Positions 1 to 64,000 of a stretch of DNA of 64,000 nucleotides are shown here, piece by piece. Within the stretch, counting starts at the first letter, position 1. Each line of letters opens with the position of its first letter. The DNA is from an uncultured bacterium. GTDB taxonomy: Bacteria; Patescibacteriota; Saccharimonadia; Saccharimonadales; Saccharimonadaceae. The stretch lies in assembly GCA_903821365.1 (NCBI GenBank), contig CAIJKY010000011.1, positions 1-64,000 of the forward strand, read 5' to 3'. The notes under the pieces are model-generated. The model worked only from the letters and a program-made list of their open reading frames with translations, did no database searches and was not told the origin of the DNA. The translations under genes were made by a program, and so were the position numbers.

Positions 1-67
1 CCGGTGTACTATACCCGCAGTACCCCTAAGATAAAACAGACATTATAAAGGAAATTGCGAGATACCC

Positions 68-577
68 ATGTCTGAACTGCCAGAGAAACAAGTAAAGCGT
101 TTGCGAGCCCTTATTCAAGAGGCCGAAACAAACTTAGCAGCCGCTAAGGAGCTTTTGATTAGTCTTGTGGGCGACGATCAGTCAGTGGTTAATTCTAACC
201 GTGAAGAAGTCGCCGGCAAGGTCATCGAAGGTGTCTTTGATGGCCAAACAATGATAGGACCTGATGGCAAAAGCTATCCTGTTCCTGCAAACTACGCGAG
301 TAAATCGAAACTCGTCGAAGGCGACATACTCAAACTCAGTATTGCTGACGATGGCGGATTTATTTACAAGCAAATCGGTCCAGTTGCACGAAAACAAGTG
401 ATCGGCACATTAACCCAGCATGACGGTGCATACTTCGTTGAAGTATCCGGCAGGGAATACCGTGTCTTACTTGCAAGTGTTACTTACTTCAAAGCCAAGA
501 TGGGCGACCAAGTCAGTGTCATTGTCCCTGAAGACAATGAAGATGCTGAGTGGGCTGCAATCGAAGCTGGCCTTTAA
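68..577 (+). CDS. Conserved CPR hypothetical protein with N-terminal coiled coil
   Basis: A 169-residue protein. Residues 1-35 are charged and heptad-like (probable coiled coil). The rest is a compact beta-rich region with an EGVFDGQTMIGPDGKSYPVP stretch and a following NYASKSKLVEGD stretch, which I recognise as conserved in Patescibacteria proteins of unknown function. There is no signal peptide or membrane segment. The start is uncertain: a TATAAA box and AAGGAA lie 12-25 nt upstream, but AAGGAA is rather far from the ATG for a ribosome-binding site. It precedes dnaX on the same strand but is separated from it by a gap with its own promoter. Function unknown; the coding call is firm. Confidence 0.8.
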   Translation: MSELPEKQVKRLRALIQEAETNLAAAKELLISLVGDDQSVVNSNREEVAGKVIEGVFDGQTMIGPDGKSYPVPANYASKSKLVEGDILKLSIADDGGFIYKQIGPVARKQVIGTLTQHDGAYFVEVSGREYRVLLASVTYFKAKMGDQVSVIVPEDNEDAEWAAIEAGL

Positions 578-706
578 GCATATACTCAATTAGCTGCTTT
601 ATCGTTATTGGTAATGTACTGGGCCACAATCCGGCACTTCTGCGAGTGTAGTACATTTGACGAGACAAGTTAGCCAATTCATACAGCCAAGGCGCATAAC
701 TATTGC

Positions 707-712
707 TACAAT
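707..712 (+). promoter_or_regulatory. Extended -10 box for leaderless dnaX
   Basis: TGCTACAAT fits an extended -10 (TGnTACAAT). It ends 10 nt before the ATG at 723, so the transcript would begin at or just before the start codon. No ribosome-binding site is visible. The same arrangement recurs throughout the window. Confidence 0.6.
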
Positions 713-722
713 GGTACATACC

Positions 723-2198
723 ATGGGGCAAGCTTTATACCGAAAATACCGTTCGCGTTCGTTCGAGGAGCTGCAAGGGCAGCAGCATATTACGAGCACT
801 TTACTGCAAGCAATTGAGCGCGGCGATATTAACCATGCCTATTTGTTCACCGGACCACGAGGCACTGGCAAGACAAGTGTCGCCCGTATCTTAGCTCATG
901 CAATCAATACGCTACCCTACAGCGATGCGCCACACCTGGATATTATCGAGATAGATGCCGCGAGCAACCGTCGCGTTGAAGATATTCGCGATCTCCGCGA
1001 AAAAGTACATATTATGCCTGCGCAGGCAAAATACAAAGTCTATATTATCGATGAGGTGCACATGCTAACGAGCGAAAGCTTTAACGCATTGCTAAAAACG
1101 CTTGAAGAACCACCAGCGCATGTTGTTTTTATACTTGCCACAACTGAGCTACAAAAACTGCCTGCAACAATCACGAGTCGTACCCAACGGTTTGCATTTC
1201 GCTCGCCGACGCCGGCTGTTATTATCCAGCATCTTAAGACAATTGCCGACAAAGAGGCGCTTGTGCTCGATGAAGACGCCTTTGCGCTTATTGCCGAGCA
1301 CGGTGACGGTAGTTTCCGTGACAGCGTCAGCTTGCTTGATCAAGTTCGTAGCCTTGCTGCTCCATCCGAAACCATCACCGAGACGGCCGTTGCAAGCTTG
1401 CTCGGGCTACCAGCGCGTACCGCTGTAAGTGAATTAAGCAGTGCAGCGATTGCTGGAGACAGTGCCAAGGTCGTTACCGGCCTGCAACAAGCCGACAGCA
1501 TTGGCATAAGCCCGCTTACATTAAACGCTCAACTTATTCGACTCCTTATGCAGCAAGCAGATAATGAGCATGCCAGACGCATACTTGAAAAACTTGTGCT
1601 CGTGCCACGGAGTAGTCATCCAGCTGCAAGCCTGTTACTCGCGCTGCTCACCGAAAGTGTCCCCTTGGCAAACGCTGCGCCACTCCCGCCTCAAAAGCCA
1701 GCGAGTAAGCCCAGCACGCCTTCGGCACAAAGCACTAACTCGCCAGCTCCGGCAAAAGTAAGTGTACGTGCATCGAATCAACAAGCGACCACAAAGGTAG
1801 AGGCAACACCGCCACCCGCTCCGGCAATACCATCAGCAAGCTTTGATTTTGACACACTAAGTCAGCAATGGGGCGCCATTCTTGAGGCAATAAAAGAGCA
1901 CAGCCCAGCGCTATACGGCACATTGCGCTCAACCAGTATTGAAGCCGATGGCGAGGGAATGCGTATCACCTGCAAGTACGCCATTCATAAAAAACAGCTT
2001 GAATCGGCAAAGCATCAGACATCACTCACGGCTGGAATTCATCGTGTCACTGGCATGGGACAATTTCCAATTGTTATTGTAGTTGACATGGAGGTGGTTG
2101 CAACTAAGCCACTGGCAGCAGTTTTGCCAAAGAGCGAAGAAGCTAACTCAGTTGTATCAGTGATGGGCGGTGGTGAAATGGTACAATACACTGGATAA
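723..2198 (+). CDS. dnaX: DNA polymerase III gamma/tau subunit
   Basis: Clamp-loader AAA+ ATPase of the replisome, 491 residues from this start. Walker A GPRGTGKTS is at about residues 44-52, Walker B DEVH at 110-113, and the sensor region reads ITSRTQRFAF. The four-cysteine zinc module that normally follows the first helix is missing: the sequence runs directly from AHAINTLPYSDAP to DIIEIDAASN. A Pro/Ala-rich linker (about residues 320-370) leads to a C-terminal tau-like domain. An upstream in-frame GTG-type start at 657 and ATG at 711 exist, but the MGQALYRKYR start matches the family and sits at leaderless spacing from TACAAT. The dnaB promoter lies inside its last codons. Confidence 0.95.
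   Translation: MGQALYRKYRSRSFEELQGQQHITSTLLQAIERGDINHAYLFTGPRGTGKTSVARILAHAINTLPYSDAPHLDIIEIDAASNRRVEDIRDLREKVHIMPAQAKYKVYIIDEVHMLTSESFNALLKTLEEPPAHVVFILATTELQKLPATITSRTQRFAFRSPTPAVIIQHLKTIADKEALVLDEDAFALIAEHGDGSFRDSVSLLDQVRSLAAPSETITETAVASLLGLPARTAVSELSSAAIAGDSAKVVTGLQQADSIGISPLTLNAQLIRLLMQQADNEHARRILEKLVLVPRSSHPAASLLLALLTESVPLANAAPLPPQKPASKPSTPSAQSTNSPAPAKVSVRASNQQATTKVEATPPPAPAIPSASFDFDTLSQQWGAILEAIKEHSPALYGTLRSTSIEADGEGMRITCKYAIHKKQLESAKHQTSLTAGIHRVTGMGQFPIVIVVDMEVVATKPLAAVLPKSEEANSVVSVMGGGEMVQYTG
2182..2187 (+). promoter_or_regulatory. -10 box for dnaB inside the dnaX 3' end
   Basis: TACAAT ends 13 nt before the dnaB ATG at 2201 and overlaps the last codons of dnaX. dnaB can therefore be transcribed as a near-leaderless message independently of dnaX. 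Confidence 0.5.
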
Positions 2199-2200
2199 CC

Positions 2201-3586
2201 ATGGCCACCGACCGAACCCACGCATATAAACGAGATAAGCCCAAGAAATCTTCTGTCGGCAAGCTCCCTCCGCAAAGCCTTGATGCCGAAGTCAGTATTT
2301 TGGGCGCAATTTTAATTGACCAAGACATCCTTGCCGAGGTGAGCAGCAACCTGAAAGCACGCGACTTTTATGATAAGCGACACGAGCTTGTTTACGCTGC
2401 CATGCTTAGGCTTTTTGAACAACATAAACCAGTCGATCTACTGACGCTCACCGAAGCATTAAAAAATAAAGAAGAACTCGATGAAATAGGTGGTCCGGCC
2501 TATCTCGCCGAATTGACCACTGCAGTCCCGACCGCAGCTCACGCCGAAAGCTATGCCGAAATCGTTGCTCAAAAAGCGACTCGCCGACGTTTAATTAAAG
2601 CTAGTGCTGACATCGCCGAACTCAGTTACGACGAAGACAGTGATGTTAAAGATTTGCTTGGCCAAGCAGAGGCCGAGCTTTTTGCCGTATCTGATGCTAA
2701 CGTAACACAAGATATCACGAGCATCGCAGAAATCTTGAACGATAGCTTTGAGCGTCTTGACGAACTCCACCGCAACAAAGGTCAGCTACGTGGTGTGCGC
2801 ACCGGCTGGCGAGATCTTGATGGTAAAACTGCAGGTCTACAACGGAGCGACCTCATCATCCTTGCGGCTAGGCCAGCCATGGGTAAAACAACGCTTGTAA
2901 CGAACCTTGCCTATAACGTTGCTACCAAAGAGAAAAAGCCAGTCATTTTGTTTAGTCTTGAGATGAGCAAAGAACAGCTGGTCAACCGTATGCTCGCCGA
3001 TGCCGCCAATGTTGACGCTTGGGCAATTCGTACTGGTGACCTAACGGACGAAGATTTTGAGAAACTATCACACGCCATGGGTGAACTTGCTGAGGCGCCG
3101 ATTTATATCGATGACACCCCCGGTCTTACGGTGCTTGAAATGCGCACCAAGGCTCGTCGTATCGCTCACGATCAGCCGCTTGGACTAATTATTATTGACT
3201 ACCTGCAGCTCATGAGCGGTAGCAGTTCGGGTAACCAAAATAATCGTGTACAAGAGGTGAGTGAGATTAGTCGTGGCCTGAAACTGGTTGCCCGTGAGCT
3301 CGACGTTCCCTTAATTGCATTGAGCCAGCTGAGTCGTACTGTAGAAACACGCTCGCCGCAAATTCCACAGCTTGCCGATCTTCGCGAGTCTGGTTCGATT
3401 GAGCAAGATGCCGACATCGTGATGTTTATTTATAGGGAAGACTACTATAATCCTGAGACCGAACGCCAACATGTCACTGACCTGATTATCGCAAAGCATC
3501 GTAATGGCCCCGTCGGTAAAATAGAGCTTTACTTCCACCCCGAGCGGCTACGCTTTATGTCACTCGATACTAGTCATGATGATTAA
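2201..3586 (+). CDS. dnaB: Replicative DNA helicase DnaB
   Basis: Hexameric replicative helicase, 461 residues, the usual length. The N-terminal DnaB domain starts at PPQSLDAEVSILGAIL. The RecA-like core has Walker A ARPAMGKTT at about residues 222-230, Walker B LIIIDYLQLMSG, and the QLSRTVETR and DLRESGSIEQDAD motifs that mark the family. It starts 2 nt after the dnaX stop and has no visible ribosome-binding site; TACAAT lies 13 nt upstream. Adjacent replication genes fit a replication cluster. Confidence 0.97.
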   Translation: MATDRTHAYKRDKPKKSSVGKLPPQSLDAEVSILGAILIDQDILAEVSSNLKARDFYDKRHELVYAAMLRLFEQHKPVDLLTLTEALKNKEELDEIGGPAYLAELTTAVPTAAHAESYAEIVAQKATRRRLIKASADIAELSYDEDSDVKDLLGQAEAELFAVSDANVTQDITSIAEILNDSFERLDELHRNKGQLRGVRTGWRDLDGKTAGLQRSDLIILAARPAMGKTTLVTNLAYNVATKEKKPVILFSLEMSKEQLVNRMLADAANVDAWAIRTGDLTDEDFEKLSHAMGELAEAPIYIDDTPGLTVLEMRTKARRIAHDQPLGLIIIDYLQLMSGSSSGNQNNRVQEVSEISRGLKLVARELDVPLIALSQLSRTVETRSPQIPQLADLRESGSIEQDADIVMFIYREDYYNPETERQHVTDLIIAKHRNGPVGKIELYFHPERLRFMSLDTSHDD

Positions 3587-3652
3587 CCGTCAATGCGTAA
3601 TTGCTGATGCTTTCATTTGTCATCACAACGGCGCTAGTATAAAGTAGTGAGC

Positions 3653-5119
3653 ATGCGAATTAGTACTTTGAAAGAGCTCGTGCTATATCGATACCGCTAT
3701 GCCCTCGGTATAATCTTACTTATTGCCTTTGGCGTTATCTTGACGACATGGCAGCTTGGCAGCATCCCCCCAGGCTTCACTAAGGATGAAATGGCAAGTG
3801 CAGTTGCAGCAAATAACCTCACACATTTGAGCACGTCTTTCGTCAACGCGCCCTATTTGTTACTGCAGAAAGCAAGCCTCGACTTATTTGGGCCTTCGTC
3901 GCTAGGCATACGATTACCATCGGTCGTTCTCGCTATGCTACTTGCATTTGCCGCTTTCGGGTTACTCCGTAAATGGTTCTCACATAATGTAACCGTTATT
4001 GGAACAATCCTCATCATTACCGCTAGTCACTTCTTATTGCGTGGGCGTACGGGCAGTCCAGCAATTATGTATAGCTTTTGGACACTTGCATTGCTTGCAT
4101 CTGCTGCGTTAGCAAACCATCAGGTAACTGGGCAGAAGTTTTGGTTTTGGCTATTTTGTTTATGTGCAGGACTTTCGCTTTATACACCATTTTTCTGTTT
4201 TATCGTCTTATTCATTATTGTTGCCATCTTATTATCACGGCAAGCACGTGGCATATTTGAAGAAGTCGGCCAAGCGACAATTGCCGTCAGTATTTTTACA
4301 TTCGTTGCTGTTGTCGCGCCGCTCGGCTACAGCTTCTACATGCATCCGAGTGGTATTTTAGATTTAGTCGGCTTCACTGATTTTTCAACACTCGCCGAAA
4401 CAAAAACTCGGGCTTTATACTTGTTGCAAACAATGGTGAGCTTTACTCCAGCCGACAGTCGCATTCTTGTGCCATCGCTGAGCTTACCAGCAGTGGCCTT
4501 GGCTCTCTACGGTTTATATGTCGCTATTCGCCACCTCGGCGCGATACGCAATGCTATAGTTGTCTTGTTGTTAGCACTAGCCGTGGTGCTCTATATCAGC
4601 ACGCCGAGCGCGCCTTATGCGCTGGTGTTTGTTCCATCGACACTACTTGTTATTTTAGGGCTCCATGCCTTTATCAATAAATGGTATGTCCTGTTTCCGC
4701 GCAATCCATATGCCCGTATTATTGCTCTCTTCCCGCTGGCATTTTTATTGGTGGTGATGGTTCAGTTTAATTACACTCGTTATTTTTATGGTCTTGCTCG
4801 TTCAGAGGCGGTTCGCGCCAACTACAATGATGATATTCTGCTGATAGAGAAGAAACTGGCAAAACAACCACTGCTGCAAAGTAGTGTCATTGTCGTTAAC
4901 AAAGACCAGCAATCTTTCTATAAATTATTACAGCACGACTATCCAAACTTGAGCATTGTTACACCTGAGACTGTTGCCAGCAAAGCCGGAAGTGCAATAT
5001 TTATCGTCGCAAGCAGCGAGCAAGCGGCCGCGGCCACGGTTTTGCCGAATGTCGCCCCTCAGTTCCTTGCAGACGAGCGACCAGGTGACGCACTGCGCTT
5101 TAGAATATATCGCAACTAA
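3653..5119 (+). CDS. Multi-pass membrane glycosyltransferase-like protein (GT39/ArnT type)
   Basis: About 488 residues with ten or more hydrophobic segments. An N-terminal GSIPPGFTKDEMA stretch follows the first membrane segment; this acidic periplasmic-loop motif is typical of polyprenol-phosphate-sugar-dependent (PMT/ArnT-like) transferases. The C-terminal 100 residues are soluble. A TATAAA box ends 9 nt before ATG 3653; an in-frame GTG at 3647 would be too close to the box for a leaderless start. It probably transfers sugar to cell-envelope acceptors, but the substrate cannot be read from sequence. Confidence 0.7.
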   Translation: MRISTLKELVLYRYRYALGIILLIAFGVILTTWQLGSIPPGFTKDEMASAVAANNLTHLSTSFVNAPYLLLQKASLDLFGPSSLGIRLPSVVLAMLLAFAAFGLLRKWFSHNVTVIGTILIITASHFLLRGRTGSPAIMYSFWTLALLASAALANHQVTGQKFWFWLFCLCAGLSLYTPFFCFIVLFIIVAILLSRQARGIFEEVGQATIAVSIFTFVAVVAPLGYSFYMHPSGILDLVGFTDFSTLAETKTRALYLLQTMVSFTPADSRILVPSLSLPAVALALYGLYVAIRHLGAIRNAIVVLLLALAVVLYISTPSAPYALVFVPSTLLVILGLHAFINKWYVLFPRNPYARIIALFPLAFLLVVMVQFNYTRYFYGLARSEAVRANYNDDILLIEKKLAKQPLLQSSVIVVNKDQQSFYKLLQHDYPNLSIVTPETVASKAGSAIFIVASSEQAAAATVLPNVAPQFLADERPGDALRFRIYRN

Positions 5120-5177
5120 ATCGCTTCTGTTACAATAATGCGAGTACTTACTAACAGATGAGCCCGGAGGAATCCAT

Positions 5178-5465
5178 ATGTTTGATCAAGCAAAAATGGT
5201 AATGAAGTTGAAAAAAGCTCAAAAAGAGCTCGCCAAAGAAGTTGTTGAAGTTGAAGCAGGCGATGGCGCGGTTATCGTGCAAATCACCGGCGAGCTAAAA
5301 CTCAAGAAAGTGACGATCGATCCTGAACGTGTTGACGTTGATGATATCGAAGAGCTTGAGAAGTGGGTTGAAATTGCTGTCCGCGAAGGCATGACACGCG
5401 CTCAAGAGCTTGCGGCCGAAAAAATGAAACCGCTAATGGGTGGTCTCGGCAACCTTGGCATGTAA
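5178..5465 (+). CDS. ybaB: YbaB/EbfC family nucleoid-associated protein
   Basis: A 95-residue protein of normal family length. It begins MFDQAKMVMKLKKAQKELAK and has the basic central segment LKLKKVTIDPE and an acidic helix, as in EbfC/YbaB DNA-binding dimers. It has one of the few clear ribosome-binding sites here (CCCGGAGGAATCCATATG), with TACAAT about 45 nt upstream. It is followed 15 nt later by recR, the classic dnaX-ybaB-recR arrangement, interrupted here by dnaB and a membrane protein gene. Confidence 0.93.
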   Translation: MFDQAKMVMKLKKAQKELAKEVVEVEAGDGAVIVQITGELKLKKVTIDPERVDVDDIEELEKWVEIAVREGMTRAQELAAEKMKPLMGGLGNLGM

Positions 5466-5480
5466 ACGCGTCTACCTATA

Positions 5481-6095
5481 ATGACCACCTTATTGCCCCA
5501 AGCCTTACAGGCTGTGATTGATGAGTTTGCACATTTGCCTGGCGTTGGTCCTCGTACGGCCGAGCGCTATGCGTATGCTCTGTTCAAGTCTGATCAGCGC
5601 GCCAGTCGACAACTAGCACTCGCAGTACAGCAGCTTCATCAAGGCGTCAAACTCTGCCCTAAAACTTTCGCGCTTATTAATGCAAGTGACGCTATTTCAC
5701 CGCTATACGAAGATCCTACACGCAACAAGCGAATTGTTGCTGTGGTCGAAGACCCGCTGGATGTTATCGCTATCGAAAAGACTCGTCAGTTTACCGGCAC
5801 CTACCATGTACTTGGCGGCGTTATCAGTCCAATCGACGGTATCGAACCAGAGCAGTTGCATGTCCAGGAACTCTTGGAGCGCGTTAAAGATGATGCGGTT
5901 GAAGAGGTGATCTTGGCAACAAACGCGAGTGTCGAAGGCGAAACAACTGCGCTCTATGTACAGCGGCAACTCGAAGATGCAGGACTTACCATTGCTGTTA
6001 GCCGCCTTGCACGTGGTTTGCCGGTTGGTGTTGACCTTGAATATGCCGACCACATCACCCTCAAGCATGCCCTTGAAGGCCGTAAACTACTCTAG
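5481..6095 (+). CDS. recR: Recombination mediator RecR, zinc finger degenerate
   Basis: RecFOR-pathway clamp protein, 204 residues. The helix-hairpin-helix region FAHLPGVGPRTAERYA is at residues 12-27. The Toprim domain is at about 85-165 (VVEDPLDVIAIEKT, followed by the HVLGGVISPIDGI stretch). The C-terminal Walker-like ARGLPVGVDLEYAD is present. The four-cysteine zinc finger normally between the HhH and Toprim domains keeps only one cysteine (LCPKTFALINASD); the others are gone although the segment length is kept. Likely co-transcribed with ybaB. Confidence 0.93.
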   Translation: MTTLLPQALQAVIDEFAHLPGVGPRTAERYAYALFKSDQRASRQLALAVQQLHQGVKLCPKTFALINASDAISPLYEDPTRNKRIVAVVEDPLDVIAIEKTRQFTGTYHVLGGVISPIDGIEPEQLHVQELLERVKDDAVEEVILATNASVEGETTALYVQRQLEDAGLTIAVSRLARGLPVGVDLEYADHITLKHALEGRKLL

Positions 6096-6116
6096 TGAGC
6101 GTGCTACAATAAAGCA

Positions 6117-7103
6117 ATGCATACCGAAGCCCTGAACGCCCTCCTTGCGGCACACCACATTGTTGTTATTCAAGCTGAAAACCCCGATGGTGATTCGCTT
6201 GGCTCTAGCCTAGCCCTTGAAGAGCTTTTGGGCAATCTTGGCAAAAAGGTTACCATGTTTTGTCGCGTTAATACACCGGGCTACTTACATTATTTTTCAG
6301 GCTGGGATAGAGTTGTTGATGACTTCCCACGAGATGCCGATGCGGCAATTATTGTCGACACCGCTAGCAAAGCACTCCTAGAAAAAACATTGAACCCAGC
6401 CAACACTGCACAATTATCCCGAATGCCAGTTGTTGTCTTTGATCATCATACGACGACGGGCGACCTGCCATTTGACACTATTGATGTTGTCGACGATCAC
6501 AATGTCGCAACTGGTGAACTATTGCTTTCATTCGCTGAAGCGGCTGGTTGGGAAATTACGACAGCCGCCGCTGAGCACATGCTTGCATCCATCTTATCTG
6601 ACAGCCTTGGCCTTACAACTGAAGGCACGACTGCGGCGAGCGTCCATGCCGTTGCTCGTCTCATGGAGCATGGTGCAAAGCCGAGTGAAGTTGAGACCCG
6701 TCGTCGTGAATATATGCGTAAAGCGCCTGACATTTTGGCATATAAAGGTCAGCTTTTGCAGCGTATCAGCTACTATCTTGATGGCGCGCTGGCGGTCATC
6801 CACATCCCTTGGGAAGAAATTACCGAGTATTCCGACCGCTTTAACCCAAGTGTGTTAGTGCTCGACGAGATGCGCTTAGTTGAAAAAGTAAAACTAGCAG
6901 TCGCTATCAAAACATACCCCGACGGCCGACTCACAGGCAAGCTTCGCGCCAATCCAGATGCCCGCATTGCCGAAACGGTTGCAGGTTATTTTGGTGGTGG
7001 TGGACACCCATTTTCAGCAGGCTTCAAAGTCTACGAAACGTATGATACCGTTATTTCTGAACTAGTCGATGCGACCGATAAAGCACTCCACGCTAAGGAT
7101 TAA
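6117..7103 (+). CDS. DHH-family phosphoesterase (NrnA-like nanoRNase/pAp phosphatase)
   Basis: 328 residues, normal for NrnA/RecJ-like DHH proteins. Motif NPDGDSLGSS is at about 22-31, the DHH signature in VVFDHHTT at about 106-112, and the DHHA1 glycine motif FGGGGHPFSAGF near the C-terminus. These proteins degrade 2-5 nt RNA oligomers and 3'-phosphoadenosine 5'-phosphate. TACAAT (6105-6110) ends 6 nt before the ATG, so the message is probably leaderless. cysS follows 5 nt after the stop, suggesting an operon. Confidence 0.88.
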   Translation: MHTEALNALLAAHHIVVIQAENPDGDSLGSSLALEELLGNLGKKVTMFCRVNTPGYLHYFSGWDRVVDDFPRDADAAIIVDTASKALLEKTLNPANTAQLSRMPVVVFDHHTTTGDLPFDTIDVVDDHNVATGELLLSFAEAAGWEITTAAAEHMLASILSDSLGLTTEGTTAASVHAVARLMEHGAKPSEVETRRREYMRKAPDILAYKGQLLQRISYYLDGALAVIHIPWEEITEYSDRFNPSVLVLDEMRLVEKVKLAVAIKTYPDGRLTGKLRANPDARIAETVAGYFGGGGHPFSAGFKVYETYDTVISELVDATDKALHAKD

Positions 7104-7108
7104 ACCGT

Positions 7109-8620
7109 ATGCCCGAGCCAATTTTATTGCATAACACTCCGAAACGTTCAAAAGAGCTGCTAGCTCCGATTACTTCGGATGCCGTCCGGCTCTACACATG
7201 TGGACCGACCGTCTACAATTATTTGACCGTTGGCAACTGGGTCGCGTTTATTCGCTGGGATACACTTGTGCGAACATTGCAATGCGCAGGATACACAGTC
7301 AACCGTGTTATGAATATTACCGACGTTGGCCATCTGACGGGCGAAAACGAGGGCGACGCCGACCAAGGTGAAGATAAACTTGAAAAAGGTGCGCGTCGTG
7401 ATGGCACGACTGCGTGGGAAGTGGCGCAACGTTATACCGATGACTTTATAAATGGCATGCAGCAGCTTAACCTGCTCCCCCCAGAGCACTTATCGAAAGC
7501 AACGGATTATATAGCGGAGCAAATCACTTTAGTAGAAAAACTCGAATCAAAAGGCTACACATATACAATTAGTGACGGCGTTTATTTTGACACGAGTAAG
7601 TTTCCTACTTACGCTGATTTCGCCCGACTTGATCTTGAGGCGCTCCAAGAGGGAGCTCGTGTCACTGCCAACCCCGACAAACGCAATGCTAATGATTTTG
7701 CCTTGTGGAAATTTACCCCTGCAAATGTCACGCGCGACATGCAATGGGAGAGCCCTTGGGGTATCGGATTCCCAGGTTGGCACATAGAATGTTCCGCTAT
7801 GGCAATGTCATTACTTGGCGAAACAATCGATATTCATACTGGCGGCATTGATCATATTCCAGTCCATCACACAAATGAGATTGCACAAAGTGAAGCTGCC
7901 TCCGGTAAGCCATTCTCACATATTTGGCTACACAACGCCCATCTCACTGTGGACGGCACCAAGATCAGCAAAAGTCTTGGTAATGGCTATACGCTGCAGG
8001 ACATTGAGAAAAAAGGCTACAGTGCCCTCGATTTAAAAATGTTTGTACTACAAAGCCACTACCGAACAGAGAGTAATTTTAGCTGGACCAATCTTGATGG
8101 GGCAAAGAACCGACTGAGTGGGTGGCGGCGAGTGGCGAGCGCGCGCTGGACGATGGCTCCGCCTAAGGAAAAGTGGCAGACACTTGCACTAGATGCCAAG
8201 CAAAAGCTCCAGGACAAGGTCGACGGGATGGTTGATGAAGTAATGTTATCAGACATGCATAAAGCCCTGAGAGACGATCTGGACACGCCAGAAGCCCTCC
8301 GTATTATTGATGCGCAGCTTGCAGTAATGCGAATGTTAGTTTCGAGCAATAGAATCTCACCAGAAGGCATCACCCGCTTCTTTAGCACCATCGACAAAGC
8401 CCTCGGCCTTAACATCATAAAGTCCACCCCAAACATTCCCAAGGCCGCTCAGAAGCTCTTAGATGAACGCCAAGCACAACTTGATGCACTATCAAGCAAA
8501 CAATCAACTGACTGGTCGGTGAGCGATGCCCAGCGGGCACGGCTCGCCAACGAGTTCAATCTCGGCGTTAGCGAAACCAATGTCGATGGTCGCAAGCGGC
8601 AAACTTGGTACTGGCTCTAA
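7109..8620 (+). CDS. cysS: Cysteinyl-tRNA synthetase with altered HIGH motif
   Basis: 503 residues, close to the usual 460-500. The first zinc cysteine is in CGPTVYNY (residue 31); the others are in WHIECSAMA and GGIDHIPVHHTNE. The KMSKS loop reads KISKSLGN near residue 285. The HIGH signature that should follow GPTVY reads LTVGN, so its first histidine is a threonine, and the following MNITDV continues GHLT instead of DDKI. The C-terminal DALR region is present. Starts directly after the DHH gene. Confidence 0.9.
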   Translation: MPEPILLHNTPKRSKELLAPITSDAVRLYTCGPTVYNYLTVGNWVAFIRWDTLVRTLQCAGYTVNRVMNITDVGHLTGENEGDADQGEDKLEKGARRDGTTAWEVAQRYTDDFINGMQQLNLLPPEHLSKATDYIAEQITLVEKLESKGYTYTISDGVYFDTSKFPTYADFARLDLEALQEGARVTANPDKRNANDFALWKFTPANVTRDMQWESPWGIGFPGWHIECSAMAMSLLGETIDIHTGGIDHIPVHHTNEIAQSEAASGKPFSHIWLHNAHLTVDGTKISKSLGNGYTLQDIEKKGYSALDLKMFVLQSHYRTESNFSWTNLDGAKNRLSGWRRVASARWTMAPPKEKWQTLALDAKQKLQDKVDGMVDEVMLSDMHKALRDDLDTPEALRIIDAQLAVMRMLVSSNRISPEGITRFFSTIDKALGLNIIKSTPNIPKAAQKLLDERQAQLDALSSKQSTDWSVSDAQRARLANEFNLGVSETNVDGRKRQTWYWL

Positions 8621-9751
8621 CTACTTCTCAACGATAACTGTCTTAGCCTTTTTGAGGTCATCGTGGCGACTAGCAAAATAATCATTACGGTGTTCTAAGA
8701 AATCAACAGCTAATACACGAATACAGCCAGCAATTGGTATCGCCATAACCGCGCCAACAATACCCAAGGCCATGACGCCGAGGATGGCGGCCGTAAAGAC
8801 CATAAGCGCCGTTAACTGAATTGTCTTAGCTTGAACAAGCGGCTGAATGATATTGTTTTCAATTTGCTGGTAAAGAATGTAGTAGGCAAGGAAAATAAGT
8901 GCCGCAGGAATACTGCTAAATACCAAGATAAGTCCAGCCACAATTGCGCCGACCGTTGCGCCAAACATAGGAATAAGTGCCGCGATAAAAATAAACCCAG
9001 TGATTGGCAATAGTATACTCACCGAAACCGTATCAAAGAACTGCGTCAGTATAAACAGCACTGCAAGGACGCCAGCAGCGTTGAGGGTAGCTACCAGCAT
9101 TTGACCGTTAACGAAACCAGTCACAACTTTATACATGTGATGCACAAGGCGCTGGTCGCGCGATAAGCGTCGTTTGTCGCTATATAGTGACCAAATGCGG
9201 CGAATCCATGTTGGCCCCTCTATAAGCATGAGGAATGTTAAGACTAGAATTGTCACCATAGTGACCGTGCCGTTTAGGATGTTACTAACGCCACTGATAA
9301 ATGATGAGCCAACGCCTTGGGCAACCGTACTGGCCTCGGCACGAGCTTTATTTGTTAACTGGTCGATCTCGTCTTGAAGGTTGTACTTTGCAACTAGGCG
9401 ACTAATGCCGCTATTCTCTTTAGTGAATTGATCAACATACTCAGGCAGACTACGAACAAAGTCGTTTGTCTGTTTGTAAACTGGGGGCGCCGCGATATAA
9501 ACAAGCGAGCCGAGCACCGATAGCACAACGATATACGACAAGGCTGTTGCGAGAATTCGGCTGTGGCCAGGCAAATAATTAGCCAACTTGCTCACTGGCG
9601 GATTGAGCGCCATAGCAAGAAAGGCAGCGATTGCAAAAATGGCAATCGCACTAGTAATTTTAGCTACAAAAAATACAGCAAGACCAAATAGGCTCACCGT
9701 TAGTAAGATACGGACGATAGTCCTAGTCTCAACGCGGAGGGTAACATTCAT
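8621..9751 (-). CDS. AI-2E family (PerM-type) permease
   Basis: 376 residues with paired N-terminal membrane helices, a cytoplasmic or loop region rich in Gln/Glu (residues 85-150), and a C-terminal cluster of membrane helices containing GFIFIAALIPMFGATVG and the QQIENNIIQPLV signature of AI-2E/PerM transporters. A TATACT box on this strand ends about 10 nt before the ATG, so it is likely leaderless. Its stop directly abuts the stop of the convergent cysS. Transported substrate unknown. Confidence 0.88.
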   Translation of the reverse strand: MNVTLRVETRTIVRILLTVSLFGLAVFFVAKITSAIAIFAIAAFLAMALNPPVSKLANYLPGHSRILATALSYIVVLSVLGSLVYIAAPPVYKQTNDFVRSLPEYVDQFTKENSGISRLVAKYNLQDEIDQLTNKARAEASTVAQGVGSSFISGVSNILNGTVTMVTILVLTFLMLIEGPTWIRRIWSLYSDKRRLSRDQRLVHHMYKVVTGFVNGQMLVATLNAAGVLAVLFILTQFFDTVSVSILLPITGFIFIAALIPMFGATVGAIVAGLILVFSSIPAALIFLAYYILYQQIENNIIQPLVQAKTIQLTALMVFTAAILGVMALGIVGAVMAIPIAGCIRVLAVDFLEHRNDYFASRHDDLKKAKTVIVEK

Positions 9752-9766
9752 ATTGTTCTCAGTATA

Positions 9767-9928
9767 CTAACTTTCTAGCCTGCGGGCTATAATAATCCCA
9801 ATAATGCCACCGATGGTGCTGCCGAGGATACTCCACAAGCTAAAATCCGACTGCCCAAACAAGACAGGGATATAGCCGCCAATAAGACCGCCGATGGTGG
9901 CACCGATGCCGAGGGTTGTTTTGCTCAT
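9767..9928 (-). CDS. Tiny GlsB/YeaQ/YmgE-like membrane protein
   Basis: 53 residues, MSKTTLGIGATIGGLIGGYI at the start and a second hydrophobic half ending IGGIIGIIIARRLES. Two glycine-rich membrane segments resemble the transglycosylase-associated (GlsB/YeaQ/YmgE) small-protein family. A TATACT box lies 8-10 nt before the ATG on this strand (leaderless). The stop codon overlaps the promoter of the downstream AI-2E permease gene, so the pair may be read together. Confidence 0.7.
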   Translation of the reverse strand: MSKTTLGIGATIGGLIGGYIPVLFGQSDFSLWSILGSTIGGIIGIIIARRLES

Positions 9929-9988
9929 ATGCTCTTAGTATAGCAATGCTTGTGCTTATTGGCACCTACCGCGTATGATATAAGCATT

Positions 9989-11632
9989 ATGGATCTGAAA
10001 AACGAACTCTCTACACTATTCAAAGGCGAACTCGACACTACAGAAGAAACACGAATGGCGTACAGCCATGATGCTAGCTTATTTGAGCTTATCCCAAGCA
10101 TTGTCGCCAGCCCCCTGGATAGCAGCGACGTACAAGCGCTCGTGCGGTTTGTTAGCGAGAATAAAGCTGCGCACCCCGAACTAAGCATTACGCCTCGATC
10201 TGGCGGCACTTGCATGTCCGGCGGCGCCATCGGCGAATCAATTGTCATGGATATGAACAAGCACTTTACGGCCATCAAAGAAATCACGCCGACAAGCGGC
10301 CACGTGGAGCCAGGTGTGTTTTATCGTAACTTTGACGCTGAAACACTTAAGCAGAATATTTTAATGCCAACATATCCCGCCAGTCGTGAACTATGCACCG
10401 TTGGCGGCATGGTCAACAACAATTCAGGTGGTGAAAAGTCTTTAGAGTATGGTAAGACTCAAGACTTTATCCAAGAATTAAAAGTCATTTTTGCTGATGG
10501 CAACGAATATATCGTGCGGCCGCTGTCGCAGCCCGAATTAGTGCAAAAGATGTCACAACCTGACTACGAAGGCAAACTGTATAAAAGCCTGTTTGAACTT
10601 ATCGAAAAACATTATGACGAAATCAAAGCCGCCAAGCCTCATGTCAGCAAAAACTCAACTGGATATAACCTCTGGGAGGTGTGGGATCGCGAGACGGGCG
10701 TTTTTGACTTATGTAAACTGATTGTTGGTGGGCAAGGCACGCTCGGCATCGTTACCGACATTACCTTTAAATTAGTGCCTCGCCGCAAACATTCAGGTCT
10801 GCTTGTTTGTTTTATGAAAGATACGACGCAGCTTGGCGAAGTCATCAACACTGTCATGACGCACAAGCCCGCCACGTTCGAAAGCTTTGACGATAACACC
10901 TTGTGGCTCAGTTTTAAGTTTTTCCCGTTCTTTCAAAAGACACTTGGGTGGGTTGGACTCGCAAAGCTAGGGCTCAGTTTGTTGCCTGATTTATTTATGC
11001 TTGCGCGCGGCATTCCAAAGCTTATCCTTATGGTTGAGTTTAATGGCGAGACTGTTGATGAAGTTCAAGAGAAAATTCACGCCATGAAGCAAACCCTGCA
11101 GCCATACGGTATGGCCATGGAAGAAGATGAAACCGAAGCTAAAAGCAAAAAGTTTTGGATTATGCGCCGTGAGAGCTTTAATTTGCTCCGTAAGAAAGTC
11201 AAGGATAAGCACACGGCACCATTTATTGACGACCTTGTTGTTAACCCTGAGCACTTGCCAGAGTTTTTGCCGAAACTCCGTGCCATTATCAAGAAGTATA
11301 ATTTGCTAGCAACTATTGCGGGGCACATGGGTGACGGTAACTTCCATATCATTCCTCTAATGAAAATTGAGGATCCAGCAGAGCGTGCCAAACTTGAGCC
11401 TGCCATGCGCGAGGTTAATGAGCTTGTTTTGAGCTACAAAGGTTCACTATCTGGCGAGCATAATGACGGTCTCGTACGTGGCCCATGGCTCGAGCAAATG
11501 TACGGCCCTTCGGTGCTGGCAATATTCCGCGAAACCAAACACATGTTTGACCCGCAAAACATCTTTAATCCACACAAAAAGACTGATGCCAACTGGGAAT
11601 TCAGTATGTCGCACGTGCGTGAAAAGTTTTAG
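9989..11632 (+). CDS. FAD-linked oxidase (D-lactate/glycolate dehydrogenase-like)
   Basis: 547 residues. The FAD-binding PCMH domain contains TPRSGGTCMSGGAIG and TVGGMVNNNSGGEKSLEYGK. The C-terminal FAD-oxidase domain contains HMGDGNFHIIPLM, the histidine/glycine motif of D-lactate dehydrogenase and GlcD, and SGEHNDGLVRG. It lacks the cysteine-rich iron-sulfur half found in larger fusions. It probably oxidises a 2-hydroxy acid; the acceptor is unknown. TATGAT ends about 10 nt before ATG 9989; an in-frame ATG further upstream at 9950 overlaps this promoter and is less likely. Confidence 0.88.
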   Translation: MDLKNELSTLFKGELDTTEETRMAYSHDASLFELIPSIVASPLDSSDVQALVRFVSENKAAHPELSITPRSGGTCMSGGAIGESIVMDMNKHFTAIKEITPTSGHVEPGVFYRNFDAETLKQNILMPTYPASRELCTVGGMVNNNSGGEKSLEYGKTQDFIQELKVIFADGNEYIVRPLSQPELVQKMSQPDYEGKLYKSLFELIEKHYDEIKAAKPHVSKNSTGYNLWEVWDRETGVFDLCKLIVGGQGTLGIVTDITFKLVPRRKHSGLLVCFMKDTTQLGEVINTVMTHKPATFESFDDNTLWLSFKFFPFFQKTLGWVGLAKLGLSLLPDLFMLARGIPKLILMVEFNGETVDEVQEKIHAMKQTLQPYGMAMEEDETEAKSKKFWIMRRESFNLLRKKVKDKHTAPFIDDLVVNPEHLPEFLPKLRAIIKKYNLLATIAGHMGDGNFHIIPLMKIEDPAERAKLEPAMREVNELVLSYKGSLSGEHNDGLVRGPWLEQMYGPSVLAIFRETKHMFDPQNIFNPHKKTDANWEFSMSHVREKF

Positions 11633-11649
11633 TTTTCACGCCACACTTT

Positions 11650-13260
11650 TTACAGAACATCATCTTGCTTATCCCGCAAGAACGCCAGCCACTGTTCATA
11701 CAAACGTAGCAATGTCTTTAACGGCGCCTCGATAATAAAGTCGAGGATGATAATAAAGATATTGACCTTGCTGTAGCGACTGCTGAGCCACTGGCCAAGC
11801 CGGATAAACGGCGTAAAGATAATACTGCCAAGCACATCGAGCGCTGTTCGCTTGTCGACCAGCTGTAGTTCGCGAACCGCCTGTGAGATGCGATAGCCAA
11901 AGAAACTGACTGTCGATAAGAACAAGAAGAAGATCAGACCACTAGCAATCGTAAAGTGCACAAGATACAAGCCGTAGGCGAGTCCGCCCAGGACGGCCAA
12001 AGTGATGATCGTGTAAATAAGGTTGAAGCCAAATGATACCTGTTCTCGGCGAGCACGAGGCAAAACATAATGCAGCTTTCCTTGCTGGTACAGTGCCGCA
12101 CGCAGATCATGAAGTATTTTATCGGTATTCTTGTAGTCAGGCGTCTTAATAGTTAACCCGATGCCGAGCATATAGAGTGGTGGGAATATCAGGTTAATGG
12201 CGAGCGGTAGCCAATCGATATGACCATTAACATAAATGTCGTACGGTATCTCAAGAATTAAGCCAATCACCATCTTGGTAATAAACAAGAAGATGATAGC
12301 ACGCACCACCGAACTACGCAGCCGCTTTTTTGCCTTGCCGTACTGAACTTCGGTAACCTCGGCAGCTTTCGACAATAATTTTGCCGGCTGTTCAAGTAAT
12401 GATGCTGGGTCTTTCAGTTCTTGCAGCGTCGAGTGCAAGACGATATACGGTGCGATATTATTGCGCGCCAACCGATTCATACGATACGCTGCGTCACCAT
12501 ACAGTACATCCTCAAGAAAAACAAAAAACTCTGGTAAACGCTGGCCTGCCGCCATAATGTGCTGCTCGGTGGTTTGCCACTGCATGAATTGGTTGTTAAA
12601 CATTGAAAAGCTGATAGTTGCTTCGTCCGACTTTAATAGCGCACGATGTACCGCCGCATACAATGCAGCAGCTTCGATTTCGCTCAGTGGCTGTGGCGTC
12701 TCAAGGTGCGCATACAGCGAATGAAAAGTGAAATTAATCAAGGCAGTTTGCTGTGGGTTCGGCAACAGTAAGTTTTGAATATCCGCTGAAGCAATGCCGA
12801 TAATGCGCCGCAGTACACCCGCTTTATCACGCTTTATAAAGGGAAGTGTGTGGTGGTGAAGTTTTTGGTAGCCTGCAATATGCTCGTCAACCTCATTGAT
12901 AACACTTTCGAGAACGCTATTGTTGGCGAGGTACCGCGCCTTCGTAAGCTCACGTACCAGCTCATAGCCGATTGTCGTCTTGCCATTCGCTGCGTCACTA
13001 AAATGGCGATTAAGGAATCTGCCAATTGCATTGCGCATCAATAGATGTTGCTCTTGGTACTCAACAGCGTTACGAAGCTGTTCGTAAGCCCAGTACGCCT
13101 GATCGGCCGTGTCAGGAATATGCACCATGTCATCGCCCGGTGCGAGAGGAAGCGGTCCAGCCGCAGTTTTCAGAGTTTGCAACAACTGGTCGGCCGCACG
13201 CGAAAGAGTTGCGTCGTCGGGTACGCCAGTAAATAGAGACGGGGAAGGTGTAGTGGTCAT
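11650..13260 (-). CDS. Conserved membrane protein of unknown function
   Basis: 536 residues from MTTTPSPSLF. The first 300 residues are soluble and mostly helical. Membrane segments follow in the C-terminal half (for example IIFLFITKMVIGLILEIPYD, then PLAINLIFPPLYMLGIGL, and a hydrophobic run before FGYRISQAVRELQLV). The C-terminus is amphipathic and charged. I know no named domain for it. Start 13260 was chosen because an extended start would run through the TATGAT promoter near 13310. Convergent with the FAD oxidase gene. Coding is certain; the role is not. Confidence 0.75.
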   Translation of the reverse strand: MTTTPSPSLFTGVPDDATLSRAADQLLQTLKTAAGPLPLAPGDDMVHIPDTADQAYWAYEQLRNAVEYQEQHLLMRNAIGRFLNRHFSDAANGKTTIGYELVRELTKARYLANNSVLESVINEVDEHIAGYQKLHHHTLPFIKRDKAGVLRRIIGIASADIQNLLLPNPQQTALINFTFHSLYAHLETPQPLSEIEAAALYAAVHRALLKSDEATISFSMFNNQFMQWQTTEQHIMAAGQRLPEFFVFLEDVLYGDAAYRMNRLARNNIAPYIVLHSTLQELKDPASLLEQPAKLLSKAAEVTEVQYGKAKKRLRSSVVRAIIFLFITKMVIGLILEIPYDIYVNGHIDWLPLAINLIFPPLYMLGIGLTIKTPDYKNTDKILHDLRAALYQQGKLHYVLPRARREQVSFGFNLIYTIITLAVLGGLAYGLYLVHFTIASGLIFFLFLSTVSFFGYRISQAVRELQLVDKRTALDVLGSIIFTPFIRLGQWLSSRYSKVNIFIIILDFIIEAPLKTLLRLYEQWLAFLRDKQDDVL

Positions 13261-13672
13261 AACAAAATGAAAACCGCGCTGAGAACCTGCGCAAATGATC
13301 TTTCTTATCATACCGTATGATTGGCAATCCAGCCATGTTAGGTTTAGCATTTTGTACTATGAATGCCGCGACATACCGACAGTTTCGCGCTATAATGCTT
13401 ATAGTCATGTGCGTACTGGAAGCATTAGTATCACCGAATAGTGATGTTAGGGCGACCTTTTCATTCACAGACTACACTCGAGGGGTATACACACTAGCGC
13501 ATCATGTCGCCAAGCGTCACTGCTTCTTCCATATTCAACTCACTGCCCAGTAAACAAGTATGTTCGATAAACGGTCGTCGTGCTCTATCTGGTTCAGTGC
13601 TCCATAAAATCCGTTGCTGGTTTCGAATTATTCGGTTCCGGCTATTTTGATTTTAACTAGGAGAAAAAGAAT
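13261..13672. other. 412-bp intergenic region with a possible long leader
   Basis: Contains TATGAT (minus strand) for the membrane protein gene and, on the plus strand, GCGCTATAATGC near 13390. If that box is used, the gene at 13673 has a leader of about 270 nt, exceptional among the mostly leaderless genes here. An open frame at 13317-13553 has no start-site support and no recognisable protein. No repeat or tRNA seen. Confidence 0.4.
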
Positions 13673-13930
13673 ATGACTAAATCAACAATTAATGCAGATG
13701 TCACTGTTACCGCGCTTTACTTCGCTCGGGGCGATAGCCGTAGAAGCTACCCGAAGCGCATCGAATTCGATGGCGACACAGTGAACTTCATTGAATCAGG
13801 CCTACAGTGCCTGGTGCGTCGGGGGAAGGAGGTGGTGCGTATCTTTACAATGAGCGATGGCGAAACTCAATACCGATTGCGATGTGACGAAGCTCACGCG
13901 CGTTGGACGCTGATGAGCATCGCTCGCTAA
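13673..13930 (+). CDS. Small hypothetical protein, 85 aa
   Basis: An 85-residue, basic, beta-rich protein without signal peptide or membrane segment, not recognised. It has a good ribosome-binding site (AACTAGGAGAAAAAGAATATG), unlike most neighbours, and a strong intrinsic terminator 17 nt after the stop, so it is a single-gene transcript. A long upstream leader and the presence of an SD sequence suggest separate control or recent arrival. Start supported by SD spacing. Confidence 0.7.
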   Translation: MTKSTINADVTVTALYFARGDSRRSYPKRIEFDGDTVNFIESGLQCLVRRGKEVVRIFTMSDGETQYRLRCDEAHARWTLMSIAR

Positions 13931-13946
13931 GCTACGTGACAGTGAG

Positions 13947-13978
13947 AAAAACCATCGGTATCAAAGCCGGTGGTTTTT
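13947..13978 (+). terminator. Intrinsic terminator after the 85-aa gene
   Basis: AAAAACCATCGG pairs with CCGGTGGTTTTT over 12 bp (one T-G pair) with an 8-nt loop, and the right arm itself ends in a T-run. It closes the 13673-13930 unit. Confidence 0.85.
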
Positions 13979-14068
13979 GTTTGCTTAATTACGTTGCATA
14001 TTATAAAAATGGTAATAGCTCGGTACAATCAGACGAGCGCACAGTGTTGTGCTACCTGAGAGGTGATC

Positions 14069-14497
14069 ATGCATACCCATCTAAGAATGGCAATACTCGG
14101 TGATGTATTTGAGGTCATCGAAATGATCAATGATGATGTCTTATGGGCAATGCACGCCGAAGAACGCGCCCCGTTGATGCGGTCCGTGTCGAGCGCCGCT
14201 GGAGTGGTATTCAAGGCACTGCCCAAAGAAGTCGGCGCCGACATTGATTGTCGGATAGTTCCCGTTTTTCGTAAGTGGCCGAAATACCTCGACGTGAGCG
14301 TGTCGCGGAGGGTGAATTTTGCAGCCTATGCGTGGGCACTGCAGATAATGCCACCAAGGCCACTCAAAGGGAAGGCGCATTACTGCAACCTACAAGGCAT
14401 GATCTCGCTGTTGACGTACAGCATTGAAGCGCACCTGGATGCGCAAAAAGTAAACGAGGTGCTTGGACGTCAAAGAAAAGCGTCCGAACAATCGTGA
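14069..14497 (+). CDS. Hypothetical protein, 142 aa
   Basis: 142 residues from ATG 14069, chosen over GTG 14063 because GAGAGGTG lies 4-8 nt upstream. A TACAAT box about 40 nt upstream gives a short leader. No signal peptide or clear membrane span; the sequence is not recognised. Mixed Arg/Pro content and more G/C-ending codons than the core genes suggest a foreign origin. It has its own promoter and terminator, like the preceding gene. Confidence 0.65.
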   Translation: MHTHLRMAILGDVFEVIEMINDDVLWAMHAEERAPLMRSVSSAAGVVFKALPKEVGADIDCRIVPVFRKWPKYLDVSVSRRVNFAAYAWALQIMPPRPLKGKAHYCNLQGMISLLTYSIEAHLDAQKVNEVLGRQRKASEQS

Positions 14498-14522
14498 CTG
14501 TTGCGCGCATGCCGAGCAAGAA

Positions 14523-14572
14523 AGCTACCTCGCTCGTAGATGTACGTGGGCGAGGTGGCTGCTTCATTTTTA
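14523..14572 (+). terminator. Intrinsic terminator after the 142-aa gene
   Basis: AGCTACCTCGC (14523-14533) pairs with GCGAGGTGGCT (14550-14560) with one wobble, then GCTTCATTTTT. The strong stem and T-run fit a rho-independent terminator. Confidence 0.85.
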
Positions 14573-14596
14573 AATTGTCTGTAGCCTGTCGTAGAA

Positions 14597-15196
14597 CTAG
14601 TGCTTGACTGGCTGCGCCGCAGCTAAAGCCTCACGGCCTGGCTTCATGTGCTCAGCCCAGAAGATAGTTTGGTCGAGTAGGGCAGTTGCTGCTTGCTCAT
14701 TCGCTTCGTCAAACTTGTACTGACCTTTGTCGTCAAGGTTTGTGAAGTAGTTAAACAAGTGAAGGCCTTCTTGAATGTTATACATGCGCAGCTGCGATGT
14801 AACGGTGCGCAAATGCTGTACGGCACGAATACCGCCACCGGCAGCGCCATAACTGACAAATGAAACTGGTTTGTATCCCCATTCTGCGTACAAAAAGTCG
14901 ATAGCGTTTTTCATAGCCGCAGGAACTGAATGATTGTATTCAGCAGTTACCATAACGTAGCCATCAAATTCATTGATCTTTGCTGCCCAGTTTTTGGTAT
15001 GTTCTTGAGTGTACTGACCCATCATAGGCGGCATTGGCTCATCGAGGAGTGGTAGATTGAACGACTGAACATCAACGAGCTCAAATTCAGCCTTATCGCC
15101 AAATTTTTCCTTAGCGTAGTTAGTGATCCATTCTGCTGGTTGAATGCCAAAGCGGCCTGGGCGGGTTGAACCAAGTATGATTGCAATTTTTGTCAT
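14597..15196 (-). CDS. NAD(P)H-dependent FMN reductase
   Basis: 199 residues, a flavodoxin-like fold. It begins MTKIAIILGSTRPGRFGIQP, the FMN phosphate-binding loop of the NADPH-dependent FMN reductase family, and has VTAEYNHSVPAAMKNAID and the SYGAAGGGIRAVQHLR motif of that family. GGAG about 10 nt before this ATG supports the start over one at 15211. The HxlR regulator gene lies directly upstream on the same strand, so the pair is probably one operon controlled by HxlR in response to redox or electrophile stress. Confidence 0.9.
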   Translation of the reverse strand: MTKIAIILGSTRPGRFGIQPAEWITNYAKEKFGDKAEFELVDVQSFNLPLLDEPMPPMMGQYTQEHTKNWAAKINEFDGYVMVTAEYNHSVPAAMKNAIDFLYAEWGYKPVSFVSYGAAGGGIRAVQHLRTVTSQLRMYNIQEGLHLFNYFTNLDDKGQYKFDEANEQAATALLDQTIFWAEHMKPGREALAAAQPVKH

Positions 15197-15229
15197 ATGA
15201 GAGTGCTCCAATTTAAAGTAATAATCTAA

Positions 15230-15577
15230 TTAATGGGCTGGGTCGAGAACGCGCGCCGTTTCAAGATGCTGGCTGCTCCAGTCTTTTAAAGCCTTGACGA
15301 CTGGCAATAAGGCGATACCCTTAGCGGTCAAGCGATATTCAACGCGCGGTGGCACTTCGGCAAATACTTGACGCACGATAATTTCGCTTTTTTCAAGCTG
15401 GTCGAGGCGGGCCGAGAGTGTGCCGGGGCAGATACCGCCAACCGTCTCTTGCAGCTCGTTAAAACGCTGCGTTTCTGATTGCGCAAGACTGTGGACAATT
15501 TGAAGACTCCACTTGTCACCAATAAGTTTTGCTGCTGCGACAAAGCTCTTGTCACAACTTTCTGATACACTATGCAT
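15230..15577 (-). CDS. HxlR-family winged-helix regulator
   Basis: 115 residues. Signature: CDKSFVAAAKLIGDKWSLQI, where the cysteine near the N-terminus and GDKW are typical of HxlR redox-sensing regulators, followed by the PGTLSARLDQLEKSEII recognition region and RVEYRLTAKG wing. The upstream region carries a perfect dyad, so it is likely self-regulated, and it precedes the FMN reductase gene, its probable target. Cys residue 8 is the candidate sensor. Confidence 0.9.
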   Translation of the reverse strand: MHSVSESCDKSFVAAAKLIGDKWSLQIVHSLAQSETQRFNELQETVGGICPGTLSARLDQLEKSEIIVRQVFAEVPPRVEYRLTAKGIALLPVVKALKDWSSQHLETARVLDPAH

Positions 15578-15612
15578 AGTAACTACAGTTTATATAGTAT
15601 TAGCGCAAAATG

Positions 15613-15637
15613 CAATACTATAATTTTTATAGTATTG
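15613..15637. promoter_or_regulatory. Putative HxlR operator (perfect 11-3-11 dyad)
   Basis: CAATACTATAA and TTATAGTATTG form a perfect inverted repeat with a 3-nt centre. It lies 36-60 bp upstream of the HxlR ATG, with a further half-site TATAGTATT at about 15592-15600 overlapping the promoter. Position and symmetry fit autoregulation. Confidence 0.65.
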
Positions 15638-15652
15638 TGCGAGCAACGTCAA

Positions 15653-16093
15653 TTACTGAATCTTCATAACTGCTGCATGGTACTGCGACATAAAGATATA
15701 GAACTGAAGCGCAATAACGATGAGCGTATAGAGAGCCGCTCCGCCCGCTGCTTGCAGATTCATTTTGTTGGCTTTTTTCTTGTCGGCAATCTGTTGTTCC
15801 GTCTTCACGGCTTTGGCGGTATCGCTTCCTTCTGTAGCATTCTGCATACCTTTTGAGGCGTACATGACACAAAAGCGGTTGCGTACTTGCAACATATTGA
15901 GAATGGCGATCATGGCTGGCAAAAAGAGCACTATGCTTAGTATCGGTGGTGTAGCGAAGTAAAGGAAAATTGCCGTCACTAGCACAGTAATCGCTGCAAA
16001 AACGTAACCCGCTTTACGACGGTAAGCAATTTCTGCTTTATTAATATTGCACATGCCCGGCACGTACGCTGTTTCTTGAAGAGTGTTGTTCAT
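15653..16093 (-). CDS. Small membrane protein, 146 aa
   Basis: 146 residues with membrane spans in VFAAITVLVTAIFLYFATPP, LSIVLFLPAMIAILNML and ALYTLIVIALQFYIFM, and a Lys-rich soluble loop between the second and third. The N-terminal MCNINKAEIAYRRKAG before the first span resembles a short conserved cytoplasmic motif. TACACT ends 8 nt before the ATG (leaderless). Function unknown. Confidence 0.65.
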   Translation of the reverse strand: MNNTLQETAYVPGMCNINKAEIAYRRKAGYVFAAITVLVTAIFLYFATPPILSIVLFLPAMIAILNMLQVRNRFCVMYASKGMQNATEGSDTAKAVKTEQQIADKKKANKMNLQAAGGAALYTLIVIALQFYIFMSQYHAAVMKIQ

Positions 16094-16131
16094 AATAATT
16101 AGTGTATCACTTTTCAGTGTCAGGGGTAATC

Positions 16132-16167
16132 AAACCATAAACTTGTCACCTATGACGTTTATGGTTT
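16132..16167. promoter_or_regulatory. Inverted repeat upstream of the secreted hydrolase gene
   Basis: AAACCATAAAC (16132-16142) and GTTTATGGTTT (16157-16167) are perfect 11-bp arms around 14 nt. It is in the divergent region between 15653-16093 and the hydrolase gene, 100 bp before the latter. No T-run follows, so an operator is more likely than a terminator. Confidence 0.5.
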
Positions 16168-16267
16168 ATCATACATTTACCTTAGGCACTTTTTCAGCTA
16201 TAGGCCCGCAATCTCCGCTGCTCAAATTATGAGTTCGCGCACCCAACGTAAAAAAGGAGGAATGTCC

Positions 16268-18082
16268 GTGAAGAAAAGGTTTGCAGCATTACTACTAATG
16301 GTCGTCGCCAGCTTTGGCCTCGTCTTAACACAACCAAGCAGCGCTCATGCTGCGGTAGCCGACTGGCAAAAAGGTGCGTTGATTCAATCACGCTCCAGTG
16401 AAGATTTCAGCAGCGCCAGTTTCAAACAATCGATAGATGCGCTTGCCGCGACCGGCGCAAATTACGTAACTTTGGTCGTCTCAGTGTATCAAGACAATCC
16501 GTACAGCACGAATGTGCAGGCTGGATATAACACTCCATCCGACCAAGCATTAGCAGCTGGTATCCAATATGCCAAGAGTAAAGGGCTTAGTGTCGCAATT
16601 AGCCTCCACGATAACAATAATGACGGCCAGTGGCGTGCATTAATTAATCCTGGTGATCGAGGTGCTTGGTTTGCAAGTTACGGTGCAATGCTCAATAAGC
16701 TTGCAGGCATCGCGCAGGCGAACGGTGCAAGTGAGATGGTACTTGGCACAGAATTAGTCAACATGACCGATGCCAACCGCAACCCAAGTAATACTGCCAA
16801 CTGGATCGCAATGATCAATCAAGTACGTGCTCGTTTTAGCGGTATTCTCACGTATAGTGCTCAGCATTCAGGTGATATATCGGACAGCATGACGCTTGGT
16901 TTCTGGCCACAGCTCGATAAAATTGGCCTCTCCGCCTATTATGGCCTTGGCTATGACACCAGTGTTGCAGGCATTAAAGGCCAATGGCAAAAATGGAACG
17001 ACGGCTATGTCAAAGTTCTTGCCCAGCGCTACAATAAGCCAGTTATCTTTACCGAGGTTGGCTACCAATCAAAGCAAAATGCATTGGCCGACCCGGGTTC
17101 GGCCTTTAACATGGGCGGTGGAGTTGACCTCAATCTGCAAGCCAACGCTTACCAAGCTTTGATGGAATATTGGAACAACTATAGCTATATGGGTGGCGTA
17201 TTCTGGTGGGACTGGAACAGCGACCCAGGCTATGGTGGCGCTGGTAATAATGACTACTCACCACAGCACAAGCCGGCTGAAGCTGTCATGAAACAATGGT
17301 TTGGTGGAAGTGGCACAAGCAATCCAACCCCGACCCCGACGCCTACACCGACCCCCACTCCGACTCCAACACCTACACCAGTCGATCCCGCAAGCGCCAG
17401 CTATACTGGCAGCTTTACCACACTCAATGGCGCTTCTGGCGCAGCACTCTCCCTAAAGCCAAGTGTTACCGCCAGCAAAGAAGTTAGCGGCCTACTCGTA
17501 GATGTCGAGATCTACAACGCCGCTGGTCAACGTGTTTGGCAAAAAGCGTATGACAATCAAACACTCAGCACAAGCGCAAAAATCTATGCAGAAACATGGA
17601 CGGCGCCAAGCAATGACACCTACACCGTGAAAATTGGAGTTTTCACAGCTAATTGGCAGAAGAATCTTTACTGGAATGATGCTGCGGGCAAGATAAATGT
17701 GACGAGCGCGAGTACGCCAACTCCAACACCGACCCCCACTCCGACTCCAACCCCCACGCCTACACCAGACCCATCACCAAGCAATGGAAATGTATCAGTA
17801 TGGTGGCCATCAAACGGCAGCACGGTCACTGGCATCCAGCCATTCAAAGCAGTCGTTGATGGACTTGCGCTCAACAAGTATGCCATGTTCTGGCAAGTCG
17901 ATGGCGGTGCACTCAACGCTATGGGCGACAGTAATAACGAAGCACCTCATAAAGAAAGCCTTGTTAATTTAACTGGCTGGAACTGGAGCAGCACAAATCG
18001 TTACACACTGAACTTTGTTGCCAAAAACCAAGCTGGTTCTGTAATCAACAATAAATCTTCGGTAATAACGATCCCTCGTTAA
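16268..18082 (+). CDS. Secreted GH113-type glycoside hydrolase with Pro-Thr linkers
   Basis: 604 residues from GTG 16268, chosen because AAAAAAGGAGG ends 7 nt upstream. The signal peptide KKRFAALLLMVVASF is followed by an AHA-A cleavage site. A (beta/alpha)8 domain (about 30-350) has GTELVN (acid/base Glu) and FTEVGYQS (nucleophile Glu) in the positions seen in GH113 beta-mannanases, with TYSAQH and FWPQLDKIGLSAYYGL. Two Pro-Thr repeat linkers flank a beta-sandwich module (about 380-480); a second module ends the protein. It probably degrades extracellular beta-mannan-like glycan; specificity is inferred. Confidence 0.8.
   Translation: MKKRFAALLLMVVASFGLVLTQPSSAHAAVADWQKGALIQSRSSEDFSSASFKQSIDALAATGANYVTLVVSVYQDNPYSTNVQAGYNTPSDQALAAGIQYAKSKGLSVAISLHDNNNDGQWRALINPGDRGAWFASYGAMLNKLAGIAQANGASEMVLGTELVNMTDANRNPSNTANWIAMINQVRARFSGILTYSAQHSGDISDSMTLGFWPQLDKIGLSAYYGLGYDTSVAGIKGQWQKWNDGYVKVLAQRYNKPVIFTEVGYQSKQNALADPGSAFNMGGGVDLNLQANAYQALMEYWNNYSYMGGVFWWDWNSDPGYGGAGNNDYSPQHKPAEAVMKQWFGGSGTSNPTPTPTPTPTPTPTPTPTPVDPASASYTGSFTTLNGASGAALSLKPSVTASKEVSGLLVDVEIYNAAGQRVWQKAYDNQTLSTSAKIYAETWTAPSNDTYTVKIGVFTANWQKNLYWNDAAGKINVTSASTPTPTPTPTPTPTPTPTPDPSPSNGNVSVWWPSNGSTVTGIQPFKAVVDGLALNKYAMFWQVDGGALNAMGDSNNEAPHKESLVNLTGWNWSSTNRYTLNFVAKNQAGSVINNKSSVITIPR
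17323..17770 (+). repeat. Two near-identical Pro-Thr linker-coding repeats
   Basis: Both linkers (about 17323-17380 and 17715-17770) are (ACNCCN)n repeats and share a run of roughly 26 identical bases beginning ACACCGACCCCCACTCCGAC. Recombination between them would delete the internal beta-sandwich module in frame. Confidence 0.7.
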
Positions 18083-18102
18083 TCTGACCTAAAAGCTACT
18101 CT

Positions 18103-20466
18103 CTATTGGCGCTGCGTGCGACCGGCAAATTGTCGGCTTGCCCAGCGCCATTGTAGTTCCACTAGAACTGCTCCTGCAGCAATTAACCCAGCAGCATTGA
18201 TAGCCCACTGCATCGTGATTGTCAGATCAAGGAAGGTGCGTAGAAAGGGAATAGCAAGCCCTGCTGCAAACAATGTTGGCATTGCCAACACAAGCGCCAC
18301 TTTCCAGGCAGCTAGCGGGCGGGCAAGACACAATAATGTCCACGTGCCAACACCCATAACAGTGAGTGCCGCAACCGTGCTCGCGAGCGCAGCGCTGCCA
18401 TTCGATTGTCGCACCCAGAGATAACTGGCAAAAATAAGCAGCGCAATTGTTATGCCTGCGGGGACTGCGAAGCGAAGCACCCGTTTAAGAAAACCTGGGT
18501 GATAGCGTTGTAGATTAGGCGCTAGGGCAAGAAAGAATGCTGGAATACCGATGGTCAATGAGGACAATATGGTCATATGGCGCGGCAAAAACGGATACGG
18601 CAGCGTCGCCACCGTCACTGCAAGCGCCAGCGCGAGCGAGTAAACGTTTTTAATGAGAAATAAGTTAGCGACACGTTCGATGTTCGCGATAACACGGCGG
18701 CCTTCTGCAACGACGTGTGGCATATGGGCGAAGCTGTTATCAAGCAATACCAGCTCGGCGACGGCACGCGTTGCCGCTGCACCGCTGCGCATAGCAATGC
18801 CAACGTCGGCGTCTTTTAGCGCTAAGGCGTCATTAACTCCATCACCAGTCATTGCCACAACATGTCCATTTGCCTGCAAGGCCTTTACCATCTGGCGCTT
18901 TTGTTCCGGCGTGACACGGCCAAAGACATTGTACTCATCAAGCACTGCGCCTAGCTGGTCAGTCGCTTCGGGAAGCTTTCGTGCGTCATAAGTTTTAATA
19001 TTAGCAATGCCAACCGCTGCCGCGACCGCTCCGACAGTTACCGGGTTATCGCCTGATATAACCTTAAGATCAACTCCTTGATCATGAAAATATCGCAGCG
19101 TCTCGGCAGCATCATCACGAATCTTTTCGCCAAACTCAAGTAATGCAAACGGTAGTAACTCTTTTGGCAAACCTTTCACGGTTGGCGCCTCAGACGCTAC
19201 CGCGAGTAGTAAAACTCGTTTACCAGCAGCGGCCAGCTTGGTTGCCTGAGCGCGCAAAGCCGTGGCATTACTCGCCGAAACCTTTGTTGATAAAATTTCA
19301 GGCGCGCCCATGACCCAATGTTTTTGCTTCGCGTTAACCGAAATCGCACTCCATTTCCGTGCCGACGAGAAGGCAACTGCGTCAGTGATACTGAGTGTTT
19401 GTTTGGGAAAAGCAGTATGCAACGCACTGAGCGTTGGCGATGCAGGATCGGCCGCAAAACTAGCAAGTACGGCGCGCGCAAGTTCTGGATCATGCTTATC
19501 AAGCATATGCAGCCCCTCAAAACCAATTGTGCCTTCAGTAAGCGTCCCAGTTTTGTCCAAACAGACCACATCGACACGAGCGAGACTCTCAACAGCCGGA
19601 AGCCGTTGCACAAGTACGTTTTGTTTTGCAAGCGATAGTACCGCAAGCATAAAGGCAAGAGATGTCAGAAGTACCAAGCCTTCAGGTATCATACCGACGA
19701 TAGCGGCCGAAGAGCGGACAATCGCTTCTTGCCAGCTCAGACCACTATTAACGATCTGCGCATACAATAAAAGCGGTGCAACAATCACGATCACGATGCT
19801 GATATAGCCCAGCAGGGCATTTGTACCGTCGACCAGTTCCGAGCGAACGCGCGTAAACTGTTTTGCTTGTTCAGCAATTTTATAGGCATAGGCGTTGCTA
19901 CCAACGGCAGTCGTTTTGATATAGCCAGTACCAGCCACTACAATCGCGCCTGACAGCACCGTGTCTTTTGCAAGCTTGGCGACCGGGTCGGCTTCGCCAG
20001 TAAGCAGCGACTCGTCAGTCTCAAGTCCACTTGCAGCGAGCACTTGGCCGTCAGCTGGGACTTGGTCGCCACTCCGCAGCAACAAGACGTCACCAAGAAC
20101 GATATCCGCAATCGCAATAGTCGTCGCTTTTGCATCACGAATAACCGTACTCTGCGGTGCCTGCAAAATGGCAAGTGCGTCGAGCGTCCGCTTTGCACGT
20201 AATTCTTGAAAGACACCAATAGCGCTGTTGATAATGATAATCGCACCAAACAACGCATCAATAGGCGAGCCAACAAATAGCACAATGACACAGAGCACCC
20301 CAAGCAGCGCATTAAATCGCGTCAGCACATTGGCACGAATAATCGCCGCCAGCGATCGGCTCGTTTGAATTTCACTATCGTTTGTATTACCGAGGCGACG
20401 CTGCTCGGCGACCTCGCTTGCCGATAATCCGTTCGGCTGAATCATTTTGTGGTCTGTAGTTTTCAT
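18103..20466 (-). CDS. Cation-transporting P-type ATPase
   Basis: 787 residues. It has the actuator motif LLTGEADPV, the ion-site PEGL motif (IVGMIPEGLVLLTSLAF), the phosphorylation loop CLDKTGTLTEG, the hinge MTGDGVNDALALKDADVGIAM and six C-terminal membrane segments. The layout matches MgtA/PacL-like HAD-IC ATPases; with no heavy-metal CPC motif, Ca2+, Mg2+ or K+/Na+ transport is more likely than copper. ATG 20466 is preceded by TATACT at leaderless spacing, shared with the divergent gene. Confidence 0.9.
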   Translation of the reverse strand: MKTTDHKMIQPNGLSASEVAEQRRLGNTNDSEIQTSRSLAAIIRANVLTRFNALLGVLCVIVLFVGSPIDALFGAIIIINSAIGVFQELRAKRTLDALAILQAPQSTVIRDAKATTIAIADIVLGDVLLLRSGDQVPADGQVLAASGLETDESLLTGEADPVAKLAKDTVLSGAIVVAGTGYIKTTAVGSNAYAYKIAEQAKQFTRVRSELVDGTNALLGYISIVIVIVAPLLLYAQIVNSGLSWQEAIVRSSAAIVGMIPEGLVLLTSLAFMLAVLSLAKQNVLVQRLPAVESLARVDVVCLDKTGTLTEGTIGFEGLHMLDKHDPELARAVLASFAADPASPTLSALHTAFPKQTLSITDAVAFSSARKWSAISVNAKQKHWVMGAPEILSTKVSASNATALRAQATKLAAAGKRVLLLAVASEAPTVKGLPKELLPFALLEFGEKIRDDAAETLRYFHDQGVDLKVISGDNPVTVGAVAAAVGIANIKTYDARKLPEATDQLGAVLDEYNVFGRVTPEQKRQMVKALQANGHVVAMTGDGVNDALALKDADVGIAMRSGAAATRAVAELVLLDNSFAHMPHVVAEGRRVIANIERVANLFLIKNVYSLALALAVTVATLPYPFLPRHMTILSSLTIGIPAFFLALAPNLQRYHPGFLKRVLRFAVPAGITIALLIFASYLWVRQSNGSAALASTVAALTVMGVGTWTLLCLARPLAAWKVALVLAMPTLFAAGLAIPFLRTFLDLTITMQWAINAAGLIAAGAVLVELQWRWASRQFAGRTQRQ

Positions 20467-20472
20467 TAATTT

Positions 20473-20482
20473 TAGTATACTA
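20473..20482. promoter_or_regulatory. Shared palindromic -10 box driving two divergent genes
   Basis: TAGTATACTA is a palindrome and reads TATACT on both strands. Rightward it lies about 8 nt before ATG 20489; leftward about 8 nt before ATG 20466. Both genes can thus be leaderless and start from overlapping -10 boxes, so the two transcripts should compete. Confidence 0.6.
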
Positions 20483-20488
20483 ATAATA

Positions 20489-23107
20489 ATGAAAAAAACG
20501 GCCACTCATCCGCTCATCCTTCATGCCGTACTCGCTCGATTACAAAGCAACCAGAGGACAAAGCTGTATCATGCACTGTACGCTTGGGTCGCTGTTGCCA
20601 TTACTCTGACAACAAGCTGGCAATGGGCGCGGCTCGGTGCGCAAACTCAGCAAAATAATGCTGACCAAATTGTGAATGCTTATTTATTCGAAAGCGTAAA
20701 AACATTCACGCATGCAACATTCCCCGACCAACACACCTTCTTGTTCAAGTGGCCGATCTTTATCCTTGTTGAAATACTTGGCGGTGGCAAATTGGCCTAC
20801 ACGGCCATGACCATAGCCCTTGTTTTGTTGACCGTTGGGCTATTTATGGCGTTGCTGTACCGCATCGAGCGACGCCCATTACTATTCGGAACGATCTGCT
20901 TGGCGCTTGCTTCTTGTTTATTATTAGTGCCAGCGCAGCCATATCCAGGCGCTTTATTACCAGTGAACATGGCTATGATCACAACGCGCAACCTAGAATA
21001 CATCGCATTACTCGCAAGCTTCGCGCTGCTCGCCAGTACAGTGCGCTATAAAAGCTGGCATTTTGTTGGTGCGACGGCCATATTACTCGTGCTGATTGCG
21101 AGTGACAAGCTCTTCTTACCTTTGACTATCGGTGGGGCAATTGTTGCTGGTATCGTCTACTGGGCGTGCCGAGCCAAACAACTACGAAAGCTTAGTGTAC
21201 GCTGGCTCGTCATGAGCTTTATTGCAAGTGTCGGTGCATTCGGTTTGATTGCGCTTATCAATGCCTCAGGTATAACAACCATCCAAGGGAGTGGGGGATT
21301 TGGCCCATACGATCTTGCGCATGATGTTAAAACATATGCCATCGCCGGTTTGCAAATGCTTGCTGGCATCGCTTCAGTATTAGGAATTAGCCCCGTCGTC
21401 GACAGCCGGATATTGCGTGATATTCCTAGTCAATATTTTCATACATTTACTTCTTGGCAGGGAATTGCCTACGCAGCGAACACAGCTATAGCCGGTGCCG
21501 GCATAGCCGCATTATTCGTATTGTTTAAACGAAGTTTCGGCCATCAAACAAAACAGACGTTTGATGTCTACTATCGGTTATCCATTATGCTCATCTGGAC
21601 GAGTCTTGCCGCTTGCTTTGTCTTTGTTGTCACTGATCACTACTATCCAGTTGATGCACGTTATCTAGCGATTGTGCCATTCACTTTATTTGTTGGTCTT
21701 GCACTTGCAAGTCGGGGCATACGCCGTGAGCCATCGTACATGCCGCTGATCGGTATTCTTTTAATGTTATCGACTGTAGTTGGTATCAGCACCGCTCAAG
21801 GGCTCTATTTTAATGGCCAATACGCTATGAACGATACTATTGCCCGAAATGATTCAATCACAAAGGCAATTAAATACCATCCCGTTACAACCGTTGTTGG
21901 TGATTATTGGCGTGTTATGCCGGTACGCCTTGCTTCGAACAACACCATCAAAGTCTCACCGCTCGGTGACTGCCTCGCGCCGAGCGGCGTACTCAACAGC
22001 ACTAACTGGAAAGCCGACACTGAAAGTTTTGCCTATCTGCTCACAAGCCAAAAAAGTATTACCGGCTTTGGTGGCTGTAGCCTCGACAGTGTCGTCAAGC
22101 AATATGGTCGTCCCAACGCCAGCGCTTTGATTGCTGGTTCGGTCGATAAGCCCGATGAAGTGCTGTTGTTTTATGATCGCGGACTACAGACGCCACCAGA
22201 AGTGCGTGCTGAAGCGCCGGGAGTATTACCAGCAGCAAAAGATAGCCGCGACTATTCTCCATCATCGGTTGTGCCAATAGATCTGGCCGCTTTGCCTAAC
22301 CGAGTCTGCAAAAATGGTACCGTCATGAATATCGTTGCTCATCAAGATGATGATATTTTATTCACAAATCCTGACCTTATTAACTCTATCCGAGGTAAAA
22401 ACTGTATTCGCACCGTTTACGTAACCGCGGGTGATGCTGGGGCGGATTCTTATTACTGGTTAGCCAGAGAACAAGCCTCAGAGGCTGCTTATGACACTAT
22501 GCGAGGCTACAAAGACATATGGGTGAAGCGCATCGTCCGTTTGCCAGGCGGGCAATACGCAACGATTGCGACACCGCAAACCGATCACTCGATATCGTTA
22601 ATCTTCTTGCGCACGCCAGACGGCAACGTCGGTGGACAAGGCTTTAGTACATCGGGCTATGAAAGCTTATCGCGCCTGTTTGCAGGGAAGGTACCACATC
22701 TCGATTCAGTCGACCGCCAATCGTCATACACTGCCGATGAACTCACTCGGGGGCTTGCTGCACTCATGAAAACATATCAACCAACTGTTGTGCGAACTCA
22801 GGCTGACGACTACGATGTTCGCTACCCCGACCATAGTGACCACATCGCAACCGGCCATTTCACCGATAAAGCATTTACTTTGTACAGCGAAACCAAACTG
22901 CAGCCCGAGGCACGGCTCTTTCATTACATGGGGTACCCGATCCATGGTTTAGGTCAAAACCTTTCTCCGACCGAGATGGCCGAGAAAGAACAAATCTTCC
23001 GCTCATACGCCGAGTTCGATCAAACAGTGTGCGAGGCGCATAACCCATGTCGCTTTAGTGGTTCTTATCACTCATATTTATCGCGTCAATATCGGCTTGA
23101 GCAATAA
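20489..23107 (+). CDS. Membrane protein fused to a PIG-L family deacetylase
   Basis: 872 residues. The first 430 or so form about ten membrane segments, like a GT39/DUF2029-type integral membrane domain. A linker of about 170 residues leads to a PIG-L domain with NIVAHQDDDILFTNPDLI (metal motif, normally HPDDE) and YPDHSDHIATGHFT, so the zinc-binding Asp/His residues are in place. It ends in a compact Cys-containing tail. It probably de-N-acetylates a lipid-linked or envelope sugar at the membrane. Leaderless from the shared TATACT. Confidence 0.8.
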   Translation: MKKTATHPLILHAVLARLQSNQRTKLYHALYAWVAVAITLTTSWQWARLGAQTQQNNADQIVNAYLFESVKTFTHATFPDQHTFLFKWPIFILVEILGGGKLAYTAMTIALVLLTVGLFMALLYRIERRPLLFGTICLALASCLLLVPAQPYPGALLPVNMAMITTRNLEYIALLASFALLASTVRYKSWHFVGATAILLVLIASDKLFLPLTIGGAIVAGIVYWACRAKQLRKLSVRWLVMSFIASVGAFGLIALINASGITTIQGSGGFGPYDLAHDVKTYAIAGLQMLAGIASVLGISPVVDSRILRDIPSQYFHTFTSWQGIAYAANTAIAGAGIAALFVLFKRSFGHQTKQTFDVYYRLSIMLIWTSLAACFVFVVTDHYYPVDARYLAIVPFTLFVGLALASRGIRREPSYMPLIGILLMLSTVVGISTAQGLYFNGQYAMNDTIARNDSITKAIKYHPVTTVVGDYWRVMPVRLASNNTIKVSPLGDCLAPSGVLNSTNWKADTESFAYLLTSQKSITGFGGCSLDSVVKQYGRPNASALIAGSVDKPDEVLLFYDRGLQTPPEVRAEAPGVLPAAKDSRDYSPSSVVPIDLAALPNRVCKNGTVMNIVAHQDDDILFTNPDLINSIRGKNCIRTVYVTAGDAGADSYYWLAREQASEAAYDTMRGYKDIWVKRIVRLPGGQYATIATPQTDHSISLIFLRTPDGNVGGQGFSTSGYESLSRLFAGKVPHLDSVDRQSSYTADELTRGLAALMKTYQPTVVRTQADDYDVRYPDHSDHIATGHFTDKAFTLYSETKLQPEARLFHYMGYPIHGLGQNLSPTEMAEKEQIFRSYAEFDQTVCEAHNPCRFSGSYHSYLSRQYRLEQ

Positions 23108-23143
23108 ATTATGCTAGGCTGATGGCATAGAAAAGGAATTATT

Positions 23144-23716
23144 ATGACCATTCAAGAATTATTTATTCGTACTAATGAAGAATTGAAAAAAGTAGTTGAT
23201 CAGATTAAAGATGATCAATGGGACATCGTGTTACCGGCAGAAATCACGTTTAAGCCTGCGAATCTAAAAGAAGCAGTTGATAGTCACGCTTACGACGATG
23301 CTTGGGTACCTGACGTACTTGCGGGCAAGACGAAAGAAGAGGTGGGTGACGCTTACGATTTTATCCTTACAGCCACTGATACCAAAGCGACATACGCTAT
23401 GTATAATCAAAAAGCTATCGATGCAGTACGCGAATTCACCGATCTTGAGAAAATCGTTCATTTATCGTATGGCGATTTTAAAGCAAAAGAATATCTCCAA
23501 CATATTTCATGTTATCGCGGCTTTCGAGTGTACGATCTGGCAGAACTCATCGGTGCGGATACCGTCATGGCAACTGATCTTGTCGAAGCAATGTGGAATG
23601 AGTATGCTCCGCTGGTGGACGATTATCGTGCGATGGGCGTGTTTCCACCAGCGATCGATGTCAAGGATGATGCCGACCTTCAAACAAAGCTACTGGCGCT
23701 TGTCGGTCGCCAGTAG
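23144..23716 (+). CDS. DinB/maleylpyruvate-isomerase-like protein
   Basis: 190 residues, a helical-bundle protein starting MTIQELFIRTNEELKKVVDQ. The pattern of an N-terminal helix, central YGDFKAKEYLQHISCYRGFRVYDLAELIG and acidic C-terminus resembles the DinB/mycothiol-dependent maleylpyruvate isomerase group, but the metal-binding histidines are only partly evident. AAAAGGAATTATTATG gives a weak ribosome-binding site. Family call moderate; substrate unknown. Confidence 0.6.
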   Translation: MTIQELFIRTNEELKKVVDQIKDDQWDIVLPAEITFKPANLKEAVDSHAYDDAWVPDVLAGKTKEEVGDAYDFILTATDTKATYAMYNQKAIDAVREFTDLEKIVHLSYGDFKAKEYLQHISCYRGFRVYDLAELIGADTVMATDLVEAMWNEYAPLVDDYRAMGVFPPAIDVKDDADLQTKLLALVGRQ

Positions 23717-23733
23717 CCGCTTATACTGCGAGG

Positions 23734-24501
23734 TTATTGTCCGAGGACGCTGCCTGCTTTTTCTTTGAGCCAGTCGATCATCTGCAAGTAGGGAACAGGA
23801 CCGTAGCTAATACGTGCAACGCCAGCTTGAGCTAGTTCTACATTCCCAACCATACCAGGCAAGCTGATTATATTAACCGGCAGCGGTGATGCATCACACA
23901 ACTTTTTGATAAGCATTGGGTTGCGCAGCCCAGGCACAAAGAAACCATCCGCACCAGCATCAGCAAATGCTTGTGCACGCGTTAACGCGGCTTCGACCAT
24001 TGCTTCGTTGTGATCGGCTTCTTCGGCATTTTTAAATAGATCGGTACGTGCGTTGATAAATAGTGGAATATTGGCGTCATCTGCTGCTCGACGAACTGCT
24101 TTGAGTCGCTCAACTTGTTCGTCAAGCTCTCTTAACTCAGTCGTGCCAAGCTTTTGGTCCTCGACGTTAACACCGACCACGCCGGTCGCAATAACACGGC
24201 TGGCCGCATTGTAGACATCCTCAGGCGTAGCGCCATACCCAGTTTCAATATCCATCGTTACCGGCAGTTCAACACTACCAACGATACGAACGGCATTAGC
24301 AAGTGCGTCTTCGAGCGGAAGCTTCTCGCCGTCTTCATAGCCGAATGCGTTCGCAACACCATGGCTTCCTGAGGCGATTGCTTTTGCGCCACATGAGGCC
24401 ACCGCTTGAGCGCTTCCGGCGTCCCAGATGTTATAAAGAATAATTGGACTACCCGAAACGTGAAATTCTTTAAATTGCTGTGCGAGTTCTTGCTGTGTCA
24501 T
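23734..24501 (-). CDS. Isocitrate lyase/PEP mutase superfamily enzyme
   Basis: 255 residues, a TIM-barrel fold. MDIETGYGATPEDV and VGVNVEDQKLG are the metal- and substrate-binding motifs of the PEP mutase branch; the KKCGH motif of isocitrate lyase is absent. These proteins cleave or rearrange 2-oxo acids, for example as carboxyvinyl-carboxyphosphonate or oxaloacetate hydrolase homologues. A purine-rich AGGAGGCGC lies upstream of the ATG and supports the start. Exact reaction not deducible. Confidence 0.85.
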   Translation of the reverse strand: MTQQELAQQFKEFHVSGSPIILYNIWDAGSAQAVASCGAKAIASGSHGVANAFGYEDGEKLPLEDALANAVRIVGSVELPVTMDIETGYGATPEDVYNAASRVIATGVVGVNVEDQKLGTTELRELDEQVERLKAVRRAADDANIPLFINARTDLFKNAEEADHNEAMVEAALTRAQAFADAGADGFFVPGLRNPMLIKKLCDASPLPVNIISLPGMVGNVELAQAGVARISYGPVPYLQMIDWLKEKAGSVLGQ

Positions 24502-24536
24502 ACTGCGCCTCCTCTTAGTTATTGGTCACCAATGTA

Positions 24537-25349
24537 TTATAGCGCTTCTGTCAGTTGCCAAACTTTCTCAATGGCGTCATCATCACGTGCAAGCGCATGT
24601 GTTGCAGCAATTTTACGCTTTACATAGTACGCGCCGGGTTGCCATAATGCGCGATTTCGCACAAGCCAAACTAGCGTGTCAGCGCCCTGATCAGGGCCTT
24701 TGAGTAAATGCTTGAGCGGCGTCGTATAAAGCAGGGCAAATAATCCTCTTGTACCTGAGGCAAAATTGGTCGCGATCACACCTGGGTGGAATGCTACCGC
24801 CACAACACCTTGCGATTGATAATGATGATTAAGGGCCCGTGCGTGCATGACATCAAGCAATTTACCATTTGCGTACGCAATCCACGTGCTCGATGCTTGC
24901 TCTAAATTATCAAGCGATAAGCGTGCACGGAGATGCGCTGCGCTACTAGTATTGATGATGCCTGCTTTTGAAGCGATAAGCCGCTCCATGAGCATGTTCG
25001 TCAGGACAAATTGAGCTAAATAGTTGATCTGAAAAGTCGATTCGTGACCATCTTTAGTGATGATAATATCGGCCTGTATACCTCCGGCATTGTTCACTAA
25101 TAAGTCAATCCGTGGGTAGTTCTTAAGCAACTGAGTGGCAAGCCTGCGCACGCTGTCGAGGTTGACAAAGTCAGCGCGGTAATAATCAGCACCAAGCGGC
25201 CGCGCAACAGCCTCGATAGCCGCAGAGCGGCCAACAAGCACTAAGTGCGCCTTGCCCGCGAGTTGCTTTGCCGCAGCCGCGCCAATACCAGCGCTTGCTC
25301 CCGTAATGATAATGACCGGAAGCGTAGAGTCGTTGGATGCTTGTGGCAT
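24537..25349 (-). CDS. Short-chain dehydrogenase/reductase
   Basis: 270 residues. Rossmann motif TGASAGIGAAAAKQL near the N-terminus and NNAGG at about 90. The catalytic region reads INTSSAAH, then YANGKLLDV, the YxxxK variant of SDRs, preceded by serine. The C-terminal extension resembles retinol-dehydrogenase/WW-oxidoreductase-type SDRs. Its ATG overlaps the stop of the upstream DUF1801 gene (ATAATG), so the two are translationally coupled. Confidence 0.9.
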   Translation of the reverse strand: MPQASNDSTLPVIIITGASAGIGAAAAKQLAGKAHLVLVGRSAAIEAVARPLGADYYRADFVNLDSVRRLATQLLKNYPRIDLLVNNAGGIQADIIITKDGHESTFQINYLAQFVLTNMLMERLIASKAGIINTSSAAHLRARLSLDNLEQASSTWIAYANGKLLDVMHARALNHHYQSQGVVAVAFHPGVIATNFASGTRGLFALLYTTPLKHLLKGPDQGADTLVWLVRNRALWQPGAYYVKRKIAATHALARDDDAIEKVWQLTEAL

Positions 25350-25717
25350 TATTTCTGCTTTGCCGCTGCGACTGCACGCATAACGAGGGCTCGTAGTTTG
25401 GCTTGATCGAGCGTTTCGTTCTCACGAAGGTCGATACTTCGCGAAGTCTTTGAATCAAGGCCATTATTAAATAATGTATCGCCATCATCAAGCGTGGCAC
25501 CATTTGCAATGAAGTTATACTTTGTGTGCGCCTTGAATGCTGCCATAGAGAATAGCATTCTACCGTCCAGCATCAGTATTGGCACATTCCACTTCCAATC
25601 TTCAGTGATTGTCGGCTCAACATCATGCACAAGCTCACGGAACTGCGTAAGGTTTGCTTGCTGCCACTCGGGCTGCTTCGCAATGTAGTCGGTAATAGTT
25701 TGAGATGCTTGGTTCAT
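25349..25717 (-). CDS. DUF1801 family protein
   Basis: 122 residues from ATG 25717. The ITDYIAKQPEWQQANLTQFR start and WKWNVPILMLDGRMLFSMAAFKAHTKYNF core are typical of DUF1801 (YdhG/YjbR-like small proteins) of unknown function. TATAGT ends 6 nt before this ATG (leaderless). Translationally coupled to the downstream SDR gene. Confidence 0.85.
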   Translation of the reverse strand: MNQASQTITDYIAKQPEWQQANLTQFRELVHDVEPTITEDWKWNVPILMLDGRMLFSMAAFKAHTKYNFIANGATLDDGDTLFNNGLDSKTSRSIDLRENETLDQAKLRALVMRAVAAAKQK

Positions 25718-25773
25718 GACTTCACTATAACAAAATAGTATTATACTAAGAAGACTAGCTAATGGAGACGACA

Positions 25774-26274
25774 ATGCAAACGATCACCCCCTTTATTTGG
25801 TTTAATGGCGTCGCAGAAGAGGCTATGAATTATTATGTTAGCTTATTTGACGATTCGAAAATTATTCACATAGAGCGTTACAGCGGCGACCAAGGTATTC
25901 CTGGTGAGAATGAGCTCGCGAGCAAAGTGCTTACTGGAGAGTTTGAATTAGCAGGGCACAGGTTTTTATGTCTCGACGGTGGGCAAGAGTTTGCGCCGAG
26001 CGGCGTCGTATCGTTATTTGTAGAGTTTGACACCCAGGAAGCGATCGACAAAGTGTGGAATGGCCTTATTGAAGGCGGCAAACCATTACAATGTGGCTGG
26101 ATAACCGATAGATTTGGCGTTACCTGGCAAATCGTTCCAAGGGTAATGGGCACAATGATGAGCAACCCTCATACCACTGAAGCGCAAAAGAAAGCGCTCA
26201 TGCAAGCGATGATGCCGATGGAGAAGCTGGAGATTGCACCTTTAGTGGCGGCTTTTGAGAGCGCGAAGAATTAA
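25774..26274 (+). CDS. VOC-superfamily protein (PhnB/3-demethylubiquinone-methyltransferase-like)
   Basis: 166 residues from ATG 25774 (QTITPFIWFNGVAEEAMNYY). The paired beta-alpha-beta repeats with FELAGHRFLCLDGG and ITDRFGVTWQIVPRVM are the hallmark of PhnB-type VOC proteins. An in-frame ATG at 25762 sits at leaderless distance from TATACT (about 25744), while ATG 25774 has GGAG upstream; either could be used. Divergent from the DUF1801-SDR operon. Confidence 0.88.
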   Translation: MQTITPFIWFNGVAEEAMNYYVSLFDDSKIIHIERYSGDQGIPGENELASKVLTGEFELAGHRFLCLDGGQEFAPSGVVSLFVEFDTQEAIDKVWNGLIEGGKPLQCGWITDRFGVTWQIVPRVMGTMMSNPHTTEAQKKALMQAMMPMEKLEIAPLVAAFESAKN

Positions 26275-26288
26275 TCTATACTAAAACA

Positions 26289-27113
26289 ATGAACGACACT
26301 ACAACAACGCCCGTTTATGTATTTGACTTAGACGGTGTTATCACCGACCCGCGCAACAGCACGCTTGATAAAGAAGCCGTCAGCCATATTGATAGTCTCT
26401 TAAAAAGTGGCATCTACGTCGCAATAAACACTGGCCGCTCATACGAATGGGTCGAAAATAACCTCATTCGTACGCTGAGAAGCAATACAGTTAGCGACTT
26501 CTCGCATCTCTACATTGTCTGTGAGAAAGGTGGCGAAAGCGTTGCTTGGAATGGAAGTGACTTTGTCGCGCAACCGAGCCGATTCGCACTCGACACGGAA
26601 GCTTACACTAAAACACAAGCTATATTCGAATCCGAAAAAACACAGCTGCAATCAATGTTCTGGGACGCCACGAAACGCACGATGGCGACTATCGAGAAAC
26701 AGCCATCAGCAGATCTCGCTGTATTTCGCACTGAGCAAACAGCCTTAACGGCGCAACTCAATGCGGCATTCGCTGGAAAAGACGTCAAAGTTGACCCGAC
26801 GACCATCGCAACTGACGTTGAATCGCCATTCGCTGGCAAGCATGCTGGCGCTGAGCTTATTTATGAATGGGCAAACAAGACAATGCCAATGCACCCTGAT
26901 ACGTTTATTAGTTTTGGTGATAGCGTCAGTGACTATGAAATGGCACGCTACTTTGCTCAGCAAGGACAAACATCTCACTTTGTGTTCGTTGGCTCAGCGA
27001 ATGATCAGTTCAACGAAGATAATAACGTGGTACTCCTGCGAACCATGGCTCGATACGCCGAAGGAACAAAAGAGTATTTTGAACATACCGCCACAAAGGA
27101 GACCTCCGTATGA
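26289..27113 (+). CDS. HAD-superfamily hydrolase (Cof-like)
   Basis: 274 residues. Motif I VFDLDGVITDPRN with catalytic aspartates, motif II INTGRSYEW, and motif IV FGDSVSDYEMA near residue 215. A cap domain lies between, as in Cof/sucrose-phosphatase-type HADs that act on phosphosugars. TATACT ends 8 nt before the ATG (leaderless). Overlaps the next gene by 4 nt (ATGA), so the two are coupled. Confidence 0.87.
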   Translation: MNDTTTTPVYVFDLDGVITDPRNSTLDKEAVSHIDSLLKSGIYVAINTGRSYEWVENNLIRTLRSNTVSDFSHLYIVCEKGGESVAWNGSDFVAQPSRFALDTEAYTKTQAIFESEKTQLQSMFWDATKRTMATIEKQPSADLAVFRTEQTALTAQLNAAFAGKDVKVDPTTIATDVESPFAGKHAGAELIYEWANKTMPMHPDTFISFGDSVSDYEMARYFAQQGQTSHFVFVGSANDQFNEDNNVVLLRTMARYAEGTKEYFEHTATKETSV

Positions 27114-27622
27114 ATGAGTATTCGATTGAAGATGGCGCATCCATAGATGTAAGTGCTCTGCAAGTTGGGCAGGTTCCAATTGATGAATACCGCATTGCCC
27201 ACGCCACAATGAGTTATGTTTGCCACGATATTATTGTGCAAATTAACGATCAATACTTACTCGTAGAACGTGATGCCGTGCCCGCGAAGGGCATTCTTTG
27301 GCCGCTTGGCGGGCGTTTATTGCGCGGTGTTACTGCCGAAGATTCGATAAAAGACCGTGTGCTCAAAGAAGCGGGCATTACTATTAGCGATTTGACATTC
27401 CTCGGCGTCGCACGAACCATGTTCGCGACCGATCCACTTGGCCATGGAAAGGGCACTGACACCGTCAATCTTATGTATCTTGCCGAAGGACACGGCGACG
27501 TGCAGCTTGACCAGCTTCACAAGACGCCGACGTTATTCACTAAAGAAGAGTACGTCACGACGTTGCGCGCGTCGCTTCATCCTTATGTTGTTGAGATGCT
27601 TGATTTGGCTTTGGCTCAATAG
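27110..27622 (+). CDS. Nudix-fold protein with degenerate Nudix box
   Basis: 170 residues. The fold motif GILWPLGGRLLRGVTAEDSIKD is a recognisable Nudix region, but the catalytic REUXEEXGU core reads RVLKEAGIT, lacking one metal-binding glutamate. It may bind rather than hydrolyse a nucleoside diphosphate derivative, or act on GDP-mannose-like substrates as in related degenerate families. AAAGGAGACCTCCGTATG gives a strong ribosome-binding site inside the upstream HAD gene. Confidence 0.75.
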   Translation: MNEYSIEDGASIDVSALQVGQVPIDEYRIAHATMSYVCHDIIVQINDQYLLVERDAVPAKGILWPLGGRLLRGVTAEDSIKDRVLKEAGITISDLTFLGVARTMFATDPLGHGKGTDTVNLMYLAEGHGDVQLDQLHKTPTLFTKEEYVTTLRASLHPYVVEMLDLALAQ

Positions 27623-27626
27623 CACT

Positions 27627-27974
27627 ATGCATTTAAAATTCATTGACTACATTAATATAATCGGCATTGGTATGCTACTTGCAGTATTAGCATACCAATT
27701 AAAATTAAGATTTCTCGATCGTGGCCCTAAGAACGAAGATAAAGATCAGGCGAGCAGTTTAGCAATTTCTACATATACTCAACTTAAAAGCGGCCGTTTA
27801 ATTGCTTTCACATCAACCACACTATGTTTTTTTCTACTTAGTACATTTTATGGTCACCGCGACACTATTATCCGTGGCCAGCAAAATCCTAACATTACCT
27901 GGTACTTCATATTGCCAGCACTTGCAATACTAATTTTTATTAGTACGATTTTAAAATTTTATAAAAAAAGATAA
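27627..27974 (+). CDS. Small three-pass membrane protein
   Basis: 115 residues from ATG 27627, 4 nt after the Nudix stop. Hydrophobic segments: INIIGIGMLLAVLAYQL, IAFTSTTLCFFLLSTF and WYFILPALAILIFISTIL, with a charged loop after the first. Lysine-rich C-terminus. AT-rich like the following two tiny genes, with which it forms a run of small membrane proteins. Function unknown. Confidence 0.6.
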   Translation: MHLKFIDYINIIGIGMLLAVLAYQLKLRFLDRGPKNEDKDQASSLAISTYTQLKSGRLIAFTSTTLCFFLLSTFYGHRDTIIRGQQNPNITWYFILPALAILIFISTILKFYKKR

Positions 27975-28011
27975 AGTCTTCAAGTGTATGGAAAAAAAAT
28001 AATAGCTGAAA

Positions 28012-28188
28012 ATGTCAAAGGCTAAACTTGTAGTCACCGGTCTAATAGTGTTGTGTGCTCTCACTGCCTCAGCTTTGTTTTGGGTCGTGCAGCAATATAT
28101 TGTTGGCGGCGCGTTCACCTTGGTTGCGCTTTCGTTCATGTTCTATTTTGGAAGTCAATTGAAAGCTATAAAGAATATAGAGAAATAG
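28012..28188 (+). CDS. Tiny two-pass membrane protein, 58 aa
   Basis: 58 residues, beginning MSKAKLVVTGLIVLCALTAS, then a second hydrophobic stretch GGAFTLVALSFMFYFG and a basic tail. No clear ribosome-binding site; AT-rich DNA upstream. Two membrane helices and a cytoplasmic basic end suggest an inner-membrane microprotein. Plausible but unproven coding region. Confidence 0.5.
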   Translation: MSKAKLVVTGLIVLCALTASALFWVVQQYIVGGAFTLVALSFMFYFGSQLKAIKNIEK

Positions 28189-28200
28189 ATTTAAAATCAC

Positions 28201-28383
28201 ATGCATCTAACCGGCAATGGAATACTAATCCTACTATTTATATTCGCGATGTTCGTCTGCTTTATAATATCTGGGATTGCCATAAAAAATAAGCGCGGAA
28301 GTTTGCACGATATTCACGGGAATAAAATAACAAACGCTGAGCTTGCAACTCTTAATGTAATGCAAAATCTCTCGTTAAAATAG
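28201..28383 (+). CDS. Tiny membrane protein, 60 aa, possibly frameshift-extended
   Basis: 60 residues: MHLTGNGILILLFIFAMFVC and one long membrane segment, then a charged tail ITNAELATLNVMQNLSLK. TAAAAT ends 3-4 nt before the ATG. The frame ends at TAG 28381, but the -1 frame stays open to 28526 and codes two more hydrophobic helices. The stop is preceded by G-TTA-AAA, on which tRNAs could slip back one base. Confidence 0.5.
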   Translation: MHLTGNGILILLFIFAMFVCFIISGIAIKNKRGSLHDIHGNKITNAELATLNVMQNLSLK

Positions 28384-28526
28384 GTCTTATTTTACTAATT
28401 TTTGCAGCGCTCGGCATTCTTGGCGCCGTGCTACACAAGCAAAGTTATATCGTATACACAATTGTTACAGTGATAAGTATCTCTATGATCGTTGGCGGCA
28501 AGGTATACATATCAAAGAAGAATTGA
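28356..28526 (+). pseudogene. Startless membrane-protein frame, -1 relative to the upstream gene
   Basis: Open from 28356 to the TGA at 28524-28526, with hydrophobic runs KIGLILLIFAALGILGAVL and IVYTIVTVISISMIVGG. No ATG, GTG or TTG start in a sensible place. Either the 3' half of a gene broken by a frameshift, or reached by -1 slippage at 28374-28380. Confidence 0.4.
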
Positions 28527-28527
28527 C

Positions 28528-28573
28528 TTTATGCAACCAAAAAGTTGCATAAATCTCAAAAGTGCTATACACT
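28528..28573 (+). promoter_or_regulatory. Promoter and operator of the SRPBCC/ArsR pair
   Basis: TTTATGCAAC (28528-28537) and GTTGCATAAA (28544-28553) form a perfect 10-bp dyad. The right arm contains TTGCAT (28545-28550), which is 17 bp from TACACT (28568-28573), a fair -35/-10 pair. A dyad over the -35 fits repression by the ArsR protein encoded downstream. Confidence 0.6.
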
Positions 28574-28622
28574 AAAACCATAAAGCCGCTTTATACAACA
28601 AATAAACCAAGGAGAACATACC

Positions 28623-29054
28623 ATGCAAGACACTATTGCCAAAGAAATCACTGTCAAAGCAAGCGCACAACGAGTTTACGAAGCCATAACCGATCCAACA
28701 CAAATCATTAAATGGTTTCCGGACGCCGTAGAGGGCGACTTGGCAGCTGGTCAAAAAGCGACATTCACATTTGAAGGGCACGGCAAAAGTTCAATTTACA
28801 CTATTGCCGCAACACCGTTTAATTACTTTGCATATCGCTGGATTCCTGGTGGCGCCGTGGCTGTCGACGATGTGTTGAAAGAATCGAATACACTTGTTGA
28901 ATTTTTCATCGAAGAACGTGATGGCAAAACGAATGTCACTGTAAAAGAATCTGGCTTCGCTTTACTCCCAGTCGAGATGGCCGAGAAAGCATTTGCCCAA
29001 AATTCTGGTGGCTGGGATTATATGCTCGAACGTCTTGAGAAATTTGCGAGTTAA
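28623..29054 (+). CDS. SRPBCC (AHSA1-like) protein
   Basis: 143 residues, a START/Bet v1-like ligand-binding fold. TIAKEITVKASAQRVYEAIT is the usual N-terminus (first strand plus helix), WFPDAVEGDLAAGQKATFTF follows, and the C-terminal helix FAQNSGGWDYMLERLE carries the GGW motif of AHSA1 proteins. CCAAGGAGAACATACCATG is a clear ribosome-binding site, unusual here. The ArsR gene follows after 5 nt, a common pairing in which the SRPBCC protein is the regulated product. Confidence 0.88.
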   Translation: MQDTIAKEITVKASAQRVYEAITDPTQIIKWFPDAVEGDLAAGQKATFTFEGHGKSSIYTIAATPFNYFAYRWIPGGAVAVDDVLKESNTLVEFFIEERDGKTNVTVKESGFALLPVEMAEKAFAQNSGGWDYMLERLEKFAS

Positions 29055-29059
29055 GCATC

Positions 29060-29386
29060 GTGACCGCCGACGAACTATTTCGAGCTCTAGGCGATCCGAC
29101 CCGTTTAGAAATAGTGCGCAGGCTCTCAAACCGAGAGTCGTGCACTATTTCGATGCTCCTCAGTGGTCTCGGCATCTCTCGGCAAGGAGCGCGGAAGCAT
29201 TTACAGCTGCTCGCTGACGCCAACATTGTGACACTGAAGCCCGACGGACGAGACACGATCGTTAGCCTTAACCGTGCGACACTGGCGAAGGGCAAAGCGT
29301 TTATCACTGAGATTGAGCTGCAATGGGATAAACGCCTGGAAGCGCTGCGTCAATATGTCGATAACGACCAAATCAATGATTTGTAG
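29060..29386 (+). CDS. ArsR-family transcriptional regulator
   Basis: 108 residues from GTG 29060. LFRALGDPTRLEIVRRLSNRE and ISMLLSGLGISRQGARKHLQLL are the winged-helix core of the ArsR branch that pairs with SRPBCC proteins. No cysteine metal site of ArsB-type sensors (ELCVCDL) is present, so a small organic ligand is more likely. It probably binds the dyad at 28528-28553. Confidence 0.92.
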   Translation: MTADELFRALGDPTRLEIVRRLSNRESCTISMLLSGLGISRQGARKHLQLLADANIVTLKPDGRDTIVSLNRATLAKGKAFITEIELQWDKRLEALRQYVDNDQINDL

Positions 29387-29392
29387 TTGGCT

Positions 29393-29989
29393 ATGATATC
29401 AACTGAAACAAAATTATACGTTCAGCTTGAGCCGGATCAAGCTGCTAAAGTCGAGCTTTTGAGTATTCAGGAAAAGCTGGCGCCACACGGCAGAGTCGTT
29501 AACGAAGCATCACTTCATATGACAATTCTACATATTGGGCTAGCTAGTAGATTGATTGACTCTGTAGTGCCGCATACCGCTGCAACGACAAACGATATTT
29601 TGCTACGACTTGCTTTGCTCGCAGACGAATTAGAGTCGGCCATCTTACAGCGCGATTTCACAACGTGCACATTGTACCCAAGCGGTTTTGATTTTCTCGG
29701 ATCACATAAAACTTCATATGTCATTACGTTTGAGCCAACTCTTGAACTGATCGGACTGCATGAGGTCTGTCTTGATCTGCTAAAAAGCTTCTTGGGAGAT
29801 ATTGGCATCCAAGACGTCGATATATTCATGATGAATGATGCGAATCTTAGGTATACGCTGAAGCTTTTGCCGCATGTTACGCTGGCACGTTCATATCGCG
29901 GTGAAATAAATATACCTTTACCATCGACAATGGGCTTTATGATGATGCCGACTGAACAACCGGGTGACGCTCACTACAGCTCCGTGTGA
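29393..29989 (+). CDS. 2H phosphoesterase-superfamily protein
   Basis: 198 residues from ATG 29393 (a TTG at 29387 is also in frame). Two HxT motifs, LHMTILHIG at about 42 and PHVTLARSY near 163, are the paired catalytic histidines of the 2H (2'-5' RNA ligase/CPDase-like) fold. The role may be RNA end processing or cyclic-nucleotide cleavage. It follows ArsR within 7 nt and may be in the same transcript. Confidence 0.8.
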   Translation: MISTETKLYVQLEPDQAAKVELLSIQEKLAPHGRVVNEASLHMTILHIGLASRLIDSVVPHTAATTNDILLRLALLADELESAILQRDFTTCTLYPSGFDFLGSHKTSYVITFEPTLELIGLHEVCLDLLKSFLGDIGIQDVDIFMMNDANLRYTLKLLPHVTLARSYRGEINIPLPSTMGFMMMPTEQPGDAHYSSV

Positions 29990-29999
29990 GTGTATTTAC

Positions 30000-30227
30000 T
30001 CATTCGTTAACAATACCTCTTTTACTACAAGCTTTTGAGCAATAAACGACTGACGGCCAAAGGCCCCGTGACTGCCATTTTTTTCGATTCGAAAATGGCC
30101 GATTGCAAACCGGGCATATTTTAGTTTGCGATTCAGCAAACAGATACGCGTCATTGTGATAGCGAACATTTTTATGCCGAGCGATTCGGCCGATAACTTT
30201 ACGCTCAGTTTTTCGAGAAGATTTCAT
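30000..30227 (-). CDS. DUF2256-like zinc-ribbon protein
   Basis: 75 residues. ICPVCNRPFSNRKKWQSRGLW followed by VVYCSKACSKRG matches the DUF2256 pattern (CPxC...WxxKW...YCSxxC). The N-terminal third is strongly basic. Probably binds zinc; cellular role unknown. Start from a MKSSRKTERK ATG without a clear ribosome-binding site. Confidence 0.8.
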   Translation of the reverse strand: MKSSRKTERKVIGRIARHKNVRYHNDAYLFAESQTKICPVCNRPFSNRKKWQSRGLWPSVVYCSKACSKRGIVNE

Positions 30228-30307
30228 GATCTATACCTCATGCCTAAATTGTAACAGTAATAATTTGGCAAAAATAAAATGACCTACATACGCAGATCAT
30301 TTTATCT

Positions 30308-30382
30308 TGGCTGGGACGGTAGGGATCGAACCTACGCATGACGGGATCAAAACCCGTTGCCTTACCGCTTGGCGACGTCCCA
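30308..30382 (-). tRNA. tRNA-Gln (UUG)
   Basis: Reading the minus strand, TGGGACG and CGTCCCA form the 7-bp acceptor stem, followed by G and an encoded CCA end. The anticodon arm is ACGGG-TTTTGAT-CCCGT, giving anticodon TTG (glutamine). The T arm TAGGTTCGATCCCTA is canonical. 75 nt including CCA. Confidence 0.97.
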
Positions 30383-30511
30383 TTACTTGTAAACAGTTGT
30401 GACTGTTTATCGAAAGGATTATAGCATTGTCACTAGTGGTCGGTAAAGTGTGGGCTATGTGCTTTCAGCTTGTTTTACTATGGTGCGGTATAATAGCTTT
30501 TATACTACCGT

Positions 30512-31612
30512 ATGAATTTATTAGAATATCAAGCCAAGGCGCTACTTACAAAACACGCGGTGCCGGTGCCACATAGCCAGCTTATTCGTGCTGCAACCGA
30601 CACATTATCGTTAATGCTGCCAGTAATGCTCAAGGTGCAAATTCCCGTTGGCGGGCGCGGCAAGGTCGGCGGCATTAGAGCAGCGCGAACCAAAACTGAA
30701 TTTAGCGAGATTGCAGCTGATTTATTATCACGACCGATCCTGGGTTACTCTGCAACTGAATTACTCGCCGAAGAACTTGTGCATATACATCGGGAGCTTT
30801 ATCTTGCACTCGCCATCGACCGCGATCAACAAACGGCCGTACTCATGGCGCACATGCATGGTGGCGTTGATGTAGAATCAGCGGCAAACGACAGCCGGCC
30901 CGTCTGGCAACGCACGTTAGTATCAGCGCCCAAAAAAGCCATGGCGCGCGAGCTCTCGACATATCTAAAGCTAAACAATACGCAGGCAAGCGAACTCCAT
31001 CTTTTACTCAAACACCTTTACGATGTCTTTATTCAAGAAGATGCGTTGCTCGTTGAGATCAATCCACTGGTTATTACCGATAGCGGTGATTTACTCTGCG
31101 CCGATGCCAAAATAGAGCTTGATGACGCCGCCAGCTTCCGGCATGAGAAAGATTGGCCACGCGCTATGCATTCGCAGCAGTTTATTCCTCTCGTTGACAA
31201 AGGGGAGCCAAAGCAAAGTGCGCACATTATCGCCTCAATGGCTAACGGCGCTGGCCTTGCCATGGCGACTATCGACGCCATAGCTGATGCCGGTGCAACA
31301 CCAGCGAACTTCTTTGATGTCGGCGGCGGCACCAATACCACGCACATGGCAGAGGCCTTTGCGACAATGGCAAAACTCCCCGGCGTGAGCGCCATTGTGG
31401 TTAACATTTTTGGCGGTATTACACGTTGCGATGATGTAGCCCGTGCGATTATTACAGCTCGAGGCAATGTCAAAAAACTACCACCATTATACATACGGCT
31501 TACTGGCACAAACGAAGCCGAGGGCAGGGCGTTGCTTGCAGATGCTGGTATTGCACTCTATCCCGACCTTAAAGCTTGTATTACTGCCGCTATGGAGGTT
31601 CGCCATGTTTGA
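30512..31612 (+). CDS. sucC: Succinyl-CoA ligase beta subunit
   Basis: 366 residues, slightly short for SucC (about 388). Begins MNLLEYQAKALLTKHAVPVP, the ATP-grasp N-terminus, with the glycine-rich loop QIPVGGRGKVGGI. The C-terminal half has FFDVGGGTNTTHMAEAF and VNIFGGITRCDDVARAI, the CoA-ligase flavodoxin-like domain. TATACT ends 6 nt before the ATG, with TATAAT further up. It forms ATP or GTP by substrate-level phosphorylation with SucD; other TCA genes are not in the window. Confidence 0.95.
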   Translation: MNLLEYQAKALLTKHAVPVPHSQLIRAATDTLSLMLPVMLKVQIPVGGRGKVGGIRAARTKTEFSEIAADLLSRPILGYSATELLAEELVHIHRELYLALAIDRDQQTAVLMAHMHGGVDVESAANDSRPVWQRTLVSAPKKAMARELSTYLKLNNTQASELHLLLKHLYDVFIQEDALLVEINPLVITDSGDLLCADAKIELDDAASFRHEKDWPRAMHSQQFIPLVDKGEPKQSAHIIASMANGAGLAMATIDAIADAGATPANFFDVGGGTNTTHMAEAFATMAKLPGVSAIVVNIFGGITRCDDVARAIITARGNVKKLPPLYIRLTGTNEAEGRALLADAGIALYPDLKACITAAMEVRHV

Positions 31613-32471
31613 TAGTTTATTCAAAAAACCTGGCGTTTTAGTGCAGGGCATCACCGGTTCGCATGGCACATTTCACACTGCTGCTATGCTGGCGGCTGGC
31701 ACGAACATTGTTGCAGGCGTCACGCCTGGTAAAGGTGGCCAAACTGTGCACGATGTTCCAGTATATAACACAGTGGCCGCTGCGATGAACGCTCAAAAAA
31801 TTGCTATTAGCGCCGTGTTTGTGCCCGCACCGTTTGCAAAAGCGGCACTCATCGAAGCAATCGAAGCTGGTGTCAAATTAATCGTTTGCATCACCGAACA
31901 TATTCCCGTTCATGACATGTTGGCCGTCCTTGCAGCAGCAAAAGAAAAGGGCAGCGTCATACTTGGCCCTAATTGCCCCGGTTTGCTTGTGCCTGGTGTT
32001 ATAAAACTTGGCATTATCCCCGCTACTGTCGGGCTCATGGGCGAAACTGCAATCGTCAGCCGTTCTGGCACACTAACCTATGAGGCTGCCGCCAGCCTCA
32101 GCGCCGCCGGTATTGGGCAGCGTTATATCATCGGTATCGGGGGCGATCGCTTGCATGGCCTTTCTTTTGTCGATTGTCTTACGGCATTTCAAGCTGATCT
32201 GCATGTTGCGCGTATTGTCATGATTGGCGAAATCGGCGGTCAAGCCGAACAACAAGCTGCGGCGTACATCAAAGCGCATGTCACTAAGCCTGTGTATGCG
32301 TACGTCGTCGGCCATAGTGCGCCACCTTCGACTCAATTAGGGCACGCAGGTGCTATCATGGGCGGAGAAAGCGAGTCGGCCGCCGCTAAGACGGCGGCGC
32401 TTGAAGCTGTTGGTGCAACAACGGCGCAAAGCCTTCCCGCACTCATCGCAAAACTGAGTAAAGCATCGTAA
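31605..32471 (+). CDS. sucD: Succinyl-CoA ligase alpha subunit
   Basis: 288 residues, normal length. [20 protein letters not shown] is the CoA-binding domain start, [19 protein letters not shown] follows, and the phosphohistidine motif is [24 protein letters not shown] 31605 overlaps the sucC stop by 8 nt and has TATGGAGG as ribosome-binding site inside sucC, so translation is coupled. A stretch open further upstream is not part of the gene. Confidence 0.95.
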
Positions 32472-32476
32472 TTTCT

Positions 32477-32971
32477 ATGTGGCATTTATATAACTGGCTT
32501 GGCCGGGCAGCAAACCGTAGTTTATGGTTTATTTTTCGCGTTTCGCCGCAACCATTACCACGTGTCCGAATCGCCGTTATATGTGAAGGGCAAATTTTGC
32601 TAGTAAAACCGTGGTTTAGTCGTCAAGTCTGGAGTTTACCAGGTGGTGGCGCCAAGCTGCATGAATCATTAACGATCGCTGCCATGCGCGAACTAAATGA
32701 AGAAACTGGCATCAGTGTCAGCGCTGGAGAGCTTCACGATGCAGGAGTTGTTATGTCGGACGAAGGCTACGCTAAATTCCGCGTCCATTGCTTTGTTGCC
32801 TACATTAGTGCCAGCAAAGCCCGCCAACTGCGCACCACCGACGCCGAGCTCATCGCAACCGCCTGGCATCCACTGCGCGCGTTGCCACACGACCGAGTAC
32901 ACTTTATTGACTACATTATTGAGGATACGCTTGCCGCCCGCGCCACCGCACCCTATACTGTACAGCGATGA
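32477..32971 (+). CDS. Nudix hydrolase
   Basis: 164 residues. The Nudix box GGGAKLHESLTIAAMRELNEETGI is complete (the GX5EX7REUXEEXGU pattern with MRELNEETGI). An N-terminal hydrophobic patch YNWLGRAANRSLWFIFRV may be an amphipathic membrane contact. Starts 5 nt after sucD and overlaps the next gene by 4 nt, so it belongs to the sucCD operon. Likely hydrolyses a nucleoside diphosphate derivative. Confidence 0.88.
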   Translation: MWHLYNWLGRAANRSLWFIFRVSPQPLPRVRIAVICEGQILLVKPWFSRQVWSLPGGGAKLHESLTIAAMRELNEETGISVSAGELHDAGVVMSDEGYAKFRVHCFVAYISASKARQLRTTDAELIATAWHPLRALPHDRVHFIDYIIEDTLAARATAPYTVQR

Positions 32972-34254
32972 AGCAACGAATCGAAACAGTCAATCTAACA
33001 AAAATTGTTAACGGCGGCCAAGCACTTGGTGTTCTTGAAGATGGTAAAAAAATCTTTGTCTGGGGTGCTTTGCCAGACGAAACTGCTGAAGTATTACTCA
33101 CCAAGTCAAAGCGTGACTGGGCTGAGGGCGTCGCACAAACTATCACTAAGGCATCAACCGACCGCGTTGAGCCGCGTGACCCTGCAAGCTATTTATCGAC
33201 CTCTCCATGGCAAATCATGTCCGAGTCGGCCGAGACAATGTGGAAGCAGCAACTTGTTAAAGATGCTCTGGCACTGCATGGCTTAAAACTTGAACAAGCA
33301 CCACTTGCCAGTACCGACACATGGTACGGCTATCGAAATAAAGTAGAGTTTTCATGGTACTGGGACAACGAAACCGATCAGCTCGAGCTTGGCTTTTTTG
33401 CTCGTGGCGGCCACGGCAAACTACCCGTTGATGGCACAGCCTTGGCGCACCCAGCGATTAATGAAGGTGCTCGTGCTGTTCGCGATGCGCTGCGTATGTC
33501 TGGCGCAGAAGGGCGATCACTCAAAACTTTATTGATTCGCTGCGACCAACAGGGAAGGATCAATGCCCAACTCTATGTTAAGCGTGAAAAATTTGACGCT
33601 TTAACAGATGAGCAAGTTGCCTCATTTGGTTTTCACGGCTTTAGTATTATTTTCTCAAATCCAAAGAGCCCAGCATCGGTCATTACGAAGGTACTTGGCA
33701 AATGGGGCGAGCAGTATCTTGAAGATACGATTCTTGGCACGCCGTTTCGCTACGCGACAGAAGGCTTCTTTCAGGTTGCAATCCCTGCGTATGAGATGGC
33801 ATTAACGGTCATGAAAACCTTTGTTCCAAGCAAATCCCCAGTTGTTGACATGTATAGTGGCGTAGGGAGTATTGGCTTAACGATCGGTGGCGATAGTCCA
33901 ACCTTAGTTGAGATTAACGGCGCTTGTGTTGATGAAATGCAGCGCAATGCCCGACAGCTTGGCAAAACCGGCGCCACAGTCGTTCATGCGGCCTCAGAAT
34001 TAGCACTTGAGCATATCACAAGTGACGCAACGATTATTCTTGATCCACCACGTGCCGGTCTACATGACGACGTCACTGCAAAACTACTCGAGACAAAGCC
34101 GCCGCGCATCATATATCTCAGCTGTAACCCAGCCACCCAGGCACGTGATGTTGAGCGGCTACAGTCAGCCTATCGCAGTATTCACTGCCAAGCCTTTAAC
34201 TTCTTTCCTCGCACACCACACATAGAAAATTTAATCGTACTGGAGCGCCTATGA
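32968..34254 (+). CDS. RNA (uracil-C5)-methyltransferase, RumA/TrmA family without Fe-S cysteines
   Basis: 428 residues. The N-terminal TRAM-like domain (ETVNLTKIVNGGQALG) is followed by a central domain and a SAM-binding fold with VVDMYSGVGSIGLTIGG. Catalytic motifs are LDPPRAGLHDDV and YLSCNPATQARD with the nucleophilic cysteine. The four cysteines of the Fe-S cluster in RlmD/RumA (CxxCGGC type) are absent, the region reading SYLSTSPWQIM, as in cluster-free homologues. It methylates U to m5U in tRNA or 23S rRNA. Confidence 0.87.
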   Translation: MKQRIETVNLTKIVNGGQALGVLEDGKKIFVWGALPDETAEVLLTKSKRDWAEGVAQTITKASTDRVEPRDPASYLSTSPWQIMSESAETMWKQQLVKDALALHGLKLEQAPLASTDTWYGYRNKVEFSWYWDNETDQLELGFFARGGHGKLPVDGTALAHPAINEGARAVRDALRMSGAEGRSLKTLLIRCDQQGRINAQLYVKREKFDALTDEQVASFGFHGFSIIFSNPKSPASVITKVLGKWGEQYLEDTILGTPFRYATEGFFQVAIPAYEMALTVMKTFVPSKSPVVDMYSGVGSIGLTIGGDSPTLVEINGACVDEMQRNARQLGKTGATVVHAASELALEHITSDATIILDPPRAGLHDDVTAKLLETKPPRIIYLSCNPATQARDVERLQSAYRSIHCQAFNFFPRTPHIENLIVLERL

Positions 34255-35045
34255 ATCATCGGTTAAGCCGAAAATTTCGCTTACTACTCATTGCCGCTGC
34301 TTGCACCGTTGTTCTTGCGGGGGTAAAGTTTGCACTCCACAGCTTACAGCTTGAAGGAATTACACTGGGTTCACTCCATGCCAGTGTTGCCACCGGCACT
34401 TTTTTTGTGATTGGTTTTTTGCTATCAGCAACCATTGCCGACTACAAAGAAAGTGAAAAAATCCCGGCCGAATTCGCCGCTACAATTGAAAACATGCACG
34501 AGGACGCGCGCGCAATTCATCACACTTACAGTGCATTTGACATTGATTCGTTTCGCTTAAAACTACGTCAGATTATTATCGCTTTTGAAGCCGATGTTCG
34601 TAACAGCACCGTTGAAGCGCATCGTCATATTCATGAGCTCCATGACTTTTTTACAGCAATGGAGACAGCCAAGGTACCGCCAAACTTTATCGTGAAGTTT
34701 AAGCAAGAGCAGGCGCAACTAGTGAAAAGTTTGTTTCGCGTGAGCTATATTCAGCGGATCACCTTTATCCCTTCGGCATCGATTTTGGCGCAGTCTATTG
34801 TTGCCTTAAACGTATTGTTATTACTATTCACTGAAGTTGAGCCATTTTATGGTGGCATGGCTTTAGTAGCAATTATTAGCTTTATCTTTATTTACATCCT
34901 GCTGCTTTTAAAGGTGATTAGTACACCATTCCATCGTGAAGGCAAAACCCGCGATGATGTTAGTTTGTTCTTGTTGAGCCAAACCGCTACTCGGCTAGAC
35001 GCAAAAATAGCGTCACGCAAAGCTAAAGCCGCCATTGCAAAATGA
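34251..35045 (+). CDS. Four-pass membrane protein, possibly bestrophin-like
   Basis: 264 residues. Two N-terminal membrane segments (LLLIAAACTVVLAGVKFAL and HASVATGTFFVIGFLLSATI), a helical soluble middle of about 120 residues with DYKESEKIP after the second segment, and two C-terminal segments. The arrangement resembles bestrophin-like/DUF4239 channels, but this is tentative. ATG overlaps the methyltransferase stop (ATGA). A dyad terminator begins 2 nt after its stop. Confidence 0.55.
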   Translation: MNHRLSRKFRLLLIAAACTVVLAGVKFALHSLQLEGITLGSLHASVATGTFFVIGFLLSATIADYKESEKIPAEFAATIENMHEDARAIHHTYSAFDIDSFRLKLRQIIIAFEADVRNSTVEAHRHIHELHDFFTAMETAKVPPNFIVKFKQEQAQLVKSLFRVSYIQRITFIPSASILAQSIVALNVLLLLFTEVEPFYGGMALVAIISFIFIYILLLLKVISTPFHREGKTRDDVSLFLLSQTATRLDAKIASRKAKAAIAK

Positions 35046-35096
35046 AAACACCACCGCCAGGCGGCGATGCTTTCATCGAGCCGTCTGGGGTGGTGT
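35046..35096. terminator. Bidirectional hairpin between the membrane protein and TetR genes
   Basis: ACACCACC (35048-35055) pairs with GGTGGTGT (35089-35096); the interior adds GCCAGGCGGC with GCCGTCTGG and GATG with CATC. On the minus strand TTTT follows the stem, so it terminates TetR transcripts; it can also end the convergent 34251-35045 transcript. Confidence 0.7.
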
Positions 35097-35138
35097 AGTA
35101 GCTGTTTGACAGCTCGGAGAGTGGTAGAAGCGTCCGCG

Positions 35139-35690
35139 TCAGTAGTGACGCGACAGCAGCTCCACCAGCTTGGCTGCGAGCTCTGCGCGCGGCACGAAGG
35201 TTTGCGCCTCTGCGACGACGTTCAGCCACGCGTAGATGTGATACTGCGCAGCAACATCCTCCGTCTCAGAGATGCCACCCAGACAGTACTGCATCAGCTC
35301 TTCGAGCCGAATGATGAGTGGGTCGCCGCCATCAGACGTAGAAACGGTCTTGCCGAGTTGCAGGGCAACCACGGCCAGTCGGTACTGGTCGCAGAGCGAT
35401 GTTGCCAGCACGTTGAGAGCTTCCCAGCCCGTGTGAATCATCACCGCGTCTTCGATTGCGACGTAGTGGACTTCGTAGACGGCTGCAAGCAGTCCGTCAA
35501 TGCTGCCGAAGCGCGAGAACAACGTGGCGCTCGAAATGCCCGAGTGGTTCGCGACATCTCGATGGTTGAGTGCGCCGTGTTTGATGTACAGCGCTTCGGC
35601 TGCAGCCATCAGAGCCTCGCGACTCTCTCTTCTCTTCGTCGCTGCAGCGCGTCGACGCGCATCGTCCAGATCGGCCATAGCCGCCTCCAT
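35139..35690 (-). CDS. TetR-family regulator, GC-rich
   Basis: 183 residues. Helix-turn-helix region LNHRDVANHSGISSATLFSRFGSIDGLLAAVYEVHY is of TetR type. GGATGGAGGCGGCTATG has a ribosome-binding site. The DNA is visibly richer in G/C, especially at third positions, than the ABC genes upstream, and it has its own TTGACA/TATAAT promoter and hairpin terminator. It may control the neighbouring ABC exporter genes, but composition suggests it arrived separately, perhaps from an actinobacterium. Confidence 0.85.
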   Translation of the reverse strand: MEAAMADLDDARRRAAATKRRESREALMAAAEALYIKHGALNHRDVANHSGISSATLFSRFGSIDGLLAAVYEVHYVAIEDAVMIHTGWEALNVLATSLCDQYRLAVVALQLGKTVSTSDGGDPLIIRLEELMQYCLGGISETEDVAAQYHIYAWLNVVAEAQTFVPRAELAAKLVELLSRHY

Positions 35691-35729
35691 CCGCCAAACA
35701 GGTACGCAGCCCCATCAAAATCAGGGCAT

Positions 35730-35764
35730 ACTATAATATATTATATACCTATTTTACTAAATGT
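35730..35764 (-). promoter_or_regulatory. Promoter of the TetR gene
   Basis: On the minus strand TTGACA is followed after 16 nt by TATAAT, within an AT-rich stretch that also contains TATATTATAGTAT. One of the best -35/-10 pairs in the window. It contrasts with the GC-rich gene it drives. Confidence 0.7.
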
Positions 35765-35789
35765 CAATAACCACCTCTGTTGACGTGAG

Positions 35790-36602
35790 CTACTTACTGG
35801 CTTTGCAAGCAAACAAACGCGATGCCGCAATAAACGAAACAACCAAAATTCCAAGACACCATAGCACGGCATACAGCCCCTTGTTGCCGTTGGGCGTACC
35901 GACAAGCAATGAACGCACCGTATCGACAATCAGTGTCACTGGCTGGTTTTCGGCGAACCAACGAAGTGGTGCAACCATATTGTTCGTCGGCGCAAAAGCG
36001 CTACTGGCAAAGGTGAGAGGGAAAATAACGATAAAAGTCATCCATTGCACAGCTTCGACACTACGAGCAAGCAAACCAAGAACGGCCGATGCCCACGATA
36101 ACGCCAGCGTAAACAGCATCATGATGCCAAAGACACCGAGCCAATCGATAAAGCTGGCGGTTGGACGAAAATCAACAAGTAGTGCGACCAGCACCATAAT
36201 GACGGTCGAGATGAAGTTACGCGCAAGGTCAGAAACGACATGCCCTGTGAGCACTGCCGAGCTAAGCATAGGGAGAGAACGGAAACGATCAATAATACCG
36301 CGTTGTAGGTCGTTTGCGACGCCAACGGCAGTAGTGGTTGCCCCGAATGCAGCCGTCTGTACTAAAATACCAGCAATTAAATAGTTAACGTAACTTGTAC
36401 CGCCGGTGTCGATCGAGCCGCCAAAAACATAGCGAAAGAGCACCAAGAACATGATTGGCTGGAACACAGCAGCAAGTAATTGGTCGGGGCTGCGAATAAT
36501 GTGCGTCGCGCTACGACGCACCAAAACCCAAGAATCAAGTAATCCCCAGACAAATTTTGAGCGTTTTACGGGTATCACTTCAGCGGTAAGTTCAGCGGCC
36601 AT
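35790..36602 (-). CDS. ABC-2 type transporter permease (DrrB-like)
   Basis: 270 residues with six membrane segments and the ABC-2 signature FGATTTAVGVANDLQRGIIDRFRSLPM. This, with a C-terminal hydrophobic pair, is typical of daunorubicin-resistance DrrB permeases. The start codon overlaps the stop of the ATPase gene, so the two are coupled. Together they form an exporter for a lipophilic drug or lipid. Confidence 0.9.
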   Translation of the reverse strand: MAAELTAEVIPVKRSKFVWGLLDSWVLVRRSATHIIRSPDQLLAAVFQPIMFLVLFRYVFGGSIDTGGTSYVNYLIAGILVQTAAFGATTTAVGVANDLQRGIIDRFRSLPMLSSAVLTGHVVSDLARNFISTVIMVLVALLVDFRPTASFIDWLGVFGIMMLFTLALSWASAVLGLLARSVEAVQWMTFIVIFPLTFASSAFAPTNNMVAPLRWFAENQPVTLIVDTVRSLLVGTPNGNKGLYAVLWCLGILVVSFIAASRLFACKASK

Positions 36603-37537
36603 TACTTGGTCTCCTTCTTGTCGGTCAGTTTTAAGAATACATCGTCGAGCGACGGTTTATGGAGCGAAACGCTTTCAACATTAACTTTGGCATCGTCTAG
36701 TTGACCAAGCAAGGCGTAAAGCTGTTTGGCGCCACCGTTCGTACCAACCGTAATATTACGCTGCGATTCATCAACGACAGCGTCACTGCCGAGCACTTTT
36801 TTGGCTTGCTTAAGGCTGCTATCTTTCGCAATCGTAAATTCGATGCGATCCCCGCCGATAGTGCGCTTCAGTTCGTCGGATGTGCCGTTGGCGACAATCA
36901 CGCCATTATTGATGACGGCGATTTTATCGGCGAGCTGATCGGCCTCCTCAAGGTACTGAGTCGTTAATAAAATCGTTGTGCCTTCATCCATTAATTGCTG
37001 TACGATTTCCCAAACCGCTTGGCGTGAGCGTGGGTCGAGACCAGTTGTTGGTTCATCAAGGAAGATAATTGGTGGCGCTGCGATGAGACTTGCCGCAAGG
37101 TCGAGGCGACGGCGCATACCGCCAGAATAGGTTTTTGATGGGCGCTCGGCAGCGTCATTAAGATCAAAACGAGCTAAGAGTTCAGTTGCACGACGGCGAG
37201 CATCGGCACGACTCAAATGATAGAGCTGGCCCATCATTTCAAGGTTTTCGCGGCCAGTTAGAAATTCGTCAACGGCGGCATATTGGCCAGTGAGACCAAT
37301 AACGGCGCGAACATCGTCGGCTTGGCGTACGACATCAAGACCGTTAATTTTGACGATGCCACTATCAGGGCGTAATAGTGTACTAAGAATTTTTACCGTC
37401 GTCGTTTTTCCGGCGCCATTTGGGCCAAGTAGTGCAAGCATCGTGCCACGCTCAACCTGAAGATCAACCCCCTTGAGTACTTCGAGTGTTTTGTAGGAGA
37501 GTCGGAGATCTTTGACCTCGATGGCGTAATCGGACAT
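36602..37537 (-). CDS. ABC transporter ATPase (DrrA-like)
   Basis: 311 residues. Walker A LLGPNGAGKTTTVKIL at about 34-49, signature YSGGMRRRLDLAASL, Walker B IIFLDEPTTGLD, and the C-terminal extension typical of DrrA. Promoter: TACAAT near 37570 on this strand; the ATG is preceded by AAGGTATCACC. Forms the exporter with the downstream permease. Confidence 0.95.
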   Translation of the reverse strand: MSDYAIEVKDLRLSYKTLEVLKGVDLQVERGTMLALLGPNGAGKTTTVKILSTLLRPDSGIVKINGLDVVRQADDVRAVIGLTGQYAAVDEFLTGRENLEMMGQLYHLSRADARRRATELLARFDLNDAAERPSKTYSGGMRRRLDLAASLIAAPPIIFLDEPTTGLDPRSRQAVWEIVQQLMDEGTTILLTTQYLEEADQLADKIAVINNGVIVANGTSDELKRTIGGDRIEFTIAKDSSLKQAKKVLGSDAVVDESQRNITVGTNGGAKQLYALLGQLDDAKVNVESVSLHKPSLDDVFLKLTDKKETK

Positions 37538-37588
37538 GGTGATACCTTGCTTAAAAAATAGCTAGTTCTATTGTACTACACATGCGAA

Positions 37589-37630
37589 CGCCGCCCTCCC
37601 GTACCGCTGAATGCGGCAGAGAGGGCGGCG
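37589..37630 (-). terminator. GC-rich hairpin after the lipoprotein gene
   Basis: CGCCGCCCTC and GAGGGCGGCG are perfect 10-bp arms; CCGC pairs with GCGG inside. It lies 5 nt beyond the stop at 37635 on the minus strand. No T-run, as often in high-GC bacteria. Confidence 0.7.
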
Positions 37631-37634
37631 AATG

Positions 37635-37985
37635 TCAGCCGCAGGCCTTCTTGATGGCTCTGTCGTTGATCACTTTGGGCTTCCTGGCGTCGTCGCCCAC
37701 GAAGGACTTGACCTCTCGGCCCCTGGCGTTGACCACCTTGAGCGAAGGCACCTTCGCGATGGCGTAGAAGGAGCCAGTGCACGTGTTGAGCACCTTGACC
37801 TGAGTGGTACCCGTGCCGTCGTTGGAAGTAGCCGACCAGCCATAGTCCTGGGTGGTCTTGGCGGCCTTGTCGGCGACACTGGGGCCAGGCGGAGGCGCAA
37901 CGGCCTTGCCGGACGAGCCACAGCCAGCCAAGGCCATGGTGAGCACGACGAGCAATGCCGTCGCGACTCGTGAGAGAAGACTCAC
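37635..37985 (-). CDS. GC-rich putative lipoprotein
   Basis: 116 residues from GTG 37985, with AAGGAAATCAC upstream as ribosome-binding site. The signal SRVATALLVVLTMALAGCGSS carries an LAGC lipobox, so it should be lipidated at the membrane surface. A Pro-rich spacer is followed by a small domain with two conserved-looking cysteines (NTCTGS and KKACG). GC-rich codons mark it as foreign. Its extended -10 TGTTATAAT (38020-38028) remains, but element 1 is inserted 11 bp further up, so its original -35 has been moved away. Confidence 0.75.
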   Translation of the reverse strand: MSLLSRVATALLVVLTMALAGCGSSGKAVAPPPGPSVADKAAKTTQDYGWSATSNDGTGTTQVKVLNTCTGSFYAIAKVPSLKVVNARGREVKSFVGDDARKPKVINDRAIKKACG

Positions 37986-38019
37986 GTGATTTCCTTTCTT
38001 CGAAGGGGCTAACTCTACT

Positions 38020-38028
38020 ATTATAACA
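38020..38028 (-). promoter_or_regulatory. Extended -10 of the lipoprotein gene, cut off from its -35 by element 1
   Basis: TGTTATAAT on the minus strand. If the transposon and one copy of TAATAAAT are removed, TTGATT falls exactly 17 bp upstream of TATAAT. With the transposon in place the -35 position lies in its inverted repeat and reads TATATA. Confidence 0.6.
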
Positions 38029-38036
38029 TAATAAAT

Positions 38037-38061
38037 GGCAATTATATACTTGACGTTACCA
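38037..38061. repeat. Left terminal inverted repeat of element 1
   Basis: 25 bp beginning GGCAATTATATACTTGACG and ending ACCA; the exact reverse complement occurs at 49807-49831. The TTGACG it contains (38050-38055) is 17 bp from TACACT at 38073-38078, so it provides the transposase -35. Confidence 0.95.
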
Positions 38062-38084
38062 CTCACCCCTGATACACTAGAGGT

Positions 38085-39032
38085 ATGGAAGCGTTCAATC
38101 TCATTCAGTTCTACAACTCATTTGCCACAGAAGAACAGTGCCAAAAGTTCCTACTTGAACAGCGGTGGTCTGACGGTGTAGTATGCCCTAAATGTGGCGA
38201 GATTGGCGTTAAAACCTATAAGCTGAAAAGTGGTCGTTTAAAATGCGCGAGCTGTCGTAACACGTTTACTGTTCGCATGGGGAGTATATTCGAAGAAAGT
38301 CCTGTACCACTCCAAAAATGGTTTTTGGCGATCTATTTATGTACTAGTCTCAAAAAAGGCATATCTTCCTTGCAGTTAAGTAAGTACATAGGCGTCACTC
38401 AAAAGACAGCTTGGTTCATGCTCCAGCGCATACGTCACGTATTTGAAAGCGGCAGCTTTGAAAAGCTGTCCGACGAAGTTGAAATGGATGAGGCATACAT
38501 AGGCGGTGCAGACAAAAACAAGCATCACAGCAAGAAACTCAAAACCCTGACCGGCAAAGGTGCGCAGGGCTTTGGAAGTAAAAATAGCAAGACACCCGTC
38601 GTTGGTATGGTTGAGCGTGGCGGCAAGCTTCGAGCGATTGCAACCAAAGACACTGGCAGTAGTACACTCATGACCCTTGCGCGTAACAATATCAATATTG
38701 ACGCAACAATCTATACCGACGAACATATGCCCTATCGCACTTTGCCCAAGCTCGGCTTCAAGCACAAGAGCGTTAATCATGGTGTAAAAGAATTTGTAAA
38801 TGGCATGGCGAGTACAAACACAGCAGAGGGTTTCTGGTCGCACCTAAAACGTGGCATTAACGGCATTTACCACCACGTTAGCACCAAGCATTTACAGTTT
38901 TACTGTGATGAGTATAGCTTCCGCTGGAACACCCGTGAGATGACCGACGGCGAACGATTTGAGGCTTGGTTTGATAATATTGGCGGCAAGCGTTTGATGT
39001 ACAAGACACTTACCAAGAAAGCGCAGAACTAA
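38085..39032 (+). CDS. IS1595-family transposase (element 1)
   Basis: 315 residues. N-terminal zinc ribbon CPKCGEIG ... CASCRNTF, then the ISXO2-like DDE domain: DEVEMDEAYIGG (first Asp), IYTDEHMPYR (second Asp), and NTAEGFWSHLKRGINGIYHHV with the Asn/Glu end of the catalytic set. Length and motifs match IS1595 enzymes. TACACT ends 6 nt before the ATG; the -35 lies in the left inverted repeat. No frameshift or stop, so it is probably active. Confidence 0.95.
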   Translation: MEAFNLIQFYNSFATEEQCQKFLLEQRWSDGVVCPKCGEIGVKTYKLKSGRLKCASCRNTFTVRMGSIFEESPVPLQKWFLAIYLCTSLKKGISSLQLSKYIGVTQKTAWFMLQRIRHVFESGSFEKLSDEVEMDEAYIGGADKNKHHSKKLKTLTGKGAQGFGSKNSKTPVVGMVERGGKLRAIATKDTGSSTLMTLARNNINIDATIYTDEHMPYRTLPKLGFKHKSVNHGVKEFVNGMASTNTAEGFWSHLKRGINGIYHHVSTKHLQFYCDEYSFRWNTREMTDGERFEAWFDNIGGKRLMYKTLTKKAQN

Positions 39033-39081
39033 TTAATATATTGTCCTCAAGGTCGGTGACAATCTTTACTATTATATAATC

Positions 39082-39187
39082 TGTTATAATCAAATAATCG
39101 TCCCCTCTACCTATTAAATAAATCGGAATAGGAGGGGTGGCAAAAAATATCCACTGCCACTAAGTAAAGATATCACCTCAAATTCCC
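39082..39187 (+). promoter_or_regulatory. Promoter and structured leader of the element 1 winged-helix gene
   Basis: Extended -10 TGTTATAAT at 39082-39090. The leader of about 90 nt contains CCCCT...AGGGG plus CTATT...AATAG (one interrupted stem) and GTGGC...GCCAC. No ribosome-binding site lies near the ATG; the purine-rich GGAATAGGAGGGG is inside the stem. Confidence 0.55.
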
Positions 39188-39964
39188 ATGACTAATACAC
39201 TTCCTCCTATTACACCCAAGCAACAAGAAATATTAAAACTACTATATAAGTATAGATTCCTCAATAGAATACAGATACAACAATTACTAAAGCATAAAGA
39301 TAAAAGAAGAATAATAACCTGGCTAAAAGATCTAAGAGAAAAAGAGTACATAGACTGGCAGTACGATCCATCTAACTTCATAGCTAAAAGCCAGCCAGCT
39401 ATCTACTACTTGTCACTCAACGGAATCCGATATCTTCGCAGCCTCAATGAATATCCCACGGCCGAACTGCGAAAACGATACAAAGAGCCGGAACGCACAC
39501 CGGTGTTTATTGATAGATGTCTAACCATTGCCGATTGCTGCATAACGCTACGAAATAACAGCAAAGACGGTGTAGCGTATTCATATATCCTGCCTTCGGA
39601 TTATGCCGGATTGAGCAACGAATACAGTTTTCTTGACGAACTGCGACCGCAGCTATACTTCTCCAAACATCAAGGTAATAACGTAACAAATTACCTCCTC
39701 GAAAGTCTTAACACAACTCTGCCACGCTACCAGCTACGCAAGCGTCTCAAAGACTATATGGACTTTCTGGACGAATGGAATGATACAAACAAATCACAGC
39801 CGATTGCCTTGTTTGCATGCACTACCGTCGCTGATCTTTTGTATGTTAAGCGCCGGGTGAAGCAACGTGTAAACGATGAAGATATTGATGCGCAGGCTCG
39901 CGTGACGATGGTAGATAAGCTCAAGACTTCTGGCGTTGCTAGTATGATTTGGGAAGACGTGTAG
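39188..39964 (+). CDS. Replic_Relax-like winged-helix protein (element 1)
   Basis: 258 residues. An N-terminal winged helix (QQEILKLLYKYRFLNRIQIQ, then RRIITWLKDLREKEYI and PAIYYLSLNGIRYL) is of the Replic_Relax (replication-relaxation) type found in mobile elements, followed by an alpha/beta domain that may be nuclease-like but has no motif I can assign. The first 60 codons are unusually AT-rich (ATA, AGA, CTA), then usage becomes normal. A homologue follows the transposase in element 2. It may regulate or assist transposition or transfer. Confidence 0.75.
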   Translation: MTNTLPPITPKQQEILKLLYKYRFLNRIQIQQLLKHKDKRRIITWLKDLREKEYIDWQYDPSNFIAKSQPAIYYLSLNGIRYLRSLNEYPTAELRKRYKEPERTPVFIDRCLTIADCCITLRNNSKDGVAYSYILPSDYAGLSNEYSFLDELRPQLYFSKHQGNNVTNYLLESLNTTLPRYQLRKRLKDYMDFLDEWNDTNKSQPIALFACTTVADLLYVKRRVKQRVNDEDIDAQARVTMVDKLKTSGVASMIWEDV

Positions 39965-39980
39965 CTCCATTACGTAACCT

Positions 39981-40030
39981 GCTCTTGCAAAGCAAGGGCG
40001 GGTTGACCTGTTTTCTAAAAGGAAACAGGT
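39981..40030. terminator. Paired hairpins between the core module and cargo of element 1
   Basis: GCTCTTGC (39981-39988) with GCAAGGGC (39992-39999), then ACCTGTTT (40006-40013) with AAACAGGT (40023-40030). They lie between convergent genes, so they probably terminate both. A matching pair sits at the same place in element 2. Confidence 0.65.
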
Positions 40031-40047
40031 ATAGAGGATACGCAGGA

Positions 40048-42297
40048 CTATAAATCTTGCAGAACTGAGAGAGCGTCGCCGATAATACGACGAACGTCTG
40101 TCGCGCCAATAGCATTAGTGTCATAGCCGCCAGGATTAGTTTGGTCGTGGTGAACCTCGTGCGGTAGTAGGGTTCGGATGCGTGCTATGAGGACTTGCTT
40201 GTTTTCGTATGGCTTACCAGCTTCGCTCAGGGTATTGATGAATGTCTCAAGCGACTTTTTATCGCGTATATTTTCTGCAAGCAGCTTGTAGTACTTTCGT
40301 TTCATGATGTTTTCGATCACGTGACGGACGTTCTGTAGGTGCCCGACGTTCAGTTCTGAGTCGGGTAATAATACGTATCGTTCGAGTTCACCGAGCTTGC
40401 GGTAGTATTCGTCCATGAAGAGGCCATGTGTACTAACGTCAAGGACTGTAAAGTCGCTGGTACTATTTGTCGGACTCCATTCGAGCATTAAATTTACCAC
40501 ATCACTTTGTATGTCACTGACGAGCATTCGTAGAAAGTCTTTGTCGTGTGTGAGTGTAATAAATTGACACGGAGTTGTCGCGCCTTCTCGAATATGTCGT
40601 ATATATTTGACAGTGTTGTTACGTCTATCGGCGTCGAAGCTTGATACAGGATCGTCAAGTACTACAATAAGATCATTGCACTTCGGGTCATTTACGACGC
40701 TAGAGATAAAGAACGCAAAGCAAAGTGCGCGACGGTCGCTTTCACTGAGAGTATGTTTGGAGGTGTGCGTGCTTACTCTTGAGCCTGTGCCAATTCCTAC
40801 CGTATGTGTTTCATCAAACACGAGGGTAAACAGGTCATTCCGTGTACGACCTTTATAAATAAGGTTCTGCACTCTGAAGTTTACGCCTAGTGCTGCAAGG
40901 CACTCATTGACAGTGGTCATACAGCTAGTGTAAACGCTAGTAGCATAAGCTGACTGGGCTTCTACTGCGGCAGTCAATTGTGGCGTAATTTCTTCATCAT
41001 TCTTACGTTTTGTCTCTAGATATTCTTCGGCTTTCGTTTTCCATGGTTCGGAGTCGCGTTTTTTAGCGACTTCGTAATCGCGGAGGTTGTCCTTTGTCGC
41101 TTTGACTTTCTCTGTCAGATCACCCTCATATTGCTCAAGCGTTTTCTCTAGCTGCGTAGTTAACGGGGCGCATTCGCCTTCAAGTGTCTCAAGTGCTGAG
41201 AAGTCTACCGAATATGCGAAGTCTTTCTTCTTCTCAATCTGTTCAGCAAAGGTAGTGATCGCAGCATCTATACGGTCGTCTGCACCACGGAGGTCTATTG
41301 AAACATCGAGTTTAGCTAGTTCTATAACACCTTTACGCAGCTTGCTCACAACGTCCCAGCGCGAAAAGAACAGCTCCTGTGTATGGCGACTTGTCGCCAT
41401 CTCATTGTAGCTTTTGCTAAAATAATCACCGTACGCCTTAATGAGATCGTTTGCGTCACCGTTTTCAGTAGATTGTGAGCAGAAAGGGCAAATATTTTTG
41501 CCTTCACTGAGTACCAAACCTTGACGCAGGAATTCTTTAGCATCGCTTTCGCTTGCATCATTGGCCATATTTTCGTGGATATGGTTGGTGATTTTAGAAA
41601 CATCCACTGAAAGATCGCGTCCAAGGTCAGTCCTACTTTTCGGAAAGTTTGACTCTTTAAGTACGTCTAGCATGGCCGTGAGTTGACCCTGGATACTCTC
41701 CTGATTTTTGTAAGCGTTTAGCTGCTTGGTCTGTTCTTCGATAAGGTCATCGACATACTCAATAGGGTCGGCTTTCAGGAAATCGTCAAAACTAGGGTGA
41801 TCGAATGGCTTACTAGCGTTGTATTCACGACTTGTCGTACCAAGTGCTGTGGCATTTTCACGCTGCGTGACCGTAAGATCAAGAACTTGTTTTGCGAGAC
41901 GCACACCCTCGCTGCCGAGGATGAACGTCTCGATCTTCTTCTGTCCATCTTCTGTTATTTCTTCGTCGGGTGAGAAAAAATTCTCATGAATATACCGCGT
42001 ATCAAAAATACGAATATCCTCTAGTGACTTGTCCCAATCGGTGCCATTGAATTTATAGTTATTGCCGTCTGCTACGAAGATAGCTCGCTGCTGAAGTGTC
42101 GAACCGAAGGTTTTGCGTCCTTTGATAAAGTCAGGGTTATTAGTTTGAAGTGAACGAATAACTGCGGTGAAAGTGCTTTTGCCATGCGTATTACCTGCAT
42201 AGATATGAGTATTCTTATTGAATTGGTATTGAGGCTGACCACCACCTGTTTTAGCGATTCTGCCGATGTTTTCAATGTTCTGGACTCGTTCAATCAT
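40048..42297 (-). CDS. RloC/AAA_13-like ATPase, putative anticodon nuclease (anti-phage)
   Basis: 749 residues. N-terminal P-loop AGNTHGKST at about 34-42, then a coiled-coil centre containing CPFCSQ (about 270), the CxxC zinc-hook motif of RloC/Rad50-like ATPases. The second ATPase half has LSESDRRALCFAFFISSV (signature-like) and LIVVLDDPVSSFDADRR (Walker B and D-loop). The C-terminus has RHVIE followed by HEVHH, an R-x3-E ... H arrangement like the PrrC/RloC tRNA nuclease site. RloC cleaves tRNA anticodons after DNA damage or phage infection; that role is inferred. TAAAAT lies at leaderless spacing. Confidence 0.75.
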   Translation of the reverse strand: MIERVQNIENIGRIAKTGGGQPQYQFNKNTHIYAGNTHGKSTFTAVIRSLQTNNPDFIKGRKTFGSTLQQRAIFVADGNNYKFNGTDWDKSLEDIRIFDTRYIHENFFSPDEEITEDGQKKIETFILGSEGVRLAKQVLDLTVTQRENATALGTTSREYNASKPFDHPSFDDFLKADPIEYVDDLIEEQTKQLNAYKNQESIQGQLTAMLDVLKESNFPKSRTDLGRDLSVDVSKITNHIHENMANDASESDAKEFLRQGLVLSEGKNICPFCSQSTENGDANDLIKAYGDYFSKSYNEMATSRHTQELFFSRWDVVSKLRKGVIELAKLDVSIDLRGADDRIDAAITTFAEQIEKKKDFAYSVDFSALETLEGECAPLTTQLEKTLEQYEGDLTEKVKATKDNLRDYEVAKKRDSEPWKTKAEEYLETKRKNDEEITPQLTAAVEAQSAYATSVYTSCMTTVNECLAALGVNFRVQNLIYKGRTRNDLFTLVFDETHTVGIGTGSRVSTHTSKHTLSESDRRALCFAFFISSVVNDPKCNDLIVVLDDPVSSFDADRRNNTVKYIRHIREGATTPCQFITLTHDKDFLRMLVSDIQSDVVNLMLEWSPTNSTSDFTVLDVSTHGLFMDEYYRKLGELERYVLLPDSELNVGHLQNVRHVIENIMKRKYYKLLAENIRDKKSLETFINTLSEAGKPYENKQVLIARIRTLLPHEVHHDQTNPGGYDTNAIGATDVRRIIGDALSVLQDL

Positions 42298-42359
42298 TTG
42301 CTTATCATTTTAGCAATTTTATTGCAAAGTTAACAGATATGAATAAGGAAAATTAAAAA

Positions 42360-42403
42360 CCCTCCGACCCGTGTGCACTGATAGTGCGATACGGGTCGGA
42401 GGG
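42360..42403 (-). terminator. Strong hairpin terminator of the GC-rich operon
   Basis: CCCTCCGACCCGT (42360-42372) and ACGGGTCGGAGGG (42391-42403) are perfect 13-bp arms with GTGC...GCAC inside. On the minus strand a TTTTTAATTTT run follows. Confidence 0.92.
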
Positions 42404-42465
42404 GGCCGCGACTGCTTGTGGCGTCGAACGGCGTGAGGCATCTGTGATGCCTGGGGTGTGGCGAG

Positions 42466-43503
42466 TTAGGCGACGTGCGCCAGCTCAACCAGGATGTTCA
42501 TGCGGGGGTGATCCACGAACAGCTCCTGCTCGGGACGCCTCTCCACATTCTTCCAGTAGTCGTAGGTGAGCCTGGTCTTTGCCATCGTGGCCTCCGGGTT
42601 ATCCGTAAGAGCTTCGATGGCACGAACCTCAGCCGCCGACGATGCGCTGGGCCGCAAGGACGGGTCGGTAACACCCGACAGGAACGTTCCGCTGCACGAC
42701 ATACCCTGAACCACGTCCAGGGTGGCGTGCGAAACGGTCGTTCCGAGCAGGCTGTACGCGTCGAAGACGCGCTTTGCCTGATCAACCGCGAGCTGGTCGT
42801 GAGAGTCCTTGGCGTGCTTGCGCAGCACGTCGAGTCCGCCACGAACGACGGTCAGCTCGTTGCCACCGAACCGCGTCATGCCGTCATGATCGACATCATA
42901 CGGCCGACCGTGCCACGTGTAGATGACTCCGTCGATGTTGACGTAACCAATCGTAATGGTCACCGGCCCGTGCAGATCGGCTTCGAGGACGATGCCGGTT
43001 TTCGCCAGCTTCGTTTCGTACTGCGCCAGGATGCTGACGAGTTCGGTCTCGTTGCCGATGAAGTGCTGACCGAGGCCGCCCGTGTTAGCAGGGTCCTTGA
43101 GGCGGACAGTGAGGTTGTTACTCCGCATCAGACGGTATGCCTGCACAGCGTCCTCGATCGTGAAGGCGGTGTAGCCCGGAAGGGCGACCTCCTGAACGTT
43201 CTGGGCGAAACGGGGCGAGTACCAGCGCGGGTGCTGCGCGTCACGCGACGGCAACATGTGCAGGATGGCCTTGTCTGCGTGTTCGAGGTGCTGAACGATA
43301 CCCCCGTAGAGGTCACCGATCCCCGAGATGCTCCTGTCGAGGGCGAGGTCAGCGTGGACTGCGGCGAAGGGTACGAAGTACACCCCACCCTCGCGTCCGA
43401 GATGGCTGCCGATACGATCGGCGACCGCCTTGATGTTGACCGGGACGCTGCTGTTCGGTCGGTACTTCAGCACCGGGTTGTCGAGCAGGACGACACGAGA
43501 CAC
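42466..43503 (-). CDS. DUF3182-like ATP-grasp family protein, GC-rich
   Basis: 345 residues. VRLKDPANTGGLGQHF, the GPVTITIGYVNIDGV stretch and RFGGNELTVVRGGLDVL resemble the DUF3182 family, an ATP-grasp-like group sometimes annotated as biotin-carboxylase-like; metal and nucleotide residues cannot be assigned with confidence. It starts 11 nt after the upstream gene, so the two are co-transcribed. Strongly GC-rich codons, unlike the rest of element 1. May ligate a carboxylate to an amine; product unknown. Confidence 0.65.
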   Translation of the reverse strand: MSRVVLLDNPVLKYRPNSSVPVNIKAVADRIGSHLGREGGVYFVPFAAVHADLALDRSISGIGDLYGGIVQHLEHADKAILHMLPSRDAQHPRWYSPRFAQNVQEVALPGYTAFTIEDAVQAYRLMRSNNLTVRLKDPANTGGLGQHFIGNETELVSILAQYETKLAKTGIVLEADLHGPVTITIGYVNIDGVIYTWHGRPYDVDHDGMTRFGGNELTVVRGGLDVLRKHAKDSHDQLAVDQAKRVFDAYSLLGTTVSHATLDVVQGMSCSGTFLSGVTDPSLRPSASSAAEVRAIEALTDNPEATMAKTRLTYDYWKNVERRPEQELFVDHPRMNILVELAHVA

Positions 43504-43514
43504 GGGACACTCCT

Positions 43515-44714
43515 TCAGCGGGTGTTGGTAGAGAGCGCCTTGTTGCGCATCTCTTCGTACATGGCGTCCAGCACTTCTTTCGTACGACAGAGGCCGCCAT
43601 TATCGAAGTACTGAGGGTGGTGCATAGGCTCGATGAGCTCATGCGTCAATCCGGGGTTTACTCGCGCGAACATCGGACAGATGCCACCGAATACAACCTC
43701 GGAAGGCTGCCATCCCACGAACGTCCAACCGTTTACCAGCAGCCAGCGCATGATGCGTGCACCGCGAGGCGTTGCTGCGACGTCAGTCTCGACGATCACT
43801 TTTTGGCTGATGGTGCCAGAGAGCTGGTCATCGACTTCGCGGGTAGACCGTGTGGCCAGATGGCTTGCACCATCCGTCACGTAGTACTTGGCGACAATGT
43901 CGGCGGACGGCGGACGAGCTTCACGAAAGATGGGTTCATCTTCATGAGCGTCGGATGTCGTACCGAACATAGGTGAAAGCGCCCCGTTAGTTCCCTCGGC
44001 GAGGAGAGTTTGCAGGGAGTGCTCCACCAGGTCGTTTGGAACGAATACACGTGCAGCGCTGGCTGATTTGAGCCAAGCGATGGCCTGCGTTGGAGCAGTA
44101 AATCCCGTCAACGGTTCAATACCGCCGACACGGAAGTTCCACCCCACGTTGGTCGCCACGAGTGGCAGTACGGCGTCGTGTTGACGACCACCCCACCACA
44201 CGCTCTGTGCTTGTTTCCCGCCCGGTGCGCCGTCTCGACCTTCCCGTGCGGCTCGCGGAGAGCCGTACAGAAAACTTACGTCGGGCAGGTTTTCGGCTGC
44301 CCACATGAGACGGTACTTAGACAGGTGTCTCACGCGGACAGAGGCAGCTTCCTCTCCGGGGAGCTTCACTGCTTTGCTTAGCTCGACGAATTGGAGGTCA
44401 CCCCGCATACCGTTCGAGCGACGGACAAGACTGGCGATGGCGATTACTTTCTCGCCATCAAGCAGCATGAACAAAAGGGTATCTCCCTTCGCCATGCTCG
44501 CGGCAAGCGCATCGACGTCTTTGGTGCTTTGCGGATAGTTTCCCTTGTAGGTGCTGTCCAGCAAGGCACTACAGGCGTAAGCGACGTCCCGGAGATTGGA
44601 AGACCCCAGACGTTGAATGTCGCTCGGCGTGCGCAATGTCAGACCCAAGGCCTCGTATTGCGCTAGCCCTTGCAGCGTGTCAGGGTCGTCATAACGACCC
44701 CATGACTGGTTCAC
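43515..44714 (-). CDS. Unknown protein, partner of the DUF3182-like gene, GC-rich
   Basis: 399 residues from GTG 44714, preceded by GGAGGGTGATCC. The first half contains an acyltransferase-like pattern (LLFMLLDGEKVIAIASLVRR, later SKYRLMWAAENLPDVSFLYG) that could be GNAT-related, but I cannot assign the family. The C-terminus has several Cys/His residues (GGICPMFARVNPG; MHHPQYFDNGGLCRT). First gene of a two-gene GC-rich transcript; probably makes or modifies the same small molecule as its partner. Confidence 0.6.
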   Translation of the reverse strand: MNQSWGRYDDPDTLQGLAQYEALGLTLRTPSDIQRLGSSNLRDVAYACSALLDSTYKGNYPQSTKDVDALAASMAKGDTLLFMLLDGEKVIAIASLVRRSNGMRGDLQFVELSKAVKLPGEEAASVRVRHLSKYRLMWAAENLPDVSFLYGSPRAAREGRDGAPGGKQAQSVWWGGRQHDAVLPLVATNVGWNFRVGGIEPLTGFTAPTQAIAWLKSASAARVFVPNDLVEHSLQTLLAEGTNGALSPMFGTTSDAHEDEPIFREARPPSADIVAKYYVTDGASHLATRSTREVDDQLSGTISQKVIVETDVAATPRGARIMRWLLVNGWTFVGWQPSEVVFGGICPMFARVNPGLTHELIEPMHHPQYFDNGGLCRTKEVLDAMYEEMRNKALSTNTR

Positions 44715-44755
44715 GGATCACCCTCCGTCAGTTGGACTCGTATTGTCGATCAGAC

Positions 44756-44800
44756 AACCTGACTAAAATAACACATTTTATAGATAAAGTCAATTCGATG
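44756..44800 (-). promoter_or_regulatory. Promoter of the GC-rich pair
   Basis: On the minus strand TTGACT is followed after exactly 17 nt by TATTTT, in an AT-rich stretch. A 35-40 nt GC-rich leader with GGAGGG leads to GTG 44714. AT-rich promoter in front of GC-rich genes, as at the TetR gene. Confidence 0.65.
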
Positions 44801-44801
44801 A

Positions 44802-45506
44802 CTACTGGTTCAACCAGCTCGCAAGCGCATCATAGTAAGCAGGCACGCCTTCTTGTGGGTTTGCTGGGTCGCGGAATGCGTGAGCAAAACCTTTTGCAAC
44901 ATAAACTTGCGCATCAAAAGCGGATGCATACACGTTGGTTGTCTCCGTAGGTACACTCTTGTCTTCGCCATGAACTACAAGTAGTGTTGACACATTCTTG
45001 ACAGGTGGTTGGAGGAAAATAGGATGCTTCTCAAGTGATTCGATGTTTTTACGGTATTCGCGAACGAGGATTTTGTCGATAAGACGATGCTCGGTATAAA
45101 AAGAACTTGGCTCGTAGATAGCCGGGGTTCGGAGAATCAGCTTTTCAACAGAGCGGAAACGGCTCAGACACGCAGCTATAAAACCTCCATAACTTGTACC
45201 CATAACGTAAATATCGCTATCTGCGTAGTTGTCGTGAATCCAGTCATATGCCTTGGTTGCTTCAAGCAAATGCTGGGCTGGGGTGGTGTCGTCCACGTCA
45301 AAAGGGCTTTCGCCGTGTCCTGAGAAGTCTACAACGAGCGCGCTCATACCAGTCATATCAACGAGCTTTGCCATGAAGTCGAAGTTACTTTTTTTACTAG
45401 AACCAAACCCTACGAATGTGAGGATGATTTTCTGATTTGTTGTGCCCTCATGCCAATCGGCTTCGATTTTATATCCCGGGCACGGGATAGAGATTTGTTT
45501 AGTCAT
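44802..45506 (-). CDS. Alpha/beta hydrolase
   Basis: 234 residues. Nucleophile elbow MGTSYGGF near residue 104, acid candidate HGEDKSVP, catalytic histidine KGFAHAFRD. DFSGHGES is the oxyanion-side HG-type motif. No signal peptide. Composition is native, in contrast to the GC-rich pair. Could be an esterase, thioesterase or BAAT-like hydrolase; substrate unknown. Confidence 0.85.
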   Translation of the reverse strand: MTKQISIPCPGYKIEADWHEGTTNQKIILTFVGFGSSKKSNFDFMAKLVDMTGMSALVVDFSGHGESPFDVDDTTPAQHLLEATKAYDWIHDNYADSDIYVMGTSYGGFIAACLSRFRSVEKLILRTPAIYEPSSFYTEHRLIDKILVREYRKNIESLEKHPIFLQPPVKNVSTLLVVHGEDKSVPTETTNVYASAFDAQVYVAKGFAHAFRDPANPQEGVPAYYDALASWLNQ

Positions 45507-45561
45507 TAACGTATATTATAACACATTTGTTATCAATCTTTAAATTTGGGCAAGTTTAGTA

Positions 45562-48228
45562 CTATAACCCCCTCAAATTACTCTCCGGTGTAGTCTTGAC
45601 ACTTCTGCGTCGCGTCGTAACGGCTGGCTTCTTCTTTTCCCTTACTGATGCATTCTCGCTAAAAAGCACCTCCATCTGCTCCTCAACCTTCACATGCGCC
45701 GTGGCATACCTCTTTCGGCTGTTAGTAATGACTGTCTTTTGCACCTTCTCACTTTCTTCAACATCCAGCGGCACTGTCTGCCCAGAAAAAGCCTCCTCGC
45801 TGTCTTCGGTCGCCACCTTCATATAGAAGTGGTATGGTGCAAGGTTTACAATGTCGCCCTTTTCTACTTCAGGTTTCATGTATGGCAGAATAAAGGCTTC
45901 GTCCTCCGGGTTGGCTCGAAGGCAGATCATAGTTGCGGCGTTACCCGCAACAACTTTTATTAAATCCTTGTCTTCAATCTGCGCGATGTTCTGATGCGAC
46001 ACGATCAAACTGACGTGGAATTTACGGCCTTCGCTCGTTATCGCGCCAAACTGCGGCGTGGCAAAGTTCTGGAACTCGTCAACGTAGACAAAGAAGTCGC
46101 GGCGCTGCTTTTCGGGTATTTTGGTGCGTTGGTAGGCCGCCATCCAGATAAGCGACGTTAAGATAGTACCAAAGAATTCGCTTTGATCTTCACCGATATC
46201 GCCCTTGGATAGATTGGCGAGTAGTATTTTACCGTCATTCATAATGTCGGCAATCCGAACAGTTGTTTTTTCTTGCAGCAAAATGTGCCGGGACATTTTG
46301 GACGTTATGAAGTGACCAAGCCGGTGCGTCAGTGGCGCTGTTGCAGCCGACATCTGCATCGTGCCCATAAGCTTGAACTCTTTTTCCCAGAATTGTTTTA
46401 ACACCGGGTCTTTCAGCTTCTTGGCAACTTCCTTTTGATATTTCTTATCGGTTAGCAATCGTTGCAAGGTAAACAAGCTCGGCTTTGGGGTTTGCAGGGC
46501 GGTGAGCGTAACATTACGCAAGATATGTTCCATACGCGGACCCCATTGTTTGTCGTCGGATAGCTTCTTAAAAACCGACAACACGGCGCTGGTTATCCAG
46601 TCGTGCTTGTCATCTTCACTAGTAAACTCAATGCCTGGGTCAAGGATATTCAGGCCAACCGGATAATCACGGTCTGAGGGGTCGAACACCACCACATCTT
46701 TACGTCTGTTTTCTGGCACAATACTTAGCAGCTCGCGGAACATATCTCCATGCGGATCAAGCACAGCCAAGCCTTTGCCGTTATGCATATCCTGGTAAAT
46801 CGCTCCTTTCAGGAGTGTCGTTTTACCCATGCCGGTTTTCCCGATAATATACGTGTGCTTTTGGCGCTGCTCCAGTGTCATGCCGATTTCTTGCACATTA
46901 TCACCAAACGTGTTAGCACCGACAATCACGTCCAATTTAGTATCGCTGTGCTTTATAGATAACGGCGCAGCTAACTCGCGACTCCGACTCTTAACCAAAC
47001 CTTCTGTTTTTGTCAGGTCGGTATTCGGGAAATGGTAAAGGTCAGATAGCTCCGAGCTGGATAGAATAGTCTGTTGGCTGATGATGTGGTGCAACAATTC
47101 ACGGCTACAAAAGCGCTCGAGCCACTTTTCAGCCGACGTAAACGGTGGCAGCCTGCGGCTAATAATAGACTGGTGAGCGGCCGTGAATGTCCCAAATGAC
47201 GACACGACAGCGTTAAGTCGAGCGGCAGTACTGTCAGCATCTGGTGAAGCAACTAAAACGCGCATAGTCACTTCAAATAAATGCTGATCGAGTTTGCTCC
47301 TGATCGTTTTGCCAAGTTCTTGCTCATACGGATTAACCGTTGGACGCTTAGTAACCGATGGGGTGTTCACGAAGTCTATGGTCTTAAACACTAGCCAGAT
47401 CGGCAAAAGTGGTGAGCATACTATATACAAAAGGATGCGGCGCACGTTAATTTTGTTGGCGGTCAGCTTAGGTGCAATTTCTTTATTAAGCGCAATGCGG
47501 TGTTGTGTATGGCGGATATGTCGCAGCTCGTTTGGGTGAGTATTGTCGAATACTGGTACCGCAACAATTTGCACGGCTACAAGTTCATCTGGTAGCAAGT
47601 TGCGCATGTGTCCGGTAAGATAGGCGGCCGGGTCGTGTTCCTCAAGCGCTTTTTGGCTGGCAAGCGGCAGCACGAAGTCACTGGATAACTTTAATTCAGT
47701 GACGCTCCACGCGAGGTTGTCTATACCCTGCATATAGTCGGTCGTTTCTTTTACTTTGAGCCCTGGTAAAAATGACACGAGCGTCCGTTTGACTGTCTCG
47801 ACCTCCTGTTTCGGTATGCGTATGACATACCGGATACCATTGTTACGCGTGGCGACAAGCTCTAAAGAATACGGTTGCTTGCGGGCAGCCATGCGCGGCC
47901 ATAGCTTCGGGTATCTGACCATACTGCGCATGAGGATATGGAGCTGCTCGGTGGCGTAGGCGGATTTTGTCGTGTCTGCTGGGAATACGAGTTGCAAGAA
48001 TGCGTATTCAATTTCGCCTTTGTCTACGCCAAAACGACGCAGCATATATGAAAAGAACGTCCGCCAGTACTGCACCGCTTTAATAATTAAGAAGCCAAGA
48101 AGATACGCAAGCCCGATCTCAATAAACAACGCACCAAACACAATCAAGAGTGTCATGCCGTCGCTTAAGTGATGCTCCTGCGTGTAGCGAGCGGGGCCGT
48201 TAATGAGGGTATCGATGAGGTTCTGCAT
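45562..48228 (-). CDS. VirD4/TraD-like (DUF87-type) coupling ATPase
   Basis: 888 residues. An N-terminal membrane helix (LLIVFGALFIEIGLAYLLGF), a roughly 350-residue domain, then the motor: GMTLEQRQKHTYIIGKTGMG with Walker A GKTGMGKTTLL (about 463-473), LAVLDPHGDMF, Walker B FFVYVDEFQNFA, and SLIVSHQNIAQIEDKDLI. C-terminal basic tail. It is like the type IV secretion coupling ATPases found in CPR and Gram-positive mobile elements, used to pump DNA or proteins across the membrane. No relaxase gene lies nearby. Confidence 0.85.
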   Translation of the reverse strand: MQNLIDTLINGPARYTQEHHLSDGMTLLIVFGALFIEIGLAYLLGFLIIKAVQYWRTFFSYMLRRFGVDKGEIEYAFLQLVFPADTTKSAYATEQLHILMRSMVRYPKLWPRMAARKQPYSLELVATRNNGIRYVIRIPKQEVETVKRTLVSFLPGLKVKETTDYMQGIDNLAWSVTELKLSSDFVLPLASQKALEEHDPAAYLTGHMRNLLPDELVAVQIVAVPVFDNTHPNELRHIRHTQHRIALNKEIAPKLTANKINVRRILLYIVCSPLLPIWLVFKTIDFVNTPSVTKRPTVNPYEQELGKTIRSKLDQHLFEVTMRVLVASPDADSTAARLNAVVSSFGTFTAAHQSIISRRLPPFTSAEKWLERFCSRELLHHIISQQTILSSSELSDLYHFPNTDLTKTEGLVKSRSRELAAPLSIKHSDTKLDVIVGANTFGDNVQEIGMTLEQRQKHTYIIGKTGMGKTTLLKGAIYQDMHNGKGLAVLDPHGDMFRELLSIVPENRRKDVVVFDPSDRDYPVGLNILDPGIEFTSEDDKHDWITSAVLSVFKKLSDDKQWGPRMEHILRNVTLTALQTPKPSLFTLQRLLTDKKYQKEVAKKLKDPVLKQFWEKEFKLMGTMQMSAATAPLTHRLGHFITSKMSRHILLQEKTTVRIADIMNDGKILLANLSKGDIGEDQSEFFGTILTSLIWMAAYQRTKIPEKQRRDFFVYVDEFQNFATPQFGAITSEGRKFHVSLIVSHQNIAQIEDKDLIKVVAGNAATMICLRANPEDEAFILPYMKPEVEKGDIVNLAPYHFYMKVATEDSEEAFSGQTVPLDVEESEKVQKTVITNSRKRYATAHVKVEEQMEVLFSENASVREKKKPAVTTRRRSVKTTPESNLRGL

Positions 48229-48300
48229 GCTCTAATCTCTCTGAAAGGAAGTCAGCGCCACACCCGCCGCTCTATACTCGTCCGTTGCCTATATCAAATC

Positions 48301-48528
48301 CTATAATCCTTTAAATAACTCGGCGACCGGAACTTTCAAACATTCCGCGATCTTAAACAGGGTCGCAACGCGCGGCGAGCGTCGCCCCTGTTCGATATAT
48401 CCGATAGTAATAACCGTAAAGCCGGTTCGTTCGGCAAGTTGCTCTTGTGTCACACCGCGTTCACGGCGAACCGTGGCAATTCGATTACCGAGTCCTTTTA
48501 GTTGTTTCGCCTCAGATTGTTTACTCAT
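48301..48528 (-). CDS. XRE-family helix-turn-helix regulator
   Basis: 75 residues from ATG 48528. A single HTH_3 domain (LGNRIATVRRERGVTQEQLA, then TGFTVITIGYIEQGRRSPRV). Two ACTAnTAGT palindromes lie in its divergent upstream region, probably its own operators. It is oriented towards the coupling-ATPase gene and could repress it and the divergent 48663 operon. Confidence 0.9.
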   Translation of the reverse strand: MSKQSEAKQLKGLGNRIATVRRERGVTQEQLAERTGFTVITIGYIEQGRRSPRVATLFKIAECLKVPVAELFKGL

Positions 48529-48548
48529 ATCTCTACGGTAAATAATCC

Positions 48549-48632
48549 TTACTATTAGTAACACTAACTACTTGTTTGAGTTAGTTGAACATGCTACTGT
48601 AATTAACAGATATAATACTAACTAATAGTTAG
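48549..48632. promoter_or_regulatory. Divergent control region with two XRE operators and one further dyad
   Basis: TTACTATTAGTAA (48549-48561) and CTAACTAATAGTTAG (48618-48632) are perfect palindromes sharing the core ACTA-N-TAGT. Between them ACTAAC and GTTAGT form a third, spaced dyad (48563-48585). TATAAT at 48611-48616 abuts the right palindrome. Confidence 0.65.
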
Positions 48633-48662
48633 AGTTTATATTTTTTGACAGAGTAGGGAATT

Positions 48663-49103
48663 ATGCACGGGTTAATCATTGAAGAACGCCAGTTAAACAA
48701 CAAGCTTCTCTCTCGCGATCTCGCTGAACTGCTTTTTGAGTATGCTCGCTACGGCAGAATTGTGGTCACGACGGACAAACCTACCGTATTACACTCGACA
48801 ATTCGGCGACACTGGCAGTATCTAGTGCGACGTCTGAAAATTGACCGATCACGTACTTTAAACCACTCAGTGATAGATGATATTAACCGTCGGCTATATT
48901 TTGCTCGACGCGTTCGTTTTAGCTCAAAACCACTAGAAGATGATCTTCTGGACGCTGACATTACTTTTATGAAGGTGAGTGATTGTGTGCGAGTAGCACC
49001 TGTTTGTCAAATACTATGTGTGACTTGTGAAGTATCTAGGGAGAAGCTATATCTCATGACAGCGTGGATACCCAAAGGCGGCAGAGTTATCCTTTATGGA
49101 TAG
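48663..49103 (+). CDS. Hypothetical protein, 146 aa, upstream of radC-like
   Basis: 146 residues, basic N-terminal half, with GRIVVTTDKPTVLHSTIRRH and a cysteine-bearing C-terminal half. It ends overlapping the RadC-like gene by 8 nt, so they are coupled. No recognised domain. GTAGGG before the ATG is a weak ribosome-binding site. Being paired with a JAB protein inside a mobile element, it could be a small binding or inhibitory partner, but there is no direct sign of that. Confidence 0.6.
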   Translation: MHGLIIEERQLNNKLLSRDLAELLFEYARYGRIVVTTDKPTVLHSTIRRHWQYLVRRLKIDRSRTLNHSVIDDINRRLYFARRVRFSSKPLEDDLLDADITFMKVSDCVRVAPVCQILCVTCEVSREKLYLMTAWIPKGGRVILYG

Positions 49104-49485
49104 AACTTTGCCGCTCGTAACAATCGAGGATATATTGCTACACTTAAAGTTCATTCGCACCAAGAAGCAGGAATACGTCCTTTGTTTGTCGCTTGATAGC
49201 GGGTGTCGCCTAATTGCTAGGCGCGTCGTAACTATTGGAACGCTCACTTCATCTTTGATATATCCAAGAGAAGTGTTCGCAGCGCCACTCAAAGACCGAG
49301 CAGCTAGCGTGGTGATTGCTCACAATCACCCCTCAGGTGACGTCAGCCCGAGCAGAGCCGATATTGCCGTAACTCAGCAACTTGTGGCGGCTGGCCAGAT
49401 ACTAGGGATTGCGATGCGTGACCATCTTATTGTTACCAACGTTGACTACTATAGCTTTAGGAGGAGCGGACTGCTGCTTAATTAG
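49096..49485 (+). CDS. RadC-like JAB-domain protein
   Basis: 129 residues, only the JAB/MPN part of RadC (no helix-hairpin-helix domain). HNHPSGDVSPSRAD is the metal-binding HxHPSGDxxPS motif and Thr/Gln-rich LVAAGQILGIAMRDHLIV follows, as in RadC. Such short RadC proteins occur in plasmids and mobile elements. A peptidase-like metal site is intact. Coupled to the upstream gene. Confidence 0.9.
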   Translation: MDRTLPLVTIEDILLHLKFIRTKKQEYVLCLSLDSGCRLIARRVVTIGTLTSSLIYPREVFAAPLKDRAASVVIAHNHPSGDVSPSRADIAVTQQLVAAGQILGIAMRDHLIVTNVDYYSFRRSGLLLN

Positions 49486-49539
49486 CGGCCCAGCGTTTGG
49501 CTAAAACAGACAAACACTCCTTTTTGCTATAATCAAGCT

Positions 49540-49770
49540 ATGGCAACAGATAAAAAGCCAACTAAAGAAGAAATCAAAGAGCTAGAAGCTCAAATTAAAC
49601 GCGATCAGGAAAAGCCCGTGCGCGGAAACGAACGACGCGTAAGAATCGGCACTAACTTCAAAGACGCTGTTAAAGAGATGTCTAAAGCCCCACCAATGAC
49701 CAATAAAGATGTAGCGAAATGGGTTAAGGAACAGCGCGAAGAAACTGATAACATAGAGAACGATAAGTAG
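49540..49770 (+). CDS. Small charged protein, 76 aa
   Basis: 76 residues, nearly half Lys/Glu/Asp/Arg: TKEEIKELEAQIKRDQEKPV and a C-terminal helix VAKWVKEQREETDN. Likely helical and cytoplasmic. TATAAT lies 6-7 nt before the ATG (leaderless). Last gene before the right inverted repeat of element 1. Confidence 0.65.
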   Translation: MATDKKPTKEEIKELEAQIKRDQEKPVRGNERRVRIGTNFKDAVKEMSKAPPMTNKDVAKWVKEQREETDNIENDK

Positions 49771-49806
49771 CTTTTATATTCTGAAATTGTTACCTCTGTT
49801 ATGATT

Positions 49807-49831
49807 TGGTAACGTCAAGTATATAATTGCC
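49807..49831. repeat. Right terminal inverted repeat of element 1
   Basis: Exact reverse complement of the left repeat; ends ATATAATTGCC. It is followed directly by TAATAAAT, the target duplication. Confidence 0.95.
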
Positions 49832-49901
49832 TAATAAATATTAAAAATCAAACAAATGATCGACCCGCATCATCGATGATCATATTTGCTATACTTCGCT
49901 T

Positions 49902-50399
49902 ATGAATAATCCTCCCAGCGACAGCGAATCGCCAACACCCGGCCAACAAGTCATCACGGCTTGCGCTTTTATCCATCGAAAGGTCAATGATGAACACACC
50001 GTGTTTATGGCTAAGCGCTCTGATACTAAAAAGTTTCTCCCAGGCGTGTACGGCATTCCAGGTGGACATATTGAGTACGGCGAGGAAGTACCTGCGGGCC
50101 TAAAGCGCGAAATCCAAGAAGAATTTGCGATGGATATTACACTTGGCGATCCATTTGCCGTTTTTACCTATACCAACGAAATAAAAGGTTCGCATTCTGT
50201 TGAGATTATTTATTTTGCAACGTTTGTCGACCCCCTCGAAAACATCGTTATGAACCCCAAAGACCACAGCACATACAACTGGTTTAGCGAGAAAGACTTA
50301 CCGCAAACATTTGTCAGTGAAAAAGATGTTGATGATGATGAGGTTAAAGCAATTTATCGCGGGTTTGCACTATTGAATGGTCAGACGTTGAAGTTTTAA
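49902..50399 (+). CDS. Nudix hydrolase
   Basis: 165 residues. Complete Nudix box GGHIEYGEEVPAGLKREIQEEFAM with the acidic cluster, preceded by PGVYGIPG. TATACT ends 6 nt before the ATG (leaderless). Native composition. It lies between the two transposons and was divergent from the lipoprotein gene before element 1 inserted. Confidence 0.9.
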   Translation: MNNPPSDSESPTPGQQVITACAFIHRKVNDEHTVFMAKRSDTKKFLPGVYGIPGGHIEYGEEVPAGLKREIQEEFAMDITLGDPFAVFTYTNEIKGSHSVEIIYFATFVDPLENIVMNPKDHSTYNWFSEKDLPQTFVSEKDVDDDEVKAIYRGFALLNGQTLKF

Positions 50400-50427
50400 G
50401 TTTGAAATTAATATATACTTCAGAAAA

Positions 50428-50450
50428 GGCAATTATCCCTTGACGCCATA
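50428..50450. repeat. Left terminal inverted repeat of element 2
   Basis: GGCAATTATCCCTTGACG then CCATA. It shares GGCAATTAT and TTGACG with element 1. TTGACG (50440-50445) is 17 bp from TATACT (50463-50468), the transposase -10. Confidence 0.9.
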
Positions 50451-50478
50451 ATAACTCTGGTATATACTAATAATAGAT

Positions 50479-51324
50479 ATGAAGTTCACCATAAAGCAGT
50501 TCAATGAGAAGTTCCCTACCAGTGATGCCTGTCTCGATTATCTCTGGCAAGTCCACTTTGCGGACAAGCCTTGTGAGAAATGTGGCCTACTTGAAGGTTT
50601 TCATAAACTGCCAAAGCGTCCTGCCTATCAATGTGAATGTGGTAATCAAATCTATCCGCTGGCCAGTACGCCCTTCCATAAAAGTACAACTGACCTTCGC
50701 ACTTGGTTTCTTGCCATCTTCTTTATGACGAACACCCGCTCTGGCATGAGTGCTCTCCAGTTTCAGCGTATTAGTGGCATCACCTACAAAACTGCCTGGC
50801 GCATTTTCAAACAAGTCCGTCTTATGATGGCCGACGACGAAACACTACTCAATGATGCTGTTGAAGTAGACGAAGCCTACATGCACCCGAACCCACAAAA
50901 ACGCAGTACGGCTAAGCCACATAACAGTCAGGTTATGTTTGGTATGGTAGAGCGTGACGGACGCGCAAGGATTAAGCATGTTAAAAGCTCCGGTGTTCGT
51001 GTACTCGTTCCCGAAATCCAAAAGAATATTGGTAAGACGGCCACGATCTACACGGACGAATATGGCTCTTACCGGCTGCTCAAGCGACGCGGTTACCAAC
51101 ATGAAACCGTCAACCATAGTAAACAAGAATACGTTGTCGGCCATGTGCATACGCAAAACGTCGAAAACTTTTGGAGCCAATTTAAGCGCGGTATCTACGG
51201 CGTTTATCGCCACTGCGATCCAAAATATTTGCAGCACTATGCTAACGAGTACGCTTTCCGCTACTCAAATCGCAAGAACAATACACCGATGTTTGAGCTG
51301 GTTTTGGCAAAATCTAGTAAATAA
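50479..51324 (+). CDS. IS1595-family transposase (element 2)
   Basis: 281 residues. Zinc ribbon CEKCGLLEGFHKLPKR ... CECGNQIYPL, DDE domain with VEVDEAYMHPNP, IYTDEYGSYR and NVENFWSQFKRGIYGVYRH. Clearly a different branch from the element 1 enzyme but the same family. TATACT ends 10 nt before the ATG. Intact frame. Confidence 0.94.
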   Translation: MKFTIKQFNEKFPTSDACLDYLWQVHFADKPCEKCGLLEGFHKLPKRPAYQCECGNQIYPLASTPFHKSTTDLRTWFLAIFFMTNTRSGMSALQFQRISGITYKTAWRIFKQVRLMMADDETLLNDAVEVDEAYMHPNPQKRSTAKPHNSQVMFGMVERDGRARIKHVKSSGVRVLVPEIQKNIGKTATIYTDEYGSYRLLKRRGYQHETVNHSKQEYVVGHVHTQNVENFWSQFKRGIYGVYRHCDPKYLQHYANEYAFRYSNRKNNTPMFELVLAKSSK

Positions 51325-51366
51325 TGGTAATCTCCCGGTACCCAATCTACTTTATAAATCTTTATC

Positions 51367-51513
51367 TGTTAAGATAGTAATACCTTCTCGTTTCCCTTCT
51401 ATAAAAATATAGGAGTAGGAGGGATAGGCAAAGAAACTTATATATATAGCCAATCCAATAAATTACAGACATAAAACATCTAACTTAAAATCTAATAACT
51501 TACAAGCTATAAA
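51367..51513 (+). promoter_or_regulatory. Promoter and long leader of the element 2 winged-helix gene
   Basis: CTGTTAAGAT is the counterpart of the CTGTTATAAT extended -10 in element 1. The AT-rich leader of about 130 nt has TCTATaaaaATATAGGA as a hairpin and a purine run AGGAGTAGGAGGGATAGGCA matching the one in element 1. No ribosome-binding site near the ATG. Confidence 0.5.
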
Positions 51514-52401
51514 ATGACAGACAATACTCTATCTACTAATACAGAACTAAACAAACCAGAACCAAAGTACCGTAAAAAACTCAACCAAGAACAGCTGGCA
51601 GTATTAAACCTCCTGTATACATTCAGGTTTGCAAGTAACGAACAAATAGCAAGATACCAAAGAAAACCAAGCAACAAGCATGTCCAAAAGCGGCTCAAAA
51701 TACTCGAAAACCAACAATACGTCGCTAAGCGCTACGATAAGTCCTATAAACTCAAAGGCAAACCAGCCGCCTACTATTTGTTGCCAAAGGGCGCACGGGC
51801 TTTAATAGGTCTAGGCGATCGTGATGAGAATGAGCCAATTAATATCAAGCGCATCTACAAAGATAAAGATGTATCCGAAGGGTTTATGCAACACAGTCTT
51901 AATATCCTCGGCGTCTACCTAGCGCTTAACGCACTACACGGCAATAAGTTAGATTTCTTCACTAAGAGTGACCTTAAATACGAACAATTCGAGTTTTATC
52001 CGCAGCCGTTATCAGATGCCCATGTTCGCATCAGTACCAAAGATGGCGACAAGAACTTCTTTCTTGATATCTTCGAAGATAACCAGCCGTTCTTTGTACT
52101 TATTAGGAAGATTAAGAAATATCTGGAGTACGCCGGCAGTGGCGATTGGCCGGAAGAATCCTTACCGACTATCTTAGTGATCGTCGAGAACAAGAGCGTG
52201 CATAAGCGACTACGGAAGCGGATTACTAAAGAGCTGCGTGACTCGTACGAGGAAGTATCCTTTGCGACGACGAGGTTAGAGTACTTGCTTGATACTGAGT
52301 ATAAAGGCAAAGTCTGGTTCCCGATTGATGAAGATGGCGATGATCCAGACGAACCGACAACACCCGCAATACTTACAAAGCTGCCACGAACGGATGATTA
52401 G
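51514..52401 (+). CDS. Replic_Relax-like winged-helix protein (element 2)
   Basis: 295 residues. The winged-helix region (QEQLAVLNLLYTFRFASNEQ, then HVQKRLKILENQQYVAKRYD and KPAAYYLLPKGARALIG) aligns with the element 1 protein. The C-terminal alpha/beta region and acidic tail (EDGDDPDEPTTP) differ. The 5' codons are AT-rich and ATA/AGA-containing as in element 1. Same position after the transposase, so it is part of the mobile core. Confidence 0.75.
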   Translation: MTDNTLSTNTELNKPEPKYRKKLNQEQLAVLNLLYTFRFASNEQIARYQRKPSNKHVQKRLKILENQQYVAKRYDKSYKLKGKPAAYYLLPKGARALIGLGDRDENEPINIKRIYKDKDVSEGFMQHSLNILGVYLALNALHGNKLDFFTKSDLKYEQFEFYPQPLSDAHVRISTKDGDKNFFLDIFEDNQPFFVLIRKIKKYLEYAGSGDWPEESLPTILVIVENKSVHKRLRKRITKELRDSYEEVSFATTRLEYLLDTEYKGKVWFPIDEDGDDPDEPTTPAILTKLPRTDD

Positions 52402-52402
52402 T

Positions 52403-52456
52403 ACTTCCATTTGCCTTGCGGCAAGTGGAAGTCCCTATTTCCTGGAGGGAAATAGG
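52403..52456. terminator. Paired hairpins between the core module and cargo of element 2
   Basis: ACTTCCATTTGCC (52403-52415) pairs with GGCAAGTGGAAGT (52420-52432), then CCTATTTCC (52434-52442) with GGAAATAGG (52448-52456). The second stem abuts the tyrS stop. Same placement as in element 1; bidirectional termination likely. Confidence 0.7.
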
Positions 52457-53671
52457 CTATTGCCTAAGTCTTACAACCCCGCGCTTGCCCACCTTCAATA
52501 TATCCCCATCACCAAACTGCATGGATCTTTCGGCATCAATCTTCTCGTCATTAAGCTTCACTGCACCTTGTTCAATAAGCCTCCTGGCTTCCGACTTAGT
52601 GCCTACAAAATCTCCAAGAACAAGCAAGCTTGGCCAATCCTTGATCGAATCATCGATAGTTAAGTCTGCCACGTCACCAGGCGTGGCCCGTTTGCTGAAC
52701 TGCTCAGTCCAGGCAATCTTTGCTTTTTCGGCCGCTTCAGCGCTGTGATAAAGTTTTACGATTTCATGCGCTAGTCTCATCTTTACATCGCGTGGGTTTG
52801 TTCCGTCTTTCAAGCTTGTCTCAATCTTTTCTATTTCTGTCATTGAAAGATAGGTGCAGTCAATAAAGCATTGCACTAAACCTTCGTCGGCGAGCGCCAT
52901 GGCCTTACCAAACATATCGTTTGGCTCGGCTTTTAAGCTTACCCCTGTGCCTAGACTTTTACTCATGAGTTTTTCGCCTGTAGCTCGGTTTGTTAGCAAG
53001 GTTGTTGTCATGACAAATTTGTCTTTGCTGTTATAGCGCTTCTGTAGTGTGCGGCCAGCCATCATATTGAAAAGCTGGTCACTACCACCAATCTCTAAAT
53101 CGGCATCCAGTGCCACGGAATCGTACCCCTGCATGAGCGGGTAGAAGAACTCATGCATGAAAAGAGGCTTGTTGGCTGAAAGACGCTTTTGGAAGGCGTC
53201 ACGCTCGATCATTTGCTGGACGGTAAAGTTTGCCGCCAATTCAGCTGTATCGGCGAAGGTAAGCTTTGAAAGCCAGTCCGAATTGAATCTAAACTCTATT
53301 GGATTGTCACTAGCGCCAAAGTCAAGAATCTTGGAAATCTGCGACTTGAATGAGGCAAGGTTCTCTTCAACCTCCGCACGCGTTAGTTGCTGGCGCAGCG
53401 AGCTTTTGTCGCTTGGGTCGCCAATCATGGCGGTGAAGTCGCCGACGAGTACAATGATCTTATGACCTAAATTATGTAAGCGCTTTAGAATGATGTAGTT
53501 CGTTGAGTGACCGATATGAATATAATCGGCAGTTGGGTCAATACCCATGTAGATACGAAGTTGCTTGCCCGAGAGAAGTTTTTCTCTTAGCGCTTCTTTG
53601 CTTGGAAAGATAGTCTCCACGGAACGGGTTAGGATTTCATCAATTAGAGATGGATCTGTCAAAATATGCAT
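52457..53671 (-). CDS. tyrS: Tyrosyl-tRNA synthetase carried by element 2
   Basis: 404 residues, full length. IYMGIDPTADYIHIGHSTNY holds the HIGH motif, KLMSKSLGTGVSL is of the MSKS type seen in the TyrZ branch (the TyrS branch has KFGKS/T), and the C-terminal S4 domain reads RRLIEQGAVKLNDEKI. AGGAG lies 6 nt before the ATG, rare here, and a terminator-like hairpin stands about 55 nt upstream. It charges tRNA-Tyr. Whether it is the only tyrS of the cell, or a resistance or spare copy, cannot be told from the window. Confidence 0.95.
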   Translation of the reverse strand: MHILTDPSLIDEILTRSVETIFPSKEALREKLLSGKQLRIYMGIDPTADYIHIGHSTNYIILKRLHNLGHKIIVLVGDFTAMIGDPSDKSSLRQQLTRAEVEENLASFKSQISKILDFGASDNPIEFRFNSDWLSKLTFADTAELAANFTVQQMIERDAFQKRLSANKPLFMHEFFYPLMQGYDSVALDADLEIGGSDQLFNMMAGRTLQKRYNSKDKFVMTTTLLTNRATGEKLMSKSLGTGVSLKAEPNDMFGKAMALADEGLVQCFIDCTYLSMTEIEKIETSLKDGTNPRDVKMRLAHEIVKLYHSAEAAEKAKIAWTEQFSKRATPGDVADLTIDDSIKDWPSLLVLGDFVGTKSEARRLIEQGAVKLNDEKIDAERSMQFGDGDILKVGKRGVVRLRQ

Positions 53672-53723
53672 AGTTACTCCTACGAGAGAGGTTAGAGTTT
53701 ATAGAGCTAGTATGAGATAGAAT

Positions 53724-53745
53724 AAAAAGGTGTTCGTGGAACACC
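53724..53745 (-). terminator. Terminator-like hairpin in the tyrS upstream region
   Basis: GGTGTTC and GAACACC (loop of 3) then TTTTTATT on the minus strand. It either ends the 53-residue gene transcript or attenuates tyrS. No T-box sequence was recognised. Confidence 0.75.
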
Positions 53746-53855
53746 ATAATAGGTACGATATGCGCAGTTTCTATTTTGACAGAAGAGCATGATGTTATTT
53801 TAACATAACTTTCTATTTAAAGATAAAGGATCGAGCTTAGGTTCAAGTCCGGCAA

Positions 53856-54017
53856 TTAGCTATGTTTCTTCTTGACAGTTCGCCTGACAATTTCTTCAAA
53901 CCGCTCCTTGCCTTGAGCATGGTCTAGGATTACCTTTTCGGTTTTGAGCTGCTTTTCAACCTTTTCTAGCCATGCCTTATCTTTTTCAGTCGGCTTGGAT
54001 ATTGTCTTTGGCTTCAT
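53856..54017 (-). CDS. Small helical protein, 53 aa
   Basis: 53 residues, MKPKTISKPTEKDKAWLEKV at the start, highly charged (Lys/Glu) and probably one long helix. TATACT ends 6 nt before the ATG (leaderless). It is inside element 2 upstream of tyrS. Loosely like the charged small protein at the right end of element 1 in character, but not clearly homologous. Confidence 0.6.
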   Translation of the reverse strand: MKPKTISKPTEKDKAWLEKVEKQLKTEKVILDHAQGKERFEEIVRRTVKKKHS

Positions 54018-54055
54018 GCTTCTAGTATATATCGAAATAGATATTCAATTCAGTA

Positions 54056-54078
54056 TATGGCTTGAGGGTATAATTGCC
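54056..54078. repeat. Right terminal inverted repeat of element 2
   Basis: TATGGCTTGAGGGTATAATTGCC without spaces ends in TATAATTGCC; its reverse complement matches the left end at 19 of 23 positions, with both extreme 9-bp ends identical. Confidence 0.88.
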
Positions 54079-54211
54079 TCAGAAAAGTATTGACATATGT
54101 AGTATAATGTATTTAAATTGTACGAACGAAAGCGGCTGAGTGTGCAAATGCTCAACCGAGGCGCGCGTGCGTCGTCTTTCGTGAGGACTACCAGAAGGGA
54201 CAACCCAGACG

Positions 54212-54721
54212 ATGGGTACCATCAAGAAGGGCCTCGCGGCCCTGCGCTCGTTCGCGAGGACCAAGATCGGGCGCGGCCTGATCTCGATGTTCGTGGTGCT
54301 CGGCGTGATCGGCGGCTCCACGGTGGCGATCACCGGCGTGGCCGAGGCCAGCGCTTCGGGCTGCACGTACTACGGTAGCGGTCTGCGTGGACCGATCCGC
54401 AACGGGCAGTACTGCAGCGGGGTCAACGGCAGCGGCACGTACATCAACTTCGTGCCGACGGGGAGCTTCGGCGCTTCGGTGCCGTTCGTCAACAACCTGT
54501 GCAACCCGTCGCAGCGGCTGGCGGTCTACGACCGCTGGGGGCGTCTGGTCGCGACCCGCCAGGGCGGGCAGCTCACGGGCTGCTCCTGGGGGACGTGGAA
54601 CAGCGTGCCCGGGATCGGCGTCTACTGGAGCTTCCCGGCGGCGGCGTACGGCTTCGTGCTGGTGACCCTGCAGGACTCGGGGCGCGACGTGGCCACCGTG
54701 AAGTTCGGCCTCGGCGGGTAG
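54212..54721 (+). CDS. Secreted GC-rich protein
   Basis: 169 residues. A long basic leader (MGTIKKGLAALRSFARTKIG) precedes a hydrophobic signal LISMFVVLGVIGGSTVAIT and an AEASA cleavage site, so it should be exported. The mature part of about 120 residues has four cysteines, spaced like two disulfides (GCTYYGSG, QYCSG, NLCNP, GCSWG). GC-rich codons throughout. AGAAGGGACAACC gives a ribosome-binding site. Element 2 sits 125 bp upstream. Function unknown; foreign origin likely. Confidence 0.75.
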   Translation: MGTIKKGLAALRSFARTKIGRGLISMFVVLGVIGGSTVAITGVAEASASGCTYYGSGLRGPIRNGQYCSGVNGSGTYINFVPTGSFGASVPFVNNLCNPSQRLAVYDRWGRLVATRQGGQLTGCSWGTWNSVPGIGVYWSFPAAAYGFVLVTLQDSGRDVATVKFGLGG

Positions 54722-54737
54722 TCCTCACCATCCGTCT

Positions 54738-54770
54738 CCACGGCTCGGCGCAACGCGCGTCGAGCCGTGG
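54738..54770 (+). terminator. Hairpin after the secreted GC-rich gene
   Basis: CCACGGCTCG (54738-54747) and CGAGCCGTGG (54761-54770), perfect 10 bp, 16 nt beyond the stop. Confidence 0.75.
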
Positions 54771-54802
54771 AACGGCTCTCAAACTTTTATATCGTTACTT
54801 AG

Positions 54803-54866
54803 CCCGTCTAGTAAAAATCGCACAGCCCTCTATAAATAGGGCGTCGGCTTTTACTAGGCGGGTTTT
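54803..54866 (+). terminator. Long nested hairpin before the helicase gene
   Basis: CCCGTCTAGTAAAA (54803-54816) pairs with TTTTACTAGGCGGG (54849-54862) over 14 bp with one wobble, then TTTT. GCCCT...AGGGC forms a second hairpin inside it. It ends about 18 nt before the start of the helicase gene. Confidence 0.65.
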
Positions 54867-54884
54867 CGCGTACAATAGACAGCA

Positions 54885-57800
54885 ATGACCCGATTCCAAA
54901 CCGCCTACAATCAACTTAACGCCGCTCAAAAACAAGCCGTCGATACCGTCGATGGGCCACTACTTGTGCTTGCAGGGCCAGGGACGGGCAAGACACAGCT
55001 GCTTGGCATGCGGGTGGCTAACATCTTAATTAAAACTGATACGTTGCCACAAAACATTCTGTGTCTAACATTTACGGAGAGTGGTGCTGCCAACATGCGC
55101 GAGCGCTTATCACGTTTTATTGGCCAGGCGGCGTATGATGTGCAGATTGCGACCTATCATGAATTTGGCGGCAGCTTGATTCGCCGTTTTCCAGAATATT
55201 TTACCGAGACACGGCTCGAGCGGCCAATTGACGATCTTGGCAAGCACCAGATTATCGAAGCGATCGTCAGTGAAATGAGCTATCTTAATCCACTCAAGCA
55301 AACTCAGCACCACCTGAGCGATTTGATTTCAACGATTAGCGAGTTAAAGCGCGCCTTGCTTACTGGCGATGATTTACGGGAATTGGCCGCCGAGAACCAT
55401 AGTTTCATGACACTGGCCGATATGGCAATTGGTGATGTGCTCAGTGATTTTACGCGCATGCCCAGCAAAGCAGCCGTCGCGGTGCCATTGTTTCGCGAAA
55501 TAGAAGCACGGCTTACTAGCCTTGTGCCCGCGGCGCCAATCAACGACCGGTTTACGCCACTTGCAACTCTTGCGACAACGAGTCTTAATGCAGCAATTAC
55601 CGATGCCGACACAACCGACAAAACTACGCCGCTGACCAAATGGAAAAACGATTGGCTGGCCAAAAATAACGACAACCAGTTCGTTATTGATGGAGCACTG
55701 GCTAACAAGCGGCTTGAAGCTCTAGCTGACGTCAGCGAGCAATACCACGATGCGCTTGAAAAGCAGGGCTACTACGATTTCGACGACATGATTTTACGCT
55801 CAATTAGCGCACTCGAAAACAACGATGATTTACGTTACAGCCTCCAAGAGCGCTACCAGTACCTGCTACTTGATGAATTCCAGGATACCAACGCCGCTCA
55901 GTTTAAATTGGTTGAATTGCTGACCGATAATCCGGTACACGAAAACCGCCCGAATGTAATGGCAGTCGGTGATGATGATCAAGCCATCTATGCATTTCAA
56001 GGTGCGAATTATTCGAACATGCTCGATTTCTTTAATGCTTACCGCGAAGTTGGCATTATCAACTTAACCGAAAATTATCGTTCGCACGCCGATATCTTGG
56101 CGACCGCGCACAAAGTTGCCAGCCAAATTGAGGCGCGACTACAGCATCATTTCCCTGGTCTCGAAAAACTCTTGGTTGCGAGTAACTCAAAATTGCCAAA
56201 ACAATCTGAGTTATCGCGCCATGAGTTTATTAGCGACATTGCACAGTACGATTGGATTGCTAACGAAATCGAACAGCTCATTAAAAAAGGGCAGTCACCA
56301 CATGATATTGCAGTTCTGGCACCAAAGCATAAGTTTCTTGAGCAACTAGTGGCCCACCTTAACCAACGACACATTCCCGTTGCTTACGAGAAGCGCGAGA
56401 ATATCCTAGAGGCGAGTGTTATCCGGCAGCTCCTCGGCATGAGCAAGCTTGTCCTTGCCATCCGTGACAGCAACCAGGCAGTCGCGGGCGCGCTCTGGCC
56501 AGAAGTGCTGAGCTATGACTTTTGGCAGCTGCCAGCCAGTACTATCTGGCAAACTAGCTGGGCAGTCAGCGATAGCCGCGGTACGCTCAATTGGAGTCAA
56601 GCGCTTCTTGAAAATGAACTATTCATCCGCCCGGCGCTTTTGTTGCTCACACTTGCCGCTCAGGCCGACACGTTGCCGCTGGAGCAGATGCTTGACCATC
56701 TTATCGGCACTGCCGCCATTACCACCAACGATGAACGTCTAGCGGAGGCGAGCTCGCCACTGCGTGATTATCTGCTTGCCCCAGATCCAAGTGACGTCAC
56801 CGAGCCGGAGCTGTTTTATCACACTTTGTCGCATCTGGCCGTCTTGCGCGCCAAGCTGCGCGAACATCAACAAGCCGCCGACCACCCGCTTGTGCTCCGT
56901 GATCTGATTGATTTTGTAGCACTCTACGAGCGTTCAGGCCAACAAATGCTCAACACCAGCCCATACAATCAACATGCCGATGCCGTGCAGTTGATGACCG
57001 TTTTTAAGGCCAAGGGGCTTGAGTTTAATCACGTGTTCTTGCCCAGCATTCACGATGATGTCTGGGGCGAAACCTCACGTGGCGGTAGCAATCGTTTAAC
57101 ATTGCCCGCAAATTTGGCTCCTGTCAGGCCTGGCGCGACAACGCCAGATGAACGGCTACGCATCTTTTTCGTAGCAATCACTCGTGCACGACTTGGGTTG
57201 CATTTTACTAGTTTCACGAGCAGTTTTAGCGGTAAGGCGACCAGAAGGTTGAAATACATGGACGAGCAGGAGACAGCTGATGGCGGCCATGCTGCACTTG
57301 TCTTGCCTGAGTATGCTCAGCCAGTTATTCAGCACAACGACACACCGCTCAGCATCGAGCAGCTCGAACTCGACTGGCGCACAAAACACTTTGAGCAGAG
57401 CGATGCCAGCCTTAAGGACTTACTGAGCGAACGTATCAAGGATTACCAATTAAGCCCGACACACCTCAACATGTTTACTGACCTGATATACGGCGGCCCA
57501 AGGGCGTTCTTCTTCAACATCTTATTACGCTTTCCAACTGCCCCTGGCGTTGATGGTATGTTTGGCACCGCCATGCACGAAACACTTGAATGGGTTCAGC
57601 AAAGTCGCAAGAAACAAGCCGAGCTCCCAGCAATCAGTGATATTGAGGCTCATTTTTCAGCTAATCTCGCTGCATTACAACTGCCAGAAACAACACTGCA
57701 GCAATTACAAGAGCGTGGCCATCACGCGCTACGTGCCTATATTCCAGCGCGAGGCGAGACATTACAAGCAAACGACATTTCAGAGGCCAACTTTAGAAAC

Positions 57801-58232
57801 GAAGGCGTTTTTGTCGGCAAAGCTCACCTTAATGGCAAAATTGACCGACTTATTATCGATAAAGCCACAAAGCGCATCACTGTCGTTGATTACAAAACCG
57901 GCGCCAGCTACGGAGCTTGGAAAAAAGATGCTAAGCTGCACAAATATCGCCAACAATTGTACGGCTATAAATTACTGATTGAGGGCTCACACAGTTACCG
58001 CGGCTACACCGTCGATCGTGGCATACTCGAATTTGTCGAGCCAGATACTAATGGCGTTATCAATTCACTTGAGCTAACATTCAACGATGACGAGCTCGCT
58101 CGAACCAAGCAATTACTTGAGGCCATGTGGCAAAAAGTGCAAGACCTTGACATGCCCGATGTAAGCCAATATGGCACGACGCTCAAAGACATTGAGCGAT
58201 TTGAAGATGACCTGCTCACTTCAACTGTCTAA
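54885..58232 (+). CDS. UvrD/PcrA-like helicase with C-terminal PD-(D/E)XK nuclease domain
   Basis: 1115 residues. Superfamily 1A motifs in order: Walker A LAGPGTGKTQLL, DEFQDTNAAQF, VGDDDQAIYAFQGA, LTENYRSH, MTVFKAKGLEFNHVFLP, VAITRARLGLHF. The last 280 residues are nuclease-like, with GKIDRLIID (metal Asp) and ITVVDYKTG (D-Y-K) as in RecB/AddB-type nucleases. It probably acts in double-strand break repair or foreign-DNA degradation. TACAAT ends 8 nt before the ATG (leaderless). Confidence 0.92.
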   Translation: MTRFQTAYNQLNAAQKQAVDTVDGPLLVLAGPGTGKTQLLGMRVANILIKTDTLPQNILCLTFTESGAANMRERLSRFIGQAAYDVQIATYHEFGGSLIRRFPEYFTETRLERPIDDLGKHQIIEAIVSEMSYLNPLKQTQHHLSDLISTISELKRALLTGDDLRELAAENHSFMTLADMAIGDVLSDFTRMPSKAAVAVPLFREIEARLTSLVPAAPINDRFTPLATLATTSLNAAITDADTTDKTTPLTKWKNDWLAKNNDNQFVIDGALANKRLEALADVSEQYHDALEKQGYYDFDDMILRSISALENNDDLRYSLQERYQYLLLDEFQDTNAAQFKLVELLTDNPVHENRPNVMAVGDDDQAIYAFQGANYSNMLDFFNAYREVGIINLTENYRSHADILATAHKVASQIEARLQHHFPGLEKLLVASNSKLPKQSELSRHEFISDIAQYDWIANEIEQLIKKGQSPHDIAVLAPKHKFLEQLVAHLNQRHIPVAYEKRENILEASVIRQLLGMSKLVLAIRDSNQAVAGALWPEVLSYDFWQLPASTIWQTSWAVSDSRGTLNWSQALLENELFIRPALLLLTLAAQADTLPLEQMLDHLIGTAAITTNDERLAEASSPLRDYLLAPDPSDVTEPELFYHTLSHLAVLRAKLREHQQAADHPLVLRDLIDFVALYERSGQQMLNTSPYNQHADAVQLMTVFKAKGLEFNHVFLPSIHDDVWGETSRGGSNRLTLPANLAPVRPGATTPDERLRIFFVAITRARLGLHFTSFTSSFSGKATRRLKYMDEQETADGGHAALVLPEYAQPVIQHNDTPLSIEQLELDWRTKHFEQSDASLKDLLSERIKDYQLSPTHLNMFTDLIYGGPRAFFFNILLRFPTAPGVDGMFGTAMHETLEWVQQSRKKQAELPAISDIEAHFSANLAALQLPETTLQQLQERGHHALRAYIPARGETLQANDISEANFRNEGVFVGKAHLNGKIDRLIIDKATKRITVVDYKTGASYGAWKKDAKLHKYRQQLYGYKLLIEGSHSYRGYTVDRGILEFVEPDTNGVINSLELTFNDDELARTKQLLEAMWQKVQDLDMPDVSQYGTTLKDIERFEDDLLTSTV

Positions 58233-58273
58233 CGTTTTGGACGAAGCGGCAAGTAGGCTATGATAAAGATAGT

Positions 58274-58816
58274 ATGAACATCGAAACCATCAAACAGCTT
58301 GCGCGTGACACCACCCGACAATATAATCCTCAAGGTTTAGTACCTTTTCCTTTTGATGCGATTGTCGACTCGCGCGGTGATCTCGATATCTTTTATTCAA
58401 CTGCAACTTCGGATGATATTTCTGGTGCCATTTTTTTGCAAGACGACCGTTTTACCATTCTCATCAACAGCACCAAGCCGAATGTACGCCAATACTTTAC
58501 GATCGCGCATGAACTTGGGCACTATTTTATCCATCGTGAATGGCTTGTCGAAAACAGCAATAAAGGCTTTGTTGATTACTCTGACACGCTTGACGGCCAA
58601 GGCATGCTCCTTCGACCCGACGCGCCCGAGACCATGACAAGTGTTGATTTGCAAAAAGAGCGAGAAGCTAACAACTTCGCTGCCGAACTACTTATGCCCG
58701 AAAGTGAAGTCCGTCAGGTATGGGAGCTAACGCACGATATTGTTGAGTGCGCTAAAACCTTCCAAGTCTCTCGCGTTGCCATGGCGGTTAGATTAGAGCG
58801 ACTGGCATTACAGTAA
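58274..58816 (+). CDS. ImmA/IrrE-family metallopeptidase
   Basis: 180 residues. HELGH in FTIAHELGHYFIHRE is the zinc peptidase motif, followed by EREANNFAAELLMPE, the second conserved region of ImmA/IrrE (COG2856). Such peptidases cleave a repressor and are common near mobile elements. TATGAT ends about 9 nt before the ATG (leaderless). The next gene overlaps its stop by 1 nt. No XRE domain is fused to it. Confidence 0.92.
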   Translation: MNIETIKQLARDTTRQYNPQGLVPFPFDAIVDSRGDLDIFYSTATSDDISGAIFLQDDRFTILINSTKPNVRQYFTIAHELGHYFIHREWLVENSNKGFVDYSDTLDGQGMLLRPDAPETMTSVDLQKEREANNFAAELLMPESEVRQVWELTHDIVECAKTFQVSRVAMAVRLERLALQ

Positions 58817-59214
58817 TGAGCGGCACACCTGATAAACACACCGGCCTTAATGACCTTGAATCTGTTATCGCAACATTGCGCAGTGAAATTACTGATGCAT
58901 CGACACGATCACCTGATCGTCAGACGCCCGAGAGCATCGATGAGAAGAAACGTAAACTCAAGATTGAAAATGATAATGCCGAAAACAATCAGCAGCTCAA
59001 AGCCACGACGCTAGACCGACTGTTCATATTTTTAGGTATAGAGACAGTCATTATTTTCGTGATGGCGTTTTTCCAAGGATTCCGCCCAAGTGGTTTTGCG
59101 CTTGATGATTGGAGCTTTCGATTGATCGTATCGGCAACGCTCATACAAATCGCGACAATGCTGACGATTGCGGTACGACATTTGTTTCCGACGCCAAAGC
59201 ACAGCGATAAATAG
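58816..59214 (+). CDS. Two-pass membrane protein coupled to ImmA-like gene
   Basis: 132 residues. A soluble, charged first half is followed by two membrane segments (LFIFLGIETVIIFVMAFFQG and LIVSATLIQIATMLTIAV). Start codon overlaps the upstream stop (TAATG), so it is probably translated with the peptidase and may anchor or be cleaved by it. Function unknown. Confidence 0.65.
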   Translation: MSGTPDKHTGLNDLESVIATLRSEITDASTRSPDRQTPESIDEKKRKLKIENDNAENNQQLKATTLDRLFIFLGIETVIIFVMAFFQGFRPSGFALDDWSFRLIVSATLIQIATMLTIAVRHLFPTPKHSDK

Positions 59215-59287
59215 TTGTTTAATATTGACAAATGTGATATAATATATTGGTTCTGGAGCTTTTTAGTGCATAAAAGTAAGGTATTTT

Positions 59288-59431
59288 ATGGCTGAAAAGC
59301 AAGATAAGACTCACATCAATGATTTGAGAGATCTACCTGATGAAGGCGCATTTCTACCACCGCACCGCCCACTCGTAAAAGGTACGAAGCCCAAGCAGGA
59401 GCGCAATCCGCAGCGTAGACTGAACAAGTAA
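59288..59431 (+). CDS. Small basic protein, 47 aa
   Basis: 47 residues: MAEKQDKTHINDLRDLPDEG, then a proline- and lysine-rich end PHRPLVKGTKPKQERNPQRR. Promoter TTGACA with TATAAT close by at 59225-59243. A strong terminator follows. Unrecognised. Confidence 0.55.
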   Translation: MAEKQDKTHINDLRDLPDEGAFLPPHRPLVKGTKPKQERNPQRRLNK

Positions 59432-59464
59432 TGCAAGGCGCGCTAACGGCTCCAGAACACAATA

Positions 59465-59530
59465 GCCAGCGGCCCAGCCATGACGCCCACAAAGCGCTCT
59501 CGCTGGTGCCGCTGGCGTTCTTCTTTATAA
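59465..59530 (+). terminator. Terminator after the 47-aa gene
   Basis: GCCAGCGGC (59465-59473) pairs with GCCGCTGGC (59508-59516), extended by CCAGC...GCTGG inside, followed by GTTCTTCTTTAT. Confidence 0.65.
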
Positions 59531-59581
59531 CCGTGTTTTATCTGCGATGGTGTATGATAGTAACGAACTTTTTAAGAATAT

Positions 59582-60535
59582 ATGCAAACTTTTTGGAATC
59601 AACTCCCACCGGCTTTTTATGTGCTCGCGCCAATGGAAGGCGTTACTGATAACGTTTTTCGTAGCGTTGTTTCTCGTGCTGCGGCGCCAGATGTTTATTT
59701 TACAGAATTTGTTAACGCAGCCAGTTTTTGTAGTCCGAAGGGAATTCACTCGACACGTGGCCGTCTCGCGCTGAGTGACACGAAGGATGAACGCACAACA
59801 CCCGTTGTAGCGCAAATCTGGGGCACTAAACCAGAACAGTTTGCACAGATGGGCAAGGCACTCGCCGAAATGGGCTATGACGGAATTGATATCAACATGG
59901 GCTGCCCGGTGAAAGATGTCATCAAAACCGGCGCCTGCTCGGCTTTGATCAATACGCCCGACCTCGCCGGCGAACTGATTGCCGCAGCGAAAGAAAGCGG
60001 TTTGCCGGTGAGTGTAAAAACCCGCATTGGCTTTAAAGAACCGGCTATTGAGCAGTGGATTGGCTTTTTACTGCAGCAAGACTTGGCCGCCCTGACAGTT
60101 CATGCGCGCACCCAGCGTGAGATGAGCAAGGTACCAGCGCATTATGAGGCGTTTTCGGTAGTGACTGAATTGCGCGATCACCTCGCGCCAACGACGTTAA
60201 TCATTGGCAACGGTGATATTCTGGACCGCACACAAGGTGATGCTTTAATGCGTGAACATAATCTTGATGGCGCAATGATTGGGCGTGGTGTATTTAGTGA
60301 TCCTTATTGTTTTGAAAAGCTACCACAGCCACATGATCGTTCGGCGCTCATTGAACTTTTGCGTTACCATCTTGACGTTTTTGATCTCGCGGCAAGCGAA
60401 ATGCCACGCAAGTTTGATCCACTCAAGCGATTTTTTAAGATTTATATTCGTGAGTTTGACGGTGCAAGTGAGTTGCGCGATAAGTTAATGCATACGCGAA
60501 CGACGGCAGAAGCGCGGGCGATTCTCACAGAATAA
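59582..60535 (+). CDS. dus: tRNA-dihydrouridine synthase
   Basis: 317 residues, TIM barrel. YVLAPMEGVTDNVFRSVV is the N-terminal FMN motif, FVNAASFCSP follows, INMGCPVKDVIKTGACSAL holds the active-site cysteine, VKTRIGF and IGNGDILDRTQGD are further FMN-binding loops. It reduces uridine to dihydrouridine in tRNA. The DusB/DusC subgroup is not resolved. Weak AAGAAT before the ATG; TATGAT about 30 nt upstream. Confidence 0.93.
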   Translation: MQTFWNQLPPAFYVLAPMEGVTDNVFRSVVSRAAAPDVYFTEFVNAASFCSPKGIHSTRGRLALSDTKDERTTPVVAQIWGTKPEQFAQMGKALAEMGYDGIDINMGCPVKDVIKTGACSALINTPDLAGELIAAAKESGLPVSVKTRIGFKEPAIEQWIGFLLQQDLAALTVHARTQREMSKVPAHYEAFSVVTELRDHLAPTTLIIGNGDILDRTQGDALMREHNLDGAMIGRGVFSDPYCFEKLPQPHDRSALIELLRYHLDVFDLAASEMPRKFDPLKRFFKIYIREFDGASELRDKLMHTRTTAEARAILTE

Positions 60536-60599
60536 TTGACTCCTTAATTTTTTTATGCTATACAGGTAGTACGCTTCGACTACGCAAAGGAGAACGAAG
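60536..60599 (+). promoter_or_regulatory. Promoter and leader of the 59-aa GC-rich gene
   Basis: TTGACT (60536-60541), 17-bp spacer, TATACA (60559-60564). Leader with GTAGT...ACTAC hairpin, then AAAGGAG 7 nt before the ATG. TTGACT overlaps the stop of dus. Confidence 0.72.
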
Positions 60600-60779
60600 A
60601 TGGCGCTTGGTATGTCGTTCGATGCCGTCATTGGCCGAGTCACGGACAAGATGTCCCGGCTTGGTGCGGGCAACATCGATTCCAACGACAGGTACAAGCT
60701 CGAGCAGTTCGCCAGGCAGCAGGGCCCTCAGGGCAACCAGGCCAGGGAGCTGCTGAAGAAGGTCAACGGAGGTCGCTAG
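60600..60779 (+). CDS. Small GC-rich protein, 59 aa
   Basis: 59 residues, MALGMSFDAVIGRVTDKMSR at the start, a polar, basic C-terminus (EQFARQQGPQGNQARELLKK). GC-rich codons in contrast to dus. Good ribosome-binding site AAAGGAG. Two GC-rich hairpins follow. Function unknown; looks like a foreign single-gene unit with a local-type promoter. Confidence 0.65.
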   Translation: MALGMSFDAVIGRVTDKMSRLGAGNIDSNDRYKLEQFARQQGPQGNQARELLKKVNGGR

Positions 60780-60790
60780 CCCCACAGACG

Positions 60791-60878
60791 GGCATCGTGA
60801 GGGAGTAACCCCTCAAGCCCTCTCGATGCCTCAAGCCGTGGAGTGGCGACGACAACCCCGATAGTCGCCGCTCCACGG
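60791..60878 (+). terminator. Two tandem GC-rich hairpins after the 59-aa gene
   Basis: GGCATCGTGAGGG (60791-60803) with CCCTCTCGATGCC (60818-60830), one mismatch; CCGTGGAGTGGCGAC (60836-60850) with GTCGCCGCTCCACGG (60864-60878), one wobble over 15 bp. Confidence 0.7.
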
Positions 60879-60886
60879 TGAAGCTT

Positions 60887-61048
60887 GATGGAAGATGAAG
60901 CACAGCGCGTGTCACGCCTGTTGCTAGCGACGACAAATCTCACGGGGAGCGAGCGTCGTCGCACCTTCCATCGTCCCGCCGCCCGACCGAGAAATCGTGA
61001 CACCGGCCCCAACCAATAGGGTGTACACGAAAAACTCGGTCGGGCGGC
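60887..61048. ncRNA. Candidate structured RNA
   Basis: GATGGAAG (60887-60894) and CTTCCATC (60965-60972) enclose GCGACGAC (60927-60934) with GTCGTCGC (60955-60962), and a separate 14-bp perfect stem GCCGCCCGACCGAG (60978-60991) with CTCGGTCGGGCGGC (61035-61048) follows. The nested pairings are perfect and no protein is credible here. Strand and function unknown. Confidence 0.4.
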
Positions 61049-61075
61049 CTCAAAACCCGCTGTTTTAACAGCAAA

Positions 61076-61118
61076 ACCCACAGCACGCTAGAGCAATTAC
61101 TTGTTCGCGGCTGTGGGT
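61076..61118. terminator. Bidirectional terminator before the 61146 gene
   Basis: ACCCACAGC (61076-61084) and GCTGTGGGT (61110-61118). On the plus strand CGTTTT follows; on the minus strand TTTGCTGTTTT. It lies 28 nt beyond the stop of the gene at 61146. Confidence 0.8.
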
Positions 61119-61145
61119 CGTTTTAATTCTAGAGATTATTAAATG

Positions 61146-62123
61146 CTATTGAGCACCATCGGTCGTGTCACTGGCTTTATCAAGTTCGGCTTTTAGAGAT
61201 GTATCCGATGCCCTGAAGTACTGGACGAGCCATTTATTGTCGTCGTTTTTCTCGGTTATCTTCACATACTTAGTGCCGTCATCTGTTTTGATGCCATAGA
61301 CAAATACCGCATAGGATTCGCCGCCGCTGGAGGCTAAGGCGCTGTCAGTGACCGATTCTTCACCACGCAACAAAGGCGAAATTTCACGAAGCGCCGCAGT
61401 AAGCGAGGCCTTAGTAGTTACTTTTTTGAAATCGCTGGTCGCAAGTGCATATACAGCATCGGAGTCATCGGCTTGGATAGCATTCATAACTTGGTCGCTC
61501 ACGTTTTGTGCTTGGCGGGTAGCATTGCCAAAGAACGTAAGAAACAAGGTGACTGCAATAATTGCAATAACGACAAAACCAGCACCTGCAGCGATAAGTA
61601 TTTTAGCAACTTTTGGTAACCCTTTTTTACCAGCTGGCGCTGGAGCATACGCTGGTGTACCGAAAGTAGGTGCTGGCGAGAAAGGATCAACAGCGGGGGC
61701 AGAAGCGTACCCTTGATTCGCCATTGGGTTTGGCGTCGGGGCCGGAGCAGCAATCGGAGGCTGCGCTGGCTGTATTTGAGCAACCGGAGTTGGCTGCGGC
61801 GTAAATGGCTGCGGCTGGGGCAGCGGCTGAGCTGGTTGCGGTTGTGGCGATGCTAACGGTGTTGGCTGAGGCTGCGCAATAGGCGATGGCGTCAATGGCG
61901 CTTGTTGAGCGTCAGTGCGTGCTGGCGCGCTTACTGGCGCTGCAGCACGTGCAAATGCCTCAGAACCTACAAAAGGGGCAGTACCCTGTGTTTGCGCGCT
62001 TGCAACATGCTCTGGCGTCCATGGTTGTGGCGCGGGCGCTGGAGTAGACGCTTGCGACGGAGGCACTACGGGCTGCGGAGCAGGGGTAGGGTTTTGATTT
62101 TGGGTGTTCGGATCAGGATTCAT
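61146..62123 (-). CDS. Proline-rich single-pass membrane protein
   Basis: 325 residues. The first 170 are Pro/Gln/Ala-rich and disordered, then a basic GKKGLPK, a membrane helix ILIAAGAGFVVIAIIAVTLF, and a C-terminal domain of about 120 residues resembling DUF4878/NTF2-like domains (AIQADDSDAVYALATSDFKK). The N-terminus is probably cytoplasmic and the domain outside. TATACT lies 36 nt before the ATG, which has TAAGGAAAAAC upstream. Function unknown. Confidence 0.8.
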   Translation of the reverse strand: MNPDPNTQNQNPTPAPQPVVPPSQASTPAPAPQPWTPEHVASAQTQGTAPFVGSEAFARAAAPVSAPARTDAQQAPLTPSPIAQPQPTPLASPQPQPAQPLPQPQPFTPQPTPVAQIQPAQPPIAAPAPTPNPMANQGYASAPAVDPFSPAPTFGTPAYAPAPAGKKGLPKVAKILIAAGAGFVVIAIIAVTLFLTFFGNATRQAQNVSDQVMNAIQADDSDAVYALATSDFKKVTTKASLTAALREISPLLRGEESVTDSALASSGGESYAVFVYGIKTDDGTKYVKITEKNDDNKWLVQYFRASDTSLKAELDKASDTTDGAQ

Positions 62124-62183
62124 GTTTTTCCTTACTACTAGTATGTAGCAAGTATATCATGTCTAGCTTAAGCACTATGTCAG

Positions 62184-63281
62184 TTACGCGCGTGAAGTCC
62201 GTGAGTGAATTCGAGAGCGTAAACGGCTACGTAGTTGTAGGCCACGTAAAAATTGGAGCCGTTGGTTACGCGTTTTTGATGCACGGTAAAAAACTGGTTG
62301 GTCACCAGAAGTTAAGGTACCTGCAGTTGCCAATGTGCGAATCAGAAAATCAACAAGCGCTTTTTGATGGGCTAGCCGACGATCAAGCCCTTGGCTTGCT
62401 GCGTATTTTGCGACCTCATCGGCATACATGCGACCGACCCAGAGATCAACCACAAAAGCCTGAGCAGTACTCAAAATGCCACGCTCCTGAAGAATGGCAT
62501 TGAATTCTCGTTGATGGAATGTCTGGCCGGCAACATCATTGATCACCACGAAATCTTCGAGATGATCATCACGAAGCTGTTTGATAACCGCTCCCGAAGC
62601 CTCGAGCAACTGTAACGTTTTTACACCGGCAGCATCGACAAAGTAATGGTCTGCGTTATCAACCGCCGCTTGGTAGACGGCAAAAACGGCATCGATTGCC
62701 TGGCGATAACTGGGTGCTTCGCTACCCAAAACGATAGCAAGCACTCGTTCGATATCTTCACGGAAAATAAGTGCATTATGAGTAATTTCAGGGTACTTAT
62801 CGATAGCGCCGCACCCACAATTGTCACCCTTGGCATGATTATCAGTATGGCCACCGTGCGTGTAATGTAGCTTCTTCATTAACTGCGCAGTTGTTTCACG
62901 GTCACCTAAAATCGTAGCATCAGCAAGCATATCACCCCACACGGCCGAACGCATCATGCTTGCGAATGCCACTAGTCCGCCACCAAATACCTTGGCTCGC
63001 AAAAGTGAGCGTTTGTGTGACACTTTTTGGCCGCCTTTAACGCTATAAATAACCTGCGCCTCGCGACCGTCACCGCAGCCATTATCACGAGCTTCACTAT
63101 CTACTTTTTTAAACACACGTGAGTCATTTTCGATGATTTCAGCACCAACGATTAGCGCACCATGGCCAATTGCACCGGCACCAAGCTGTTGAGCAACGGC
63201 AATCGAACCGCTCCCAAAGCCAAAGCCTTGAGGATATAGTAAAGAAACATTATTATGCGTCGAGAGAGTATTTTTACTCAT
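62184..63281 (-). CDS. Conserved protein with His/Cys motif, possibly cadmium-type carbonic-anhydrase-like
   Basis: 365 residues from MSKNTLSTHNNVSL, start supported by AAGGG 6 nt upstream. HTDNHAKGDNCGCGAIDKYP (around residue 150) has a Cys/His cluster like a zinc or cadmium site, and the same segment resembles CDCA-type carbonic anhydrases; I would not rely on that name. No signal peptide. The last 35 residues (KTRNQRLQFLRGLQLRSRLR and onward) are strongly basic. Confidence 0.65.
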   Translation of the reverse strand: MSKNTLSTHNNVSLLYPQGFGFGSGSIAVAQQLGAGAIGHGALIVGAEIIENDSRVFKKVDSEARDNGCGDGREAQVIYSVKGGQKVSHKRSLLRAKVFGGGLVAFASMMRSAVWGDMLADATILGDRETTAQLMKKLHYTHGGHTDNHAKGDNCGCGAIDKYPEITHNALIFREDIERVLAIVLGSEAPSYRQAIDAVFAVYQAAVDNADHYFVDAAGVKTLQLLEASGAVIKQLRDDHLEDFVVINDVAGQTFHQREFNAILQERGILSTAQAFVVDLWVGRMYADEVAKYAASQGLDRRLAHQKALVDFLIRTLATAGTLTSGDQPVFYRASKTRNQRLQFLRGLQLRSRLRSRIHSRTSRA

Positions 63282-63350
63282 AAGAGCCCTTGATTGAGGT
63301 AAATAACTCTGCTTATTGTACACATATAGAATAGTTGTGCAAGCGGATGC

Positions 63351-63384
63351 GGCACCCGGTGATCAACGCTGATCGCCGGGTGCC
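63351..63384 (-). terminator. Hairpin after the GC-rich gene at the window end
   Basis: GGCACCCGGTGATCA (63351-63365) pairs with TGATCGCCGGGTGCC (63370-63384), 15 bp with one wobble, 10 nt beyond the stop at 63394. Same style as the other GC-rich genes. Confidence 0.75.
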
Positions 63385-63393
63385 GTCCACTCC

Positions 63394-63996
63394 TTACACG
63401 CTCGCCAGGCGGTCGATGCGGTCGATGTTGAGCACGAAGTCGTCACTCGACAGTTGTGCGCTCGCCACGACTGCGAGGCCGAATAGCCGCGCTACAAGCG
63501 CCGCGTGACGCGCCTTCGATTGGACATCCGTCATGCGGATTGCGTTCATGCCCGCCATCCACTCGTTGATGATCGGTGGCTGCCCACCAATCGCTTTTCC
63601 AAGCCAGTCGTGCGCCACGAAAATCCGTGGTAGCTGATTATACAGCACCATGCCCACGAGCGGGGCTCTGGTGGTCTGGTCGCAGTATAAGCCCTCGATG
63701 CAGTGCTCTTCTTCAAGCGGGCTGAAGTCGAGCGGCACGTAGTCGGATGGCATATGCCGAGCCCAGGTAGCGAGTGCTTGGCGTGACGCGACATCCAGTG
63801 GAAACACGGGGTGCAGGCGGTCGTAGAGCCGGTAGAGTGGCGCGTCGGGGTCGACCATCAGCTGCAAGGCCGATCGCCACTCGCGTAGCGCTACGCAGTC
63901 GTCATGCAGGTGCAGTTCGAAGCCGAGACTTGACAGCTCGTAGACTGCAGCGATGAAGTCGTCACAGCCGGTCACCGCGTTATGCATCAACGCCAA
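63394..63996 (-). CDS. GC-rich hypothetical protein, 5' end may lie outside the window
   Basis: About 200 residues in this window, unrecognised, with ALATWARHMPSDYVPLDFSP and MVLYNQLPRIFVAHDWLG. A start at TTG 63996 or ATG 63987 is possible, but the frame stays open to the last base, so the gene may begin beyond. GC-rich and with a GC-rich terminator, like the other foreign genes. Confidence 0.6.
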   Translation of the reverse strand: MALMHNAVTGCDDFIAAVYELSSLGFELHLHDDCVALREWRSALQLMVDPDAPLYRLYDRLHPVFPLDVASRQALATWARHMPSDYVPLDFSPLEEEHCIEGLYCDQTTRAPLVGMVLYNQLPRIFVAHDWLGKAIGGQPPIINEWMAGMNAIRMTDVQSKARHAALVARLFGLAVVASAQLSSDDFVLNIDRIDRLASV

Positions 63997-64000
63997 CGTC

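Follow-up and report, generated by a model that had tools for sequence, protein, structure and literature searches.

A probable family of IS1595-type transposons with fixed ends and exchanged cargo in Saccharibacteria

The window (the whole 64-kb stretch of DNA that was analysed) contains an element of 11,795 bp, at 38037-49831, whose 25-bp terminal inverted repeats (TIRs) are exact reverse complements of each other (25/25 bp) and which is flanked on both sides by the same 8-bp target site duplication (TSD; Table 1). Within it lie a transposase and ten further genes. The transposase matches NF033547 with 197 bits against a cut-off of 75, and both DDE_Tnp_IS1595 (PF12762) and Zn_ribbon_IS1595 (PF12760) are found above the Pfam gathering scores; its likely catalytic residues, read from the sequence with activity only inferred, are D135, D212 and E248. 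The left TIR contains a -35-like hexamer, TTGACG (38050-38055), with TACACT 17 bp further on and the transposase downstream; the gene probably has a promoter with its -35 within the TIR. The element has an integration module of its own (transposase, TIRs and TSD). A first-pass annotation had described an 11.8-kb IS1595-type transposon with perfect ends and duplication, one transposase next to the left end and ten further genes, and all of this held: the ends and duplication are exact and the transposase is intact. It is very likely that the element is a real, intact transposon of this family, although that it transposes is an inference.

Table 1. Positions of the repeats and genes of the window element
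Feature	Position	Strand	Remarks
Left TSD copy	38029..38036		TAATAAAT
Left TIR	38037..38061	+	GGCAATTATATACTTGACGTTACCA
IS1595-family DDE transposase	38085..39032	+	315 aa; NF033547, Pfam
Replic_Relax (PF13814) protein	39188..39964	+	predicted N-terminal winged helix + alpha/beta domain; conserved backbone gene
AAA_13 ATPase	40048..42297	-	PADLOC PDC-S06; RloC/PrrC-like motifs; putative anti-phage cargo
DUF3182 protein	42466..43503	-	62% GC; cargo
o399	43515..44714	-	399 aa; 58% GC; cargo; no family match
Alpha/beta hydrolase	44802..45506	-	cargo
VirD4/TrwB-like coupling-protein ATPase	45562..48228	-	888 aa
HTH_3 regulator	48301..48564	-	common to G014 and G295 elements
146-aa protein	48663..49103	+	no family match; also in G014 and G295 elements
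RadC-like JAB protein	49096..49485	+	lacks RadC N-terminal part
o76	49540..49770	+	small charged helical protein
Right TIR	49807..49831	-
Right TSD copy	49832..49839		TAATAAAT

Three of the interior genes had been named as an RloC-like ATPase, a VirD4-like ATPase and a RadC-like protein. The VirD4 assignment is supported by TrwB_AAD_bind, above the Pfam gathering score; the RadC assignment is correct for the JAB part only, and the RloC assignment is only roughly right. The ATPase matches AAA_13 (PF13166, 82 bits) and resembles the RloC/PrrC anticodon nucleases in this domain, in having one CxxC (CPFC at 270, without evidence that it sits in a coiled coil) and in its C-terminal R-x3-E and R-x4-H motifs (R658-x3-E662 and R708-x4-H713). 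It differs in that its best PADLOC model is PDC-S06, an uncharacterised candidate, with the PADLOC PrrC model reaching just 19.7 bits. The spacing between the glutamate and histidine is shorter in PrrC than here (~51). A role in anti-phage defence is putative, inferred from the sequence, and its activity is untested. For o399 no Pfam or NCBIfam family and no solved relative were found, and the structure predicted for o76 (three helices, low confidence) was uninformative. The second gene of the element, Replic_Relax, had been left unnamed.

Also not mentioned was a second IS1595 element, 0.6 kb away at 50428-54078, which carries a tyrosyl-tRNA synthetase together with Replic_Relax. For a third transposase (G000:C11:97911-98705) no TIR pair was found.

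The first-pass annotation had proposed that the 25-bp ends be sought in other Saccharibacteria, that their background frequency be computed and that an empty site be looked for. Elsewhere in the window every site has at least six mismatches to the TIR. When 295 genomes of the family were scanned with a degenerate TIR pattern, only 10 gave a match, nine of them with exactly one forward and one reverse match, and the reversed pattern, used as a control, gave zero matches. Given this rarity, the empty control and the exact duplications, chance pairing of the ends was rejected; the ends are far from a background occurrence. The scan yielded 11 further elements from other Saccharibacteria, with lengths of 4.7-16.9 kb. 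Most of the host genomes are MAGs, and all of the elements had exact, AT-rich 8-bp duplications. When elements of other phyla bounded by this TIR type are included, the 8-bp flanks are identical in 16/16. A TIR-bounded unit of 707 bp was also seen in a virus contig, which suggests that non-autonomous forms exist.

All 12 Saccharibacterial elements share the same left and right gene order. The transposase is at the left end in every one, followed by Replic_Relax in 11 (a remnant remains in G014), and o76 is at the right end in 11/12. The interiors differ: that of the window element holds the AAA_13 ATPase, DUF3182, hydrolase, VirD4 and RadC genes, and those of others include two-component systems and genes for flavin electron transfer, a diversity-generating retroelement, a Gram-positive-type type IV secretion system (T4SS) set, Shedu defence and Ku. 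The constant part of the family is therefore transposase, Replic_Relax and o76, and the cargo is the variable part; the emphasis originally placed on defence and transfer genes is true of the window copy only. At the DNA level the window element resembles most of the others only over its first ~970 bp and its last ~290 bp; with its closest relative, the G295 element, it shares more. Replic_Relax itself is not inherited strictly with the transposase. Between the window and G112 elements the transposases are 90% identical but the Replic_Relax proteins only 22%, and the two Replic_Relax clades are scattered across the transposase tree. Not every copy can be active, since the G014 transposase is truncated. 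Short IS1595 elements of other phyla with near-identical ends (2-2.5 kb) carry toxin-antitoxin-like genes, no Replic_Relax and no transfer gene; Replic_Relax is therefore not needed for transposition as such.

The elements of G112 and G035 share 99.4% identity across 14,420 bp, and yet they occupy different sites with different duplications, in host flanking DNA that is only 66-78% identical over longer stretches. When the G035 flanks are joined without the element and with one TSD copy, they align continuously with G078 and G099, giving the empty site. A recent jump of this sister element between two species is thus shown from the sequence; such near-identical copies at different sites are, however, only indirect support for transposition activity, which remains inferred. 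Neither an empty site nor a second copy was found for the window element, a search limited by the absence of a close relative among the genomes compared: its left flank was not found in the only other member of the genus, and the Nudix orthologs of its right flank sit in other contexts.

Taken together, we consider it very likely (a probability of roughly 0.85, which does not include the route of transfer) that these elements are a transposon family with fixed ends and exchanged cargo. In the proposed mechanism the DDE transposase would act on both TIRs, and the whole unit would insert into AT-rich DNA with an 8-bp duplication. The fixed ends are the transposase with the left TIR (~970 bp) and o76 with the right TIR (~290 bp); Replic_Relax follows the transposase but is itself swapped between two distant clades. 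That cargo has been exchanged between conserved ends is very likely and seen in the sequences; the route is inferred, the simplest being that two elements meet in the same cell and recombine homologously at the ends they have in common, which would replace the whole interior at once.

How the elements pass between cells is less clear. A long VirD4 gene is present in only 4/12 (those of the window, G295, G071 and G047), with a remnant in G014, and a T4SS set in just one: between its TIRs the G071 element has pilin/TrbL, PrgI, TrsD and VirB4 (CD1110 above cut-off), CHAP, VirD4 and Replic_Relax, and so has the mating-pair genes and the coupling protein of an ICE. Self-transfer therefore cannot be general. 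Among the Pfam and NCBIfam matches, those of the G071 element included, no classical relaxase was found; this search left out some of the cargo ORFs of the elements and did not use MOB-specific profiles. Across the genomes Replic_Relax lies less than 20 kb from VirD4 in 17/44 cases against 2.1 expected, by random-placement statistics that ignore relatedness among the genomes; Replic_Relax of the same family also neighbours VirD4 at loci that lack this transposase, and in L062/L063 the same VirD4 and HTH type are near serine-recombinase genes, once with Replic_Relax. This co-location, with VirD4 on the element, is circumstantial evidence from which use of a conjugation machine may be inferred. 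The likeliest intercellular route would be that of an integrative mobilizable element: a VirD4-type coupling protein would deliver the excised form to a T4SS, and Replic_Relax would be the partner that binds or processes the DNA. The whole of this intercellular mechanism is inferred, and we would put conjugative mobilisation, as against transformation or phage, at about an even chance.

A bolder reading is that these are a class of DDE-transposase-based integrative mobilizable or conjugative elements in which Replic_Relax (winged helix and PD-(D/E)xK-like domain), as a new type of DNA-processing protein, replaces the missing relaxase and the element-borne VirD4 recruits a T4SS. If true it would explain why Patescibacteria have so many VirD4 orphans and why relaxases are reported to be almost absent from them, but we think it unlikely. 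Replic_Relax as a relaxase substitute is no more than a possible candidate. The fold, read by eye, is predicted to be a winged helix and, behind it, an alpha/beta domain, which in clade B has PD...(E/D)...K; in the window's clade the PD motif reads PQ and nuclease activity there is therefore doubtful. Fold comparison gave only MarR-type winged helices in the PDB and, in BFVD, Bacillus phage proteins that are uncharacterised; neither a relaxase nor a nuclease was among the matches.

Alternatively, the elements may be ordinary IS1595 cargo transposons that move only within cells, spread between species by natural transformation, with VirD4, RadC and HTH as mere cargo. Saccharibacteria are competent, with type IV pili and ComEC serving for DNA uptake (cited in PMC12857230), the seven elements without VirD4 are consistent with this, and the short elements of other phyla manage without any transfer gene. 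Against it, Replic_Relax is kept beside the transposase in the Saccharibacterial elements, the second one of the window included, and its co-location with VirD4 across the genomes is strong, near serine-recombinase genes too; on balance we lean slightly against this explanation. It is also conceivable that Replic_Relax is a TnsA-like transposition partner, cutting or binding the ends with the DDE transposase and so allowing IS1595 to carry much longer cargo. Its constant place, the clade B motif and its presence in long elements but not in the short ones of other phyla would fit. However, the supporting fold is a reading by eye with no PDB match beyond MarR-type winged helices, the window's clade has lost the PD aspartate, the protein is also found beside VirD4 where this transposase is absent, and nearly identical transposases are served by two clades that differ from each other at ~78% of their positions; we regard this role as improbable. 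Finally, the window element could be a patchwork formed by older insertions (an IS and unrelated islands), with ends that are paired by accident, as a high-GC block at 42466-44714 (0.58-0.62 against 0.48) might indicate. The identical ends, matching TSDs and same gene order in 11 other elements contradict this already, and it is all but excluded.

Under the preferred reading of fixed ends and exchanged cargo, the tiny symbiotic Saccharibacteria, whose genomes are tiny and whose ways of exchanging genes are poorly known, possess an exact-ended vehicle. Its cargo includes genes for defence, signalling, secretion, DNA repair, diversity generation and a tRNA synthetase, and it has moved recently between species. 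Since the 25-bp end sequence finds its members, the cargo can be read from any genome. Moreover, as VirD4 and in one case a T4SS set are placed on a mobile element, the role of the orphan VirD4s of Patescibacteria and the replacement of the relaxase become directly testable in a cultivable, transformable lineage. In the literature searched, which leaves out most subscription journals, no relevant paper links IS1595 with Saccharibacteria; within the limits of that coverage the family is previously unreported.

IS1595-family insertion sequences with passenger genes (tIS) have reportedly been described (Siguier 2009). They share the transposase family and the style of TIR and TSD; the Saccharibacterial elements differ in size, in the number and turnover of cargo genes and in the conserved second and right-end genes. 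The first-pass annotation had stated that passenger-gene IS1595 elements are known but none with this gene set, and the two known mobilizable ones, MTnSag1 (tISSag10) and tISCpe8, are much smaller. These IMEs likewise have an IS1595 DDE transposase, 25-bp TIRs, 8-bp duplications and a passenger gene, they insert with low target specificity and an AT preference, and their transfer between cells was shown experimentally (PMC5704250). They are, however, elements of Firmicutes that measure just 1.7-2.0 kb, carry a single resistance gene and lack any transfer gene, whereas those of Saccharibacteria span 4.7-16.9 kb, have Replic_Relax and o76 as a backbone around cargo that can be exchanged and sometimes include VirD4 or a T4SS set. 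In TnGBS and the Mycoplasma ICEs (p-MULT DDE-transposase ICEs; PMC3942029) a DDE transposase replaces the integrase and is joined with conjugation genes, as in G071; their transposases are Mutator-like rather than IS1595, the host is different and here the Pfam and NCBIfam matches showed no classical relaxase. In Patescibacteria chromosomes VirD4 is usually away from virB4 and relaxases are rare (PMC12102498); the VirD4, VirB4, PrgI and pilin types are similar to ours, but here VirD4, and once a T4SS set, lie inside a transposon bounded by TIRs and TSDs.

The window element is very likely a real transposon. Its two inverted repeats match at 25/25 bp, TAATAAAT is present on both flanks as its target-site duplication, and its IS1595-family transposase is intact. 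The first-pass annotation had claimed perfect ends, identical 8-bp flanks, a VirD4-like ATPase and a RadC-like protein, and all of these claims held. A -35-like TTGACG lies within the left terminal inverted repeat (TIR), with a -10-like TACACT 17 bp further on. The interior carries Replic_Relax (PF13814), an AAA_13 ATPase, DUF3182, a 399-aa unknown, an alpha/beta hydrolase, a VirD4/TrwB-like ATPase, an HTH regulator, a 146-aa unknown and a RadC-like JAB protein; o76, a 76-aa protein, adjoins the right end. The GC content of the DUF3182 and 399-aa genes is 0.62 and 0.58, as against 0.48 for the element overall, which suggests that these two came from elsewhere.

Close relatives of the transposase were found in 10 of 295 genomes of the family Saccharimonadaceae, with TIR pairs and duplications around them. 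A degenerate TIR pattern also matched 10 of the 295, with exactly one forward and one reverse match in nine and a single match, near a contig end, in the tenth. The search for the 25-bp end in other Saccharibacteria, proposed at first pass, has thus been run and recovered TIR-bounded elements with duplications; that the ends pair only by chance is contradicted by a control pattern, which gave zero matches in the 295 genomes, and by the identical 8-bp flanks of 16/16 elements bounded by this TIR type. A scan of genome contigs added elements in CP025011.1 (complete genome YM_S32_TM7_50_20; 9176 bp), JARIHL010000061 (16,896 bp) and RXKC01000005 (4678 bp), together with relatives of 2.0-2.5 kb in a Gaiellaceae bacterium, a deltaproteobacterium and Marinosulfonomonas. 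Short relatives from other phyla with near-identical ends (L129, L130, L131) contain SocA/Panacea, BRO-N or PIN-domain genes which, judged from sequence alone, are toxin-antitoxin-like passengers. A unit in a virus contig (L132) is likely a non-autonomous form.

Mobility in recent evolutionary time is shown at the level of the family. Aligned over 14.42 kb, the elements of genomes G112 and G035 show only 0.6% differences, yet they occupy different sites with different duplications (ATTTATAA, TAATCTTA), and the longer stretches of flanking host DNA that can be aligned are no more than 66-78% identical; therefore, this element was recently transferred between species. The differences between the pair are clustered near element positions 6500-7000 and 10000-11000, possibly through local recombination. 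Furthermore, the G035 flanks, with the element and one duplication copy removed, align continuously with an intergenic region of G099 and G078, which is an empty site. The empty-site comparison suggested earlier was therefore achieved for this sister, the window's own copy having no sufficiently close relative.

The order TIR, transposase, Replic_Relax, cargo, o76, TIR is seen in 12 Saccharibacterial elements; o76 is recognisable in 11 of them, and the G014 element, which is truncated, retains no more than a remnant of Replic_Relax. At the DNA level most of the others resemble the window element only over about its first 970 bp and last 290 bp, while its nearest relative, in G295, also has Replic_Relax, VirD4, HTH, the 146-aa gene and RadC in common with it. 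Replic_Relax splits into two clades that share only about 20-24% identity, and these are dispersed among transposases with 71-95% identity to one another; this gene too, constant as it is, has therefore been swapped at its position. The window's second IS1595 element, whose transposase is about 38% identical to that of the first, also has its own Replic_Relax gene. Its cargo is a tyrosyl-tRNA synthetase (TIGR00234, 339 bits), and another homologue, 28% identical, lies elsewhere in the genome (contig C3).

Elements and loci, with their contents
Feature	Position	Length	Contents
Window element TIRs	38037-38061, 49807-49831	25 bp each	
Second IS1595 element of window	50428-54078	3651 bp	imperfect TIRs; exact duplication TCAGAAAA at 50420-50427 / 54079-54086
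99.4%-identical pair (G112, G035)	L050:1878-16297, L051:3759-18176		two-component systems, ApbE/FMN-binding/NqrB-like proteins, ABC transporters
G016 element			reverse transcriptase, Avd, sortase; read as diversity-generating retroelement
G016 element, locus	L052:10270-18434		reverse transcriptase, Avd-like protein, sortase, 667-aa unknown; diversity-generating retroelement inferred from gene content
G071 element			TetR, MFS, T4SS set
G037 element			shikimate dehydrogenase, AadA-like protein (below resistance cut-offs)
G295 element			PrnB-like, GHMP kinase, methyltransferases, Shedu SduA
G297 element			SDR, Ku
CP025011.1 element, Ku gene	L128:3256-3840		short-chain dehydrogenase nearby
G014 deletion derivative	L056:3384-9154		transposase ends after ~residue 191, directly followed by end of Replic_Relax; first 33 residues only of VirD4; both 25-bp ends perfect despite internal deletion
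G071 element, locus (JAIUPJ010000001, SACCH1)	L054:3764-17721	13,958 bp	pilin/TrbL, PrgI, TrsD + VirB4, CHAP, VirD4
VirD4 relatives (65%)	L062:9164-15587, L063:378-15862		same HTH type, small conserved protein, putative PLD-like protein
Virus-contig unit (IMG/VR UViG_3300035698_006810)	L132:1112-1818	707 bp	TIR-bounded, duplication TCCTAGCA; no transposase, one 116-aa ORF

From family knowledge and the duplications, the DDE transposase would act on the TIRs to transpose the element. As to passage between cells, VirD4 lies within 20 kb of Replic_Relax in 17/44 cases against 2.1 expected from random placement, a comparison that treats genomes as independent although they are related. G071 has an almost complete Gram-positive-type T4SS set with VirB4 above the curated cut-off; although no relaxase was recognised in it, this element looks like an integrative conjugative element built on IS1595. 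Close VirD4 relatives with the same HTH type (once with Replic_Relax) also occur in serine-recombinase-gene regions lacking this transposase; in L062 and L063 the VirD4 module is thus probably carried by an integrative element of a different type. The recombinase assignment in L063 rests on reading its sequence, and a PDB search with this putative protein gave no match. Natural transformation remains a serious rival as the route between cells, and we lean only slightly against it.

A 2025 survey of Patescibacteria found 5,713 VirD4 homologues, few near virB4, and hardly any relaxases, leaving "very different relaxases" possible (PMC12102498). Replic_Relax is a candidate for the missing relaxase, but no more than that. 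Its predicted structure, which was built on no more than six sequences and has a mean pLDDT of 73, shows a winged helix and an alpha/beta domain whose strand and helix order, read by eye from the model, may be PD-(D/E)xK-like. PD...(D/E)...K is present in clade B, with PQ instead in clade A, to which the window's copy belongs; comparison with a fold library confirmed the winged helix and nothing more.

The window element belongs to a lineage of cargo-bearing IS1595 transposons that seems not to have been described before. What is unexpected is how large these elements are, that cargo is exchanged while the ends stay fixed, that Replic_Relax is always kept, and that they are linked with VirD4/T4SS in Saccharibacteria. 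No new principle of transposition is involved, and among IS1595 elements MTnSag1 and tISCpe8 have been found by experiment to be mobilizable (PMC5704250).
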